NCBI GenBank assembly: GCA_948567375.1
Contig: OX419755.1
Span: 84,586,218-84,650,217 of the forward strand
DNA: 64,000 nt
Direction of reading: 5' to 3'
DNA from: Lunularia cruciata
Taxonomy: Eukaryota > Streptophyta > Marchantiopsida > Lunulariales > Lunulariaceae
Made by a program: the position numbers and the translations under genes. The notes below the pieces were generated by a model that saw only the letters and a list, made by a program, of their open reading frames with translations, was not told where the DNA came from and did not search any database. This document shows, piece after piece, positions 1-64,000 of this stretch (position 1 is its first letter; each line of letters opens with the position of its first letter).

Positions 1-282
1 AGAGGCACAGCTACAGAAATACTACCACCTACAGAAATACTACCACCTTCATCAGCTAGTTCTCAAGATTAGTGATCGAGATAATCTTTCAACTTATGGA
101 TAAACTATCCATGAGAGTTAGATTAATATGCACTCAAGGATTTGATGTTGCTATAGAAATCTTGGAGCAACCTGGACCTGTTGTGTTCCCTAGAGTGGAT
201 TATTCTCAAATGGTGTTAGTCATGTATATACTCTATTAATTATAGAGTGAGAGAAAAGAAAAAAAATTGAGAGAAAAGAAAG
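1..282 (+). other. G1 untranslated leader / start of gag region
   Basis: No ORF is recognisable. It holds a short direct repeat at the very start (two copies of a phrase reading ctacagaaatactaccacct) and an A/G-rich stretch just before the gag ATG at 283. It probably belongs to the leader of G1 because it is continuous with the gag frame. Confidence 0.4.
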
Positions 283-738
283 ATGGGGAAACTTCCGGTT
301 TTCTTTGGCAAGGATGGAGAGGATGTGGAGGCCTTTGTGACAGACTTCAAGAAAGCTTGCATAGGAAATAATGAGAGGAGGAAGAATGAGTGGGCCTCAT
401 TATTACCAAATTTCTTTGAGGATACAACACTTACATGGTATGAGTCAGAATACCAAAAGAGAGAAAGGAGAGATGGGGAAAAAGAGTCTTGGGAGAGTTT
501 GACTTCATTACCCATTGAGAACTTTCTCCCAAATGAGAGTGATGAGAGATTCATGATTGAGGTTACCTTTCTCAAACAAGGAGATGGAGAGAAAGTGAGA
601 GTCTATGTGGAAAGAGTAGAAAAGTTAGAGTCCAGATTTTGCATAATGTTGAGGAAGAGTGGGGATGATGTGGAGATTACTATAATTGGCATAGGGGCTG
701 TGATCACCAAGAATTTTTTAGGGGGGAGGGGAGATTAG
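283..738 (+). pseudogene. G1 gag, N-terminal part
   Basis: A 151-residue frame starts at an ATG preceded by an A-rich leader. It reads like a retrotransposon gag (capsid) domain: an early FFGKDGEDVEAF phrase, then the TLTWYE phrase typical of gag domains where a Trp-Tyr pair precedes a run of charged helices, then FLKQGDGEKVRVYVERVEKL. The frame ends at 736-738 in a G-rich stretch (ttaggggggaggggag), probably a slippage frameshift, because gag-like sequence continues in another frame from 758. It would have formed the virus-like particle. It is not functional as it stands. Confidence 0.75.
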
Positions 739-757
739 ACCACAAATTAGAAGCAAG

Positions 758-1879
758 GTGAGATATGAGAAACCTTCTTCCAAGGTTGAAGCTATCAAGA
801 TTACAATTTGTATGGAGGAGAGTTTGGAAAGGGATGAGAGTGATTTGGCATTGAAGGAGGTTGTGCATCCTCCTCAAGGCTACAAGTATGGTGGAACTTC
901 TGATACTTTGGTGTCAAGGGTAGCACCACAAGTTGTAGTTGCTCCAGTTATTGCACCTCCATTAAAGGATCCACTTCAAACTATCACAGAACAACTTGTA
1001 GATCTCAAGATCAATGTTGTGCAACTATGGGAGAAGAGAGAGGTGGATCAGAATGTAGGAAGAGGGCCTAGGAGTCATGGAAACTATCCATATAGAGGAG
1101 GCCAACCAGCCAAAAATTTCAATGATAGAAATTGTTTTGGTTGTGGAGGAAGAGGCCATATCCAAAGGAATTGCCCAAATTCCACTTACAATGGAGGAAG
1201 GGATTATGAGGGAGCTAATAGAGGGAAAGAGGGAGGTAGTGAAATCCAAGTGGCTCCTAATCCAAAGAAAGGTAAGGTGATAGCATCCATAGATGTGGTT
1301 GAGAGCAAGTATGAGAAGAGAGAGTGCTCAAACTCCAAGAGTCTTAATTTGGAGCTTTTGGCACAAGAGAAGAAGAGAGCTCATTTTGTAGAGGATGTTT
1401 GCTCTTCTCAAGGATTTACTCCAAGCAAGGATACTCCTATGTCTACTAGGAGTACTCGCACATCAAAAGCCTCAACAACAAAGACTCCAAGGAAGAAGTT
1501 GGGAATGGAGGATTACTTGATTTCAAAGCAACAATGGAACTACAATGTGTTGGAGGATGTTGGTAGTCACAAGGCTAACATCACAGAGGGCCAATTGATT
1601 GCTTTGAACCATACCTTGAGAAAAGAGCTTAGAGGTGGTTTGAGTTCTACAAGGAGCACAAGGAAGAAGAAGGTAAAAGCTCCAATATCAATGGGGGTGG
1701 TGGATGCCAAGCCAACACCATGGGAGACTTGTGAATATGTTTCCAAGATTGATGTGAGAGTGAATGGTCACAACATCAAGGATGCACTTGTTGATGGAGG
1801 ATCAGCAATGAATGCCATGTCAGAAAGGTTGATGAAGAAGTTGGGTATGATACCCTCAAGAATAATCAATATAATATAA
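758..1879 (+). pseudogene. G1 gag C-terminus with zinc knuckle, and start of protease
   Basis: This is a continuation of the polyprotein; the first codon is GTG, so it is not a true start. A CCHC zinc knuckle (C-x2-C-x4-H-x4-C, CFGCGGRGHIQRNC) lies at 1133-1174 and would bind the RNA genome. The middle is rich in Lys, Arg, Ser and Thr (linker). Near the end is the retropepsin active-site region ALVDGGSAMNAM, with Asp at 1792-1794; it is D-G-G rather than the usual D-S/T-G. The frame ends just before the inverted duplication at 1878-1941, which interrupts the protease. Confidence 0.8.
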
Positions 1880-1941
1880 CTTGTTGCTTGTTTGCTATGC
1901 TCACCACATTTGTGGTGAGCATGGCAAACAAGCAACAAGTT
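1878..1941. repeat. 64-nt near-perfect palindrome inside the G1 protease
   Basis: The two 32-nt arms are reverse complements apart from the centre and one T/C difference, which would be a G-U pair in RNA. The right arm reads in the protease frame (MANKQQV followed by PIGVMDKVV after a stop). The left arm does not fit the protein, so the left arm looks like an inserted reverse-complement copy of the right arm. Confidence 0.9.
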
Positions 1942-2486
1942 TGACCAATAGGGGTGATGGATAAGGTGGTAGTTTCAGTTATGGGAATTAAAATCTCATG
2001 ACTTTCCAAGTCTTGAAGGATTCAAGCTATGACTTACTTCTTGGGAGGCCATGGTTGAGAGAAGCACGCACAATGGATAGATGGCACAAAAGGTACCTGA
2101 GGATTGGGCCATCAAACCATAGAGTCACAGTTGTTGTGACCAACACCACCAACACTCCACATTTAGATACACCATCTTCTGTTTATTGGGAATCAGATTT
2201 TGAAGAAGGAGCTTTAGGTGTGCACATAAGCATGGAGGAGGAGACTTCCATAGAGGTGGGTGAATCTGAATTGGATTCAGATGTGTATCCCTTGTGTGTT
2301 ATGGATTTTTCACCTAAGCCAGAGGTTTTGAAGGACCCAAATAAATCACCATTGACACTTGAAGAGGTAGAGAGAAGGTTAGCTACCCTCAAGTATGGCC
2401 CAAATATTACCAAGGAGGAGAAGGTGAGATTTGAGGAGATTTTCCGCAAGTTCATCCATGTGTTGCTTTCAGTTACAAGGATTTGA
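1942..2486 (+). pseudogene. G1 protease C-terminus and linker to RT
   Basis: The frame resumes after the palindrome. The protease-end phrase SYDLLLGRPWLREA (the hydrophobic LLxGRPWL element of retropepsins) is clear near 2028-2070. It is followed by an acidic linker with FSPKPEVL and by the TLEEVERRLATL helix that often precedes plant gypsy RT domains. A stop at 2484-2486 ends the frame shortly before the RT. Confidence 0.75.
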
Positions 2487-2999
2487 AGGAAGTCACCTTG
2501 GAGGAGCACAAGATAGAGGTGGAGTCACATGCAAGACCAATCCGCCAAAAGCAACATTGCATTAGCCCACCAATATCTTTGGTTGTGAAGGAGGAGATTG
2601 ATAAACTCAAGGAGGCCGGATTTATCTTTGAGGTGGAGAATTCAGAATGAGTGTCTCCAATTGTCATTGTGAAGAAAAAGAATAGCAAGCTCCGGGTATG
2701 TATGGATTACAAGAAGCTCAATGTTGTTACGAAGAAGGACTATTACCCATTGCCATTCATTGATGAAATCTTGGAGGAGGTTGCAGGTCATGAGAGGTTT
2801 AGTTTTGGAGATGGTTATAGTGGATATAACCAAATCAAGATTGCACCAAAGCATCAACAACTCACCACATTCACCACACTTTGGAGAACTTACACTTTCA
2901 AGGTCATGCCGTTTGGGCTTTGCAATGCTCCAGCCACATTCCAATGGTTCATGAACAAGGTATTTGAACCTTTCATTGGGAAATTTGTGAGAGACTTCA
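2487..2999 (+). pseudogene. G1 reverse transcriptase, N-terminal half
   Basis: RT fingers and palm: SPIVIVKKKNSKLRVCMDYK (the VCMDYKKLN motif), then YYPLPFIDEILEEVAGH, GYSGYNQIKIAP (the first catalytic-region motif, here FGDGYSGYNQ instead of the usual FLDGYSGYNQ) and MPFGLCNAPATFQ. The frame runs into FIGKFVRDF and is cut at 2999 by solo LTR S1. After S1 it continues as IDDF at 4968-4980, so the YxDD-box equivalent was split by the insertion. An in-frame TGA lies just before SPIVIV at 2648-2650. Confidence 0.9.
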
Positions 3000-3377
3000 T
3001 GTGGTACCCACATTTTTCATTTTGGACGAGTTTTGAAGAAGAAGTGCCTTGCTGAAACCAAATTGAAACCAAATGGAGAAGAATGAGAGGAAATTTGTAT
3101 TTTGATCAAGCCCAAGGAAGTCGACTTGGTGTCAGATGAAGACGGACTCAGCCAGGATTGAAAGAGGGCAGACCCAAAGGAGGAATGGAGGTTACAGGTC
3201 GAGATTCTTGCGGGGGCTATATCTCAATGTTCACAAGTCCAAATCAAGCGTGCTATATTTAGTTGGAAGCGTCTAGTTTAGGACTTTCCATTGCCACCAA
3301 AATCGCAAAGTTTGGAGGTTTGTAGAAGAAGTTACAAGTATTTGAAGTTTCAAGAGTAACTGTACAAAGTAGTTTAG

Positions 3378-3545
3378 TGTCATCAGACTTCGGACTTGAG
3401 ACTTCAGATTTCGGTCTTTGGACTTTGGACTTGAGACATCGGACTTTGGTCTTTGGACTTCGGACTTTGAACATGAGACATCAAACATTGGACTTTGGAC
3501 TTCGAAATTTGGATTCAGACTTTGGACTTCGGACTCCAGGTTTAC
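3378..3545 (+). repeat. Degenerate minisatellite in S1 (ggacttNgg units)
   Basis: About a dozen imperfect units built from the hexamers ggactt and tggact or cggact (for example ttcggactttggacttgag) run through this stretch. It translates in one frame into repeated FGLxTLDLRHRTL-like phrases, but this is a by-product of the repeat. None of the other LTR copies in the window has this array at this point, so it grew within S1 or its sublineage. Confidence 0.75.
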
Positions 3546-3831
3546 ACAACTTTGGGTTAGAAGCTTCTTTGCCTCAAGTCAAAGATGACTATATCTGAGA
3601 TAGTCAGACCTCAGAGTGCAACAAAGATGACTTTGGGAATCTTGCCAGAGGCATGAGAGAGAGTTAGGATAGAGAAAGAATAGATAGTTAGGATACCCAT
3701 GACTTCAATTTCAGTTCCGATTGAAGATGGAACAGGAATTGAAGGAGAAGTAGCAGTAGTGAATAAACCCGAAGTGCAAGATCAGATTGTAAGTTTCTTC
3801 GGGTCAGTAACATGAGTGATTAGGGGAAAGT

Positions 3832-4173
3832 GTGTTACAAATTGAAGGCGTAGATAGTGTACCCATGCTTTCAATTACAATTTGTGATGAGGATACAATA
3901 GAATTAGCAAAGGAATTGATTGTAATTAGACCCAATGTTGCAAAAGTAAGAATTCAGGTGTCATCGGACTTGGTATTTGACACATTAGAGAAGAGTGGGT
4001 CAGGAGATAAAGAAGTAGATGGAGTAACCCTGAGCTCAATTGTAGTTCCTAGTGTAGAAGTGGTAGAATTTGTGAAGGAATTAGTAGAATTAGCTATACT
4101 CGAAGAAGGAGAAGTAATAAGAAGATCATCGGGTTTGGAAGCCGATGATGAGGTAGACATTGGATTGGGATAA
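3832..4173 (+). pseudogene. S1 fragment of LTR ORF-b, C-terminal end
   Basis: This 113-residue frame matches the end of the LTR-borne coiled-coil protein seen in elements A and C. It has the block DTLEKSGSGDKE, then a Val/Glu-rich stretch, then the tail SSGLEADDEVDIG immediately before the stop. The same tail (GL-x-A-x-x-E-V-D-I-G) ends ORF-b in all the other LTR copies here. The N-terminal coiled coil is missing. No independent function is claimed for the fragment. Confidence 0.7.
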
Positions 4174-4293
4174 GTATCAATTTTGAGATAGGAAGAAGCA
4201 GATATGAAGAGATAGATTGTCAATTGGGATCTACAAGTAGGAAAAGATGTTAGGAAGCTGTGCATAGGTAGGAAGGACAGCCGTTTGATTCAA

Positions 4294-4300
4294 TATTTAA
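4294..4300 (+). promoter_or_regulatory. TATTTAA box of S1 (presumed genomic-RNA promoter)
   Basis: TATTTAAGGGGAGCATT sits after the ORF-b stop and before the R/U5 region. The same box with the same downstream context (TATTTAA then GAGTGGCATT or GGAGCATT) occurs in the other LTR copies that retain this region. Position relative to the LTR end (about 670 bp) fits a U3/R boundary. Confidence 0.6.
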
Positions 4301-4969
4301 GGGGAGCATTCACAGTACAATATTATTCAGTATTCATATTTCTGAAGACAGATAAAGCAAAGTGTTGTTCTCAGTACTCGTCGCTTAAGCTTAATTCCGA
4401 TTGTCAATTTTGTGTTTGTGAGTGTGTGGAGAATTCCAAAGAGCAAATCAGTGTGTCTGTGGATGTTGGAATCTGCAACCTTGATCTTCATTTTGTGTGT
4501 TTGATCCTGAGTGAAGTGCATCGGAGTAATGCCTTGACAGATCTGAGAGGAATTGTAGTGTTGGTAGTATTATGTATTTGTGAATGCAGCACGAAGTTGA
4601 TGTGAAGCAATTTCGATCAAGGAAGTTGTGCCTTCAGTGGAGGGGTGGAACACAATTCTGAGGCGAAATCGTTCTTCACAGTGAAGTGCCGTCTTTGGGA
4701 GAATCTGAATCATCACACTCAAGAGTTGTTTGGACAGAATTTGCTATGATGTGATTATGTGTGTATTCGTGACAAGTTGTCAAGATTGTGAGCTTGTTAC
4801 TCTCTTCTGGGTGTAGTTTCTACTTGAGAGATTGAAGAAGCCATCAAGAAGAACTGCAATTGTGACTTTTGACTTCGTATTTGACCAATTCTGGATAATA
4901 TCTCTACGGGAACAAACTTTACTTACCCGATTACTGCAAAAGTGATATTTGTTGGGTTGTCACACTTCA

Positions 4970-5470
4970 TTGATGACTTTGTGTCTATGGGAGCAAGGAG
5001 GAGCACTTTGAGCACCTAATCAAGGTCTTGCCTCATCCAAGCAATGCTTGGATGAGGCAAATGCATCACTCAACCCAGAGGAGTGCATTTTTTGATGTAA
5101 AGAAGGTCTACTTTTAGGGCACATCATCTCCAAGGATGGAATAGCAGTTGATCCTGAGAAGGAGAGGAAAATCTTAGACCTTCCATTGCCATCAAGCTTG
5201 AAAAAGTTACACCAATTCTTGGGGATGGTTGGATACTATAGGAGGTTCATCTTCTCATTTTCCAACAAAGCTTATGCATTGACCATCTACATGAAGAAGG
5301 GTGTAGATTACATGGTGATTTTGGAGGACAAGGAGGCTCTCAAAGCTTTTGAGGAGCTCAAGCAATCCCTTGTTGTAGCTCCAATTCTTGCTAAACCTGA
5401 TTGGAGTAAGCCTTTCATCCTCTACACTAATACTTCTAATGTAGCTATAGGATGCACCGTAGTCAATTAG
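4970..5470 (+). pseudogene. G1 reverse transcriptase, C-terminal half
   Basis: The frame continues from 2999 with I-D-D-F (catalytic aspartates), then EHFEHLIKVL in a shifted frame. The palindrome at 5028-5060 interrupts. After it the protein resumes as LDEANASLNPEECIF, VYFLGHIISKDGIAVDPEK and, from 5186, LHQFLGMVGYYRRFI (RT thumb and connection motif), followed by the start of RNase H (KPFILYTNTSNVAIGC, where the usual catalytic Asp of YTDAS is Asn). Several stops make it non-functional. Confidence 0.88.
5028..5060. repeat. 33-nt perfect palindrome inside the G1 RT
   Basis: TTGCCTCATCCAAGCA, one base, then TGCTTGGATGAGGCAA. The right arm encodes the native residues CLDEA, and the left arm is out of place in the protein. 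It therefore has the same structure as the palindrome at 1878-1941: a reverse-complement copy inserted directly upstream of its template. Confidence 0.9.
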
Positions 5471-6495
5471 ACCAAGATGGGTATGATCATCCAATAGCTT
5501 ATGGTAGTAGGCAGATGGTTTCAACAGAAAAAAACTACTCTATCACAAAGAAAGAAGGGTTGGTAGTGATCTTTGGTCTCAAGAAGTTTAGACACTACTT
5601 GATTGGAGGGAAAGCCCCCATTGTCACGGATCACAGAGATTTGAAGTACATCTTCAACAAGCCTAATGTTGAAGGGAGACTAGCAAAGTGGATGATACTC
5701 TTGTTTGAGTATGAATACACCATTGAGGATAAGCCAGGAAAGAAACATGCAAATGCTGATTTGTTATCTAGAGCATATGATCATGATGGAGATGAGCCAG
5801 TGGATGATTCCTTCCCAGATGAAGAGCTCATGACAATCTTAGTCACTCTAGAGGTTCCAATGGAGTACAAGGAGATTGTGGATGTTGTGACAAGATGTAA
5901 CTATCTAGAAGGGATGCATGCTAGGGAAAGGAAGGCTTTTGCAGCAAGATCTAGACCTTACACAATGGTGGAGGATATACTTTTTCACCAAGGAGCAGAT
6001 GGTCTACTTCAAAGAGAAGTGGGTAAGGAAGAGTCTATCCTACTTATAAAGGGGTTTCATGAAGGTTTAGTGTGTGGAGGACACTTTGCAAGAAAGGTGA
6101 CTGCTTTCAAGATTCTAGATGCAAGTTACTATTGGAGAGGGATTTTCAAGGATTATCTTGATTATTACAAAACTTGTCATGTTTGTCAAGCTTTTGCTAG
6201 AAAGTCTACATCCACTCTACCACTTAGATCAATTCTATTGCTAGGACCTTTTGAGAAGTGGGGAATTGATTTTGTAGGTCCTCTTGATAGAACCCCAAGG
6301 AACAATTGGTATATTGTGGTAGTTACTGATTATCTTACCAAGTGGGTTGAGGCTAGACCATTGAGTGACAAGAATGAAGATGAAGTTGGTAGATTTCTTT
6401 ATGAACGCATTATCACTAGGTTTGGATGCCCTTTGGAGTTGGTTTTTGATAGAGGAGGAGAGTTTACAAGAAGCATTACTACAGCCATGCTATGA
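5452..6495 (+). pseudogene. G1 RNase H and integrase (N-terminal zinc domain and most of the core)
   Basis: RNase H signs are HPIAYGSRQM, NYSITKKEGL (catalytic Glu region), VTDHRDLKYI and KHANADLLSR. The integrase zinc domain reads HEGLVCGGHFARK through CHVCQ (HHCC). The core begins WGIDFVGPLDRTP (first catalytic Asp) and reaches VFDRGGEF (second Asp). The frame ends at a stop at 6493-6495 but the integrase continues immediately. It would have cut RNA in RNA-DNA hybrids and joined cDNA to the genome. Confidence 0.9.
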
Positions 6496-7131
6496 CATTT
6501 CTCTATCATACATAGAGTAACTACATCCTATAAGCCAAATTCCAATGGCTTGGCAAAGAGAACCAATCAGACCTTGTGCATGATGTTGGCCAAAGATGCA
6601 GAAATGGAGGGGGCTAAACATCATTGGGACAAGAGGATTCATGCAGTTTTGTGGGAGTATAGAAAAACCATGAAGACTTCCACCAGGTATCCTCTTTTTC
6701 AATTGGTATGTGGTATTGAATCTACCTTACATATTCACTTTGATCTTCCTACCTTCCAAAGCATTCATAAGAGATTGAAGAAAGCACAAGGAGGTGATGC
6801 AGAGAAGTCAAGGAAGGAACAACTCATGGAGTTGAAAGAGGCAAGAGCACTTGTTATGGTTTGAGTGGAGCAAGCCCAAAGGAAACAAAAGGAGAGCTAT
6901 GAAAAGAGGCAAGGCAAGAAGAAGGTGGAGCCTTTCAAAGAAGGTGATTGGGTAATGTTGTTTGATTCTATTGGATTCAAGAGAGTGCAAAAGAAGTTTT
7001 TGTCTAAGTACTTTGGACCTTTCATAGTGGAGAAGGTGTGGGGCAATTACACCTATGATCTCAAGGCATTGGGAGGAAGACACTTTAATAAGATTAACCA
7101 TGATAAGTTGAAGATGTACCATAGAAGGTAG
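6496..7131 (+). pseudogene. G1 integrase core end and C-terminal domain
   Basis: It continues from the previous frame after TGA. The core motif NGLAKRTNQT at about 6544-6570 carries Lys (AAG, 6556-6558) where the catalytic Glu (NGLAERTNQ) belongs, so this integrase would be inactive even without stops. Then come WEYRKTMKTSTRYPLFQLVCG, a charged helix, a stop at 6862-6864, and the C-terminal SH3-like part (FKEGDWVMLFDS, KYFGPFIVEKV, NKINHDKLKMYH). No chromodomain is visible after it. Confidence 0.88.
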
Positions 7132-7179
7132 AGAGACCTTCACTTTGAGGACAAAGTGAAAACTTAGTCCGGGGGTAAA

Positions 7180-7822
7180 TGTAACACTCATTTGTGCATG
7201 TGTGTGGTATTGTGATATTTGGCTTGGTATTACAAGTACTTGAGAGATATTATTTATATAGAGATAAATGATGGTTCTACATTAGTCATGATTAGCTAAA
7301 GTTAGTCATAGCTAAGATAGAGAGGACTTTACTTTAGAGGAAGTGGAAAAGATGAGCACCACTATTTTGGATTCTAGTGTGTTGACTTGGTATTATTCCT
7401 AAGTGTTAGGTTTTGAGGAAAGAGTTGAGAACTCTTAGGCCTGCAAGCCTTTTTGTTTTGGATTCTTATATAGTCCAAGGATAGTCTATCTGAAGGAACT
7501 CTTGACTTAGTGGTTGGGTCAAGATAAGATCATATGCTATTGGAATATGCCCCTGTGAATGGATATTCCTTTCTACTTTTTGACTTTACTTGACTTTTAG
7601 TCTAGTAACTTGAGTTACTACAACAATTAGTAACTTTGGTACGTAACTATTTCACAAGTATATAAACAAGGGGTGAGGAGGTACTCATCATCCTTTCATT
7701 TGCAACTATCTCTCTCTCATTGAGTTCTCTAGTGAGCAATATCTTGAGTCTTGGAGTGCTAGCCTTGGAGGAGTATGATGGAGTTGGGGTTCCTTGCCTT
7801 CTTAGTCCATGGTGCGCTACCA
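7180..7822 (+). mobile_element. G1 3' LTR with preceding polypurine tract
   Basis: A purine run ccgggggtaaa (7169-7179) follows the end of pol. The LTR starts TGTAACACTC and I place its end at ...GCTACCA (7822). A TATA box (GTATATAAACAAGG, near 7659) gives a U3/R boundary and a U5 of roughly 130 nt. There is no coding potential. What follows (agccatcagagcttcatcc) looks somewhat like a tRNA-Met-type primer-binding site, so the same LTR could also have served as a 5' LTR. The 3' edge is uncertain by several bases. Confidence 0.7.
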
Positions 7823-8189
7823 TAATAGCCATCAGAGCTTCATCCTGAGTCAGAGATAGGCTAGCTCACAATCCCATAGGTATTGGCACTTGGTGGTGCT
7901 TAGTTGGTGTTGGCATTTGGTGGTGAGGTACTTGCTATTGCGACCAGCAGTTGCAATTTGTGGTTCCGATTTGCGGTTGTAGTTGCGGTGACTTTGTCAC
8001 CATGGAGTTTGTTGGGAATTCTAGAGGAGTTAGCCGTGTAGTACATAGTGGGTTTACTTGGAGTGGTGCTCAATATCAGCTTGTATCTCAGGTCCCAATG
8101 AGGGAGGAGATTGACTCTAAGTTGGAGTTTGACACAAAAGTTGATTCAATTGAGTGCACTTGGTGTGTCCGCACTGTTGTTGTGGGACA
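7823..8189 (+). other. G2 leader or gag N-terminus, not resolved
   Basis: An 81-residue frame (7951-8196) is open but I recognise no domain in it. The first bases contain atcagagctt, similar to the start of tRNA-Met-type primer-binding sites. A G/T-rich low-complexity stretch follows (ttggtggtgcttagttggtg). It is continuous with recognisable gag from about 8190. Confidence 0.35.
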
Positions 8190-9260
8190 TGGATGAGATT
8201 TATGGGGCCTCCAAAGGCCTTAGGCATTACTTTGGTACAATGGGTACCATTGAGTTGGATGACTTCATCTAGGAGTTTGATAGTTGGTGTGATCTGCATC
8301 AGATGGGGAACTCGACTATGTTTACGTCCTTCATGGCATGGAAGGGGTTGTTTTAGCATCTGAAGGGTCTGCCGATGGATGACTACCATGAGTTCAAGAG
8401 AGCTCATTTGGAGGAGATTGAGTTATAGAGATAGTATTGGTCTCTAAACTATGTCTCCATCGCTTCAGGTTTGGTGGCTAGGAGTTGATCCGTTGTACCT
8501 ACGAGTTCTAGCTCAAGTAGTGTTGGTAGAGCTAGGGGAGGTACACTAGCTGGAGATAGTACTACTACGAGTGGAGGTACCATTACAAGAGGTGGTGTGG
8601 TACCAGGGTTTAATCCCATGGTGGAGTTCTTCTTGTGTTTGAGGTAGAACTACCAAGGAGTGCGGACTGACAAGCTGAGGAGCTTGTAGCAGTTCTTGCA
8701 AAAGGTTGGAGAGAGCGTATGTGAGGCATATACTTGCATGAGGTGGCTCATCAGTTTCACTCAAGGAGTTATTGAGGCCCAAGTAGTCCAATTTTGGTAT
8801 GGGATATTGGACAAGGAGTTACGACGTAGAGTTCATGATACTATGTTGTTACAAGCTACTTCGCCTACTTTGGTAGTGGTCTTTGGTTTGCTGATCATCT
8901 TGAGCTCAACATGGTGGAGGGTGGTGACATTTGGATTTGGTAGAGAGACCTCATCCACAGCTATAACTTCTTCTAGAGTGCACCAGAGTGCACCACACCC
9001 AATTGGTTTTTGAGGACAAGGTAGAAAACCTAGATCCTATGGAGTGAGTGGAGGGCCTAGTGGAGTTAGACCCTTACCTTCAATTTTGGGTCAGCAACAG
9101 CTAGTGAGTGATGGTGTTGCTTGTTGGACTTGTGGTGGACCTCACCATTGGAGAGAGTGTACTCAAGGCAATGGACTTGATACCTTGGGTGCATCACAGC
9201 CAACATAAAGGCAGTGTGAGCATTGCCATAGATTTGGTCACACAAGTGACTAGTGTTTTG
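8190..9260 (+). pseudogene. G2 gag with two CCHC zinc knuckles
   Basis: Gag-like phrases are YFGTMGTIELDDFI, EFDSWCDLHQMGNS, KGLPMDDYHEFKRAHL and, after a Ser/Gly-rich linker, VRTDKLRSL and ILDKELRRRVHD. Stops fall where Gln is expected (FI-stop-EFDSW, R-stop-YWSL), each TAG. Zinc knuckle one is CWTCGGPHHWREC (9123-9160, one residue short of the canonical spacing) and knuckle two is C-x2-C-x4-H-x4-C at 9215-9256 with a TAG inside. The protein would have packaged the element RNA. Confidence 0.78.
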
Positions 9261-10158
9261 ACCTACACCTAGAGTTACTGAGTGGTAGGGCTGCTATATC
9301 ATGTAGTAGAGGAGCTCAAGTTCATGGAAGATGAGGTGGTAGAGGATCTACACCTAGTAGGAGTGCAGTACCTGCCCTTACTTCTGATACATCTATGGCT
9401 ACTCGGATTGAGTAGTTGGAGTAGAGATTGGCTAGTATGGCCATTGCTCAAAAGAGATCAGATTCGGGTGTTGAGGCTTCCACCTCATATGCTAGTGACA
9501 GAGATGTGCGGACTGGACTTCATGTGCGGAGTAGCATAGGTGGATGCATCTGCAGTAGTGACTAGGAGTGCAGTACGTGCTCAAGAGCCTAGAGGAGCAT
9601 CAGTGGAGTTGGACCCATAGAGAGGAGAGGTTGGGAGATAGGTCAGAGTTCCCCAGTCTTTCATGCTATCTGAGGCATTGTAGACGACATCCATGGTTCC
9701 TAGATGTCCCAGTGCAAGTGTGGTAGGTGGTGATGGAGTACATGAAGGACTACCTACTAGTCAACCACTTGCTATTACACAGACTAAGTCTAGCATGATG
9801 TTGGAGGTGGCTCAGCTTATTATGCGGCGTCCTTTGCTTTTGGCCAATGACATGTTTACATTAGAAGTTGACCCAGCCCTAGTGTTCCGATTGGCTGCCA
9901 TGCTATGTGAGAGTAGGGATAATGCGGTTCCTACTACTAGAGCAAAGGTGGTTGGTAGTGGAGCTGACTTGGTTGAGGAGCATGGGATCCATTAAGCAAC
10001 CAATGGTTTATGGCAGGCAGCAATGGCTAGACTAGAGGAGTTGCCAGCTAGACCGGCCTTTAAGAGAGCACGGTTCACATCTGGTGTTGTCCTATTGGAT
10101 CACCAGAAGAGGATTTTCCGTTTGGTCGGACCTTCAGGGAAGGTCTATACACCACAAA
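9261..10158 (+). pseudogene. G2 gag-protease linker
   Basis: An open stretch (9693-9995, 100 codons) carries RCPSASVVGGDGVHEG and MTFTLEVDPA-like phrases of low complexity, followed by a second frame from 10023 (FKRARFTSGVVLLDHQ, then RLVGPSGKVYTPQ) that leads straight into the protease active site. I do not recognise an extra domain. The polyprotein probably ran through here in one frame before decay. Confidence 0.5.
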
Positions 10159-10810
10159 GACTCAGGTGCGTAGCCCCTTATGTTGGGGAAGAATGTAGTT
10201 GTCGGTCTGGAGTTACGAAAGACCGATGTGGAGAGGTATCCATTTCAGATCCAGACATCTCTAGGTGGTGGTTCAACATAATACATCACATGTGGGGAGT
10301 TTGTTGTCCAGGTTCAGCCTATTCATCCAACTGATAGCTTGGAGGTGAGAGCTCAGGCTATTGCAACAATAGCTGAGTCATATGATGTGTTAGTTGAGGG
10401 AGCAGTGTTATACCCCATGTGTTTCAATATTGACTATTAGGAGGAGACAACCTCCTATAGACCAGGTTGGCAGTCTGGTGAGAGATGGGTATGTCGCCTA
10501 CCAGTACGCTTCAGTAGTGGTAGTCTTGGCTCACTATAGTCTGGGACCATGGTAGCATTAGTTTTAGCTTTTAATGGTGCAGTTACTTGGCCTGGTGACT
10601 TGTTGGAGTGAAACGCCCATGTAAAAGATACTCCAGTACTAGAGGAGATCTCTTGGATTTGGAGTACAAGCGGGACTGTTCCGTCCACCTTGGATGTTCC
10701 ATTGTGGAGTTTAGAGGAAGCATTGCAGCAGCATGCAGATCAATTGGTGCAATAGGCTTGGAGTGGAGCCTTTGTGCCATCAAGAGATGAGTGTGAGGAT
10801 GAGCCTCCAA
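10159..10810 (+). pseudogene. G2 retropepsin-like protease and spacer
   Basis: The active-site triad D-S-G-A is at 10159-10170, followed by TAG (expected CAG) and PLMLGKNVVVGLELRKTDVE, then ERYPFQIQTSLGG, SYDVLVEGAVLYPMCF (the flap-end and LLxG-like hydrophobic element) and YRPGWQSG. The same frame, with single stops at about 10237, 10438, 10534, 10612 and 10753, continues without interruption into the methyltransferase, so the protease and DNMT were one polypeptide. The stretch 10440-10810 (TWPGDLLE, STLDVPLWSLEEALQQH) is a spacer of unknown role. Confidence 0.75.
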
Positions 10811-11870
10811 AGTCACTTACTTTGACACCTCTGGATACCACACTCATTGCTTGGCAATATTTAATAGAGGAGATATGTCTACTAGAGTTGTTTGGTGGGA
10901 TTAGCATTGGACTAGTTGGGGTATTACATGCGGGTATAAGTACATAGGTACTTGTATATAGAGAGAGATGAGACTACTAGGCGAGTCTCTCTACATCATG
11001 TGGCACACTTGGCCTATCAATATCTAGAGTTATTACCAATGTCAATAGTCAGAGGTTACCAGAAGGCCCTACCAATAGACATTTCCTTACTGGGGATGCA
11101 TGATCTTGAGAGACATGGGCCTATTCACTTGGTGATTTTTGGATGGCCATGTCAAGGACATACACGTGCTGGCTGAGGTTTAGGTCTTTAGGATCCTTGT
11201 TCTGGTGTGTTTTGGGAGATGTTACGGATACTACAACATCTCTAGGTTCATCAATCTTTTTCTCCAGCTTACCTTTTGGAGAACGTTCCTTTGATGGGTG
11301 ATTCTTGAACTAGAGTGGTGGTGAGTACACATCAAGGCCATTCTTGGATGGGACCTACTGTATTGTTAGATGCAGCCAGAGTGGGATCACGGGCTCATTG
11401 TCTTTGTCTTTGGTGGACAAACCTCTTACCCAAAGAGCTTTTATAGCATGCTTATGATGGGATTCAACAACTTGACCACATCCTTGTTGATGATATCTTG
11501 GATGTTGGGCGTCAGTCTTAGACATTGGTAGTGGCTGATAGGTCACCTATGGCAATGGTGAACCTAGTTGGACAGCCTAGAGCTTCATTTCCCACACTTA
11601 TGAGTTTCTCAGACTCTCATGCTTTTTGAGAGGGAGGACCTGGACTTGTTTGGGATTCATAATTACAATAGTTGGTGGAGCCTAATGCCGATGAGAGAGA
11701 GCGGGCAATGGGTTTTTGCACCAATATAACCGTTGTTCTAGCAATGTTAGAGGCCTCCAGGTGGTAGGTGTTAGGTCAGGCTATGGACCTAAACTGTTTG
11801 ACCTGGATTATGAGCCTTGGCTTGGCAGAGCAGCATAGGATGCACTTGATAGGCATCACCACTTGGACAC
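10810..11870 (+). pseudogene. Retrotransposon-encoded C5-cytosine DNA methyltransferase (DNMT) domain of G2
   Basis: Conserved motifs in order: I, LLELFGGISIGLVGVL (10879 onward; S-adenosylmethionine loop); II, LYIERDETTRRVSLHH (10952 onward); IV, IHLVIFGWPCQGHTRAG with the catalytic PCQ at 11147-11155; VI, YLLENVPL with ENV at 11279-11287; VIII, LLDAARVGSRAH followed by WWTNLL (11363 onward); then EPNADERERAMGF (11678) and X, VLGQAMDLNCLTWI (11768). A one-base frameshift lies between motifs I and II (about 10935-10950); after it a single frame holds to the end apart from stops, several of them TAG. The order and the PCQ/ENV pair are diagnostic of C5-MTases. The domain would have methylated cytosines in DNA. 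It lies between protease and RT, inside the polyprotein. DNMT-bearing gypsy elements are known to me from charophyte algae. Confidence 0.9.
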
Positions 11871-12160
11871 TTGCGAGTCATATGCCTATATCGAGATGAT
11901 TCTGGCACATGTTGGGGGTGATGGACCGAGTGGACATGGTATTCTTGGGACACAGCGAGTAGCTACTATGGAGAGTGGTCTACTTGGAGTCCATCAAGGT
12001 GAGTGTGGGCTACTTAAATTACACCCTTGGTCCACTTGGGATGTAGCTAGAGGACGTGTGGAGCTTGTAGCCAGAGTGGAGGGAGTTTTTCACACAGAGG
12101 TTGGGACCTCTAGTGGTCGGAGGCATGAAAGTATTGCTCACAAGGGCCCAGTGTAGTAGC
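11871..12160 (+). pseudogene. G2 spacer between DNMT and RT
   Basis: An open frame (11863-12156) reads HHHLDTCESYAYIEMILAH and then a Gly/Val-rich stretch. It follows motif X of the methyltransferase directly and precedes the RT, so it is polyprotein linker. I recognise no domain here. Confidence 0.45.
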
Positions 12161-13640
12161 CAGTCAGTACGTCTTCCACTCCTACTACAATTATAGAGGA
12201 TACTTGGGAGCCAGATCTTGAACCCAAGCTTACTAGAGAGGAAAGACGGAGGGTTTGGAGGTTCTTGAGGAGCCACACAAGTTGTTTTGCCTTTAGTATG
12301 AAGGATTTGGGTGCTTTGAAAGAACCTGGTATATGAATTGAGCTGACTAGCAATACACCAGTTTTCCGATGTCCTTATTGATATAGTGAGATGGAGAGGA
12401 CATTGATTTAGAGCCAGAGTAGTGACCTTTTTGAGGCTAGTTTGGTGGAGATTTCACATGGAAAGTATGCATCAGCGACAATAATGCCAGCCAAGAAGGA
12501 TATGCATGGCAACTACACAGATAGGCGGATGTGTGGAGATTACCCTCCTATCAACCGACAAACCAGGGCTGATTGGTATGCCATGCCTACACCGGAGGAG
12601 ATTTTTGATATGATTGGGCATGCAAAGGTCTTCAGTACTTTGGATCTTCAAGCAAGATATCATCAGTTGCCGATCAAGGAGGAAGATAAGTCCAAGACAA
12701 CATTCTGGGCTATTGATCCTCATGGCAATGATGTGTTATATCAATGGAGGTTCTTACCGTTTGGGTTAAAGAACTCTCCTGCTGAGTTCCAGAGGGTCAT
12801 GGATAGGATCCTAGCTGGATTAGATTTTGCTCGGTGCTATATTGATGACATTTTGGTCTATAGCACTACTATGGAGGAGCATGAGGGACAGTTTTTGGAG
12901 GTGTTTGAGAGGTTGAGATCTCATGGACTCAAATTACATCCTGGGAAGTGTAGGTTCTTCCATGAGCAGGTTGAGTATTTGGGTTACACTATTTACCCCG
13001 GAGGGTTTGGTGTTCAGCAGACCAAGGTGGAGGCTATTGCAGGTATTCGTCGGCCTACAGATGTGAGCAGAGTGCAAGCATTCCTTGGGTTGGCAAACTT
13101 CTATTGCCGCTATGTTAGAGGATTTAGTGCCATTGCCAAGGCTTTGACAAAGCTGACCAAGCTTACACATGAGTGGTGTTGGGGAGATGAGCAAGAGAGC
13201 TTTTTTAGAGCTCAAGGAGAGGTTTGCTCCTATTTTGAGGAGATCAATCAGAGGATGACCATTTCAGGTTATATTGATTGGAGTATGTTGGGGTTTGAAG
13301 TGGTGCTCGCCCAGCATGATGCTGAGGGGAAGGAGTTTGTGGTGGCCTATGCTAGTTGCTCCAACAATTCAGTAGAGGTGAAGTATAGTTCATATGAGAG
13401 AGAGTGCTTGGCAGCAGTTTGGGCAGTAGCACATTTCTGATGTAACCTATATGGTAACCCCTTCACTCTCATCACTGATCATCAGCCACTGAAGTGGTTG
13501 ATGGAGTCCGACAAGCTTTCAAGGTAGCTTGTACAATGGGCTCTGATTTTATAGGAGTATGTTTTCACGGTTGTTCACAAGCCTGGAGTGGTGAACTGTA
13601 CTGCAGATGGGTTGAGTAGAAACCCATGTCCTAGCCAGCA
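12160..13640 (+). pseudogene. G2 reverse transcriptase and RNase H
   Basis: Approach region: EDTWEPDLEPKLTREER and TPVFRCPY. The longest frame (12442-13440) holds the RT palm: SATIMPAKKD, RMCGDYPPIN, MPTPEEIFDMIGHAKVFSTL, RYHQLPIKEEDKSKTTFW, WRFLPFGLKNSPAEFQRVMD and the catalytic YIDDILVY (YIDD at 12838-12849, intact). Then FLGLANFYCRYVRGF (thumb), and RNase H with VVAYASCSNN, YERECLAAVWAVAHF, a stop, ITDHQPLKWLMESDK and NCTADGLSRNP. The first RNase H Asp sits in GYIDWSMLGFE. The catalytic residues of the RT are all present, making this the best preserved part of G2. Confidence 0.93.
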
Positions 13641-14533
13641 AGATCAGACCAAAGCACATTGGCATGGTGAGACAAATGAGGAGATGGTGCCAGGTTGGCA
13701 TGCATTGGCCTTTCTGTGTATATTTTTAGAGGCTTTGGTGGTATCTCTCTCAGTGCATATAGGAAGAGTTATTGAGGTCATAGATCCAAAGAGTGAAGAT
13801 ATTGGTACAGTTTAGCAAGACATTCATGATGATGTCTTAGTGATGGACTATCTTTGCACTGGTGTTGTGGGTGGCATAGTTGGAACCAAGGAGAGAAACC
13901 GTGTTCTTCAGCAAGCCAAACGGTTCAGATTGGAGGGTAAGCACCTTTTGCATGTATGGGAGGATGGTAGAGTGCGAGTAGTACCACTTCCATCTCAAAG
14001 ACCACAATTGGTCCGTCATGCTCATGAGGAGCTAGGACATTTTGGAGTCAAGTGTACATATAGCTTACTCCAAAGTCATTATTGGTGGTGCGGTATGCAG
14101 ACCAAGGTATAGCAGTTTGTTGTTAGATGTGTGGTTTGTGACCAAGTTAGAGCATCATTCAATGCTCCTATGCCATAGTTACATCCATTACTTATCATGG
14201 GATTGGGTTACCATTGGAGTTTGGACTTTGCTGGACCTTTACCGCTAACTATGAGGCATCATTGGTATGTCTTGGTGATGGTGTAGCACTTCTCCAAGTG
14301 GATTGAGTTGGTGGTACTTCCTGACAAGTCTAGTGAAGGGACACCTTACTCGTTCCTGGATCAAGTTCTTCGTGCACCAGCTAAGGTTTTGACTGATCAT
14401 GGTATAGAGTTCTTGGAGGAGTTTTAGGTCTTGTGTGACAAGGCTTTGATTGATCATCATACTACATCCCGAGATCACGCTAAGGCAGATGGCTTAGCAC
14501 AGAGAGTGGTTCAGACGGTGAAGAAAGGATTGT
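13641..14533 (+). pseudogene. G2 integrase, N-terminal zinc domain and most of the core
   Basis: The HHCC zinc domain is HAHEELGHFG (14011 onward) with CVVCDQVR (14128-14139 for the two Cys). Core: SLDFAGPLPL (first Asp, about 14221), VLTDHGIEFLEEF (second Asp, about 14389), then ADGLAQRVVQT with Gln (CAG, 14500-14502) in place of the catalytic Glu. The frame is cut at 14533 by the minus-strand solo LTR and resumes at 31011 after the ATTGT duplication. Stops replace Gln in several places (KV-stop-QFVV, MV-stop-HFSKW). Confidence 0.9.
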
Positions 14534-16744
14534 TGTGAAAACTTGGCAAATATCACTTTTGCGGTAATCGGGTAAGTAAAGTATGTTCCTGCAGAGATAC
14601 AAGTCAGAATTGGTCAAATACAAAGCAAAGTAACAATTTAGTTCTTCTTGAGTTCATCTTTAATCTCTCAGGTAGAAACCACACCCAGAAGACAGTAACA
14701 AGCACTGACTCGCAGTCTTGTCACAAATTCACACTTCTTAATCACAACTCCATCAAATCTTTCCAAACAATCTTGGTTGTGATTATTCAGGCTCTCTCAA
14801 AAACAACACTTCACTGCAAAACGACTTCGCCTCAGAATTGTGTTCCACCCCTCCACTGAAGGCACAACTTCCTCAATCAAAATTGCTTCACATCAACTTT
14901 GCACTGCACTCACAAATGTAGAATACTACCAACACTACAATTCCTCTCAAATCTGTCAAGGCATTGCTTTGATTGCACTTCACTCAGGATCAAACACACA
15001 GAATGAAGATCAAGGCTATGGAATCCAACATCCAACAAACACATTGACTTGCACTTTGAATTTCTCCAAACACTCACAAACACAATTGCAAAGCTGATAC
15101 TCGGAATCAAGCTCAAGCGACGAGCGCTGCTTCACAGCACTTCACTTTATCTATTCTTAGAATTATGAGCACTAAACAAAATTCTCTATGAATGCCACTC
15201 TTAAATAGTGAACAAATCGACAATTCTAACAACTATACCATTCTACAACAACTTTTCTAACCTGTAGATCCGAAATGACAATGCACCTCTTCATATCTGG
15301 CTCTTCAAATCTCAAAACTGTTACTACTCCGATCCAATGTCTTCTTCTTCCTCGGCTTTCAAACCCAAACCCGAAGTAAATTTACTTCCTACTACTCTTT
15401 CCTCGGGTTTCATATCTTCTACTTCTTCTACCAGATCCAACAATTCTCTTTCCTGATCTGAAATTGCACTAGTGGGTAACCCTTCTAAATATTCATCTCT
15501 CAACCCACTCTTCTCTAATGTCTCCATCGGTAATTCCAAAGACATCTGCACTCCTATGTTATCTACTTTGGGTTTTGCTTTAACATCTTTCCAAAGTTTT
15601 TCTATCTCTACTTTCACTAAGTCTAATCTAATTGAAATGTTGTCTTCTACCTCTAAGATCTTCTTGTCTACACGAGTTCTGAGACTAATTAGTAAGGCAT
15701 TCATATCTGTATCCTTTGCTTGTCTTCGCCTTGTCTCCTGCACCAACAGCTTCAACTCGTGCAGTCTTGTCTCTTGAATCCAAACGTTGGCCTCTGTACT
15801 TAGCATCGCATTCATCCGGAGAACTATCTCCTTCAAAGGCTCCAATCTCATCTTCCGCTCTTGTTCTTGATCCGCAAGCCAGTCCTCCCTGTACCTTGCC
15901 AATTCTGCTTTGAACTTGGCTTTCACCGTCTCCTTCTTCTTCTCCTCTGTACAACTCTCTCCTCCTGATTACGAAGTAACTCTCGTAATCTTTCTTCTTC
16001 TCTATATCGTGCTGCCAACTCTGGTTGCCAGAGTTGCTTCTTCTCCTCGACACTCTCCATCACCCTATTGAGCTCCTGATCCTTTGCAGCTACTCTCGCC
16101 ATAGCATAGATAACTTCTACTCTTGAATCAGCAAACTGCTGCTTCAAGATCTCGTACTCAGCTACTTGTCTCTCCCTTTCTATGTCACTCTTCTTCACAA
16201 GATCCTCTTGATAATGCACTTCTCTCTTCAGGTCTTCAATTACTTGACTTCTCACTACTGCCTCCGCTTGCAGTACTTCCCTTTCCTCCTCACCTTGGGT
16301 TATACTCTTCTTCAACTCCAAGTTTTCTTCTTCCAATCTTGCTAATACTTGCAACACAGTCTTCACCTCTGGACAAGTCAACTGCATCTCCTTCTTCCTG
16401 TACTCTAGCTTCACCAACAGAGGACACACAACTTCTTGCAGGTACTCCACTCCATCACTGGCAACTACTTCAACTTGTGGAGTGATCTCCTTCTTTACCT
16501 CTTCTTCTCCCAATACTTGCCTTCTTCTCTACAGTCGTCGTATTGGAATAGACGCCTCACTTCCCGAGCTTTCATGTGCTTCTTCCTTCACCATACTCGA
16601 ACCTGCTTTGTACTTCACCTTACGTCTTGAGCAAACTCCTCTCTGCATTGCAATCTTCTTTTCTTTGGGCTCAGTTACTTCATCTTCCAACTATGTGTTG
16701 TCCTCGGCTTTGATTTCTACCTACACTTCTTCTTCTTCTGCAAC
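14534..16744 (-). mobile_element. Minus-strand solo LTR of the A/C family, left part (3' half of the LTR)
   Basis: On the plus strand it begins with the reverse complement of the family LTR end (tgtgaaaacttggcaaatatcac). The other half is 29436-31005, ending ...GGCACCACA. Pentamer ATTGT stands at 14529-14533 and 31006-31010, so one LTR of 3781 bp was inserted in the G2 integrase and later split by element A at GCAAC. This part holds U5, R, the TATTTAA box (15201-15207, reverse) and most of ORF-b. No internal region belongs to it, hence solo LTR. Confidence 0.93.
15324..16513 (-). pseudogene. LTR ORF-b (coiled-coil protein) in the minus-strand solo LTR
   Basis: Two overlapping frames (15923-16513 and 15324-15926, shifted relative to each other) make up about 390 residues. 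Order: VEYLQEVVCPLLVKLEYRKK, long heptad-like Leu/Glu/Arg/Lys helices (ELAARYREEERLRELLRNQE), then ETRLHELKLLVQETRRRQAK, ILEVEDNISIRLDL, and the tail SGLGLKAEEEEDIG before the stop at 15324. One frameshift near 15925 is the only break, so this is among the best kept copies and shows the intended C-terminus. The acidic N-terminal part lies beyond element A, before 29597. Confidence 0.75.
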
Positions 16745-17126
16745 TGTGGTGCCCACATTTTTTTTTTCAAAATAAAGGAGAAGAAGTGTATAGAGAAGTT
16801 GGATTGTGCCTGTATGACCAAAGAAGGCGAAGAAAAGAGTCTTCGGGATGAAACCCAAAGTAAAGTGACTTTGGGTCATAAGGCAAAGTACTCCAAAATG
16901 CCCTGTCAGCATACAACCCGAAGTAAATTGTCTTCGTATCGGGGGGAGCTCAACCCGAGGTGAAGACAGTCTAACAACCTTTTGTCGGGGCGAGAAATTC
17001 AAGAAGGGGACGTTTAAAAATTGGCGGCCCATACGCGCAAAGGTTTATTGACAGTGACAGGTGCATGCCGGAGGTGTGATTTCTTGGTAGAAACTCAAAG
17101 TGACGGAAGACAAAGAAGCGCAACTC

Positions 17127-17134
17127 TATAAAAA
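17127..17134 (+). promoter_or_regulatory. TATA box of the LTR-internal gene (5' LTR of A)
   Basis: TATAAAAA stands 27 nt before the ATG of ORF-a. The spacing of 27 nt is the same in the 3' LTR of A (26406 to 26433), in the minus-strand solo LTR (30619 to 30592) and in the LTR at 58343-62125 (61738 to 61711). Transcription would start at or just before the ATG, giving almost no 5' leader. Confidence 0.65.
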
Positions 17135-17153
17135 TTGAACTTGCAACAACAAA

Positions 17154-18143
17154 ATGTCAAGTAATTTTCCTTCGCCGTTGAGAAGTCGTCTTACAGGTGA
17201 TCAAGGGAAGGGAAATAGAGTTGGAATCGTGTTAGTGTGCAAGGGAGAAGTCGCGAGAGTGAAATCAAGAGAGAGGGAGAAAGTAGAAGAGATGGGAGGA
17301 GCAAAGAAGAACTCTGAATTTGTAGTGAGAAATCATGCAATTCGAAGGTTAGATGTAATAGCAAGGATCAAAGTCTTGAGCCGACTTTGGATCACATATC
17401 TGGCATGGAACTGGAATGTAAGCTTTCCAAGATTCATGACAAAAATCATCAAGAGTAAGTGTCTCGATGGACCCGAGGAAGAAGGGAAGAGAGGAAATCC
17501 GGCTTGCTAGACAGAGTCGGATTGGAGACTTGTACTCGGGAAGGAGGCAGGCTCGGAGCAAGGAGCCACGTTCTTGGGGAAGGGAGAGATAGCTCAGGAG
17601 ACTCAGGAGGTGAGAGATGGTTTCTCTTTGAAGAGAAAGAAGAATGGGTATAAGGTTGAGAGTTACAAGGATCCAGTGAAGAGAGGGATTGTGAGTGCTC
17701 TCATGGCAATCTTGAAGCCAGAGAGAACAACTTATGTGATGAAGCACCAAGCGGTGTTCTTCCATAAGTTGTTTGCAGGAGAACCTATTAATTGGGCGGG
17801 GTGCTTCCATGGGAGGACAAGACAGATGCTATGGAATTTGCGGGATAAATTGCCACCACACTACATCGTGCCATTTGTAGCACATTTTTACCTCAGGTTG
17901 AATTTGCTCAACTCGGCGGAGTGAAACAAAATGGTGTTTCATTTCCATCCCAACTTGAGAAGAGACGTCGACGTGGATGAACAATAGATCATTCTTCAAA
18001 TCTGAAGCACGGATGAATACTACATGAAGACAGGTAAGAGCGTGGAGATAGAAGCAAGTACTCCAAAGTCAAAGAAGAGGGGTCAGCAAGGGGAAGCCAA
18101 AGACATCAAGAAACCTCGGAAGATGCAGAGAGGCAACCCGAGG
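17154..18143 (+). pseudogene. LTR ORF-a, 5' LTR of A
   Basis: ATG start, reading MSSNFPSPLRSRL. One frame runs to the TGA at 18144-18146 with TAG at 17508 (TGG in the 3' LTR, so Trp to stop) and stops near 17922, 17985 and 18003. The intact version, in the solo LTR, is 330 residues. It has a basic N-terminus, a globular middle with HAIRRLDVIARI, LWITYLAWNWNVSF, GYKVESYKDPVKRGIVSA and ERTTYVMKHQAVFFHKLFAG, a WNLRDKLPPHYIVPFVAHFY block, and a Lys/Arg-rich end (KKPRKMQRGNPR). No RT, protease or other retroviral domain is seen. I do not recognise a family; a nucleic-acid-binding or structural role is only a guess from the basic ends. Confidence 0.7.
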
Positions 18144-18149
18144 TGAAGT

Positions 18150-19720
18150 ATGATGGTGATTGAGTCGGAGGATGAAGACTCAGAAGGAGATGCCGAGCTC
18201 AAAACTGAAGACTCGGAACACGAGGAGGAGCCTGAGCTAACATTGCAGAGCGGAGATACGAGCAGTGATAGTGATGAAGGGGGAGAGATGACATTGGCGC
18301 TAGTGGCTGAAGAAGAAGAGAAAGAAGTGCAAGCGGAGATAGAAGCCGAAGAAAACACATAGTTAGAAGCGAAATAACTGTGCCCAAAGAAAAGAAGATT
18401 GCTGTACAGCAAGGAGTTTGCTCGAGACGTAAGGCGAAGTGTGAAGCGGGCCGAGTAAAGTGAAGGAAGAGGTAGGAGAAAGCTCGAGAAGTGAAGCATC
18501 AATTCCGATACAAAGACTGCAAAGAAGAAGGCAAGTATCGGATGAACACGAAGTACGAAGAGAAGTCGCCACACACGAAGAAGTAACTACGAGCAATGGA
18601 GTGGAGTACCTGCGAGAAGTGGTGTGTCCTTTGTTGGTAAAGTTAGAACATAAGAAGAAGGAAATGCAGTCGACATGTCCAGAGGTAAAGACTGTGTTGC
18701 AGGTATTGACCAAATTAGAAGAAGAAAACTTGGAGTTGAGGAAGAGTGTAACCCGAGGTGAGGAGGAAAGAGAAGCACTACGAGTAGAGGCAGTAGAGAG
18801 AAGTCAGGTAATTGAAGACTTGAAGAGAGAAGTGAGCTATCGGGAGGATCTTGTGAAGACGAGTGACATAGCAAGGGAGAGACAAGTAGCGGAGTATGAG
18901 ATCTTGAAGCAGCAGTTTGCTGATTCAAGAGTAGAAGTAATCCATGCTATGACGAGGGTAGCATCAAAAGATCATGAGCTCGATAGAGTGATGGAGAGTG
19001 TCAAGGAGAAGAAGCAACTCTGGCAAAGAGAGTTGGCGGCCCGATACCGAGAAGAAGAACGACTACGTCAATTACTTCGTAATCAGGAGGAGAAGGTTAT
19101 ACAGAAGGAGAAGGAGAAGGAGACGGTGAAAGCCGAGTTCAAAGCGGAGTTGGCGATGTACCGAGAGGATTGGCTTGCAGATCATGAGCGTGAGAGGAAG
19201 ACAAGAGTGGAGCCATTGAAGGAGATAGTACTCCGAATGAATGCAATGCTAAGTACAGAAGCCAGTGTTCGGATTGAGGAGACGAGACTGCACGAGTTGA
19301 AGTTATTGGTGCAAGAGACAAGGCAAAGACAAGCAAAAGACACAAACATGAACGCTTTGTTAATCAGTCTCAGAACTTGTGTAGACAGGAAGATATTAGA
19401 AGTAGAAGACAACATTTCAATTAGATTAGACTTAGTGAAAATAGAGATAGAAAAACTTTGGAAGGATGTTAGAGCAAAACCCAAAGTAGATAACAAAGGA
19501 TTGCAAATTTCTTTGGAGTTACCATTGGAGACATTAGAGAAGAGTGGGTCGGGAGATAAGGAGTTAGATAGATTACCCACTAGTGGAATTTCAGATCAGG
19601 AAAGAGAATTGCTGGAATTGGTAGAAGAAGTAGAAACCCGAGGACAGAGTAGTAAGAAGTAAGATTACTTCGGGTTCGGGTTTGAAAGCCGAGGAAGAAG
19701 TAGACATCGGATCGGATTAG
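18150..19720 (+). pseudogene. LTR ORF-b, acidic plus coiled-coil protein, 5' LTR of A
   Basis: It begins MMVIESEDEDSEGDAEL, 3 nt after the ORF-a stop. There is an acidic segment (about residues 1-70), a basic linker, then from 18460 a 400-residue open frame: VEYLREVVCPLLVKLEHKKK, long helices with heptad-like spacing (ELAARYREEERLRQLLRNQE, RTCVDRKILEVEDN) and the most conserved block, ETRLHELKLLVQETRQRQAK. Breaks are the stop and small indels between 18360 and 18460 and a frameshift near 19655, after which the family tail SGSGLKAEEEVDIGSD and stop (19718-19720) follow in the next frame. It looks like a structural or scaffold coiled-coil protein; the function is unknown. Confidence 0.75.
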
Positions 19721-19842
19721 TAACAGTTTTGAGATTTGAAGAGGCAGATATGAAGAGGTGCATTGTAATTTTGGTTCTGCATTGTAACTTTACTTACCCG
19801 ATTACCGCAAAAGTGATATTTTCCGGGTTGTCACATGATTTT

Positions 19843-19860
19843 TGGCGCCACTGCCGGGGA
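19843..19860 (+). other. Primer-binding site of element A (tRNA-Asp type)
   Basis: TGGCGCCACTGCCGGGGA lies seven bases after the LTR end. The complement of the plant tRNA-Asp 3' end is TGGCGCCGTTGCCGGGGA, so 16 of 18 positions agree. It would have primed minus-strand cDNA. Confidence 0.85.
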
Positions 19861-19874
19861 TACAAATCTCAGAA

Positions 19875-21584
19875 ATGGAAGAATATGAAGCCCAATTCAA
19901 AACTGGGTATCAATGCAATATGAATGTTTGCATCGAGAGAACAACGGGAAGAGAGATCTCGAAGATGAGCACTTCAGCATGAAGAAGACGAACATCTAAA
20001 CATCCCATCCACTGTGGATGAAACCAAACAAGAGGCGTTGGACTTTCAACTCCTTCACAAAGTACAAGAAGCCCTGCAAGAACTTGACCACAAGAAACAC
20101 GAAGGCGGTTGGCAAGGCTACTTTGCATCTCCCTCTTCGACCAAGAAGAAGAAAGACTCAAGCGGCCAAACATATGCATTGCAGCCCAGTACACCAACTT
20201 CCCCTAGAGCTATAAAGGAAGTCATATCCTTGAAGAACTTTGTTCGTGAAAAGACAGCATGAACACTTATTGAAGATGAGTGTCAGCATCTTCTACGAAC
20301 GATTCCTTGGTTGTCCCAAAGGAATTTTGAAGAACCAATCGAAGGTGTTGATCCTGGATCTTCCACTTGGGTTGAAGTCAACACCCTCATAGCAGAAATT
20401 GTTGAAGAAGACCCCACCTTGAATTTGACAAATTGGAATCCCTGGGCTGACAACACGGCGTCAATACCAGCCAATCCTTCAATTCCGTCAAGTTCAACAC
20501 TACCTCAGCCAATCCCAATGCATCAAACAATGACTTTGCTGCCTGTCACCCGACACGCCTATCAGAAGTACAAGAGGACAGAACAAGATGAAGACCCCGA
20601 TGAATTCATCAAAGAATTCAAAGTCATCTCCTTTGCTAACAAGGAGCATGACTCGGCGGATCGACTGATAATTTTCCCAAGTTTGCTCCAAAAGAAAGCT
20701 CGGAGCTGGTACATTCATGTGACCCAAAAGGGTTTGTACCAGCGGATTGGGCAGACTTGAGAAACAACTTCCTGGAACAATTCTGTGAGGTTGATTATGA
20801 CACAAGTGTCTTCACAGCACTCAACAATTTGGACCAAGGCAAGAAGGAGAAGTTGAGAGACTACTCTGAGCGGTTCATGGCATTACTGAACCGAGTTCCC
20901 AAGCATTCGCGGGTGGTGGGTTACTCCAATGCCCAAGCCATTACCTGGTTCCTCGGGGGACTGTCACCAGAGATACGGATCTTTGCAAGGGAGAGGAATG
21001 TAACTTCCCTAGACAAAGTACTCAAACATGTCACTCGTTACGATGCAACCCACTCTCACTCTGCCGGCAACCGGAGAAATTGGGAGAAGAAAGGTAAGAA
21101 GCCCAGAAGGAGAGCTTCACACAGTACATCCTCTTCTTCGGAAGAATCCTCCACGTCTTCAAGCTCTTCTTTGGAATCCGAAGAAGAATCAAAGCCAAGA
21201 CGAGTCAGAAGATGTGGAGGCAAGAAACCAATAACTCCTCCAGCAAAGAGTGTAAATAAAGCTGATACCAAGCTGGATGCCCTCATCAAGGAGTTTTTGG
21301 ATTTCAAGACCCAGATGATTGGGGCTAAGGCCCAAAGGAAGGCCCAAGCGTTTGGAAGATCGAATGTATGGTGCACCGCATGTGGCAAATCAGGCCACGC
21401 CAACACAGAATGCAATACTCGTAATGCATTCCCGGTGCAACAAATTGATTGGGTTCCGAGATGGAACCAAGATGAGGACAAAGAGGCTGTGTACCAAACT
21501 CAAGAAGTACAACCTCAAGCGAGCACATTGTATCAAGGTCCGAGGTTTGGATCTAGGGAGTATAACCCCAATGCTCCTTCATGA
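19875..21584 (+). pseudogene. Element A gag
   Basis: The likely start is ATG at 19875 (MEEYEAQFKTGYQ), 15 nt after the primer-binding site, though early stops follow. The recognisable capsid domain is in two frames: 20311-20760 (YQKYKRTEQDEDPDEFIKEF, LLQKKARSWYIHV) and 20757-21584 (NNFLEQFCEVDYDTSV, KEKLRDYSERFMALLNRVP, WFLGGLSPEIRIFARE). The frames are joined by loss of one T at about 20733: element C has GGTTTTGTACC where A has GGTTTGTACC. A Ser-rich, Lys/Arg-rich linker follows and then zinc knuckle one, CTACGKSGHANTEC (21372-21413). Confidence 0.9.
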
Positions 21585-22175
21585 AGACCACCAATGAGCA
21601 ACCAAAATCGCCCTCAGAATGTTACACCCGGAGCCTGTTACAATTGTGGCTCGATGGGACATTGGTCTCCAAACTATCCCAAGCCAAGAAGGCAAATTGG
21701 GTATGTTCCCCTATGTGGAAATTGTAAAGGATCGGGGCATACGGGCAACCAATGTCCTCACCCACCGAACCCGAAGCCGCCTGTAAAGTATGTACAGACC
21801 CCTGCTGAGCGTGCAGCACTTCAGCCAAAGGGGGATACTAATGTAAATTGCATTACTCTTGAGGAAGAAAGACCTCAAGAAGGGAGTCCGGCCTCGAAAG
21901 GAGAATGGCCGGACCTTGAAATTTTGAAAGTTGAGACACGCTCTAGTAAGAAGAAGCGTGATCCCGAAGAACTGAGTATGACCTTGTCGTCTTCCAGAAA
22001 GGCAAAGAGACTGCGCCCAAAGGCAATTCTTTCTGCCAAGGAGGAAAAGATCCTTGCAAAAGCCAAAGCTAAAGCCTTGCAGAAAGAACTAAAGGAGGCA
22101 CTACTCAGGACTCGGGAATTGAGTTTGGAAGAGGAGATGAAGACTAAGTCTCCAGTTTTTACGGTGGACATCTGA
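21585..22175 (+). pseudogene. Element A zinc knuckles two and three and pre-protease linker
   Basis: Knuckle two (21636-21677) reads CYNCGSMGHWSPNY: its last Cys is Tyr here (TAT), whereas element C has Cys at this place, so A's knuckle is damaged. Knuckle three, CGNCKGSGHTGNQC (21714-21755), is intact. A long Lys/Glu-rich linker follows (KILAKAKAKALQKELKEALL). Three zinc knuckles in tandem is an unusually long array for a plant gypsy gag. An in-frame TGA at 22173-22175 separates it from the protease frame. Confidence 0.85.
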
Positions 22176-22205
22176 TCCAAAGTAAAGGGTCTGATCCAAG
22201 CCGAA

Positions 22206-23309
22206 GTGGGCCAACCCGAGGAACCTCGGGTTAAGGCCATTAGCAAGCCCGTCACCATTTTGAAGCGTCCCAAAGTCAAGAGGGAACATGGAGAGACTTT
22301 GGACCCAAAGCCGAAGGCGAAGACGGTCAAATTGGGAGGAGTTCCCCAATATGATATTGTAGCTGATCTGGCAGCCACAAATGCCAATGTTACATTCACG
22401 CAATTGTGGGAAGATAACAAGCTGTACAAGAGGCAGCTGAATTCGGCACTCAGGAAGGTGAGGTCGATGTCAAAGAAGGATCTGCCTGCTATCTATCATA
22501 TTGAGCAAGAAGATTTGGGATCTCCCAAGGTAGACACAGAGATTGCCGCGTGCATGATCACATCAATACCCATTGATTCTGGGTCCGGTGTGAATGTCAT
22601 GACCAAAGATACTGTGAATCGGCTCGGGTATCACACGTTTGAACCAACACCCCGAGTGTTGAAATTTGCAGACCAAACCAAGAGACGGCCTTTGGGCATG
22701 CTGTCGAACATTACCTCAATCATTGGAGGGGTACCCTTCAAGTTGAACTACATCGTGTTGCAACCAGTGACAAAGACTGGTTACCCTTTGTTGATTGGCA
22801 GACCCTGGTTGTATAATGCCCAAGTTGTGGTGGATTGGCATCAGCAAAAGTTAAGATTCAAGGACATTTCATCCAAAGATCAGAAGCTGGTGACTGTGAG
22901 TTGGACAAAGGTTCCCCATCTTGGGGAAAAAAATTCGTCAAAAGAGGAGGACAAATCCAAAGACTCATCGTCTTTGTCCTCAGACAAATCCGAAGACGAA
23001 GTCAAAGTTAATTACTTGGAATGCTACAAGGTGGATGTTGAAGATGAAGATCCACATGACCTTGCCTCGGGTGAACCTGACTTGGAGGAAGGGGGTTTGA
23101 TGGCAGCTCGCCTCGGGTTAAGCCGAGTAAGCCACGTTGAAGGAGTCATCAACCCCGATGACTGTCAAGATGTTTTATTAATTGAAGGAAAAATTTTGAA
23201 AATCTTGAAGACAGTCACTTCGGAGGAGTTGGCAGGATACACTACCCTGTTTATAAAATTCCAGGATGTATTTGCCTGGTCTATTGATCAAATGCCGGGT
23301 ATTCCATGA
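22206..23309 (+). pseudogene. Element A protease and linker to RT
   Basis: The first codon is GTG, a frame resumption rather than a start. The retropepsin active site is IPIDSGSGVNVM with Asp at 22575-22577 in a proper D-S-G. Then come TPRVLKFADQTKRRPLGM (flap region) and TGYPLLIGRPWLYNAQVVVDW, the hydrophobic LLIGRPWL element. The acidic linker ends in FQDVFAWSIDQMPGIP, the phrase that normally leads into gypsy RT, and is cut by TGA at 23307-23309. The protease residues are intact in this copy. Confidence 0.9.
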
Positions 23310-23914
23310 GAATTCGGAGAACACCGGATTGATCTGTTTGAAGGTGCAGTTCCGGTTTGGCAGCGGCAATACCGCTTGAACCCGAAGTACTCGCTGTTGG
23401 TAAAAGATGAGATCGTCAAGTACTTAGGGGCCAGAATCATCTTCCCTGTCTTAAGCAGTGAATGGGTTTCCCTCATTGTCATTGTCTTGAAGAAGAAAAC
23501 AAGGAAGATCCAAGTGTGCCAAGACTTCCGGAAGTTGAACGCAGTCACAAGGAAAGATCATCATCCCTTGCCTTTTACCGATACAATTTTAGATTAGGTA
23601 GCTGGGCATCCTTGTTATAGTTTTCTCGATGGATTTTCAGGGTACAATCAAGTATCTATTCGAGAAGAAGACAAGGATAGGGAAGAAGGAACAAAAATAG
23701 ATTCCCGACCGATTGGTGCACTTTTGCTTACAATCAAATGCCCTTTGGGTTGTGTAATGCTCCTGCTACTTTTCAGCGGATGATGAATTCAATCTTCAAA
23801 GATTTCCTGTGCAAATTTGTGGAAGTTTTCATTGATGACTTTTATGTGTTTGGGTGAAGAGATGTACATTTAGATTACCTTCGCCAAACTTTTGAAAGGT
23901 GTCGTTTTGCCGGC
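23310..23914 (+). pseudogene. Element A reverse transcriptase, N-terminal and palm part
   Basis: PVWQRQYRLNPKYSLLVKDE, SSEWVSLIVIVLKKKTRKI, CQDFRKLNAVTRKDHHPLPF, a TAG at 23594, CYSFLDGFSGYNQV and IREEDKD. At about 23676-23705 a short insertion and rearrangement (gggaagaaggaacaaaaatag...) replaces the TTFTTDWGTF coding seen in element C and shifts the frame. Then PFGLCNAPATFQRMMNSIF and the catalytic IDDF at 23831-23842. The insertion plus TAG make the RT inactive. Confidence 0.9.
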
Positions 23915-25831
23915 TTGTCATTACACCCGGAGAAATGCTTCTTTGCAATGAAGGAGGGAATTCTTCTGGGGCATCGGGTGTCAAGCCGAGGTATTGAAGT
24001 CAATGTTGAGAAGGTTAAGATAATCGCAGCTTTGGAATCCCCAAAGAACATCCGGGAGTTGAGAGCCTTCTTGGGACATGTCGAATACTACAGACGCTTT
24101 GTGTCAAACTATACAGTGCTTGTTGGACCACTTACAAAGCTTCTAAAGAAATCCGAGGACTATCTGTGGGAAGCAAATCAAGAAGGAGCTTTCCAGGTGT
24201 TGAAGAAGAAGCTGGTTGAAGCACCAGTTATGAGGGCCCCAAATTGGGACGTCCCTTTTCATGTATATGTGGACACTTTGTCCATGGCCATCAGACTCGT
24301 TTTAAGTCAAAGGGACGAAAAGAAGAAGGACTACCCGGTGTATTATGCCAGCCGACAACTTTCAGTTTCTGAAAAGAACTATTCGACGATTGAAAGAGAA
24401 GCACTCGGAATGGTATATGCCTGCAAGAAATTTTGCCATTATCTGTTGGGGTACGAGTTTGTCTTCTATGTTGACCATTACGCCTTGCAACATTTGGTCA
24501 AGAAGGCAGATTTATCTAGGCAAATTGCTAGATGGATCTTGTTGTTACAAGAGTTCACATATACTATACAAGTAAGGAAGGGATCTTTGCATTCAAATGC
24601 GGACTTCCTATCCAGGTTAGAGACTCAAGACCAGGAGTGGGAAATTGACAATTGGTTCCCTGACGAAGAGTTGTATCACTTATCAGCAATGCAAAGTACG
24701 AGGTATGTAGCTGAATATCATTATCTGAATACTCTCCATTGTCTTGAGGGGATGGACCTGGAACAGCGGGCAGTCTTTCTCAGGAAAATGGGGCCGTACC
24801 AGCTTAAACACAACATTTTATTTAAGATGTGCAAAGACAAAGTACTTTGGCGATGCTTGGAGATATATAAAGTAGGCGGAGTGATTGAATCTTTGCACTC
24901 CGAAGCATCAGGAGGACACTATGCTCTAAAGAATACTGTAAAGAAAATTCTTTTGGCAGGGTATTGGTGGCCTACAATGTACAAAGATGTACATGCTCAT
25001 ATCCAAAGCTGTGATGCTTGTCAGAGAACGGGGAAGCCGATGGCTACTTCTCAATGGCCTTTGAGACCAATTTTGCCTTTGGCCCCATTTGAGAAATGGG
25101 AGATTGATTTTGTGGGTCCCATTCAACAAGTGACCCAAGTAACAAGAAAGCGATACATTTTGGTTTGCACTGACTATGCTACCAAGATGGTTGTAGTTGA
25201 AGCAACTTGCAGAGATGATGCTGAAATGGTGGCGGAATTTTTCTTTCAAAACATCATCTCCCAATATGGGTGTCCTCAAGAATTGGTCAATGACCAAGGA
25301 ACACATTTTTTGAACTCTATAATGGAGGCGTTAACCAAGTACTTTCAGATTAAAAATCGGAAGATGACTCCTTATAACCCAAAAGCAAATGGCTTAACTG
25401 AAAAAGCGAATGGGTTACTTTGTAAAATTTTGAATAAGGTGACTGTCAATTATGCCTATGATTGGGATACCAAATTACCAGTCGCGTTGTGGGCCTATCA
25501 AATGACAGAAAAGATTACAACCAAAAAAACTCCATACTTCTTGACATATGGCTTGCATCCCATACTGCCAGTTGAATTTGAAGTGCCGACATATCGAATT
25601 CTTTGCGAAGAACAAATGTCGGAAGAAGACAGTCAGGATCTTCAGATTCATCAACTGATGTGGTTAGAAGAGAAAAGAGACAATGCAATGCAAACCACGA
25701 AAGAAGTACAAGCACAGAGGAAAGTCAGGCACAATAAGAGAATCAAGCCTGTGGCGGTATGTGAAGGAGATTTGGTTTTGTTATATGACAATCACCAAAT
25801 ATTTTTTCCAAGCAAGTTGCATTTGAGATAG
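23915..25831 (+). pseudogene. Element A RT thumb, RNase H and integrase
   Basis: A 638-residue open frame, the longest pol piece in the window. RT end: ELRAFLGHVEYYRRFVSNY. RNase H: HVYVDTLSMAIRLVLSQ, YYASRQLSVSEKNYSTIERE, YVDHYALQHLV, HSNADFLSRL. Integrase zinc domain: LHSEASGGHYALKNT with CDACQRTG. Core: WEIDFVGPIQ (first Asp), VNDQGTHFLNS (second Asp), ANGLTEKANGLLCK (Glu), so the D,D,E triad is present. The C-terminal part has YDNHQIFFPSKLHLR before the TAG at 25829. It would have integrated the cDNA with 5-bp duplications, as seen at every site here. Confidence 0.93.
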
Positions 25832-26019
25832 ATGGGTCCCTATCAAGTTCTTCATCATTACAAAAATGGGTCCATGCAGCTTGTAGACTTGGAAGGTAAT
25901 CCTTTTGCCACTCGAGTAAATAGGTGGAGAGTTCGGAGATATTGGACCATAGACTCTGAAGTTTCTAAAACACCCGAGGTCTATGTTCGAGTGGACGCTC
26001 ACATTTGAGGGAGGAGGTA
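25832..26019 (+). pseudogene. Element A integrase tail and polypurine tract
   Basis: The frame continues after TAG: MGPYQVLHHYKNGSMQLVDL, NPFATRVNRWRVRRYW and VRVDAHI, then a stop. The purine run tgagggaggaggta (26006-26019) abuts the 3' LTR and is the plus-strand primer. There is no chromodomain and no extra ORF between integrase and LTR; the extra genes sit inside the LTR. Confidence 0.88.
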
Positions 26020-26405
26020 TGTGGTGCCCACATTTTTTGTTTTTTTCAAAATAAAGGAGAAGAAGTGTATAGAGAAGTTGGATTGCGCCTATATGGCCAA
26101 AGAAGGCAAAGAAAAGAGTCTTTGGGATGAAGCCCGAAGTAAAGTGACTTCGGGTCATAAGGCGAAGTACTCGAAAATGCCCTATCAGCATACAACCCAA
26201 AGTAAATTTTCTTCGTATTGGGAGGAGCTCAACCCGAGGTGTAGACAGTCTAACAACCTTTTGTCGGGGCGAGAAATTCAAGAAGGGGCCGTTTAAAAAC
26301 TGGCGGCCCATACGCGTGAAGGTTTATTGATAGTGACAGGTGCATGCCGGAGGTGTGATTTCTCGGTAGAAACTTGAAGTGACGGAAGACAAAGAAGCGC
26401 AACTC

Positions 26406-26413
26406 TATAAAAA
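26406..26413 (+). promoter_or_regulatory. TATA box of the LTR-internal gene (3' LTR of A)
   Basis: TATAAAAA, 27 nt before the ORF-a ATG at 26433. Position in the LTR (about 387 nt from its start) matches the 5' LTR. Confidence 0.65.
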
Positions 26414-26432
26414 TCAAACTTGCAACGACGAA

Positions 26433-27077
26433 ATGTCAAGTAATTTTCCTTTGCCCTTGAGAAGTCGTCTTGTAGGTGATCGGGGGAAGGGAAATAGAGT
26501 TGGAATCGTGTTAGTGCGCAAGGGAGAAGTTGCGAGAGTGAAATTGAGAGAGAGGGAGAAAGTAGAAGAGATGGGAGGAGCAAAGAAGAACTCCAAATTT
26601 GTAGTGAGAAATCATGCAATTCGGAGGTTAGACGTAATAGCAAGGATCAAAGTCTTGAGCCGACTTTGGATCACATTTTTGGCATGGAACTGGAATGTAA
26701 GCTTTCTAGGATTCATGACAAAAATCATCAAGAGTAAGTGTCTCGATGGACCCGAGGAAGAAGGGAAGAGAGGAAATCCGGCTTGCTGGACAGAGTTGGA
26801 TTGGAGACTTGTACTTGGGAAGGAGGCAGGCTCGGAGCAAGGAGCCATGTTCTTGGGGAAGGGAGAGATAGCTCAAGAGACTCAGGAGGTGAGAGATGCT
26901 TTCTCTTTGAAGAGAACAAAGAATGGGTATAAGGTTGAGAGTTACAAGGATCCAGTGAAGAGAGGGATTGTGAGTGCTCTCATGGCAATCTTGAAGCCGG
27001 AGAGAACAACTTATGTAATGAAGCACCAAGCAGAAGATGCAGAGAGGCAACCTGAGGTGAAGTATGATGGTAATTGA
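26433..27077 (+). pseudogene. LTR ORF-a, 3' LTR of A (internally deleted)
   Basis: MSSNFPLPLRSRLVGDRGKG, then the same globular core as the 5' copy but without the TAG at the CWTEL position, so 206 codons are open up to MKHQA. There a deletion of about 367 bp removes the WNLRDKLPP block and fuses the frame to the ORF-a end in another frame. This shows the 5' LTR stop arose after insertion. A truncated product only. Confidence 0.65.
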
Positions 27078-28642
27078 GTCGGAGGATGAAGACTCAGAAG
27101 GAGATGCCGAGCTCAAAACTGAAGACTCGGAACACAAGGAGGAGCCTGAGCTAACGCTGCAGAGTGGAGATACGAGCAGTGATAGTGATGAAGGGGGAGA
27201 GATGACATCGGTGCCAACGGCTGAAGAAGAAGAGAAAGAAGTGCAAGCGGAGATAGAAGCCGAAGACAACACACAGTTAGAAGATGAAGTAACTATGCTC
27301 AAAGAAAAGAAGATCGTAGTACAGCAAGGAGTTCGCTCGAGACATAAGGTGAAGTGTGAAGCGGGGCCGAGTAAAGTGAAGGAAGAGGTAGGAGAAAGCT
27401 CGAGAAGTGAAGCGTCAATTCCGATACGAAGACTGCAGAGAAGAAGGCGAGTATTGGATGAACATGAAGTACAAAGAGAAGTGGCCACACGCGAAGAAGT
27501 AACTACAAGCGATGGAGTGGAGTACCTGCGAGAAGTGGTGTGTCCTTTGTTGGTAAAGTTAGAACATAAGAAGAAGGAAATGCAGTCGACATGTCTAGAG
27601 GTAAAGACTGTGTTGCAGGTATTGACCAAATTAGAAGAAGAAAACTCGGAGTTGAGGAAGAGTGTAACCCGAGGTGAGGAGGAAAGAGAAGCACTGTGAG
27701 CGGAGGCAGTAGAGAGAAGTCAGGTAATTGAAGACCTGAAGAGAGAAGTGAGCTATCAGGAGGATCTTGTGAAGACGAGTGACATAGCAAGGGAGAGACA
27801 AGTAGCGGAGTATGAGATCTTGAAGCAGTAGTTTGTTGATTCAAGAGTAGAAGTAATCCATGTTATGGCAAGGGTAGCAGCAAAAGATCAGGAGCTCAAT
27901 AGAGTGATGGAGAGTGTCAAGGAGAAGAAGCAACTCTGGCAAAGAGAGTTGGCGGCCCAATACCAAGAAGAAGAACGACTAAGTGAATTACTTCGTAATC
28001 AGGAGGAGAAGGTTGTACAGAAGGAGAAGGAGAAGGAGAAGGAGATGGTGAAAGCCGAGTTTGAAGCGGAGTTGGCAATGTACCAAGAGGATTGGCTTGC
28101 AGATCGTGAGCATTAGAGGAAGACAAGATTGGAGCCATTGAAGGAGATAGTACTCCGAATGAATGCAATGCTAAGTACAGAAGCCAGTGTTCGGATTGAG
28201 GAGACGAGACTGCACGAGTTGAAGTTATTGGTGCAAGAGACAAGGCGAAGACAAGCGAAAGACACAGATATGAACGCTTTGTTAATCAGTCTCAGAACTC
28301 GTGTAGACAGGAAGATATTAGAAGTAGAAGACAACATTTCAATTAGATTAGACTTAGTGAAAATAGAGATAGAAAAACTTTGGAAGGATGCTAGAGCAAA
28401 ACCCAAAGTAGATAACATAGGAGTGCAAATGTCTTCGTAGTTACCATTGGAGACATTAGAGAAGAGTGGGTTGGGAGATAAGGAGTTAGATAGATTACCC
28501 ACTAGTGGAATTTCAGATCAGGAAAGAGAATTGCTGGAATTGGTAGAAGAAGTAGAAACCCGAGGACAGAGTAGTAGGAAGTAAGATTACTTTGGGTTTG
28601 GGTTTGAAAGCTGAGGAAGAAGTAGACATCGGATTGGATTAG
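27064..28642 (+). pseudogene. LTR ORF-b, 3' LTR of A
   Basis: MMVIESEDEDSEGDAELKTE opens a 211-codon frame (27064-27699) that contains the acidic segment, the basic linker SRHKVKCEAGPSKVK and the conserved EYLREVVCPLLVKLEHKKK. The same frame continues to 28570 with only four internal stops: TGA at 27698 (CGA in the 5' LTR), TAG at 27828 (CAG), TAG at 28114 and TAG at 28438. The tail SGLGLKAEEEVDIG-like sequence, frameshifted, ends at 28642. Most stops are single transitions, so the ancestor was fully open for roughly 520 codons. Confidence 0.75.
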
Positions 28643-28758
28643 TAACCGTTTTGAGATTTGAAGAGGCAGATATGAAGAGGTGCATTGTCATTTCGGATTT
28701 GCAGGTTAGAAGAGTTGTTGTAGAACGGTATATTTGTTAGAACTGTCAATTTGTTCAC

Positions 28759-28765
28759 TATTTAA
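28759..28765 (+). promoter_or_regulatory. TATTTAA box, presumed genomic-RNA promoter of A
   Basis: CACTATTTAAGAGTGGCATTTG, about 115 nt after the ORF-b stop and 670 nt before the LTR end. The same box is at 4294, 41711, 51221, 57662 and 63923 on the plus strand and at 15201-15207 in reverse. It is deleted from the 5' LTR of A. Confidence 0.6.
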
Positions 28766-29599
28766 GAGTGGCATTTGCAGAGAATTGTTGTTCAGTGCTC
28801 ATTATTTCTGAGAATAGATAAAGCAAAGTGCTGTGAAGCAGTGCTCGTTGCTTGAGCTTGATTCCGAGTATCAACTTTTTGATTGTGTTTGTGAGTGTTT
28901 GGAGAAATTTGAAGTGTAAGTCAGTGTGCTTGTTGGATGTTGGATTCCACAGCCGTGATCTTCATTCTGTGTGTTTGATCTAGAGTGAAGTGCAATCGAA
29001 GCAATGCCTTGACAGATCTGAAAGGAATTGTAGTGTTGGTAGTATTCTGCATTTATGAGTGCAGTGCAAGGTTGATGTGAAGCAATTTCAATCGAGGAAG
29101 CTGTGCCTTCAGTGGAGGGGTGGAAAACAATTCTGAGGCGAAGTTGTTTTGCAGAGAAGTGTCGTTTTTGGGAGAGCTTGAATCATCACATTCAAGATTG
29201 TTTGGAAAGATTTGATGGAGTTGTGATTATGGAGTGTTAACTTGTGACAAGACTACGAGTCAGTGCTTGTTACTCTCTTCTGGGTGTGGTTTCTACTTGA
29301 GAGACTAAAGAAGAACTCAAGAAGAACTAAAATTGTTACTTTGCTTCGTATTTGACCAATTCTGAATCGTATCTCTACGGGAACAAACTTTACTTACCCG
29401 ATTACCGCAAAAGTGATATTTGCCGGGTTGTCACAGCAACAGCTCGTGCCTATGTCATTTCTCCTCCTTCATCGCTGTCGCTACTCATATCTCCACTCTA
29501 TAGCGTTAGCTCGGACTCCTCCTTGTGTTTTGAGTCTTTGGTCTTAAGCTCGGCATCACCTTCTGAGTCTTCATCCTCCGACTCGATCACCACCATACC

Positions 29600-30592
29600 T
29601 CACCTCGGGTTGCCTCTCTTGGTCTTCCGAGGTTTCTTTATGTCTTCGGCTTCACCTTGCCGACTTCTCTTCTTTGAGTTCGGAGTACTCACTTTGATCT
29701 CCACAGTCTTCCCCATCTTCTTATAGAACTCATCGGTGCTCCTGATTTGCAAAATATATTGTTGTTCCTCGACATCGACCTCCTTTCTCAAATCAGGATG
29801 GAAGTGCGACACCATCCGAGTTCGCTCCGCTGAGTTCAGCAAATTCAACACAAGGTAGAAATGTGCTGCAAACGGCACAATGTAGTGTGGAGGCAATTTA
29901 TCCTGTAGATTCCACACCATTTGTCTTGTTCTACCATGGAAACACCTCGCCCAATTGATCGATTCTCCTACAAATAACTTGTGAAAGAACACCGCTTGGT
30001 GTTTCATCACATACGTGGTTCTCTCCGGCTTCAAGATGGCCATCAGCGCACTCACAATTCCTCTCTTCACAGGGTCTTTGTAGCTCTCAACTTTGTACCC
30101 ATTCTTTGTCCGCTTTGATGAGAATGCATCTCTCACCTCTTGAGTTTCTTGAGCTATCTCTCCCTTCCCCAAGAACGTGGCCCCTTGCTCCAAGCCTGCT
30201 TCCTTCCTGAGTACGAGTCTCCAATCCAACTCTGTCCAGCAAGCCCGATTTCTTCTCTTCCCTTCTTCCTCGGGTCCATCGAGACACTTGCTCTTGATGA
30301 TTTTTGTCATGAAACCTAGAAAGCGCACATTCCAATTCCATGCCAAGAAAGTGATCCAAAGTCGACTCAAGACTTCGATCCTAGCGATCACATCTAACCT
30401 CCGAATCGCATGATTTCTCATTGCAAATTCAGAGTTCTTCTTTCCTCCTCCTATCTCTTCTGCCTTCTCACTATCTCTTGATTTTACTCTCGTGACTTCT
30501 CCCTTACACACTAACGCGATTCCAACTCTATTTCCCTTCCCACGATCACCTACAAGACGACTTCTTAACGGCAAAGGAAAATTGCTTGACAT
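29600..30592 (-). CDS. LTR ORF-a, uninterrupted copy (330 residues)
   Basis: ATG at 30592, 27 nt after the start of TATAAAA (30619-30613, reverse), and open to TGA at 29600. It is the only full-length ORF-a in the window without a stop. Basic N-terminus (RSRLVGDRGKGNRVGIALV), an Ile/Leu/Trp-rich core (RLDVIARIEVLSRLWITFLA), YKDPVKRGIVSALMAILKP, HQAVFFHKLFVGESINWARC, KLPPHYIVPFAAHFYLVL, FHPDLRKEVDVEEQQYILQI, and a Lys/Arg-rich end (KKPRKTKRGNPR). No signal peptide or membrane segment is evident. ORF-b follows at once (stop, then GMVVIESEDED). Expression is not shown; the copy sits in a solo LTR. Confidence 0.7.
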   Translation of the reverse strand: MSSNFPLPLRSRLVGDRGKGNRVGIALVCKGEVTRVKSRDSEKAEEIGGGKKNSEFAMRNHAIRRLDVIARIEVLSRLWITFLAWNWNVRFLGFMTKIIKSKCLDGPEEEGKRRNRACWTELDWRLVLRKEAGLEQGATFLGKGEIAQETQEVRDAFSSKRTKNGYKVESYKDPVKRGIVSALMAILKPERTTYVMKHQAVFFHKLFVGESINWARCFHGRTRQMVWNLQDKLPPHYIVPFAAHFYLVLNLLNSAERTRMVSHFHPDLRKEVDVEEQQYILQIRSTDEFYKKMGKTVEIKVSTPNSKKRSRQGEAEDIKKPRKTKRGNPR

Positions 30593-30612
30593 TTCTTTGT
30601 TGCAAGTTCAAG

Positions 30613-30619
30613 TTTTATA
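30613..30619 (-). promoter_or_regulatory. TATA box of the intact ORF-a copy
   Basis: Reverse-strand TATAAAA starting at 30619, 27 nt from the ATG at 30592, in the same place as in both LTRs of A. Confidence 0.65.
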
Positions 30620-31010
30620 GAGTTGTGCTTTCTTTGTCTTTTGTCACTTTGAGTTTCTACCAAGAAATCACACCTCCTGCATGCACCTGTCACTGTCAAT
30701 CAAACTTCACGCGTATGGGCCGCCAGTTTTGAACGGTCCCTTCTTGAATTTCTTGCCTGGACGAAAGGTTGTTAGATTGACTTCGCCTCGGGTTGAGCTC
30801 CTCTCGATATGAAGACTCCTTACTTCGGGTTGTATGCTGATAGGGCATTTCTGAGTACTTTGCCTTATGACCCGAAGTCACTTTACTTTGGGTTTCATCC
30901 CAAAGACTCTTTTTTTTGCCTTCTTTGGCCATACAAGGGCAATCCGACTTCTCTATACACTTCTTCTTCTTTATTTTGAAAAAAACCAAAAATATAGGCA
31001 CCACAATTGT

Positions 31011-31588
31011 GAAAATATGGTTTGCAAAGAGGCCACTTGGGAGATTGGGATCTCCAATTACCTTGGTTAGCCATGGGCTATCAGTTCAGCTGGCAAGCCT
31101 CCTTAGCATCCTTTTATCCATACTTTCTACTCTATGGACAAGATCTAGATTTACTTGCAGCCATTTGTTGAGATGTTACTGTAGTTTTGGACTTGGATGA
31201 CCCCAATGTATAGATGAGCATATGTTCTCATCGGGTAGAGATCTTTCATAGAATGATGCCAATGGCCTTTGAGAACTTGGCAATTGCTCAGCATAAAGAT
31301 AATTTAAGATATGCTACCATTCAAGGAGGAGGTTATAGAGCCTCAATCCGTTGATTTCATCCATGGGACTATGTATATCTACAATAGACAACACCGACAG
31401 CACTTGATGTTTTCACAGGCCGCACTATCTTGAGAGTGCATGAGGTTTTGCTATCTGGAGTCCTTGTGTTAGAAGGACATGATGGTGTTGTTTGGAAGGA
31501 TCATGTGCACAATTGTGCACCATGCCACCTCCCAAACATTGATGGTATTATGGACCCAAGCTTGGCACTTGTACGTGCAGGCTTGAGG
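31011..31588 (+). pseudogene. G2 integrase, C-terminal part
   Basis: It resumes the frame broken at 14533: after the duplication the text reads DWDLQLPWLAMGYQFSWQAS, then YFLLYGQDL, LDLDDPNV, MPMAFENLAIAQHKDNLRY, DYVYLQ, TALDVFTGRTILRVHEVL and GVLVLEGHDGVVWKDHVHN. The last part is the SH3-like C-terminal domain of gypsy integrases. A Cys pair (NCAPCHLP) precedes the PHD finger. Stops again sit at expected Gln codons (SIR-stop-FHPW, YLQ-stop-TTP). Confidence 0.85.
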
Positions 31589-31726
31589 TGTATGTTATGT
31601 GGCTCTTCTGGTGGAGCTACTACTATGTTAGTGTGTGATAATTGTTTGAGAGGATGGCATATGGCATGTATGACTCCTCCTCTCACGGTGGTTCCTCAAG
31701 GATAGTGGTTATGTCCTAGATGTACT
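31589..31726 (+). pseudogene. PHD finger at the C-terminus of the G2 polyprotein
   Basis: Zinc ligands in C4HC3 order: CMLC, 11 residues, CDNC, four residues, H-x2-C, 14 positions, CPRC. The intervening text has the PHD signature residues: MLVCDNCLRGWHMACMTPP, LTVVPQG and WLCPRC. One TAG (31703-31705) stands just before the conserved Trp. The domain is in frame with the integrase C-terminus and is followed by a stop and the polypurine tract, so it is the end of the polyprotein and not a host gene. PHD fingers bind histone H3 tails; here it could have guided integration or tethered the methyltransferase, which is inference. Confidence 0.9.
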
Positions 31727-31901
31727 TGACCTATAGCTAGTTCATTCTTTGTATGGTATAGATTGCAGACAGGCAACTAATGATGGGGCTCCATAGCACC
31801 CGGCCTCTTGATCTTTGCCTATTATAGGGTATACCATATACTTAGAGTAGATGGTTTTCTAGAGTTAGAAGGACCTAACCACCAGCTAGGGGGGGGGCCA
31901 T
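31727..31901 (+). other. G2 3' untranslated region and polypurine tract
   Basis: No ORF. It ends in ccagctagggggggggcca, a purine run with a nine-G core (31889-31897), directly before TGTGGCACTTTAG. This is the expected plus-strand primer site. Confidence 0.7.
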
Positions 31902-32530
31902 TGTGGCACTTTAGAGTCTATGTATGATTTATGTGTGAGTTGTGCTTCTATAGTGTATGATGTTGATAGCTGTCACACCATTTGTAGTGTTGCATCTAGA
32001 TTGCTCGGACATTGGAGTTCCAGTGATAGTAGTTAGAGTTATTTCAGCAGTTTCTCAGATATTACTTTTTGACGGTCAAATTTTGTGTTCAAGGTATTGA
32101 CTTCACGGAGGGGCCCACCATCACTTTGCACCATTTGCATCATCAAGTGTGCCATCAGCGGGACCGTTAGGGTTTTAGACCTAGCTCAAGTCCATGGGGT
32201 ATATTTTCAAAGTGCAGCTCCAGAGAGCTCGCTTCTCTTATGTTGAGCCTTCAAGTTCCTGGCTATGGTGGACATAGGCCAGCAAGCGCCACTTGGATTC
32301 TCTTAGCTAGAGTGGGTGTGGCTTGAGTGTATTTAGTGCCCAATTGTTGGCAGTTTATAGAGTGATAGATCAAGTACTAATCTGAGTTGAGTTGAGTTGA
32401 GAGTGGTAAACAATCTGATTATTGTGGCACTTTAGAGTCTATGTATGACTTATGTGTGAGTTGTGCTTCTATAGTGTATGATATTGACAGCGATGTATGT
32501 TATGTAGCAATGTATATATGCACAATAGTG
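31902..32530 (+). repeat. G2 3' LTR (boundary uncertain) with internal direct repeat
   Basis: It begins TGTGGCACTTTAGAGTC right after the polypurine tract. The first 68 bases recur, with few changes, at 32423-32490. A diverged reverse-strand copy of 32150-32530 lies at 53030-53455. I cannot fix the LTR end because no 5' LTR of G2 is in the window. No ORF is evident. Confidence 0.55.
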
Positions 32531-33176
32531 TGCACTCAAGGTGTGATTGGGTTTATGCTAGGAAGCATTGGTGTGCGGTAAGATAGATTTTAACTAAAGG
32601 ATGTATGTTCATGTGGTTGTAAGGTGTGGATGCACTTTGGCATTTGCTAGTGTGCACTCAAGGCATCTTGATAATGATAAAGAGTATGAGTCCAAAGCTT
32701 TAGATGTTACTTATTGCAAATTAAATTCATCATTTTAACAAATATGAAATTTTAAAATCATCATAATCTATTCATCAATCTATATTTTTTACAATTTGAG
32801 AATCCATAAGTCCATAAACTTTACTATATTATAATTCATCATTCCATACATTTCACACTTTCATCATTCCATACACTTTACATGGGTAGAAAAATTCCCA
32901 AAGATATGTATTAAAAAGAATAATGAAATGTACATATGAAAGTACTCCTATATGAGGAGGAAAATATCAAGTGCAATATACTGGAACTAAGGTGCTCAAG
33001 AGCACCATCAAGGTGCACAAATAAGTTATTGATCCACACTAAAGTATAAAGCTACATCCACCACCTCCTAAGTGATGCAAGGAGGAATCTTGTAAAGATG
33101 CTAAATTGTCACATGGATCTGCATTATGATCTGTAAGATGACCTGATGTCCACTACTTGGTGAAGAAGCCTGTGGT

Positions 33177-33180
<4 letters not shown>

Positions 33181-33221
<41 letters not shown>
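33181..33221. repeat. (TG)n microsatellite
   Basis: Twenty uninterrupted TG units followed by TATTTTGG. Confidence 0.98.
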
Positions 33222-33223
<2 letters not shown>

Positions 33224-34424
33224 TTTGGCTCTAAATCTATCTAGTGGAGATATCAAAAGGTCTCATAATGAATTTTGTGATGCACCTACTTTGGTATGAA
33301 AGTGATTAATTCTAGGATGATGGATAGTATCATGAGCATGGTTCATATGAGAAGAAAAAAACATAATTATCAACAATCAATATATCTCAAAGAGATAGTC
33401 CTATAGTGGTAAAGTTCAATATGGTCTAAGCAAGTAACCTCTATAGGACTCCATGTATCCATACCCTTGGTCAAGAAAGGCTATGAGGCATGCTTTGAAG
33501 TGTACTCCCTCCCATAGAAATTCCTCATCCCACATGGACCAAAGGAGGTGCTCTAAATCTACCCTCATGTTATCCACTAAATGATAACCTCAATCATACT
33601 CACATAATATGAAATGAACTCTTTAACTCTTGGTTGTTGTACACATCACAAAGTACTCCTACTTCTATAATGCATCCATCCATGCCATTTTATGAACTCA
33701 CCTCATTGGGTAAAAAGAAAATTGCTCTCCCACATAATATTTACTAGACAATTAATGTCCAAAATTAAGATATTCTTTGGCTATCTCCAATATAAAGGAT
33801 GCAAGAAATGATCTACCTTGATAATTGCATTCTCAACCTCACATCCTCAAACATAGAAACCTCATCTCTCAATATTATTTTCCTCTCCTCAATGCACTTG
33901 GTCTTGGTCTCCACATCCTTATAAAAAAAGATTGGAGGAGGAAGAGATAGATCATATGTAACCCATGGTCTCTATGACACTTTATTTATAACCATTGTCA
34001 CCACACTAGGCTCTTTCCTAGGCTGCCTTGATGCATGACTATGAGGCATATGAGTTAGTGTTGCTTGAGATTGTATCTCTATAATAGTTTAGGTCTCATG
34101 AGATTTCATATCTACCCACTAGTCTAATTTACTTGGGTGACCCTCTCTATATTATCAATCTGAGAACCTATATGTATTGCTATCTTTAGTGAAGCATGTG
34201 AACTTGTATCATGTCTATAGCTCTCTGATCACCCTCCAATCTCTCCATAGTAATAGCAAAATCTCTCTTGATAGGATCTTCTTATTGCTTATAACCTCAA
34301 CCAATGCCAATCTCTCTATCACCAGCATATCTAACTTGGCCAATCTCTCTCTCATCATGAATTGATCTTCCTTTGTTGCTAGATTATGCTCTTTCTTTAG
34401 AAGAAGCTACTTCTTTGCTCCTAA

Positions 34425-34425
34425 T

Positions 34426-34456
<31 letters not shown>

Positions 34457-34457
34457 T
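34425..34457. repeat. (CT)n microsatellite, interrupted
   Basis: A run of CT units with one TT interruption near 34441. On the reverse strand it reads as an Arg-Glu repeat and is not evidence of coding. Confidence 0.95.
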
Positions 34458-36359
34458 TACTCCCCTAGACTGTGGTAGCTCCACATCACACCCTTATCTC
34501 ACAATGGGTAGTGGATGCTCCTCTACATCAAATCTCACTACTCCATTATTGAAGACAAGGCCCTCTAGTGGTTTAATATGGGGACTCACTACTCCACCAT
34601 CAATTGCATTGATATCTATATGGTCAACTTGGGAACTCCTTACTCCACTATCAAATATTGGGTCCTCTAGGGTAAAAATATGAGGGCTCACTACTTCATC
34701 ATCAAATGTAAGGTAACTAGAGGGTCAATATAGGGATGGTAACTTGTGCTCAATTCATTATCAACATCAAACAACCTTCTTGGAATAAAACCAATGAGAA
34801 CTTACAAAAATTAATTTATTAAGTGTAGAAAGTGTGTATGTATGTGAAACATAAAGCTAAACTTAAACTCTACTCTCATCCACCCTCCTTATCCCAATCT
34901 TGATCTTGTTCTAATTCTGATTCCTCTTCCTCAAAATCATGGAAGAAGATATCCTTGTCTTCCTCTTTGATGCTCTTGTACAATGCCTCATCCTTACCCA
35001 TGAACGCTTTCTCCACAAAATGATGGGTTAGAATCTGTCCTACAAATATCACCTTGAATCATCAACCATCTAGATACAAGAGCTACTCCTATAAGACCAC
35101 TGACTTGGCCTTATAACAAGCATCACCAACTCAATCCACTCATAATCCTTTGTGTGTGCATACCTAACCTTTGTCTTCACATTGAGGATGATGTGCCTAT
35201 GCACCATCTTGGGCTTCTCAGACAGAATGAGGAGCACACACATCATTTGGCAAAAAAGGTCTTAATGCAAGATATACACATTGATGTGCCAAATATCTCC
35301 TAGCCATTTTGTCTCACACTTAAACAATCCTCCGTAGCAAAGTAAGGAATAAACCTCCTTCTTCCTATTTAGCACCTTTACAAGCAATTTACTCCTAGAT
35401 TATGCTCATAGTAGAGTAAGGATCTTCTAAAAAATCTCCTTATATGTGTTTGATGATCTCCAAATGTTGACAAGCTCAATGCATAACAAAACTCAAAGAA
35501 AAATCAAAAATAACAAGCTAAAATGGAAATAAATGTGTTGGGTATGCAATGGTATGTGCTAGTGTGTGTTAAAAAAATTATACTATGCACTCAGACAATC
35601 ACTATGTACTCTCTAGTAGTCAAGTTATATGTTGGGTGAGAAAGGATGTGAATTGATGTTCATTAGCATTTCACAAGTTGCATTCAAGGAGGTGTGTGCT
35701 TGGGCTTAATGTGAGAAGACATTATGGTATGCATTGGGATGTATTCTTGGGTTTAGAGTTTTCATTGGGGTGTTTGTGAGTGTGCATTGCATGAAACGTG
35801 GGATAGTGGTAGGGACAAATTGCAAAATCAATCATTGTTCAAGTTACTAACATTAGCAAAATCAAATTGCAAGTGCAAGTAGTGGCATAGCCAACAAGGG
35901 GCAAGTTTAGCGGTGATTGCCTTTCCTAAATAAATATTATTAGGGGATTTTTCCAATTAAAAAAACAGTAGTGTTTAGGGCTTGAATTTGAACTTGCAAG
36001 CTGCAAGTGGTGACTTTGGCATTCTAAGTGGCATCCATATTCATCCAATCTTGCCATAATCATAGGTCCATTACATAATGACATTCTCATTGCCTTTGTT
36101 TTTCTTAGCTGCATATTCTTTTAAGGCATCAGCAATTGGTTGAGTGTGCTCTACTGTAAGTACATGAACCTGACAATGCATTAACTCTAGCCAAATATGC
36201 TTCTTTTGATTGTTCTTGCAAATGTGCTTGAGCTAAAATATCCATGGTGATAGATTGATTTGAAAAAGACCAAGCTCTTTGTGAAGCAATTGATTTACTT
36301 GATTTCAATGTTTGTGATAATCATGGTAAGCTTATTTATAGCAAGGATTGTTTTACCCT

Positions 36360-38960
36360 CAAATGGATTTCTTGTGGTCAAGATCTGGAAAAACTAAACA
36401 TAGATTTCTTGCCAAGTGGTATAATTAATTTGATTAACAAGAGTATAGTCCTTCAAAGAATGCTTCCTATTTCTTTCCTTGCTTTGTAATAACCAAGGCA
36501 ACCAATAGCTCTTGTAGTGGTGTTTGCTTGTTTGCAAATGAAGGTTTTCAAAATTGGAAGAAAGTGGGAAGGAAAGATTATGCATTCAAGAAGCATGAAG
36601 GTGCAAACCATCAATCAGCTCACAATTGTGTAGAGCAAGCTTACAAAGATTTTGATGAAAGATATGGATGCAACCCATTGAGTGATTGAAAGGCAAATTG
36701 ACTCAGATGTCCATGATAACACAAAATGGTTATTAGCTTCAATAGATTGTGCTTTCTTCTTGGTGTGTCAAGGAATAGCATTTAGAGGTCATGTTGAGAT
36801 TTTAGGCTCCAACACCAGGGGAAAATTTCTTGAACTTGTCCAATTCCTTCCAAATCATAGCAAAGTTATTGAACAAGTTGTGTTATCCAATGCTCCTTTG
36901 AAATAACAAGTTGACTTTACCTAACATTCAAAAAGACATTTGTTTTGCATTTTCTATAAAATTATGCCAAATCATCATGAAGGAATTAGAAGATTCCTTG
37001 ATAACACTTCTTGTCAATGAAACATTTGATATTTCATGGAAAGAGCAGATGTCTAATACTTTGGTTTGTTGATGCACATGTGGCAATTCATAAGTGTTTC
37101 ATCAATGTTGTTCATATCAAGGACACTTGTTCTCAAACATTGATGATAAAGATAGAGGCTTGCTTTGCAAACCATGGTTTGACTATTCAACACCTTTGTG
37201 GACAAGGTAACAATGGCAGATCCAACATGCAAGGAGAATTTAATGGTTGCAAATCCTTGGTTCTTGCTCAAAATGGGAATGCCTCTACTTTCATTGTTGG
37301 GCACATTAGGGCATCTCAATTTGGGAGTTATTGGGTCCTATAATTTGCCATAAGAAAGAATATGAAGTCTCATATTTTATGGTAGATGGAATAGGAGTAC
37401 ACAATCGGAATGATGAGGTGAGCACCATATCCTATAACTTTTTTGACGGTGACAAAAGTCAACCTATAAATTTGTTATGGGGTTTAGGGTGTGTATGGGA
37501 GCTGATAAATATTAATTAGGGGCAAAGCAATGTCCTCTTACTTCCATATGTACACTACTCACAAAACCACATGTAATAATTACATGCATTCTTAAATTTG
37601 CATGCATGACTCTTAAATCTCCTTTTGTCCCATAACCCTTCCTTGATTTTATCCCAAAAATAATGAAACATCATGTATCATCATAATGCTTTTGTATGGA
37701 AATTTCAAGAATTGCATCCATTTGGATTTGTAGGATTTTATTTTATAGGACTACCTTAATTGCCATAATCTTTCCAATTGAGATGCACTGTTGTTTGCAG
37801 CTTGATCTTGTAGCAGCTTCCAAGAATAATCTTGTGCATTGTATAAATGAAAGGGTTAGATATTACAACACAAATAATCCAAAGTTGTGGTGAATTATCA
37901 TTGGATGAAATTGAATCTAGAAGAAGAAAAAACAAGAGATACCATTGAGTGAGAGTTGGCAACACCTGATGGAATTTGCATTATTGCCCAATTGTCAACA
38001 TGATCTGGATGTTTTCCTTGGTTGTTTCCATGATTGAGAATGTCATTGATGATGTAGCTACCATTGATAAGCAAGTGGAAGTAAGTTTGGTGCTTGAATT
38101 GCTTATATAGTTTGACTTCACTTTTTGCATGTCCTTGATGAAGGACATTCTTGGCATTATAAATGACCTTTCTTAAGCTTTGCAAAGAAAAGATCATGAC
38201 ATCAATGTAATGCTGTTAGTAGAAATTGCCAAGCAATGTCTACATGAGATGCAAAATTTTGGTCTAGCTACAATTGATCAACCAATATTAAAGAGTTCTT
38301 CCATGCATTAACATCTTCTTACTTTGAGATTGTCATCCCCCAAATGAACAAACCTTATTTGGCCAAGGGACTGCCACATCAAAATGCAACCAAAATCAGC
38401 AATAAGCATCATAATATGATAGAGATCTTCAATATTGTGATGGATGAATCTATCAAAGAAATGAACTGTCATTTTTATAATCAGGCTACAAACTCTTAAT
38501 TTATTGTACTAATTTTGATCCGTGTGACATTATGATTGATTTAATTTTAAAAAGTTGGTAAAATTGGCTCAAATATACCACAAGGACTAAATGATATCAA
38601 GATGTATCATTTATTGAGCCAACTTCAAAATTACATTGTTGATGTTTGTTCAAACCCGCATTTGCACAACATGAACTAGACCAAAAACGTTCCAGATCTA
38701 AGCCAGAAATTGGTGTTTTTGAACAAGCATCTTGCATATTTGCTGGTGTATAGGTTATTGACTCTGGTTCTAACTTTGCTTATATCTACAACCTCTTATG
38801 AACAATCATTCTCTATGATAAAAATCATCAAGAGTTGACAATGAAACTCAATGTGCAATGTATGTCTCAATGACCTTCTATTACTTTATCATTGAAAAAG
38901 AATATCTTCCATGCTAGATGTGAAAGACATCATAAATCTCTTTCAAATAATGCAAACTTT
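36360..38960 (+). pseudogene. Decayed hAT transposase (TTF-type zinc finger, DUF4371-like, hAT dimerisation)
   Basis: Three regions in the right order. TTF-type zinc-finger end near 36510-36650: CLFANEGFQNWKKVGRKDYA, FKKHEGANHQSAHN. Middle domain at 36682-37290: LVCQGIAFRGHVEI, NTRGKFLELVQFL, QVVLSNAPLK, then CFINVVHIKDTCSQTLM, ANHGLTIQHLCGQG, NNGRSNMQGEFNGCKSLV. hAT dimerisation region near 38745-38940: YRLLTLVLTLLISTTSYEQS, FSMIKIIKS, VKDIINLFQIMQ. Frames shift and stops are common. Between GEFNGCKSLVLAQN and LQLDLVAASKNN about 490 bases are foreign. hAT transposases cut and paste DNA; this one is dead. I found no clear terminal inverted repeats. Confidence 0.82.
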
Positions 38961-39564
38961 CCCTAGTACTATAGCACCATAAAGTGGCAATATGTACAAA
39001 TAAATATCAAATGAAATACTTTTCTGCAATGCTTAAAACCAGCCTACATCTACAAGGATTGCACCCCCTCCAAGCCAAAATTTGTGGCTCCACCATTGAG
39101 TGCAAGAGCAATGAGCTTACATTAGGCTATGGGTATTCCATCCCTATGCAGAATTTTAATCCCATTGCATTGAAATCCCAAATTTGAAAATTGCCTCCAG
39201 GGATTCTCACTTTTGTCTAGTTGAGCAGACCACTCAAGGTAAGTCATATGATTATTAATGGTATGAAAAACCAATAAGCAATTCCCCTTTGTTTAAAACT
39301 ATCTATGTTCTTATCAATAATTCTCTTGTAATCATGGACTTTGCTCAAAATTTACCTCCACCTCTGATTTTTTCTCCTAAGTGGGGAAATTTCAACCTCC
39401 TCAAAATGTCAGAGTTAAATCCTCTTTTCAAAATTCAGCCTCCTCAACATGTCTCCCATAATGTTTTCCTCCTTAGAATTGAAATTTCTCTCTTGATATG
39501 CATGTTTGCTTCCTCAATATCTAAATGCCTTTCTAAAATATCTATCTTCTCTTGAAATCTTACC
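38961..39564. other. Intergenic DNA without recognised genes
   Basis: Short ORFs only. From about 39340 to 39560 it is rich in pyrimidine phrases of the form cctcct...aaaattt, which continue beyond element C from 51893, showing that C inserted into this repeat. Confidence 0.6.
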
Positions 39565-39954
39565 TACCTTGTGGTACACACATTTTTTGTTTTCTATTGT
39601 TTTATTAGCATTTTAAAGTAGAAATAGAGGGTTAGAACCTAAAGAGGGCTAACTTGGGAAGAAATAAGAAGAAGTGGGGAGGTGAAGTAAAACCTGAAGT
39701 CTACCTTGGATCAAGACGTGAAGTAAGAACCCAAAGACAAAGACGGAGAGAGAGAGAGACTTCGTATCAGGCGGTGTGAGCGGATCTGAAGAACCTGTAA
39801 CAAACGTCTTTGGATTAGGCACAATCAAGAAAGTACACGGGAAGAAAGTAATGACCTCGGGATCAAGAACTTCTTGATAGTGACAAGCAACAACTTCACC
39901 GAATCAAAAATTTGAGAGGAGGAGCGACTAAAGAGTGATTGATTGGCGTAGGAC

Positions 39955-39960
39955 TATAAA
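39955..39960 (+). promoter_or_regulatory. TATA box of the LTR-internal gene (5' LTR of C)
   Basis: TATAAA, 34 nt before ATG at 39989. The 34-nt spacing is the same in the 3' LTR of C (48530 to 48564) and in the LTR at 55350 (55686 to an ATG-derived ATA at 55720). Confidence 0.6.
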
Positions 39961-39988
39961 ATTACAAGTTGCGCAAGGAGGAGGAGCA

Positions 39989-40734
39989 ATGTCTAGTTAC
40001 TACCCGGTGCCTATTTAGAGTTAACCCAAAGTGATGCAAATTGCAAATCCGCAGGAAGAGGAATGGGTTAGGATTTTGGGGACGATCTTCCACAAGAGAA
40101 AAGTGAGGAAGCACATGATGACTCCAAAAGTGAGCAAGCAAAGTGCAGTGAGAGGGCTTGCAATTTGTAGATTAGAAGTAATAGTGCAGATTGAAGTCTT
40201 GACGAGACTTTGTATCACGTTCTTGGCCTGGAACTAGAACTTCAGTTTTCCAAGTTTCATGGTAGAAATTGTAGCAAGCAATTGTAAAGGTGGGCCAAAA
40301 CATGAGGGGAAGAGAGGGAATCCCGCTCGATGGACGGAGGTAGATTGGAGAGTAGTGTTGGGAAGGGAAGCCGGAGAGGTAGGAGGTACCACCTTCTATT
40401 AGAAGTGTGATGCTTCAGAAGAGACTGCCAAAGTAAGCAAGTGCTCAATCAACCCCGCACTTAGAACGGGTATATGGTTAATAGTTATAGAGACCCTGAG
40501 CGGAGAGGAAGTAAGCGTGATGATGGCCATGTTCAAACCAGAGCAAACCACCTATGTTACTATGCAACAAGCGGTGTTCTTTCACCAAATGTTTGCGGGA
40601 GAGGCAATAGATTGGGCAAAATGTTTGCATCAGAGAGTGGGGCAGATGATTCCAGGATGGAGAATGGATACGCCACCACATACTTTGTGCCATTTGCAGC
40701 GCACTTTTATTTTAGGTTGAACTTTCTGACTTGA
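39989..40734 (+). pseudogene. LTR ORF-a fragments, 5' LTR of C
   Basis: ATG at 39989 (MSSYYPVPI) meets TAG after nine codons. The protein can be followed as EEEWVRILGTIFHKRKVRKH, SKQSAVRGLAICRLEVIV, TYVTMQQAVFFHQMFAGEAI and, in another frame, LCHLQRTFI-like remnants of PHYFVPF. It aligns domain by domain with ORF-a of A (RRLDVIARI versus CRLEVIVQI; HQAVFFHKLFAG versus QQAVFFHQMFAG), though the nucleotide sequence differs widely. Confidence 0.65.
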
Positions 40735-41597
40735 TGATTGCAATGACTACAGGATTGAAAGGAGAACTTGCAGAGGTGCACGTCAAGTTGATACACTCCA
40801 AAGCAATTGCTATGGTGATGGAGCAAGAGTTGGAGAGCCTCAAGAAGAGAGCAGCGGAGAAAGATCAGGCCTAGCAAAGAGAGTTGACAGAGCGTACTAG
40901 AGAAGAAGATTGGTTGAGAGGGTTGATGCGAGTAGCAGAGGAACAACTCTCTGTGCATCGGAGGGAGAAGGAAGCATCAAAAGCTAAATTTGAAGATGAG
41001 CTCCAGATGTATCGTAGTGAATTGGAAGAAGAGAGAAAGAAGGAGAAGCTTACGGTTGTGGAAGAAACTAGTGAAGTAGAAGGCGTTGTCAATGAAATTA
41101 AGGCCATGCTGAGTATGGAAGTTGAATGTAAACTCAAAGAGGCAAGGTTGCATGAGCTGAAGATACTTATGCAAGAGATGCGCAAGAGGAAGACGAAGGA
41201 TATAGAATTAAATAATCTCTTAATTTTTCTGCAAGATCGTGTAGAGAGGAAAATGTTAGAGGTGGGGGACAATGTGTGTCTCAGACTAGATCTTATTAGG
41301 ATGGAGTTAGCTAAACTTTGTAGTGAGGTAGAAGAAGTACGAAGACCCAAAGTTGTAGAAGTAGGAGTGCATGTGTCTTTGGATTTGACATTTGACACTT
41401 TAGAGAAGAGTGGGTTGGGAGATAAAGCAGTAGAAAGGTTACCCATGACCTCAATTGTAGATCAGAGTGAAGACATAGTAGAATTGATATAAGAGTTAGG
41501 AGTTGTGAAACCCGAGGATAGAGTACTAATGAGTGAAGTTACTTTGGGTTCAGGTTTGAAAGCCAATGACAAGGTTGACATTGGATCAGATAAGTAA
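40735..41597 (+). pseudogene. LTR ORF-b, 5' LTR of C (N-terminally deleted)
   Basis: The frame 40884-41492 (202 codons) holds REEDWLRGLMRVAEEQLSVH, ELEEERKKEKLTVVEETSEV, EARLHELKILMQEMRKRKTK, MLEVGDNVCLRLDLIRMELA and DTLEKSGLGDKAVERLP. After a stop (41490-41492) the same frame continues to VTLGSGLKANDKVDIGSDK and TAA at 41597. The acidic part and first coiled coil were removed by the 935-bp deletion. It pairs residue by residue with ORF-b of A at the LHELKLLVQE and LEVxDN blocks. Confidence 0.72.
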
Positions 41598-42393
41598 CAA
41601 AATTTAGATTTGAAGAGGCAGATATGAAGAGATGCATTGTTATTTTGGATCTGCAGGTTTGTAGAGTTGTTAGGAAACGGTATTTTTGTTAGAATTGTCG
41701 ATTGCTTCACTATTTAAGAGTGGTATTTGCATTCTTATGTTGTTCAGTGCTCATTATTTTTGAGAAAAGATAAAGCAAAGTGCTATGAAGCAGTGCTTGT
41801 TGCTTGAGCTTGATTCCGAGTATCAACGTTGCAATTGTGTTTGTGAGTGTGTGGAGAATTTCAAAGTGCAAGTCAGTGTGCTTGTTGGATGTTGGATTCC
41901 ACAGCCTTGATCTTCATTTTGTGTGTTTGATCCTAAGTGAAGTGCAATCAAAGCAATACCTTGACAGATCTAAGAGGAATTGTAATGTTGGTAGTATTTT
42001 GCATTTGTGAGTGCAATGCAAAGTTGATGTGAAGCAATTTTGATTGAGGAAGTTTTGCCTTCAATGGAGGGGTGGAACACAATTCTAAGGCGAAGTCGTT
42101 TTGCAGTGAAGTGCCATTTTTGGGAGAGCCAGAATCATCACAATCAAGACTGTTTGGAAAGAATTGAAGGAGTTATGATTAGGAAGTGTTAATATGTGAC
42201 AAGACTGCAAGTCAGTGCTTGTTACTCTCTTTTTGGTGTGGTTTCTACATGAGAGATTAAAGATGCAACCAAGAAGAACTTAAATTGTTACTTTGCTTCA
42301 TATTTGACCAATTTTGACTAGTATCTCTACGGGAACAAACTTTACTTACTTGATTACTGCAAAGTGATATTTGCCGGGTTGTCACATGATTTT

Positions 42394-42411
42394 TGGTGCC
42401 GTTGCCGGGGA
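42394..42411 (+). other. Primer-binding site of element C (tRNA-Asp type)
   Basis: TGGTGCCGTTGCCGGGGA differs from the tRNA-Asp complement at one position only. It is seven bases after the LTR end, as in A. Confidence 0.88.
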
Positions 42412-42419
42412 TACAAATC

Positions 42420-43861
42420 TTAGAAGTGGAAGAATACAAAGCCAAATTCAAAATTGGGTATCAAAGCAATATGAATGTCTGCATCAAGAGAACAACTGGA
42501 AGAGAGAGTTTGAAGATGAGCGTTGCATCGTGAAGAAGACAAATGTCTGAAGATCCAATCCACTTTTGACAAAACCGAACAAGAGGCATTGGACTTTCAA
42601 CTCCTTCACAAAGTGCAATAGCCTTGTGAGAACTTGACCAAAAGAAACGTGAAGGCGGTTGGCAAGGCTACTTTGCATCACCCTCTTCCAAGAAGAAGAA
42701 AGACTCGAGCGGCCAGACATATGCATTACAACCTAGTACACCGACTTCCCCTAGAGCTATAAAGGAAGTTGCATCTTTAAAGAACTTTGTGCGAGAAAAG
42801 ACAACACGAACATTGACAAAAGAAGAGTGTCAACATCTTCTACGAATGATTCCTTGGTTGTCCCAAAGGAATTTTGAAGAACACATTGAAGGTGTTGAGC
42901 CTGATTCTTCCAAACAAGTTGAAGTTGACACCCTCAAAGAGGAAGTTGTCAAAGAAGACCCTACCTTGAATTTGAAAAATTGGAACCCTTGGGCTGTCAA
43001 CACGGTGTCAATTCCTGCCAATTCCTTGGTTCCATCAAGTTCAAATTTACCCCAGCCAATCCCATCAAATCAAACGATGACTTTGCTGCCTATCACCCAA
43101 CATGCCTATCAAAAGTACAAGGGCACAGAACAAGATGAAGACCCTGATGAATTCATCAAAGAATTCAAAGTCATCTCCTTTGCTAACAAGGAGCATGACT
43201 TGGCGGATTGATTGTGTATTTTCCCAATTCTGCTCCAAAAGAAAGCTCGGAGCTGGTACACCCATGTGACTCAGAAGGGTTTTGTACCGACAGACTGGGT
43301 GGGCTTGAGAAACAATTTCCTAGAACGATTCTGGGAGGTTGATTATGATACAAGTGTCTTTGCAGCACTCAACAATTTAGATCAAGGCAAGAAGGAGAAG
43401 TTGAGAGACTACTCTGAGCGGTTCATGGCACTTTTGAATCGAGTCCCAAAGCAATCGAGTGTGGTTGGTTACTCCAATGCCCAAGCCATTACCTGGTTCC
43501 TAGGAGGACTCTCACCAGAGATTCGGATCTTTGCAAGGGAGAGGAATGTAACTTCCCTTGACAAGGTACTCAAACATGTCACCCGCTGTGAGGCGGCTCA
43601 CTCTCACTCTGCCGGCAATCAAAGAAACCGGGAGAAGAAAGGCAAGAAGCCCAGAAGGAGCGCTTCTCGCATTACATCCCCTTCTTTGGAGGAATCCTCC
43701 ATGTCTTCAAGCTCTTCTTTGAAATCCAAAGAGGAATCAAAGCCAAGACAAGTACAAAGACGTGGGGGTAAGAAACCAATGACTCCCCAGCAAAGAGTGT
43801 ACCTAAGGCGGATACCAAGCTGGATGCCCTTATCAAGGAGTTTTCAGATTTTAAGATCTAG
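42420..43861 (+). pseudogene. Element C gag
   Basis: The first stretch up to 42788 contains the N-terminus with stops (KREGGWQGYFASPSSKKKK). From 42789 the frame is open: TLTKEECQHLLRMIPWLSQR, YQKYKGTEQDEDPDEFIKEF, then TGA at 43209-43211 (CGA in A's counterpart DSADRLI, so Arg to stop), ILLQKKARSWYTHVTQKG, NNFLERFWEVDYDTSVF, SERFMALLNRVPKQS, WFLGGLSPEIRIFARE. There is no frameshift at GGTTTTGTACC, in contrast to A. The linker after PMTPQ is frameshifted near 43790. Confidence 0.9.
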
Positions 43862-44285
43862 ATGATTGGGGCTAAGGAAAGAAGGAAGGCTCAGCATTTG
43901 GCAGGTCTAACGTATATTGCACCACTTGTGGCAAGTCAGGCCATGCAAACACGGAACGCAATACTCGTAATGCATTCTCAGTGCAACAAATTGATTGGGT
44001 TCCAAGATGGAACCAAGAAGAGGAAGAAGAGGCTGTGTACCAAACCCAAGAGGTACAGCCTCAGGCAAGCACATCATATCAAGGTCCGAGGTACGGACCA
44101 AGGGAGTATAACCCCAATGCTTCTCCACGAAGGCCACCAATGAGCAACCAAACTTGACCTTAGAATGTTGCACCCGGAGCATGTTACAATTGTGGCTCAA
44201 TGGGACATTGGTCTCCAAACTGTCCGGAGCCAAGAAGGCAAATCAAGTACGTCCCCCTGTGCGGAAATTGTAAAGAACTCTGGAA
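43862..44285 (+). pseudogene. Element C zinc-knuckle region, partly deleted
   Basis: Knuckle one survives only in part: the third frame carries TTCGKSGHANTERN (last Cys lost to Arg). Knuckle two CYNCGSMGHWSPNC is intact at about 44183-44224, giving the Cys that A has lost. Knuckle three is cut after CGNCK: about 390 bases present in A (21731-22118) are missing here, with short aaagaact homology near the join. Confidence 0.8.
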
Positions 44286-45324
44286 ATGAGTTTGGAGGAG
44301 GAGACAAAGACGAAACCTCCAGTTTTTTCGGTGAACATCCTATCCAAAGTGAAGGGTCTGATCCAAGCCAAGGTGGGCCAACCCGAGGAACCTTGGGTCA
44401 AGACCACTAGCAATCCCATCACCATTCTAAAACGTCTCGAAGTCAAAATTGAACATGGAGAGACTTTGAACCCGAAGCTGAAGGCAAAGACGGTTAAATT
44501 GGGAGGAGTACCCCAATACAATATTTTAGCAGATTTAGCAGCCACAAATGCCAACATCACTTTCAAGCAATTGTGGGAAGATAACAAGTTGTACAAGAAG
44601 CAGCTGAATTTGGCCCTTAAGAAAGTAAGGTCAATGTCAAAGAAGGACCTGCCAACTATCTATTGTATTGAACAAGAAGATCTAGGATCTCCCAAGGTCA
44701 ACATGAAGATTGTAGGGTGCATGATCACATCAATACCCATCAATTTGGGTTCCGGTGTGAATGTCTATCATGACCAAAGATATTGCAAATTGACTGAAGT
44801 ATCATACGTTTGAGCCAACACCCCGAGTCTTGAAATTTGCAGACCAAACCAGGAGTTGGCCCTTGGGCATGCTATCAAACATTACCACGATCATTGGAGG
44901 GGCGCCCTTCAAATTGAACTACATTGTGTTGCGACCAGTGACCAAGACTGGTTACCCTCTATTGATCGGAAGACCCTTGTTGTATAGTGCCCAAGTTGTG
45001 GTAGATTGGCACCAGCAGAAGTTATGGTTCAAGGACATTTTGTCCAAAGACTAGAAGCTGGTGACCGTGAGCTGGACAAAGGTTCCCCATCTTGGGGAAA
45101 CTAGTTTGTCAGAAGATGAGGACAAATCCGAAGACAAAGTCCAAGTCAATTACTTGGAATGCTACGAGGTAGATGTCAAAGATGAAGATCCATATGACCT
45201 CGCCTTGAGTGAACCTGACTTGGAGGAAGAGGATTTGATGGCAGCTCGCCTCGGGTTGAGCCGAGTAAGCCACGTTGAAGGAGTCATCAACCCTGATGAC
45301 TGTCAAGATGTTGTTTTGGACTGA
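44286..45324 (+). pseudogene. Element C protease, active site lost
   Basis: The frame 44286-44813 reads VRSMSKKDLPTIYCIEQED and then IPINLGSGVNVY: the catalytic D-S-G of A is N-L-G here (44742-44750), and a frameshift follows. The flap and LLIGRP parts (TGYPLLIGRPLLYSAQ) continue in another frame at 44830-45054, and the acidic linker at 45061-45324. The protease would be inactive. Confidence 0.88.
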
Positions 45325-46119
45325 AGGAAAAATTTTAAAAATTTTGACGATAGTCACTTTGGAGGAGTTAGCAAGATACATTGCCTTGTTTATAGAATTC
45401 TAGGATGTATTTTCCTGGTCTATTGATCAAATGCCGAGTATTCCACAAGAATTTGGAGAACACCGGATTGATTTGGTTGAAGGTGCAGTTCCGGTTTGGC
45501 AAAGACAATACCATCTGAACCCAAAGTTCTCCCTTTTGGTGAAAGATGAAATCAACCAGTACTTAGGGGCCGGAATCATCTTCCCTGTCTTAAGTAGTGA
45601 ATGGGTCTCCCTCATTGTCATTGTCCCAAAGAAGAAAATAGGGAAGATCTGAGTGTGCCAAGACTTTCGTAAGTTGAATGCAGTCACAAGGAAGGATCAT
45701 CATCCCTTGCCTTTTACCGATACAATTCTAGACCAAGTAGCTGGTCACCCTTGTTATAGTTTTCTTGACGGATTCTCTGGGTACAATCAAGTATCCATCC
45801 GAGAAGAGGACAAGGATAAAACTACATTCACGACCGATTGGGGCACTTTCACTTACAATCAAATGCCCTTTGGGTTGTGTAATGCTCCCGCTACTTTCCA
45901 ACGGATGATGAATTCAATCTTCAAGGATTTCCTGCGCAAATTTGTGGAAGTGCTCATTGATGATTTTTGTGTGTTTGGGCGGAGAGATGTACATTTGGAT
46001 TACCTTCGCCCAACTTTTGAAAGGTGTCATTTTGCCAGATTGTCATTACACCCAAAGAAATGCTTCTTCATAATGAAGGAGGGAATTCTTTTGGGGGATC
46101 GGGTGTCAAGCTAAGGTAT
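45325..46119 (+). pseudogene. Element C reverse transcriptase
   Basis: VPVWQRQYHLNPKFSLLVKD, SSEWVSLIVIVPKKKIGKI, TGA at 45650, then an open frame from 45653: CQDFRKLNAVTRKDHHPLPF, CYSFLDGFSGYNQVSI, KDKTTFTTDWGTFTYNQMPF, GLCNAPATFQRMMNSIF and the catalytic IDDF at 45956-45967. A TAA at 46112 (SS-stop-GIE; CGA in A) ends the frame. Apart from these stops the palm is intact. Confidence 0.92.
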
Positions 46120-46765
46120 TGAGGTCAATGTTAATAAGGTTAAAGTAATCTCAGCTTTGGAATCCCCAAAGAACATACGGGAGCTGAGAGCCTTCTTGGG
46201 ACATGTCAAATACTACAGACGCTTTGTGTCAAACTACACGGTGCTTGCTGCACCCCTTACAAAGCTTTTGAAGAAATCCGAAGACTACTTGTGGGAAGCA
46301 GATCAAGAAGAAGCTTTTTAGGTGTTGAAGAAGAAATTGGTTGAAGCACCAGTTATGACGGCCCCAAATTGGGACGTCCCTTTTCATGTATATGTGGACA
46401 CTTTGTCCATGGCCATTGGCGTCGTCTTAAGTCAGAAGGACGAGAAGAAGAAGGACTACCCGGTGTATTATGCTAGCCAACAACTTTCAGTTTCTGAAAA
46501 GAACTATTTGACGACTGAAAGAGAAGCACTCGGAATGGTATATGCCTGCAAGAAATTTCACCACTACCGATTGGGATACAAGTTTGTCTTCTATGTTGAC
46601 CATTACGCATTGCAACATTTGGTCAAGAAGGCAGATTTGTCCGAGCAAATTGCAAGATGGATCTTGTTGTTACAAGAATCCACATATATTGTACAAGTAC
46701 GGAAGGGAGCTTCACATTTGAATGTGGACTTTCTGTCCAGGTTAGAAATTCAAGACCAAGAGTAG
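46120..46765 (+). pseudogene. Element C RT thumb and RNase H
   Basis: RELRAFLGHVKYYRRFVSNY, a TAG (CAG in A) at 46318-46320, then HVYVDTLSMAIGVVLSQ, YYASQQLSVSEKNYLTTERE, YVDHYALQHLVKK and HLNVDFLSRLE. The last catalytic-region Asp is kept. A TAG follows at 46763. Confidence 0.9.
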
Positions 46766-47842
46766 GAAATTGACAATCGGTTCCCTGATGAAGAGTTATA
46801 TCAATTAACAGCAATGCAAAGTACAAGGTATACAGCAGAATATCATTATCTGCATACTCTCCAATGTCCTCAAGGGCTGGACCTAGAGCAGAGGGCAGTC
46901 TTCCTCAAGAAAATGGGGCCGTATCTGCCCAAACACAACATTCTATTCAAGATGGGCAAAGACAAAGTACTTCGGCAATCCTTGGAGTCATACAAAGTTG
47001 GAGGCGTAATTGAGTCTTTACACTCCAAAGCATCAGGAGGACACTATGCTCTAAAGAATACTATAAAGAAGATTCTTTCTGCGGGGTATTGGTGGCCTAC
47101 AATGTTCAAAGACATGCATGCTCATATCCGAAGCTGTGATGCTTGTCAGAGAACGGGGAAGCAAATGGCTACTTCTCAATGGCCTTTGAGACCAATTTTG
47201 CCATTGGCCCCATTTGAGAAATGGGGAAATGATTTTGTGGGTCCCATTCAACTAGTGACCTAAGTCACAAGGAAGCGATACATTCTGGTTTGCACTGACT
47301 ATGCTACCAAGATGGTCAAAGCTGAGGCAACTCGCAAAGATGATGCCAAAACCGTGGCAGAATTTTTCTTTCGAAACATCATTTCCCGATATAGGTGTCC
47401 TCTGGAATTGGTCAGTGACAAAGGAATACATTTTTTGAACTCTGTGATGGAGGCATTAACCAAGTACTTCCAGATTAAACATTGGAAGACAACTCCTTAT
47501 AACTTAAAAGCAAATGGCTTAACGGAAAAGGCAAATGGGTTACTTTGCAAAATTTTGAATAAGGTGACTGTCAATTATGCCTACGACTAGGATATGAAAT
47601 TACCAGCCGTGTTGTGGGCATATCAAACAACAGAAAAGATTACAACCAAAAAAACTCCATACTTCTTGACATATGGCTTGCATCCCATACTACCAGTTGA
47701 ATTTGAAGAACCGACAAATCGTGTTCTTTGTGAAGAACAATTGTCGGAGGAAGAAAGCCAAGATCTTTGGATCCATCAACTAATATGGTTAGAAGAGAAA
47801 AGAGACAGTGCAATGCAAACCATGAAGGAAGTACAAGAGTAG
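46766..47842 (+). pseudogene. Element C integrase
   Basis: Zinc domain HSKASGGHYALKNT with CDACQRTG. Core in three pieces: WGNDFVGPIQLV (first Asp kept; Ile to Asn before it), TAA at 47261, SDKGIHFLNSVMEA (second Asp), ANGLTEKANGLLCK (Glu), TAG at 47588, then LWAYQTTEKITTKKTPYFLT and ILPVEFEEPTNRVLCEEQ. The frame ends at TAG 47840-47842. It is very close to A's integrase. Confidence 0.92.
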
Positions 47843-48144
47843 AGGAAAGTCAGGCATGATAAGCATATCAAGCCTATGGCTATGCACAAAGAGGATTTGG
47901 TTTTGTTATATGACAATCGCCAAATAATTTTTCCAAGAAAGTTGCATTTGAGATGGATGGGGCCTTATTGAGTTCTTCATCTATATGAAAATGGGTCCAT
48001 TCAACTTGTAGACCTGGAAGGCAATCCTTTTGCCACTCGAGTAAACGGGTGGAGAGTTCAGAGATATTGGACCATAGACTCGGAAGTTTCTAAGACACCC
48101 AAAGTCTATGTTCGTGGGGATGCTCACATTTGAGGGAGGGGGTA
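47843..48144 (+). pseudogene. Element C integrase tail and polypurine tract
   Basis: YDNRQIIFPRKLHLRWMGPY, LYENGSIQLVDLEGNPFATR and RVQRYWTIDSEVSKTPKVYV, then a stop and the purine run tgagggagggggta ending at 48144. It parallels 25832-26019 of A. Confidence 0.85.
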
Positions 48145-48529
48145 TGTGGTACCCACATTTTTTTGTTTTTGATTGTTTTATTAGCATTTTAAAGTAGAAG
48201 TAGAGGGTTAGAACCTAAAGAGGGCTAACCTGGGAAGAAATAAGAAGAAGCGGGGAAGTGAAGTAAAACCTAAAGTCGACCTTGGGTCAAGACATGAAGT
48301 AAGAACCCGAAGACAAAGACAGAGAGAGAGAGAGACTTTGTATCGCACGGCACAAGCGGATCCAAAGAACCTATAACAAACGTCTTCAGAGTTGGCACAA
48401 TCAAGAAAGTATGCGAGAAGAAAGTAATGACCTCGGGATCAAGAACTTCTTGATAGTGACAAGCAACAACTTCACCGAATCGGAAATTTGGAGGAGGAGC
48501 GACTGAAGAGTGACTGATTGGAGCAGGAC

Positions 48530-48537
48530 TATAAAAT
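48530..48537 (+). promoter_or_regulatory. TATA box of the LTR-internal gene (3' LTR of C)
   Basis: TATAAAAT, 34 nt before ATG at 48564. Confidence 0.62.
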
Positions 48538-48563
48538 TACAAGTTGCACAAGGAGTAGGAGCA

Positions 48564-49714
48564 ATGTCCAGTCGCTACCTGGTGCCTATTCACAGTCGAC
48601 CCAAAGTGATGCAAATTGCAAATCTGCAGGAAGAGGAGTGGGTTAGGATTTTGGGGACGATCTTCCACAAGAGAAAAGCGAGGAAGCACATGATGACTCC
48701 AAAAGTGAGCAAGCAGAGTGCGGTGAGAGGGCTTGCAATTTGTAGATTAGAAGTAATAGTGCGGATCAAAGTCATGATGAGATTTCATATCACGTTCCTG
48801 GCCTGGAACTGGAACTTCAGTTTTCTAGGTTTCATGGTAGAAATTGCAGCAAGCAATTGTAAAGGTGGGCCAAAACATGAGGGGAAGAGAGGGAATCCCA
48901 CTTGATAGACAGAGGGGGATTGGAGAGTAGTGTTGGGAAGGGAAGCCAAAGAGGTAGGAGGTACCACCTTCTATAGAAAGTGTGATGCTTCAGAAGAGAC
49001 TACCAGAGTAAGGAAGTCGTTCAATCGACCCCACACTAAGAATGGGTATAAGGTGGATAGTTATAGAGACCATGAGCGGAGAGGAATAGTTAGCGCAATG
49101 ATGGCCATGTTCAAACTAGAGTGAACCACCTATGTTACTATACAATAGGCGGTGTTTGTTCACCAAATGTTTGCGGGAGAGGTAGTAGATTGGGCAAAAT
49201 GTATGCATAAGAGAGTGGGGCAGATGATTTCAGGATGGAGAATGGATACGCCACCACATTACTTTGTGCCATTCACAATGCACTTTTATTTTGGGTTGAA
49301 CTTGCTGACTTTGGAAGAACAAAGTCAAATGCGGTCGCACTTTCATCCAGATTTACACAAGGAGGCCGATGAGGATGAGCAATACTATATGGAGAGAGTG
49401 CAAGAGGGGGATATGTACTACCAAGAGAGTGGGAGAGAGAAGATCATAGCAATTGACCTTCCAAGGGCGCAAAAGAGGGCCAAGCCTGAGAGTTGTGTTG
49501 CAATAGTGCAACCCCAGAAAGTTCCAAAGCTTAACCCAATGGCGGTAGTAGTGAAGACGAAGGAAGTCATGCAGGACAAAGAAGAAGATCGGAAGGAGAA
49601 ATTGGATCAAAGGAAGGAATGTCGGGCAAAGAAGAGGAGTTCACGCTACAAAGTGAAGAATCGAGTAGTGATAGCAAAGGCGAAGCAAAGGTTCAGCAAA
49701 TGTGACAGCCAATG
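48564..49714 (+). pseudogene. LTR ORF-a, 3' LTR of C
   Basis: ATG at 48564 (MSSRYLVPIHSRPKVMQI), open to TAG at 48903 (RGNPT-stop, where A has CWTEL). Then YKVDSYRDHERRGIVSAMMA, a TGA and a TAG, and an open frame 49152-49715: HQMFAGEVVDWAKCMHKRVG, PPHYFVPFTMHFYFGLNLLT, SQMRSHFHPDLHKEADEDEQ, YYQESG, and a long Lys/Arg-rich end (KKRSSRYKVKNRV). The blocks match ORF-a of A in the same order, although DNA identity is low. It has a longer basic tail than A. Confidence 0.7.
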
Positions 49715-51104
49715 AAAGAGGCCGGAAAGCTGAGTCCCGAAGTTTCCATGTTGGAACAAGGCAATGAGAAGACAAAGGGAGAGGAAGGCGTGGCACAACC
49801 CCAAGCTGCCAAGAGTAAGAATGCTTTGAGTGTATCTGCAGTGGGGCCTAGTTACATTACTTAGAAAGAAGGAGAAAGTTTTGAAGAAGAAACTTTGAAG
49901 GTGTGAAGATCTTGACTTTTGGAGCAAGGTACAAAACGTAGAGGAGTCGGAACCCAAAGTCCGAGCTGAGGATGCAAAGGAGTGGACTATTTGCCCAGGG
50001 TTGTATGTCCGTTGTTGACGATGTTGCAGCAGAAGAAGATGGAGATGATAAGCACCAAACTCGACATACCAAATGAACTAGCAGTGGTAAAGACCTGGAG
50101 TGCCGAAACCTCGTTGCTACAAAGTAAGCTGACAAGAGTGGAGATGGAGGTCAAAGAACTTCGAGTTGAGGAGGTTCTTTGGAGTAAGCACTTTGAGGTG
50201 ACAAGGGAAGAATTAGTAAAAAGTCATGAGGAAGTGAAGGAGATGACTACGATGACTACAGGATTGAAAGGAGAACTTGCAGAGGTGCACGTCAAGTTGA
50301 TACACTCCAAATCAATTGCTGTGGTGATGGAGCAAGAGTTGGAGAGCCTCAAGAAGAGAGCAGCAGAGAAAGATCAGGCCTGGCAAAGAGAGTTGACAGA
50401 GCGTACTAGAGAAGAAGATTGGTTGAGAAGGTTGATGCAAGTAGCAGAGGAACAACTCTCTGTGCATCAGAGGAAGAAGGAAGCATTAAAAGCTAAATTT
50501 GAAGATGAGCTCCAAATGTATCGTAGTGAATTGGAAGAAGAGAGGAAGAAGGAGAAGCTTACGATTGTGGAAGAAACTTGTGAAGTAGAAGGCGTCAACA
50601 ATGAAATTAAGGCCATGCTGAGTACGGAAGTTGAATGTAAACTCAAAGAGGCAAGGTTGCATGAGCTGAAGTTACTAGTGCAGGAGACGTGCAAGAGGAA
50701 GGCAAAGGATATAGAATTAAATAATCTCTTAATTCATCTACAAGATCATGTAGATAGGAAAATGTTAGAGGTGGGGGACAATGTGTGTCTCAGACTAGGT
50801 CTTATTAGGATGGAGTTAGCTAAATTTCATAGTGAGGTAGAAGAAGTACAAAGACCCAAAGTTGTAGAAGTAGGAGTGCAGGTGTCTTTGGATTTGACAT
50901 TTGACACTTTAGAGAAGAGTGGGTTGGGAGATAAAGTGGTAGAAAAGGTTACCCATTACCTCAATTGTAGATCAGAGTGAAGACATAGTAGAATTGATAT
51001 AAGAGTTAGGAGTTGTGAAACCCAAGGATAGAGTAGTAGTGAGTGAAGTTACTTTGGGTTTGGGTTTGAAAGCCAATGACAAGGTTGACATTGGATTGGA
51101 TTAA
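49715..51104 (+). pseudogene. LTR ORF-b, 3' LTR of C
   Basis: The main frame 49982-50980 (332 codons): DYLPRVVCPLLTMLQQKKME at its start is the counterpart of A's EYLREVVCPLLVKLEHKKKE. Then alternating Leu/Glu/Lys helices, ELTERTREEDWLRRLMQVAE, EARLHELKLLVQETCKRKAK, RKMLEVGDNVCLRLGLIRME, DTLEKSGLGDK. One extra A near 50945 shifts the frame (the 5' LTR lacks it); the tail LGLGLKANDKVDIG and stop follow to 51104. The acidic part (49715-49981) is in broken frames. Confidence 0.75.
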
Positions 51105-51220
51105 TAATAGAATTTAGATTTGAAGAGGCCGATATGAAGAGGTGCATTGTCATTTTGGATCTACAAGTTTGTAGAGTTGTTAAGAAACGGTATTTTTGTT
51201 AGAACTATCGATTGCTTCAC

Positions 51221-51227
51221 TATTTAA
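51221..51227 (+). promoter_or_regulatory. TATTTAA box, presumed genomic-RNA promoter (3' LTR of C)
   Basis: CACTATTTAAGAGTGGCATTTG, identical in context to 28759 and to 41711-41717 in the 5' LTR of C. Confidence 0.6.
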
Positions 51228-51892
51228 GAGTGGCATTTGTAGTCTTATGTTGTTTAGTGCTCATTATTTCTGAGAAAAGATAAAGCAAAGTGCTATGAAG
51301 CAATGCTTGTCGCTTGAGCTTGATTCCGAGTATCAACGTTGCAATTGTGTTTGTGAGTGTGTGGAGAATTTCAAATTGCAAGTCAATGTGCTTGTTGGAT
51401 GTTGGATTCTGCAGCCTTGATCTTCATTTTGTGTGTTTGATCCTAAGTGAAGTGCAATCAAAGCAATGCCTTGACAAATTTGAGAGGAATTGTAGTGTTG
51501 GTAGTATTCTGCATTTGTGAGTGCAGTGTGAAGTTGATGTGAAGCAATTTTGATCAAGGAAGTTGTGCCTTCAGTGGAAGGGTGGAACACAATTTTGAGG
51601 CACAGTCATTTTGCAATGAAGTGCCATTTTTGAGAGAGCCTGAATCATCATAATCAAGATTTTTTGGAAAGAATTGAAGGAGTTGTGATTAAGAAGTGTT
51701 AATTTGTGACAAGACTGCGAGTCTGTTTCTTCTGGGTGTGGTTTCTACTTGAGAGATTAAAGACGCAACCAAGAAGAACTGAAATTGTTACTTTGCTTTG
51801 TATTTGACCAATTCTGGCCAGTATCTCTACGGGAATGAACTTTACTTACTCGATTACCGCAAAAATGATGTTTGCCGGGTTGTCACATACCT

Positions 51893-53029
51893 CCTTTCAA
51901 AATTTTTGTTTGCTCCTCCCAAATTTGTGTTTGCAATTTTCTTGGGCCTACCTCCTCTTGAAATTTCTCAAGTTTGATCTCAAGCTTCTCTCATGTCTAC
52001 ACTCAAAATCTCTCAAGTTTGCCTCCCCTTGAAATCTTTCAAGTTACATTTATCATCAAAATTACTCAATACCATCTCTCTTTGGCTCAAAATCAAAACT
52101 TGTTAGTCACAAATCTTAGCAATTCTCTCTTTAACTCTTTTGCAGATTTCTTTAACTCCATGGATTTTGGAAAGCCAAGAACAAAAAATGAAGCACAAAA
52201 CCTTGATCTACTTAAATTTATATTTTAATTTCTTCCCCTCATGAAGTGACCCTTTGCCCATCACAATGATTCTTAAAGAAAGTTTGCAAGTGTTTGAAAA
52301 TCCACAATTTGGACTCTTATGCTGAAGACACTAATGCATCCCCAACCCAACACCTAATGCATCTCAATACATACCATTTTTCACCCTAAAATTTCCAACA
52401 CTAATGACCACTATAGTGCATCTAGGCACATACCATCCCACACTCTTGCTCAACCCATGATCATTGACAACTATCCTAGTGCATAGAAGCACATCCAATG
52501 GATATTAGCATACAAAAACATGCATCTTAATATAGCTAAGCACATCCTAAACACAAATTTTTTTTGAAAATTGTATCATTTTGCAATCCAAATAACATAC
52601 AAGAGCACAAAGCAATTTATTGCCATGGATTCAAAAGTACACCTACTTGCATGTTGAAAGCAAGATAATATTGTACAGCCATATGTTTAGTTTCTTCTCA
52701 CCTTGCTCAAGCCCATGACCAAGGAAAGGCATACATGGTCTAGAACTTTTATATCTATTTCCTCTATAAAATCACCATCCATCTCTGACAAATATTATAT
52801 CTATTTATTAGAAAGTTTTTTATAATTAAACATACATTAATCTTGAGCAAGTATAAATTTCCTATTGGGTCCTTGAGTTGGAACCTTAATTCACTCTCTT
52901 AGCATATGCCATTGAGCTTTTAAAAATTCTATACAATATTCATTGAGGACTTTGGTATGTGCTACTCATTTGTTAATGAGATGTTTATTTTTAGATTGAG
53001 CTTACTTGAAAGACTGCACAAAATGGCTC
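51893..53029. other. Intergenic DNA, no gene identified
   Basis: It begins with the continuation of the pyrimidine-rich cctcc...aaatttctcaag repeat that element C interrupted. Then come phrases of the type gtgcatctaggcacataccat that resemble, in reverse complement, the degenerate tgcattgg/ggtatgtgc phrases at 35560-35800. Only short ORFs. Confidence 0.5.
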
Positions 53030-53455
53030 ATTAGGTCTCATGCATATATACATTGCCGTACAACATACATCATTTTCAATGTCATACACTATAGAAGCCC
53101 AACTGATATAGAAAATCACACATAAACTCCAAATACCCACAATAATCAGTCAATCCTAACTTGAATAAGGTCTTAAATTTCAACACTCAACATTAACTAC
53201 TAACTACTAACTACTAACATTAACTACACTACTAACTAGCCCTAATCACATTGTCAAGGCACTCTCACTCTAGCTAAGAGAATCCAAGTTACACTTGCCA
53301 ACCTCTATCCACCATAGCCAAGAGCTCAAGGCTTAACATAGAAGAGGTTAGCTCATCTAGAGCTATACTTTGGGTTATACCTCCTTTGGAGTAGCCAAGA
53401 ATCCAACCCTAATGGTGCATCTGATGGCCCATCTGATGATGCAAAAAAATCAAAG
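53030..53455 (-). repeat. Diverged reverse-strand copy of the G2 3' LTR region
   Basis: The reverse complement follows 32150-32530 in order: the part reading ggattctcttagctagagtg, the ctgattattgtgg start with cttctatagtgtatga, and aatgtatatatgca. Between them is a short tandem run of ctactaa units (53193-53220) absent from the G2 copy. It is probably an LTR remnant of a G2-type element in opposite orientation. Confidence 0.7.
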
Positions 53456-53458
53456 AAC

Positions 53459-55060
53459 ATGAGTGCTTTGATAAGTGCTTTGATGGTTTTTCAAGATACA
53501 AGCAAATCTACTTTTGAGAAGAAGATAGAGACAAAACCACCTTCACTACTGATTTGGGAGACCTATGCTTATAACGAAATGCCATTCAACTTATGTAATG
53601 CACCTAGAACATTGCAAAGGATTATTACTACCTTCTTTTAGGATTACTTATGGAATTTTATGGAAATCTTCATTGACAACTTTTGTGTTATTGGTAGAAG
53701 AAAGGATCATCTTTCCTTCTTGACAAAAACTTTGGACAGATGTTGGTCCACCAAATTGTCCCTACATCCTAAGAAGTGTTACATTGCAATGAGTGAAGGC
53801 ATCTTACTTGGACATTGAGCACTAGATCATGAAGTTGAAGTAGATATCAAAAAAGTCAAAGTGATCTGAGCCTTAGAAGCCCCAAGGAATTTGAAGGAAC
53901 TCCAAGCTTTCCTAAAACATGTGGGTTATAACAAGAGGTTTATTGCTTGGTATGCAACATTGGCAGCACCACTCACCAAGTTACTATAGAAATAAAAAAA
54001 CAGTATGAGTGGTTACAAGAGTATGAAAAGGTAATCATAGTGATGAAGACCAAATTGGTCAAAGCTTTTGTGATGCAAGCTCCCAATTAGGATAGATTGT
54101 GTCATGTATATGTAGATATCTTCAGCCATAATAGGTAAAGTACTTAATTAGAAGGAAAATAGTAAGAAGGACTATCCAACTTATTTCATTGGTAGCTAAC
54201 TATATGATGCAAAGAAAAAGTACAAGACCATTGAAAGGAAGGCACTTGGAATGGTGAATGCTTACAAAATATTCTGTCACTACTTTCTAGATTACAAATT
54301 TTCACTTCATGTGGATCATTTTTCCCTAGAACACTTAGTGAAGAAGCCTGACCTCTTTGGATGCATTCCAAGATGGATACTTGTTGTGCAAGAATTCAGT
54401 TACATTGTGTAGGTCAAAAAAAGGATATAACATTGTAATCCAAATTATCTCTCTTGGCTCAAAACTCATGACCAATCAAAGAATGTGGGAGATGACTTTC
54501 CAAATAAAGAATTATTTCACATTACAATTGCTTGAGGCATAAGGTACTTAGAGGAGTACAAATACCTATGGAATTTGTAGTGCCCTGATGGCTTGGATGT
54601 AGAAAAATGTGTAGTATTCTTACATAAGATGGAATCTACCCAATAAAGAGGAATGAATTGTTCAGATTGGGAGGTGAAAAAGTTCTTTGGGGCTATCTTG
54701 AGTGCTCCAAAGGGGAGGAGTGATACATACCTTGCACTCAAAAGCTACAAGAGGGCACTCTACCTTGAAGAACACAATAAAGAAGATCTTGGCAATTGGA
54801 TACTAAAGACCAACCATGTATAAGGATGTACATGAGTATATCAAGAGATGTGATGCATGCTAGAGAACATGTAGACCTACATCATCAATGCAATGGCTGC
54901 TATGCCCTATCTTACCATTATCACCATTCAAGAATTGGAGGATAGACTTTCTTGGCCCAATCCAACCCATTATGCAAACAACCAAGAAAAGATACATCTT
55001 GGTTTTTGTTGATTATGCTACAAATATTGAGACTTTGGTGTAAGGCTCCAACCAAAGAAG
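53459..55060 (+). pseudogene. Old Ty3/gypsy fossil: RT, RNase H and integrase start
   Basis: RT: AYNEMPFNLCNAPRTLQRII, FIDNFCVIGRRKDHLSFL (the catalytic IDDF is IDNF here), LSLHPKKCYIAMSEGILLGH, LKELQAFLKHVGYNKRFIAW. RNase H: YKTIERKALGMVNAYKIFCH, HVDHFSLEHLVKKPDL. Integrase: TIKKILAIGY, YKDVHEYIKRCDAC, NWRIDFLGPIQP and RYILVFVDYAT, after which the coding stops near 55030. It is related to A and C but far more decayed, with stops every few dozen codons. No LTRs can be tied to it. Confidence 0.85.
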
Positions 55061-55115
55061 TGCCTACCAAAGCCAAGGAACATGAAGATGATGAAGTGGA
55101 AGAGTCTAGTGGAAT

Positions 55116-55349
55116 AGTGTCATACCAATAGCTAGACATATCATTTAGAGTTGAAAATTATCTTTGTAACATCTGGAATAATGTTATTTATGATGGGCTA
55201 GATAGATCAGATAGAGGTGTCACCAAAAGAATACTTCTACTAATAGGGCAAGAGCCAAAAATAGCTTGAATTTGTAATGCCAAAAGCTAGACATATTATC
55301 TAAAGAGTCTAGTGGAAATTGGCTTAGTAACATTTGGAAGGATATTATG
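55116..55349. repeat. Two copies of a roughly 155-bp tandem unit, second copy split by the LTR pair
   Basis: Unit one begins ataccaatagctagacatat (about 55120) and runs through ttatttatgatgggctagat and caccaaaagaatacttctac. Unit two begins atgccaaaagctagacatat (about 55276) and stops at 55349 in ggatattatg; it continues after 62125 as ttatgtatgatgggctagg and caccaaaagagaacttctac (to about 62215). The identity of the unit is unknown. Confidence 0.75.
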
Positions 55350-55685
55350 TGTGACTATGGTGCCCACATTTTTGTTTTTTCTGTTTTGTTAGCATTTTGA
55401 GGAAGACGGGTGTGTCTTTGGAGTAAACCCAAAGAAATCAACTTTGGGTCAGAAAATGGAAGAACTCAAAAGGGGAGTACATAGAGACAAGTCTAAAGAC
55501 GATCATCTTTGGATTGGGCAGCAAAGGCTGATATGAAGACTGTCTAACAACCTCTCTACGTGGCAAGAAAGTACACTTCAAGAAATGGTGGAGGTAGAAG
55601 AAGCATATCTTGACAGTGATAGGAAATCAACACATAGAAGAAGGGGGAATCAATTTTGAAATTGACTGACTGCACTTTGGAGTAA

Positions 55686-55693
55686 TATAAAAT
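55686..55693 (+). promoter_or_regulatory. TATA box of the LTR-internal gene (LTR e)
   Basis: TATAAAAT, 34 nt before ATATCAAG (55720), which corresponds to the ATGTCAAG start in other copies; the start codon has become ATA. Confidence 0.5.
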
Positions 55694-55719
55694 TGCAATT
55701 GCATAGGGGGAAATTGAAT

Positions 55720-57551
55720 ATATCAAGTAGATATCTTGTTCTTCTTAGTAGTCATCATGCAGTAATGCATGTCAAGAAGCCGATTGAAAGTGAAATTTTC
55801 TGAAGTCCAGAAGGGGTTAATGTGCCACGTCCAAGAGAGGGAATAGTTTTCCAATGCCAAAGGAACAAGAGAGCAAATAAATGGTAAAGAAGGTCAAGAA
55901 CGCCCTTGTAGTAAGGAGCTTTGCAATTTGGAGGTTATATGTTGTAGCAAGGATCAAAGTCTTGAATAGACTTTGTATTACCTTTTTAGCGTGGAACTAG
56001 AATTTTAGTTTCCCAAGAGTCATGGTAGAGATAGTTGCCAGTAATTGTGTGGAAAAGCATGAAATCAAGGAGAAGAGAGGAAATCCGGCTCGATAGACTG
56101 AGTCGGATTGGAGGTTAGTGTTGGGGAAGGAAGCATGAGAGCCAACTAGGATCACCTTCAATCGGAAGTGTGATGTTGTAGAGGAGACTGTGGAAATTTG
56201 CAATTCATTCTTTGCTCCACATACAACTAATGGTTAGAAGTTGGAGTCCTATTGGGACCTGATTAAACAAAGCATTGCAGGAGCGATAATGGCTATGTTC
56301 AACTAGTAAGAAAGAAGGAAGTGCAAATGCAATATTGCTGAAAGTACAAAGGTCAAGACTTTGGAAGAAGGAGCAAGCGGAAGAGGTGAAGTATGAAGAC
56401 GGAGCTGAAGACAAAGAGAACTTTGGAGGAGTATAGTATTTAGTGCAGGTTGTGACTCCATTGTTGGAGCTGTTGAAAGAGCAACAAAAGGTAATTCTGC
56501 AATCTCATATGAAGGTAAAGAATGAGTTGCAGGTGATGAAGTATCTGCTGGCTGAAGTGAAGGGATTGTAGGAACGAGTAACTTGAAGAGAAGAAGAAGT
56601 TGAAGAGCTTCAAGTGAATACAATCTTGAAGAAGAATACTTTCAAGAAGTTGCAAGAGAGTTTTGAGTCAAGAGGGAGAGAAATGCAACATCAAGCTAAA
56701 GAGTTGAAGAAGCAGACAATGTTGATGACAAAGATGAAAGAGGAGGTCAGTGAAGCGCGCATCAAAAGTATTCATGTGAAAGCATTGGTAGCAATGATGG
56801 AATAGGAGTTAGAGGGCATGAAGAAGAGTGCAATCAAGAAAGACCCAGCATGGTAGAGAGAGTTGGAAATCAGACATCAAGAAGAAGAAAGATTGCAAGA
56901 CTTGGTAAGAAGTGTTGAGTTCCAGAGTTCTCAATATGCAGAGGAGAAGAAGATGCTTGCTACTGAGTACAAAGATGAGTTGAAGATGTACCGGGAGGAG
57001 TTGAGGGTAGAGTGATCTCAGGTTTATACATCAGAATCAATATGAGAAGTTGTGGGAAAATTGAGAGCAATGTTGTGCATCAAGGCTGAAGGAAGGCTGG
57101 AAGAAGTGAGACTACATGAGTTAAGGTTGCTTGTGCATGAAACTTGGAAGAGAAGAACATAAAATGTTGATATGAACACTCTTCTGATTAGATTGAAGGA
57201 GCGAGTAGTAGGAAGATATTGGAAGTAGGAGACAATATCAGTCTCAAATTAGATTTAGTAAATTCAGTGTTAGAAAGGATTAGGAGTAGTGTGAAGGAGG
57301 AGAAGAAGTCCAGAGTTGTAGAAGTAGGAGTATAGGTGTCTTCGGAGTTGTTCTTTGAGACATTAGATAAAGGTGGCTCAGGAGATAAAGAGTTAGAAAG
57401 ATTACCCATGACCTTAATTATAGGTCCTAGTGAAGAAGTAGTAGAAGTAGTGAAGGATTTGGTAGAATTAGCTAGACCCAAAGAAGGAGAAGTAATAGGA
57501 AGATCATTGGGTTTGGAAGCCAATGAAGAGATTGTCATCGGATTGGAGTAG
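55720..57551 (+). pseudogene. LTR ORF-a and ORF-b remnants in LTR e
   Basis: ORF-a is visible only as scraps (FAIWRLYVVARIKVLNRLCI near 55920; NPARxTESDWRLVLGKEA near 56085). ORF-b is better kept: YLVQVVTPLLELLKEQQK (56440), KNTFKKLQESFESRGREM (56640), RHQEEERLQDLVRSVEF (56875), EVRLHELRLLVHETWKRR (57108), and a last open frame 57336-57551 with ETLDKGGSGDKELERLPM and the tail SLGLEANEEIVIGLE before the stop. The same block order as in A and C confirms a common protein. Confidence 0.65.
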
Positions 57552-59136
57552 TAATAGTTTTGAAGGGGCAGATATGAAGAGGTGCATTGTCATTTTGGAT
57601 CTGTAGGTAGGAAGAGTTGTTGTAGAACAATGTAGTTGTTAGCAACTATTGATTGCTTTACTATTTAAAGGGAGCATTTATAGTGTTAGGTTGCTCAATA
57701 TTCATAATTTCTAAAGATAGATAAAGCAAAGTGTTGATGTTAGTGCTTGTCGCTTGAGCTTGATTTTGAGTATCAACTTTGTGTGTGTGTTTGTGAGTGT
57801 GTGGAGAATTCTGAAGTGCAAATCAAAGTGTGTTGAATGTTAGATTCCATAGCTTGATCTTCATTTTGTGTGTTTGATCTTGAGTGAAGTGCACTCGGAG
57901 CAATGCCTTGGTAGATCTGAGAAGAATTGTAGTGTTGGTAGTATTTTGCAATAGTGAGTGTAGCGTAGTGTTGATGTGAAGCAATTTTGATCAAGGAAGT
58001 TGTGCCTTTAATGGAGGGGTGGAACACAATTATGAGGCAAAGTTGTTTTGCAGTGAAGTGCCATCTTTGGGAGAATCTGAATCATCACAATCAAGATTTG
58101 TTTGGACAGAATTTTCTATGTTGTGATTATGGGTGTGTGAATCCATGACAAGTTGTCAAGATTGTGAGCTTGTTACTCTCTTCTAGGTGTATTTGCTACC
58201 TAAGAGATTAAAGATGAAACCAAGAAGAACTACTTGTTATTGTTTGACTTTTTATTTGACCAATTTTGATTTGTATCTCTATGGGAACAAACTTTACTTA
58301 CCTGATTATTGCAAAAGTGATATTTGCTAGGTTGTCATTATGACAACCCAGCAAATATCACTTTTGCAACAATCAGGTAAGTAAAGTTTTTTCTCACAGA
58401 GATATTGGTCGGAAATGTCCAAATACGAAGTCAGACAATAACAAGTAGTTCTTTTTGGTTGCATCTTTAATCTCTTAGGTAGAAACCACACCTAGAAGAG
58501 AGTAATAAGCATTGACTTGCAGTCTTGTCACAATAGTTTATCACCCATAATCACAACTTCATCAAATCTTTCCAAACAATCTTGATTGTGATGATTCAAA
58601 TTCTCCCAAAAATGACACTTCACTGCAAAACAATTTCACCTCAAAATTGTGTTCCACCCCTCCATTAAAGGCACAACTTCCTCAATCAAAATTGCTTCAC
58701 ATCAACATTGTGCTGCACTCATATATGAAGAATACTACCAACACTACAATTCCTCTTATATCTATCAAGGCATTGCTTTGATGCACTTCACTCAGGATCA
58801 AACACACAAAATGAAGATCAAGGCTGCAGAATCTAACATCCAACAAGCACACTAATTTTCACTTCAAAATTCTCCACACACTCACAAACACAATCACAAT
58901 GCTAATACTCAGAATCAAGTTCAAGCGACGAGCACTAAATCACAGCACTTTGCTTTATCTATTCTCAAAAACTATGAATATTGAACAACATATGACTACA
59001 AATGCTCTTCATAAATAGTAAAGCAATCTATATTTATTTTAACTAATATATTGTTTCCTAACAACTCTTCCTACCTACAGATTCAAAATGACAATATACC
59101 TCTTCATATCTACCTCTTCAAATCTCAAAATTGTTA

Positions 59137-60687
59137 CTACTCCGATCTGATGTCTACTTCTTCCTTGGCTTCCAATCCCAAAGTAACCTGACATACTACT
59201 CTATCCTTGGGTCTATTTGAGTCTACTAAATCCTTTACTATTTCTACTACTTCTTCACCCAAATCTGCAATTACAATAGTGGGTAATCTATCTAACTCCT
59301 TATCTTTTGACCCATCTTTCTCTAATATCTCCAATGGTAACTGTGAAGATATCTGTCTTCCTACTTCATCGTTTGGGCTTCTCTCTTACATCTTTCCGAC
59401 ATTTATATATCTCTAACTTAACTAAATCTAGACTCACCGTGATATTGTCTTCCACTTCCAATATCTTCCTATCTACACAAGTTTTGAGACTAATCAAGAA
59501 TACATTCAAATCTTTATCCTTCGCATTTCTCCTTCTCATCTCCTGCACCAACAACCTTAACTCGTGTAATCTTGTTTCTTCAATCCACACATTGGCTTCT
59601 ATACCCAACATCATATTCATCTCTACTACAATCTCCTTTAGTTGCTTGAGCCTCATCTTCCTCTCCCATTCTCGATCCGCCAGCCAATCTTCCCTATACA
59701 TTGCCAATTCTACCTTGAACTCGGCTTTCACCGTCTCCTTCTCTTTCTCCTTCTAAACAATCTTCTCTTCTAGATTACAAAGTAACTCCCAAAATCTTTC
59801 TTCCTCTCTTTATCTTGTTGTCAACTCTCTTTGCAAGAGTTGCTTCTTCTCTTCTACACTTTCCATCACTCTATCAAGCTCTTGCTCCTTCTCTACTATT
59901 TTTCCATAGCATGAATGATTTATAATCATGAATCAGCAAACTATTGTTTCAAGATTTCATACTCCGCTATTTGTCTTTCTCTCGCTATGATATTCTGGTC
60001 TATTATCCTCTCTCAACTTCCCACTTCCTTCTTTACATTCTCAATTACTTGATTCTATACTACTGCATCTACTTGTAGTACTTCTTTCTACTCCTCTCCC
60101 CTAGTTATGATTTTCTTCAACTCCGAGTCCTCTTCCTCTAACTTTGCCAGCACTTGCAACACAATCTTTACCTCTGGACACTCCGACTGCATTTCTCTCT
60201 CCTTCTCCTCCAACTTTACTAACAACGGGCATACAACCTCCCACAGATACTCTACTCCTCCGCTTTGGTTTACCTCAACTTGCAAGCTTTTCTCCTTCTT
60301 TGCTTCTTCTTCACTTGACACTCTACTTCTCAACCGTAATTGCCTTATGGGGATGGATTCTTCACTTCCCAAACTTCAACTCTCCACTTCTCTTCTTCTA
60401 CTTGGCCCCGCTTCATACATCACCTTCCTTCTAGAACAAACACCTCTCTGAATGATCACCCTCTTCTCCTCCTTCTCTAGACCTTCTTCTTTTTGTCTAA
60501 GGTTACATTCTTCTGCCATCTCTAGCTTTTCTTCTTCCTCCTCTGGTACCCATTGCGTCTCCGCTCCATCTTCACTCTTGTTACTTGCTTCACCACTTTG
60601 CAATGTGAGGTTCAGTTTCTTCCTCCTTCTCCGAGTCTTTTGACTTGTACTCAGCTTCCCCTTTTGATTCCTTGCTTGATGATGCAA
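59137..60687 (-). pseudogene. LTR ORF-b in LTR f
   Basis: Read in reverse: KDLVVIASSSKESKG (no stop between ORF-a and ORF-b in this copy), an acidic to mixed-charge part (EEEEEKLEMAEECNLRQKEE), the basic linker VCSRRKVMYEAGPSRRRE, VEYLWEVVCPLLVKLEEKER (60088-60372), then broken helices, an open frame 59366-59731 (ELAMYREDWLADREWERKMR, ETRLHELRLLVQEMRRRNAK, KILEVEDNITVSLDLVKLE), and 59137-59334 with the tail VTLGLEAKEEVDI and stop. Block order is as in A. Confidence 0.7.
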
Positions 60688-61711
60688 TCACCACTAGGTC
60701 CTTCCTTGGGTTTACTCTTTTGGTCTTCCAAGGTCTCATCACTGCAACTTCTTCTTCTTCTTCTCATCGCCTCCTCTTCTTCAACTTTGGAGTATTCAAC
60801 CCCAAATGCATGCTCTGCTCCGTCTGCATGTAGTAATCATCATTGCTTCTGATCTGCAGAATGTACTACTGCTCCTCTACATCAGCATCTCTTTGCAAGT
60901 CGGGATGGAAGTGTGACACCATCTTGTGTGTTTTCACCACATTCAGCAAATCCAATGGAAGTAGGCTGCAAATGCACAATGTAGTGTGGAAGCAACTTGT
61001 CCCGCAAGTTCCACACCATTTGTCTTGTGTGCTGATGGAAGCACTTTGCCCAATTGATTGGTTCTCTTGCAAACATCTTATGGAAGAACACAACTTGATA
61101 TTTCATCACATAAGTAGTTTACTCCAATTTGATAGCCATCGTTGCTCCTATGATGCCTCTCCTCACAAGGTCCTTGTAACTCTTGACTTTATAACCATTT
61201 TTTTTTCATTCTAAAGAAAAGGCGTCTTGCACTTCTTGGGTTTCTTCCGCTACTTCTCCTTCCCCCAAGAATGTGGCTTCCTGCTCCTCACTCACCTCTC
61301 TTCTGAGTACTCACCTCCAATCCAACTCTATCTAGCAAGCCGGATTTCCTCTCTTACCCTCTGCCTCGGGTCCATCAAGACATTAACTCTCAATGATCTT
61401 GGTCATGAAATTTGGAAAGCTAAGGTTCCAATTCCATGCCAAAAAAATGTGATCCAAAGTTTGCTCAAGACTTCAATTCTTATGATCACATCTAATCTTT
61501 GAATTGCATCATTCCTCACTATGAATTTCGAGTTCTTCTTCCCTCCTCCCATCTTACTCTCCTCCACTCTAGGTTGGTTACTCTTCCGACCGATTCCAGA
61601 ACTAACTCTCATGCCTTCCTCTCAATGCACCAACGCGTCTCTTACTACACTTCCTTTTCTATGATCTCCCTCGGGACGACTCCTTAATGGTGATGGAAAA
61701 TAACTTGTCAT
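60688..61711 (-). pseudogene. LTR ORF-a in LTR f
   Basis: ATG at 61711. Recognisable blocks in reverse order along the strand: KKNSKFIVRNDAIQRLDVII, VLSKLWITF, PEEEGKR-like Glu/Gly/Lys segment, ALKVESYKDLVRRGIIGATM-like text, MMKYQVVFFHKMFAREPINW, FHQHTRQMVWNLRDKLLPHY, MVSHFHPDLQRDADVEEQ and a Lys/Arg-rich end that runs on into ORF-b without a stop (VNPRKDLVVIA). Frameshifts and stops are frequent. Confidence 0.65.
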
Positions 61712-61731
61712 CTCTTTGTCTCTATCCCAAA

Positions 61732-61738
61732 TCTTATA
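61732..61738 (-). promoter_or_regulatory. TATA box of the LTR-internal gene (LTR f)
   Basis: Reverse-strand TATAAGA starting at 61738, 27 nt before ATG at 61711, as in the A-type LTRs. Confidence 0.55.
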
Positions 61739-62125
61739 GTGGTGTGCCTCCTCCATCTTTCTTCACTTCAAGTTTCTATCAAGAAATCACACCTCATGCA
61801 TGCTCTTGTCACTGTCAATTTTCTCTTGCTCATAGGCCAGCCATTTTTATGTGCGGTACCTTCTTGAATGTTCAACCCCAAAGGAAATGTATTACATTGT
61901 CCCCGCCTCAGGTTGAGCGCCCCCAAGATGAAGTCTCCTTACTTTGGGTTGAATGCTAACAAGACCACTCCGAGTTCTTTGTCTTTTGACACGAAGTCAC
62001 TTTACTTTGGGTTACAACCCAAAGACTCCATTCTTTGCCTTTTGATGCCATACAAGCGCAATACAACTTCATATGTACATTTCTTCTTCTAAAAATAAGA
62101 AAAAAACAAAAATGTGGGTACCACA

Positions 62126-62699
62126 TTATGTATGATGGGCTAGGTAGTTCAAATAGAGGTGTCACCAAAAGAGAACTTCTACTAATAGAGCAGGAGCAGA
62201 AAATAGCCTAGAAACTTTAGAGCCAATTTCAAAGACCTAAACATATGAATTAAGCCTCAAAAATGTGCAGATTCCTCTCCACTCCCTCCCCTTTCCTCTT
62301 AGGTTTGTCTCATCAAGAGCTTTCCAATGGTACCTCACCCAAATTGATTTGGAGATTCCTTTAGCATTGATTCCTTAAAGATTCCCTCTGGTCAAAGATG
62401 GTTTGACCAACCAAATAGGATCAAAACCGACATATCACCTATGCATGCAACCAATCTAAGAGCAAAGCTTGCTTATAGGTCACCAATCCATGTATCTGAT
62501 CCAAGGGTGGAGCTTCCTTTGGTGGTGTCCCCTTTGCTATATAGTACAATCAAGGTGCTCCTTTGAGGCATTGGAGGTTGAGTGTGAAATTGGGTGTTTC
62601 TTCTTTTGTGTTTCTCTGCAAGTCTTTTATCCTTGGATGATTACAAATAGAGTATTTGTCAAACATTTTTTTCCATTGTTGTTGCAGTTGAAGAAGAAG
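62126..62699. other. Rest of the tandem unit and unassigned DNA
   Basis: The first 90 bases complete the second copy of the 155-bp unit. After that I see no gene. Just before the truncated LTR there is tttccattgttgttgcag followed by a purine-rich stretch, which resembles a splice acceptor but has no other support. Confidence 0.5.
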
Positions 62700-63783
62700 A
62701 AGAAAGAAAGAAATGAAGAAAGCCCATACAGAGGTGAAGAATGAGTTGTAGGTAGGGCAATATCTGAATGCAAAATTCTTGGAGTTCAAGAGGAAGTTAA
62801 TCAGAGGAGAAGAGGAAGCCAAAGTTCTTTGGGTTGATGTTGTTCTTTGGAGGAAGAGTTTGGAGAATCTGCAAGAGAGTCATGAGAAGCGTAATAGTGT
62901 TATTGAACATCAAGAAGAAGAATTGAGAGTGCAAAAGATGGTGTTTGAAAGACTGAAGGGAGAGTGGAAGGATGCACACCTAGAAGGAGTTGATTCTAAG
63001 GCAATAGGAGTTGTGATGGAACAAGAGCTGGAGAGTTTGAAGTCAAAGGTAGCAAAGAAGGATCAAGCATGGCAGCAAGAGTTGATAAATACACATCAAG
63101 AGGAGGAAAGGTTACATGGTCTGATCAAGAGTATGGAGGCTCAACTTGTGCAGTACATGGAGGAGAACAAAGCATTGCAAGCTGAGTTTGAAGATGAATT
63201 GAACATGTATTGGAACAAATTGGAAGCATGGTAGAATAAGGGGAAGATAGTTCCAAAAAGAACATCGGAGTCGATAGGAGAGATCATCAAGAGGATGAAG
63301 GAAATATCGAGTACTGAGTCCAAAGTCAAATTGGAGGAAGCTAAACTACATGAGTTGAGGTTGCTAGTGCAAGAGACAAGGATGAGGTAAGCAGAGGACA
63401 CGGATATGAACAAATTGTTAATTTTCTTAAGAGAGAGAGTAGATATGAAAATGTTAGAGATAGAAGATAATGTTTGTCTCAAACTAGATTTGGTGAGATC
63501 ATAGTTAAATGGGCTTTGGAATAATGTGAAAATAGAAACCCAGTGCAAAGTAGCAAAGGTAGGAGTGCATGTTTATTCATGTGAGTTACCTAAGTTGGCT
63601 GAACAAGTTAAAATAGAGAAGGAGAATGTAATTAGTAGATTGATGACTTTAGTTTTAGTTTAGACTAAAGATAAGATAGAAATAGAAGATGTAGCAGTGG
63701 TAGATGAACCCAAAGTAGAAGAAAATATTATAGTTACATCAAGTATAGAAGCCAAAGTAGAATTAGACATCAGATTTGACTAA
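62700..63783 (+). pseudogene. LTR ORF-b in LTR g
   Basis: The open frame 62779-63234 (151 codons): RGEEEAKVLWVDVVLWRKSL, VVMEQELESLKSKVAKKDQA, HQEEERLHGLIKSMEAQLVQ, EFEDELNMYWNKLEAW, then TAG. The same frame continues: EAKLHELRLLVQETRMR, FLRERVDMKMLEIEDNVCLK, and ends after SSIEAKVELDIRFD at TAA (63781-63783). Three or four stops in 360 codons make it one of the better kept diverged copies, useful for testing selection on the protein. Confidence 0.7.
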
Positions 63784-64000
63784 TAACAATTTTGAGATCT
63801 GAAGGAACAGATATGAAGAAATGTAGTGTCATTTTGGATCTACAGATTTGAAGTAGAGGTTTGAAGTGGTAGGAAGATGATTCATAATTGGAGATTTCTA
63901 GGATGTGCTTGAGTGCTTTGCCTATTTAAATGAAGCATCTGTAGTGTTGTTATTCAGTAATGTTATTCTAAAGTTGAGTAAAGCAAAGTGTTATAACTTA
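62700..64000 (+). mobile_element. LTR g of the A/C family, 5'-truncated, runs off the window
   Basis: Similarity to ORF-b begins at gaggtgaagaatgagttg (compare LTR e near 56512) and continues through ORF-b, its stop (63783), a TATTTAA box (63923) and the gagtaaagcaaagtgttat phrase that marks R in the other copies. U3 start, TATA and ORF-a are absent. Confidence 0.8.

Follow-up and report, generated by a model that had tools for sequence, protein, structure and literature searches.

Does a cytosine methyltransferase-like stretch within a decayed Ty3/gypsy element of the liverwort Lunularia cruciata belong to that element, and if so, what would a retrotransposon do with it? The window, that is, the whole stretch of DNA analysed (64,000 nucleotides of contig OX419755.1), carries a DNMT3-type cytosine methyltransferase (DNMT) between the retropepsin and the reverse transcriptase (RT) of such an element (Table 1). 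An initial annotation, made from the sequence alone, had placed C5-methyltransferase motifs between these two domains, and they are there: DSGA starts at 10159, PCQ at 11147, ENV at 11279, LGQAMDLNCL at 11771 and YIDD at 12838. The Pfam search it proposed gives a significant match to PF00145 in the main DNMT frame, translated from 10952 onward with stops written as X (E 2.6e-5, 24.3 bits, curated cut-off 22); neither the protease pieces of this copy nor a 49-residue fragment holding just motif I had a Pfam match. Chance resemblance is excluded because relatives match the DNMT stretch at up to 63% identity over 99% (E 1.8e-119); those named as Marchantia polymorpha and Calypogeia fissa have 52-64% identity over 50-99% of 300 residues.

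The annotation had also described one frame interrupted by a single one-base shift. The shift is present, with LLELFGG (motif I) in the protease frame and the remaining motifs in the next frame from 10940, but it is not the only damage: besides this frameshift near 10939 there are 10 in-frame stops, 7 at sites where R or Q predominates among six relatives, and 2 others at sites that are R or Q in two of the six. Motif VIII reads AHCLCLWWTNL, versus AHRPRLWWTNL in relatives, with arginines read as cysteine. The one-base shift is damage private to the window copy, since in all 20 copies sampled elsewhere in the genome the DNMT is a single tblastn match in one frame.

Table 1. Features of the DNMT-bearing element in the window (positions counted from the first letter of the window).
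Feature	Positions	Strand	Evidence
5' untranslated leader remnant	7905..8190	+	82% identity to leader of copy L012
gag, decayed, with two zinc-knuckle-like motifs (by eye)	8189..9541	+	tblastn, Marchantia P0001 44%, P0002 49% (to 9499)
Retropepsin-like protease (DSGA)	10159..10482	+	tblastn, Marchantia P0013; longer matches of P0005 and others; no Pfam match
DNMT3-type cytosine methyltransferase	10855..11860	+	PF00145, homologs, alignment, stop count
UAG between gag-protease-DNMT and RT frames	12154..12156	+	Same place conserved in other copies
RT (YIDD 12838) and RNase H	12205..13660	+	PF00078 2.6e-30 and PF17917 8.1e-12 on 12442-13440; tblastn
Integrase, H2C2 part and first part of DDE core	13804..14533	+	PF17921 7.5e-16; PF00665 3.7e-7
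Younger nested LTR-element insertion(s) splitting the integrase	14534..31005		5-bp target duplication ATTGT, 14529-14533 and 31006-31010
Integrase, C-terminal part	31010..31585	+	tblastn, P0038, 43% identity
PHD finger ending the RT-integrase frame	31586..31726	+	Alignment to PHD-bearing relatives; PF00628 2.2e-10 in copy L017
Repeat B1 (part), start approximate	31899..31970	+	Repeat comparison with other copies, including L012
Repeat A2, about 450 bp	31971..32421	+	87.6% identity to repeat A of L012
Repeat B2, 3' end of element	32421..32523	+	94% identity to L012 B region; A2/B2 junction

Two parts of this anatomy had been missed: the 16.5-kb nested insertion, past which the integrase picks up again at 31010, and the 3' end of the element near 32520. 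CpG observed/expected is 0.58 in the insertion versus 0.25 in the DNMT element that it splits. The PF00665 score of the integrase, 30.8 bits, lies slightly below the cut-off of 32.6. Repeat A1, the start of the leader and the 5' end of the element were not found in the window, the leader match starting at 7905. The standard primer site (TGGTATCAGAGC) has one match in the window, with 2 mismatches and outside the element, which is below chance expectation. A second, diverged A and B repeat remnant of the DNMT family (72-76% identity) lies on the minus strand at 53038-53445.

Is the DNMT a regular part of the element? The initial annotation had considered the host a seed plant or other land plant; a land plant it is, though a liverwort and not a seed plant, and a neighbouring gypsy pol is nearest, among named species, to the liverwort Riccia sorocarpa. 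The host genome comprises 565,766,749 bases in 74 contigs; searching it for PF00145 brought up 2161 initial candidates. From these, 123 were scored and found to match, mostly over about profile positions 48-120. The exact DNMT/RT junction (CCCARTRTAGCAGCCAGTYAGT) has 938 genome matches, and its reversed control 0; with a full-length copy of about 9.9 kb, the family would make up about 1.6% of the genome if all were full length. Twenty copies were sampled, most of them selected because their open frames are long. Every one has colinear protease, DNMT, RT/RNase H and integrase at near-constant spacing, with gag present in 19 (not in L023) and the PHD finger in 19 (not in L019). As the annotation had claimed, the DNMT is thus part of the polyprotein and not a neighbouring gene, and its suggested search for further copies turned up 12 of the 20 with no stop in the DNMT, the other 8 holding a stop. 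The window copy is one old, methylation-decayed member of an abundant family which, judged from its repeats, was apparently recently active in its liverwort host. The L. cruciata genome is about twice the size of those of its relatives, mainly through Ty3/Gypsy bursts (PMC9985172, whose main text has no word starting with "methyl").

Where does the domain come from? Its motif order is linear (I-IV-VI-VIII-X) and its best match is DNMT3. A profile of nine retrotransposon-borne DNMTs (retro-DNMTs) scored 88 bits against DNMT3A, 43 against DRM2, 38 against HaeIII and 33 against DNMT2 in the PDB, with DNMT3A and DNMT3B leading; chain 4onj, labelled only as a DNA methyltransferase, scored 52 bits, and up to E 0.01 no chain named DNMT1 appeared. 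A DRM methyltransferase was considered and rejected, the motif order being unpermuted, versus the rearranged VI-X before I-IV of DRM. In the tree that the annotation had called for, run with a narrower set of cellular enzymes (DNMT3A plus the host's DNMT3 and DRM), the retro-DNMTs group as a single clade with support 100, apart from cellular DNMT3 despite the unpermuted order and best profile match that they have in common with it. Nested within this, also with support 100, is a clade of bryophyte retro-DNMTs with metagenome proteins P0003 and P0006, and the window DNMT groups among the host copies; sampling in this tree is thin and its root is not fixed. The RT tree, likewise thinly sampled, without a fixed root and excluding P0034 and one short window gypsy, sets 10 DNMT-bearing elements apart from 14 gypsy RTs with no listed DNMT (support 100). 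Marchantia itself has been described as having five DNA methyltransferases in three classes, with no DNMT3 (PMC5784723). The Lunularia genome has a two-exon DNMT3-type gene of its own, with DNMT3A as its best PDB match, and also a permuted DRM-type frame (permutation read by eye).

Named hosts of the DNMT relatives are Marchantia polymorpha, M. paleacea, Riccia sorocarpa, Calypogeia fissa, Sphagnum fallax and S. troendelagicum, and others come from metagenomes; no vascular plant is named among the 120 listed of 199 matches, most of which are nameless proteins. Motifs I, IV, VI, VIII and X are recognisable throughout the liverwort and metagenome relatives, and across 28 relatives, Sphagnum left aside, the P of PC and the EN are invariant and the C of PC is kept in at least 90%. 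Marchantia P0005 and Sphagnum P0037 likewise have a DNMT flanked by protease and RT. That an independent DNMT gene or retrogene landed in a gypsy element by chance, a reading in whose favour the one-base shift of the window copy is the sole point, is refuted by the 20 colinear copies with the DNMT in the same place, by these two relatives and by the separation of DNMT-bearing elements in both trees, and can be given practically no chance. Within this one retrotransposon lineage the domain has probably moved, since metagenome proteins P0041 and P0042 carry a DNMT-like stretch N-terminal to the RT. Metagenome proteins P0038, P0039 and P0040 have the order RT-RNase H-DNMT-integrase-PHD; a C-terminal extension of P0039 looks by eye like another methyltransferase (DPWAGTGT ... 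TSPW).

What kind of element carries the enzyme? Its repeats are split direct repeats in the order A1-ORFs-B1-A2-B2. Among 10 copies with flanks, A1 and A2 (about 450 bp) were seen in 9 and not found in L024; their identity is 97.3-99.8% in 8 of the 9 and 88.2% in L026. B1 and B2 (about 107 bp), with a short polypurine run directly upstream of B1, are in all 10. Target duplications of 4 bp flank 7 of the 9 testable copies and are absent in L012 and L026. An ordinary LTR element was rejected: sequence past the 3' copy of A is alike in the ten copies and is repeat B2. A chromodomain follows the integrase in chromoviruses, a Ty3/gypsy group, and this candidate was rejected on the PHD finger found there instead in L017. 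DIRS elements have a tyrosine recombinase in place of a DDE integrase and are not known to make target duplications; a DIRS element was rejected on the 4-bp duplications and on a Pfam scan of two frames, in which rve and Integrase_H2C2 were present and PF00589 was not. In its repeats the family resembles DIRS elements and KnitGypsy-Dnmt3, and its integration looks like that of a DDE integrase; this combination would be accounted for if a circular intermediate were opened at the boundary of B with A.

KnitGypsy-Dnmt3, from the charophyte Klebsormidium nitens (de Mendoza et al., 2018; PMC5890265), is the closest comparison. It too is described as having a DNMT3-type domain within a gypsy polyprotein, a DIRS-like arrangement A-coding-B-A-B with gypsy domains, purifying selection and methylated copies, and the Lunularia family likewise has gypsy RT, RNase H and DDE integrase. 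The hosts differ, an alga versus a land plant, and so does the place of the enzyme: the KnitGypsy DNMT is described inside the Pol ORF, whereas that of Lunularia ends the gag-protease frame before UAG-CARYYA. No protein named as K. nitens occurs among 42 matches, nor among the 120 listed of 199, and the comparison is one of architecture. SymbioDIRS-Dnmt3 and SymbioLINE-Dnmt are also retrotransposon-borne DNMTs, that of the DIRS elements being of DNMT3 type, but they travel in dinoflagellates with tyrosine recombinase or LINE machinery (PMC5890265), unlike the DDE integrase here; the annotation's mention of such elements in charophyte algae and dinoflagellates agrees with this source.

The position of the DNMT qualifies the earlier claim of polyprotein membership: it belongs to the polyprotein but lies upstream of a conserved UAG, outside the RT-integrase frame. 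The layout is gag-protease-DNMT, then UAG-CARYYA, then RT-RNase H-integrase-PHD. UAG closes the DNMT frame in 20 of 20 copies, and the RT match starts in the same frame as the DNMT in 19 (the exception being L028). The six bases that follow fit CARYYA in 19 (18 CAGCCA and 1 CAGCTA, with CAGCTT in L010); in the window copy the codon after UAG is TAG, versus CAG in the 20. In 4 copies that were read, the nearest methionine downstream of UAG is 41-48 codons away. Tobamoviruses have UAG-CAR-YYA as their type I readthrough signal (PMC3542737). The UAG is probably a tobamovirus-type leaky stop, with readthrough predicted from this context; unlike the viral case, it lies at the gag-protease-DNMT/RT boundary of a plant retroelement. 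The DNMT falls on the Gag side because UAG-CARYYA ends its frame ahead of the RT.

Another possibility is that no stop was programmed here and that decay turned CAG into a TAG that became fixed. Decay in this family is mostly C>T or G>A, a change that fits 63 of the 68 stops seen elsewhere in six domains of the copies. Against this, when any codon is allowed at the junction there are 964 genome matches, 938 of them with TAG, and the 100 listed comprise 95 TAG, 3 TAA and 2 sense codons (1 GAG, 1 CAG); decay also leaves the near-constant CARYYA to be explained. P0001 and P0002 (Marchantia) and P0004 (Calypogeia) stop 77-79 residues beyond the domain, which again speaks for a programmed stop; taken together, these points make fixed decay improbable. 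The distance from DNMT domain to frame end is 106 residues in the host copies versus 57-79 in P0001-P0004. Since frames end 77-79 residues past the domain in these proteins, and 95-117 in P0015-P0017, the gag-side layout is likely the same in relatives. In the metagenome relative P0034, the DNMT continues into the RT with no stop, and the Marchantia gene models P0005, P0007, P0012 and P0013 extend into the RT; given these and the differing DNMT-to-end distances, support for the leaky stop is confined to the Lunularia genome.

Has the enzyme been maintained? Variants were counted among the 20 copies, dropping for each domain those whose match covered less than 93% of it. DNMT variants seen once are 71 nonsynonymous to 28 synonymous, where about 0.71 nonsynonymous is expected under neutrality; those shared by at least 2 of the 20 copies are 26:25 (Fisher p 0.019; binomial against neutrality p 0.002). 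The shared DNMT variants show purifying selection. Corresponding counts (once, then shared) are 45:21 and 5:22 for gag (17 copies), a stronger constraint than on the DNMT, 82:41 and 18:23 for RT/RNase H (17 copies), 19:11 and 5:10 for protease (20 copies, p 0.11), 8:6 and 2:2 for the PHD finger (19 copies, few counts), and 33:14 and 13:4 for integrase (16 copies), with no selection signal. The test is coarse, because gag is more constrained and the integrase lacks a signal; length of open frame also guided the choice of most of its copies, and 8 of the 20 have a stop in the DNMT.

Decay of the window copy bears on methylation from the other side. Its DNMT differs from that of L017 at 103 sites, 72 of which are C>T or G>A: 22 of 62 in CG, 31 of 119 in CHG and 19 of 320 in CHH contexts. 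CpG observed/expected is 0.21 in this DNMT versus 0.43-0.53 in the 20 copies. This pattern is consistent with plant methylation, and indicates that the window copy was long methylated, by the host or by its own enzyme; host methylation alone would do, and the retro-DNMT is unnecessary to explain it.

What, then, might the enzyme do? Methylation by the element of its own DNA or that of the host, as the annotation had suggested, would be in keeping with the conserved motifs and purifying selection. An active enzyme is quite probable. The best reading of the family, and a likely one, is of an abundant, recently active Ty3/gypsy-type element that makes its DNMT at Gag level and methylates its cDNA. 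Rare readthrough of the UAG would yield small amounts of RT-RNase H-integrase-PHD, and the methyltransferase would be made in bulk as Gag-PR-DNMT. It would travel in the particle, be freed by the protease and most likely methylate fresh double-stranded cDNA before or at integration, so that the new copy would start out methylated much like host DNA. The PHD finger that ends the integrase probably binds a histone H3 tail at the target as a reader. That the element's own cDNA is the main substrate is an even call.

Another possibility is that RNA is what the domain works on, or that it has a structural or nucleic-acid-binding role, DNA methylation being unimportant in either case. Its place in one frame with gag and protease would suit such a role, as would low PF00145 scores (e.g., 30.5 bits in L024), and a Symbiodinium LINE-borne DNMT gave no DNA methylation in yeast (PMC5890265); the catalytic-type motifs kept recognisable in relatives argue for an enzyme instead, and leave this rather unlikely. 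Somewhat better placed, yet still unlikely, is a DNMT acting chiefly on host chromatin or genes, as a weapon against silencing or competing elements. Encoded on the Gag side in hundreds of copies, an enzyme of de novo type could enter the nucleus, and host methylome effects are discussed by de Mendoza et al. (2018; PMC5890265), but no sequence feature suggesting a nuclear role for free DNMT was noticed, and the decay of the window copy is of the ordinary plant CG/CHG pattern.

If methylation of its own cDNA is indeed what the element does, self-methylation would be a working life strategy at hundreds of copies, beyond two algal groups. The usual roles would be reversed: transposons are normally targets of DNA methylation, and here the spreading element brings the enzyme. 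A DNMT ahead of a leaky stop makes a sharp, testable prediction on stoichiometry and packaging. The role of the retro-DNMT is testable in planta because relatives occur in Marchantia polymorpha, a genetic model with mutants and methylomes. The Lunularia family shows the persistence of DNMT-bearing retrotransposons in bryophytes; that a long-lived land-plant lineage, from liverworts to Sphagnum, combines a capsid-level de novo DNMT, methylation of its own cDNA and a PHD-bearing integrase is a tentative extension, somewhat short of an even chance. DNMT-bearing transposons have been stated to be absent from land plants, such as tracheophytes (PMC6338049), and searches of the open-licence literature turned up no description of a DNMT-bearing retrotransposon from a land plant, which is not proof of absence. 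The kind of element is already known from a charophyte and dinoflagellates and, as far as this literature shows, is found here for the first time in land plants; what is new is a DNMT on the Gag side, ahead of UAG-CARYYA, together with the PHD finger and the abundance in a land plant. The main text of PMC5890265 does not contain "PHD", "gag" or "readthrough", and has "stop codon" once, about LINE copies.

The rest of the window holds other elements, nested and inverted, with long repeats at 14530-16739, 27228-29439, 40733-42387, 50242-51888 and 58341-60453, some of which carry a coiled-coil-like reading frame. CpG observed/expected is 0.11 at 32000-40000, versus 0.35 for the whole window.
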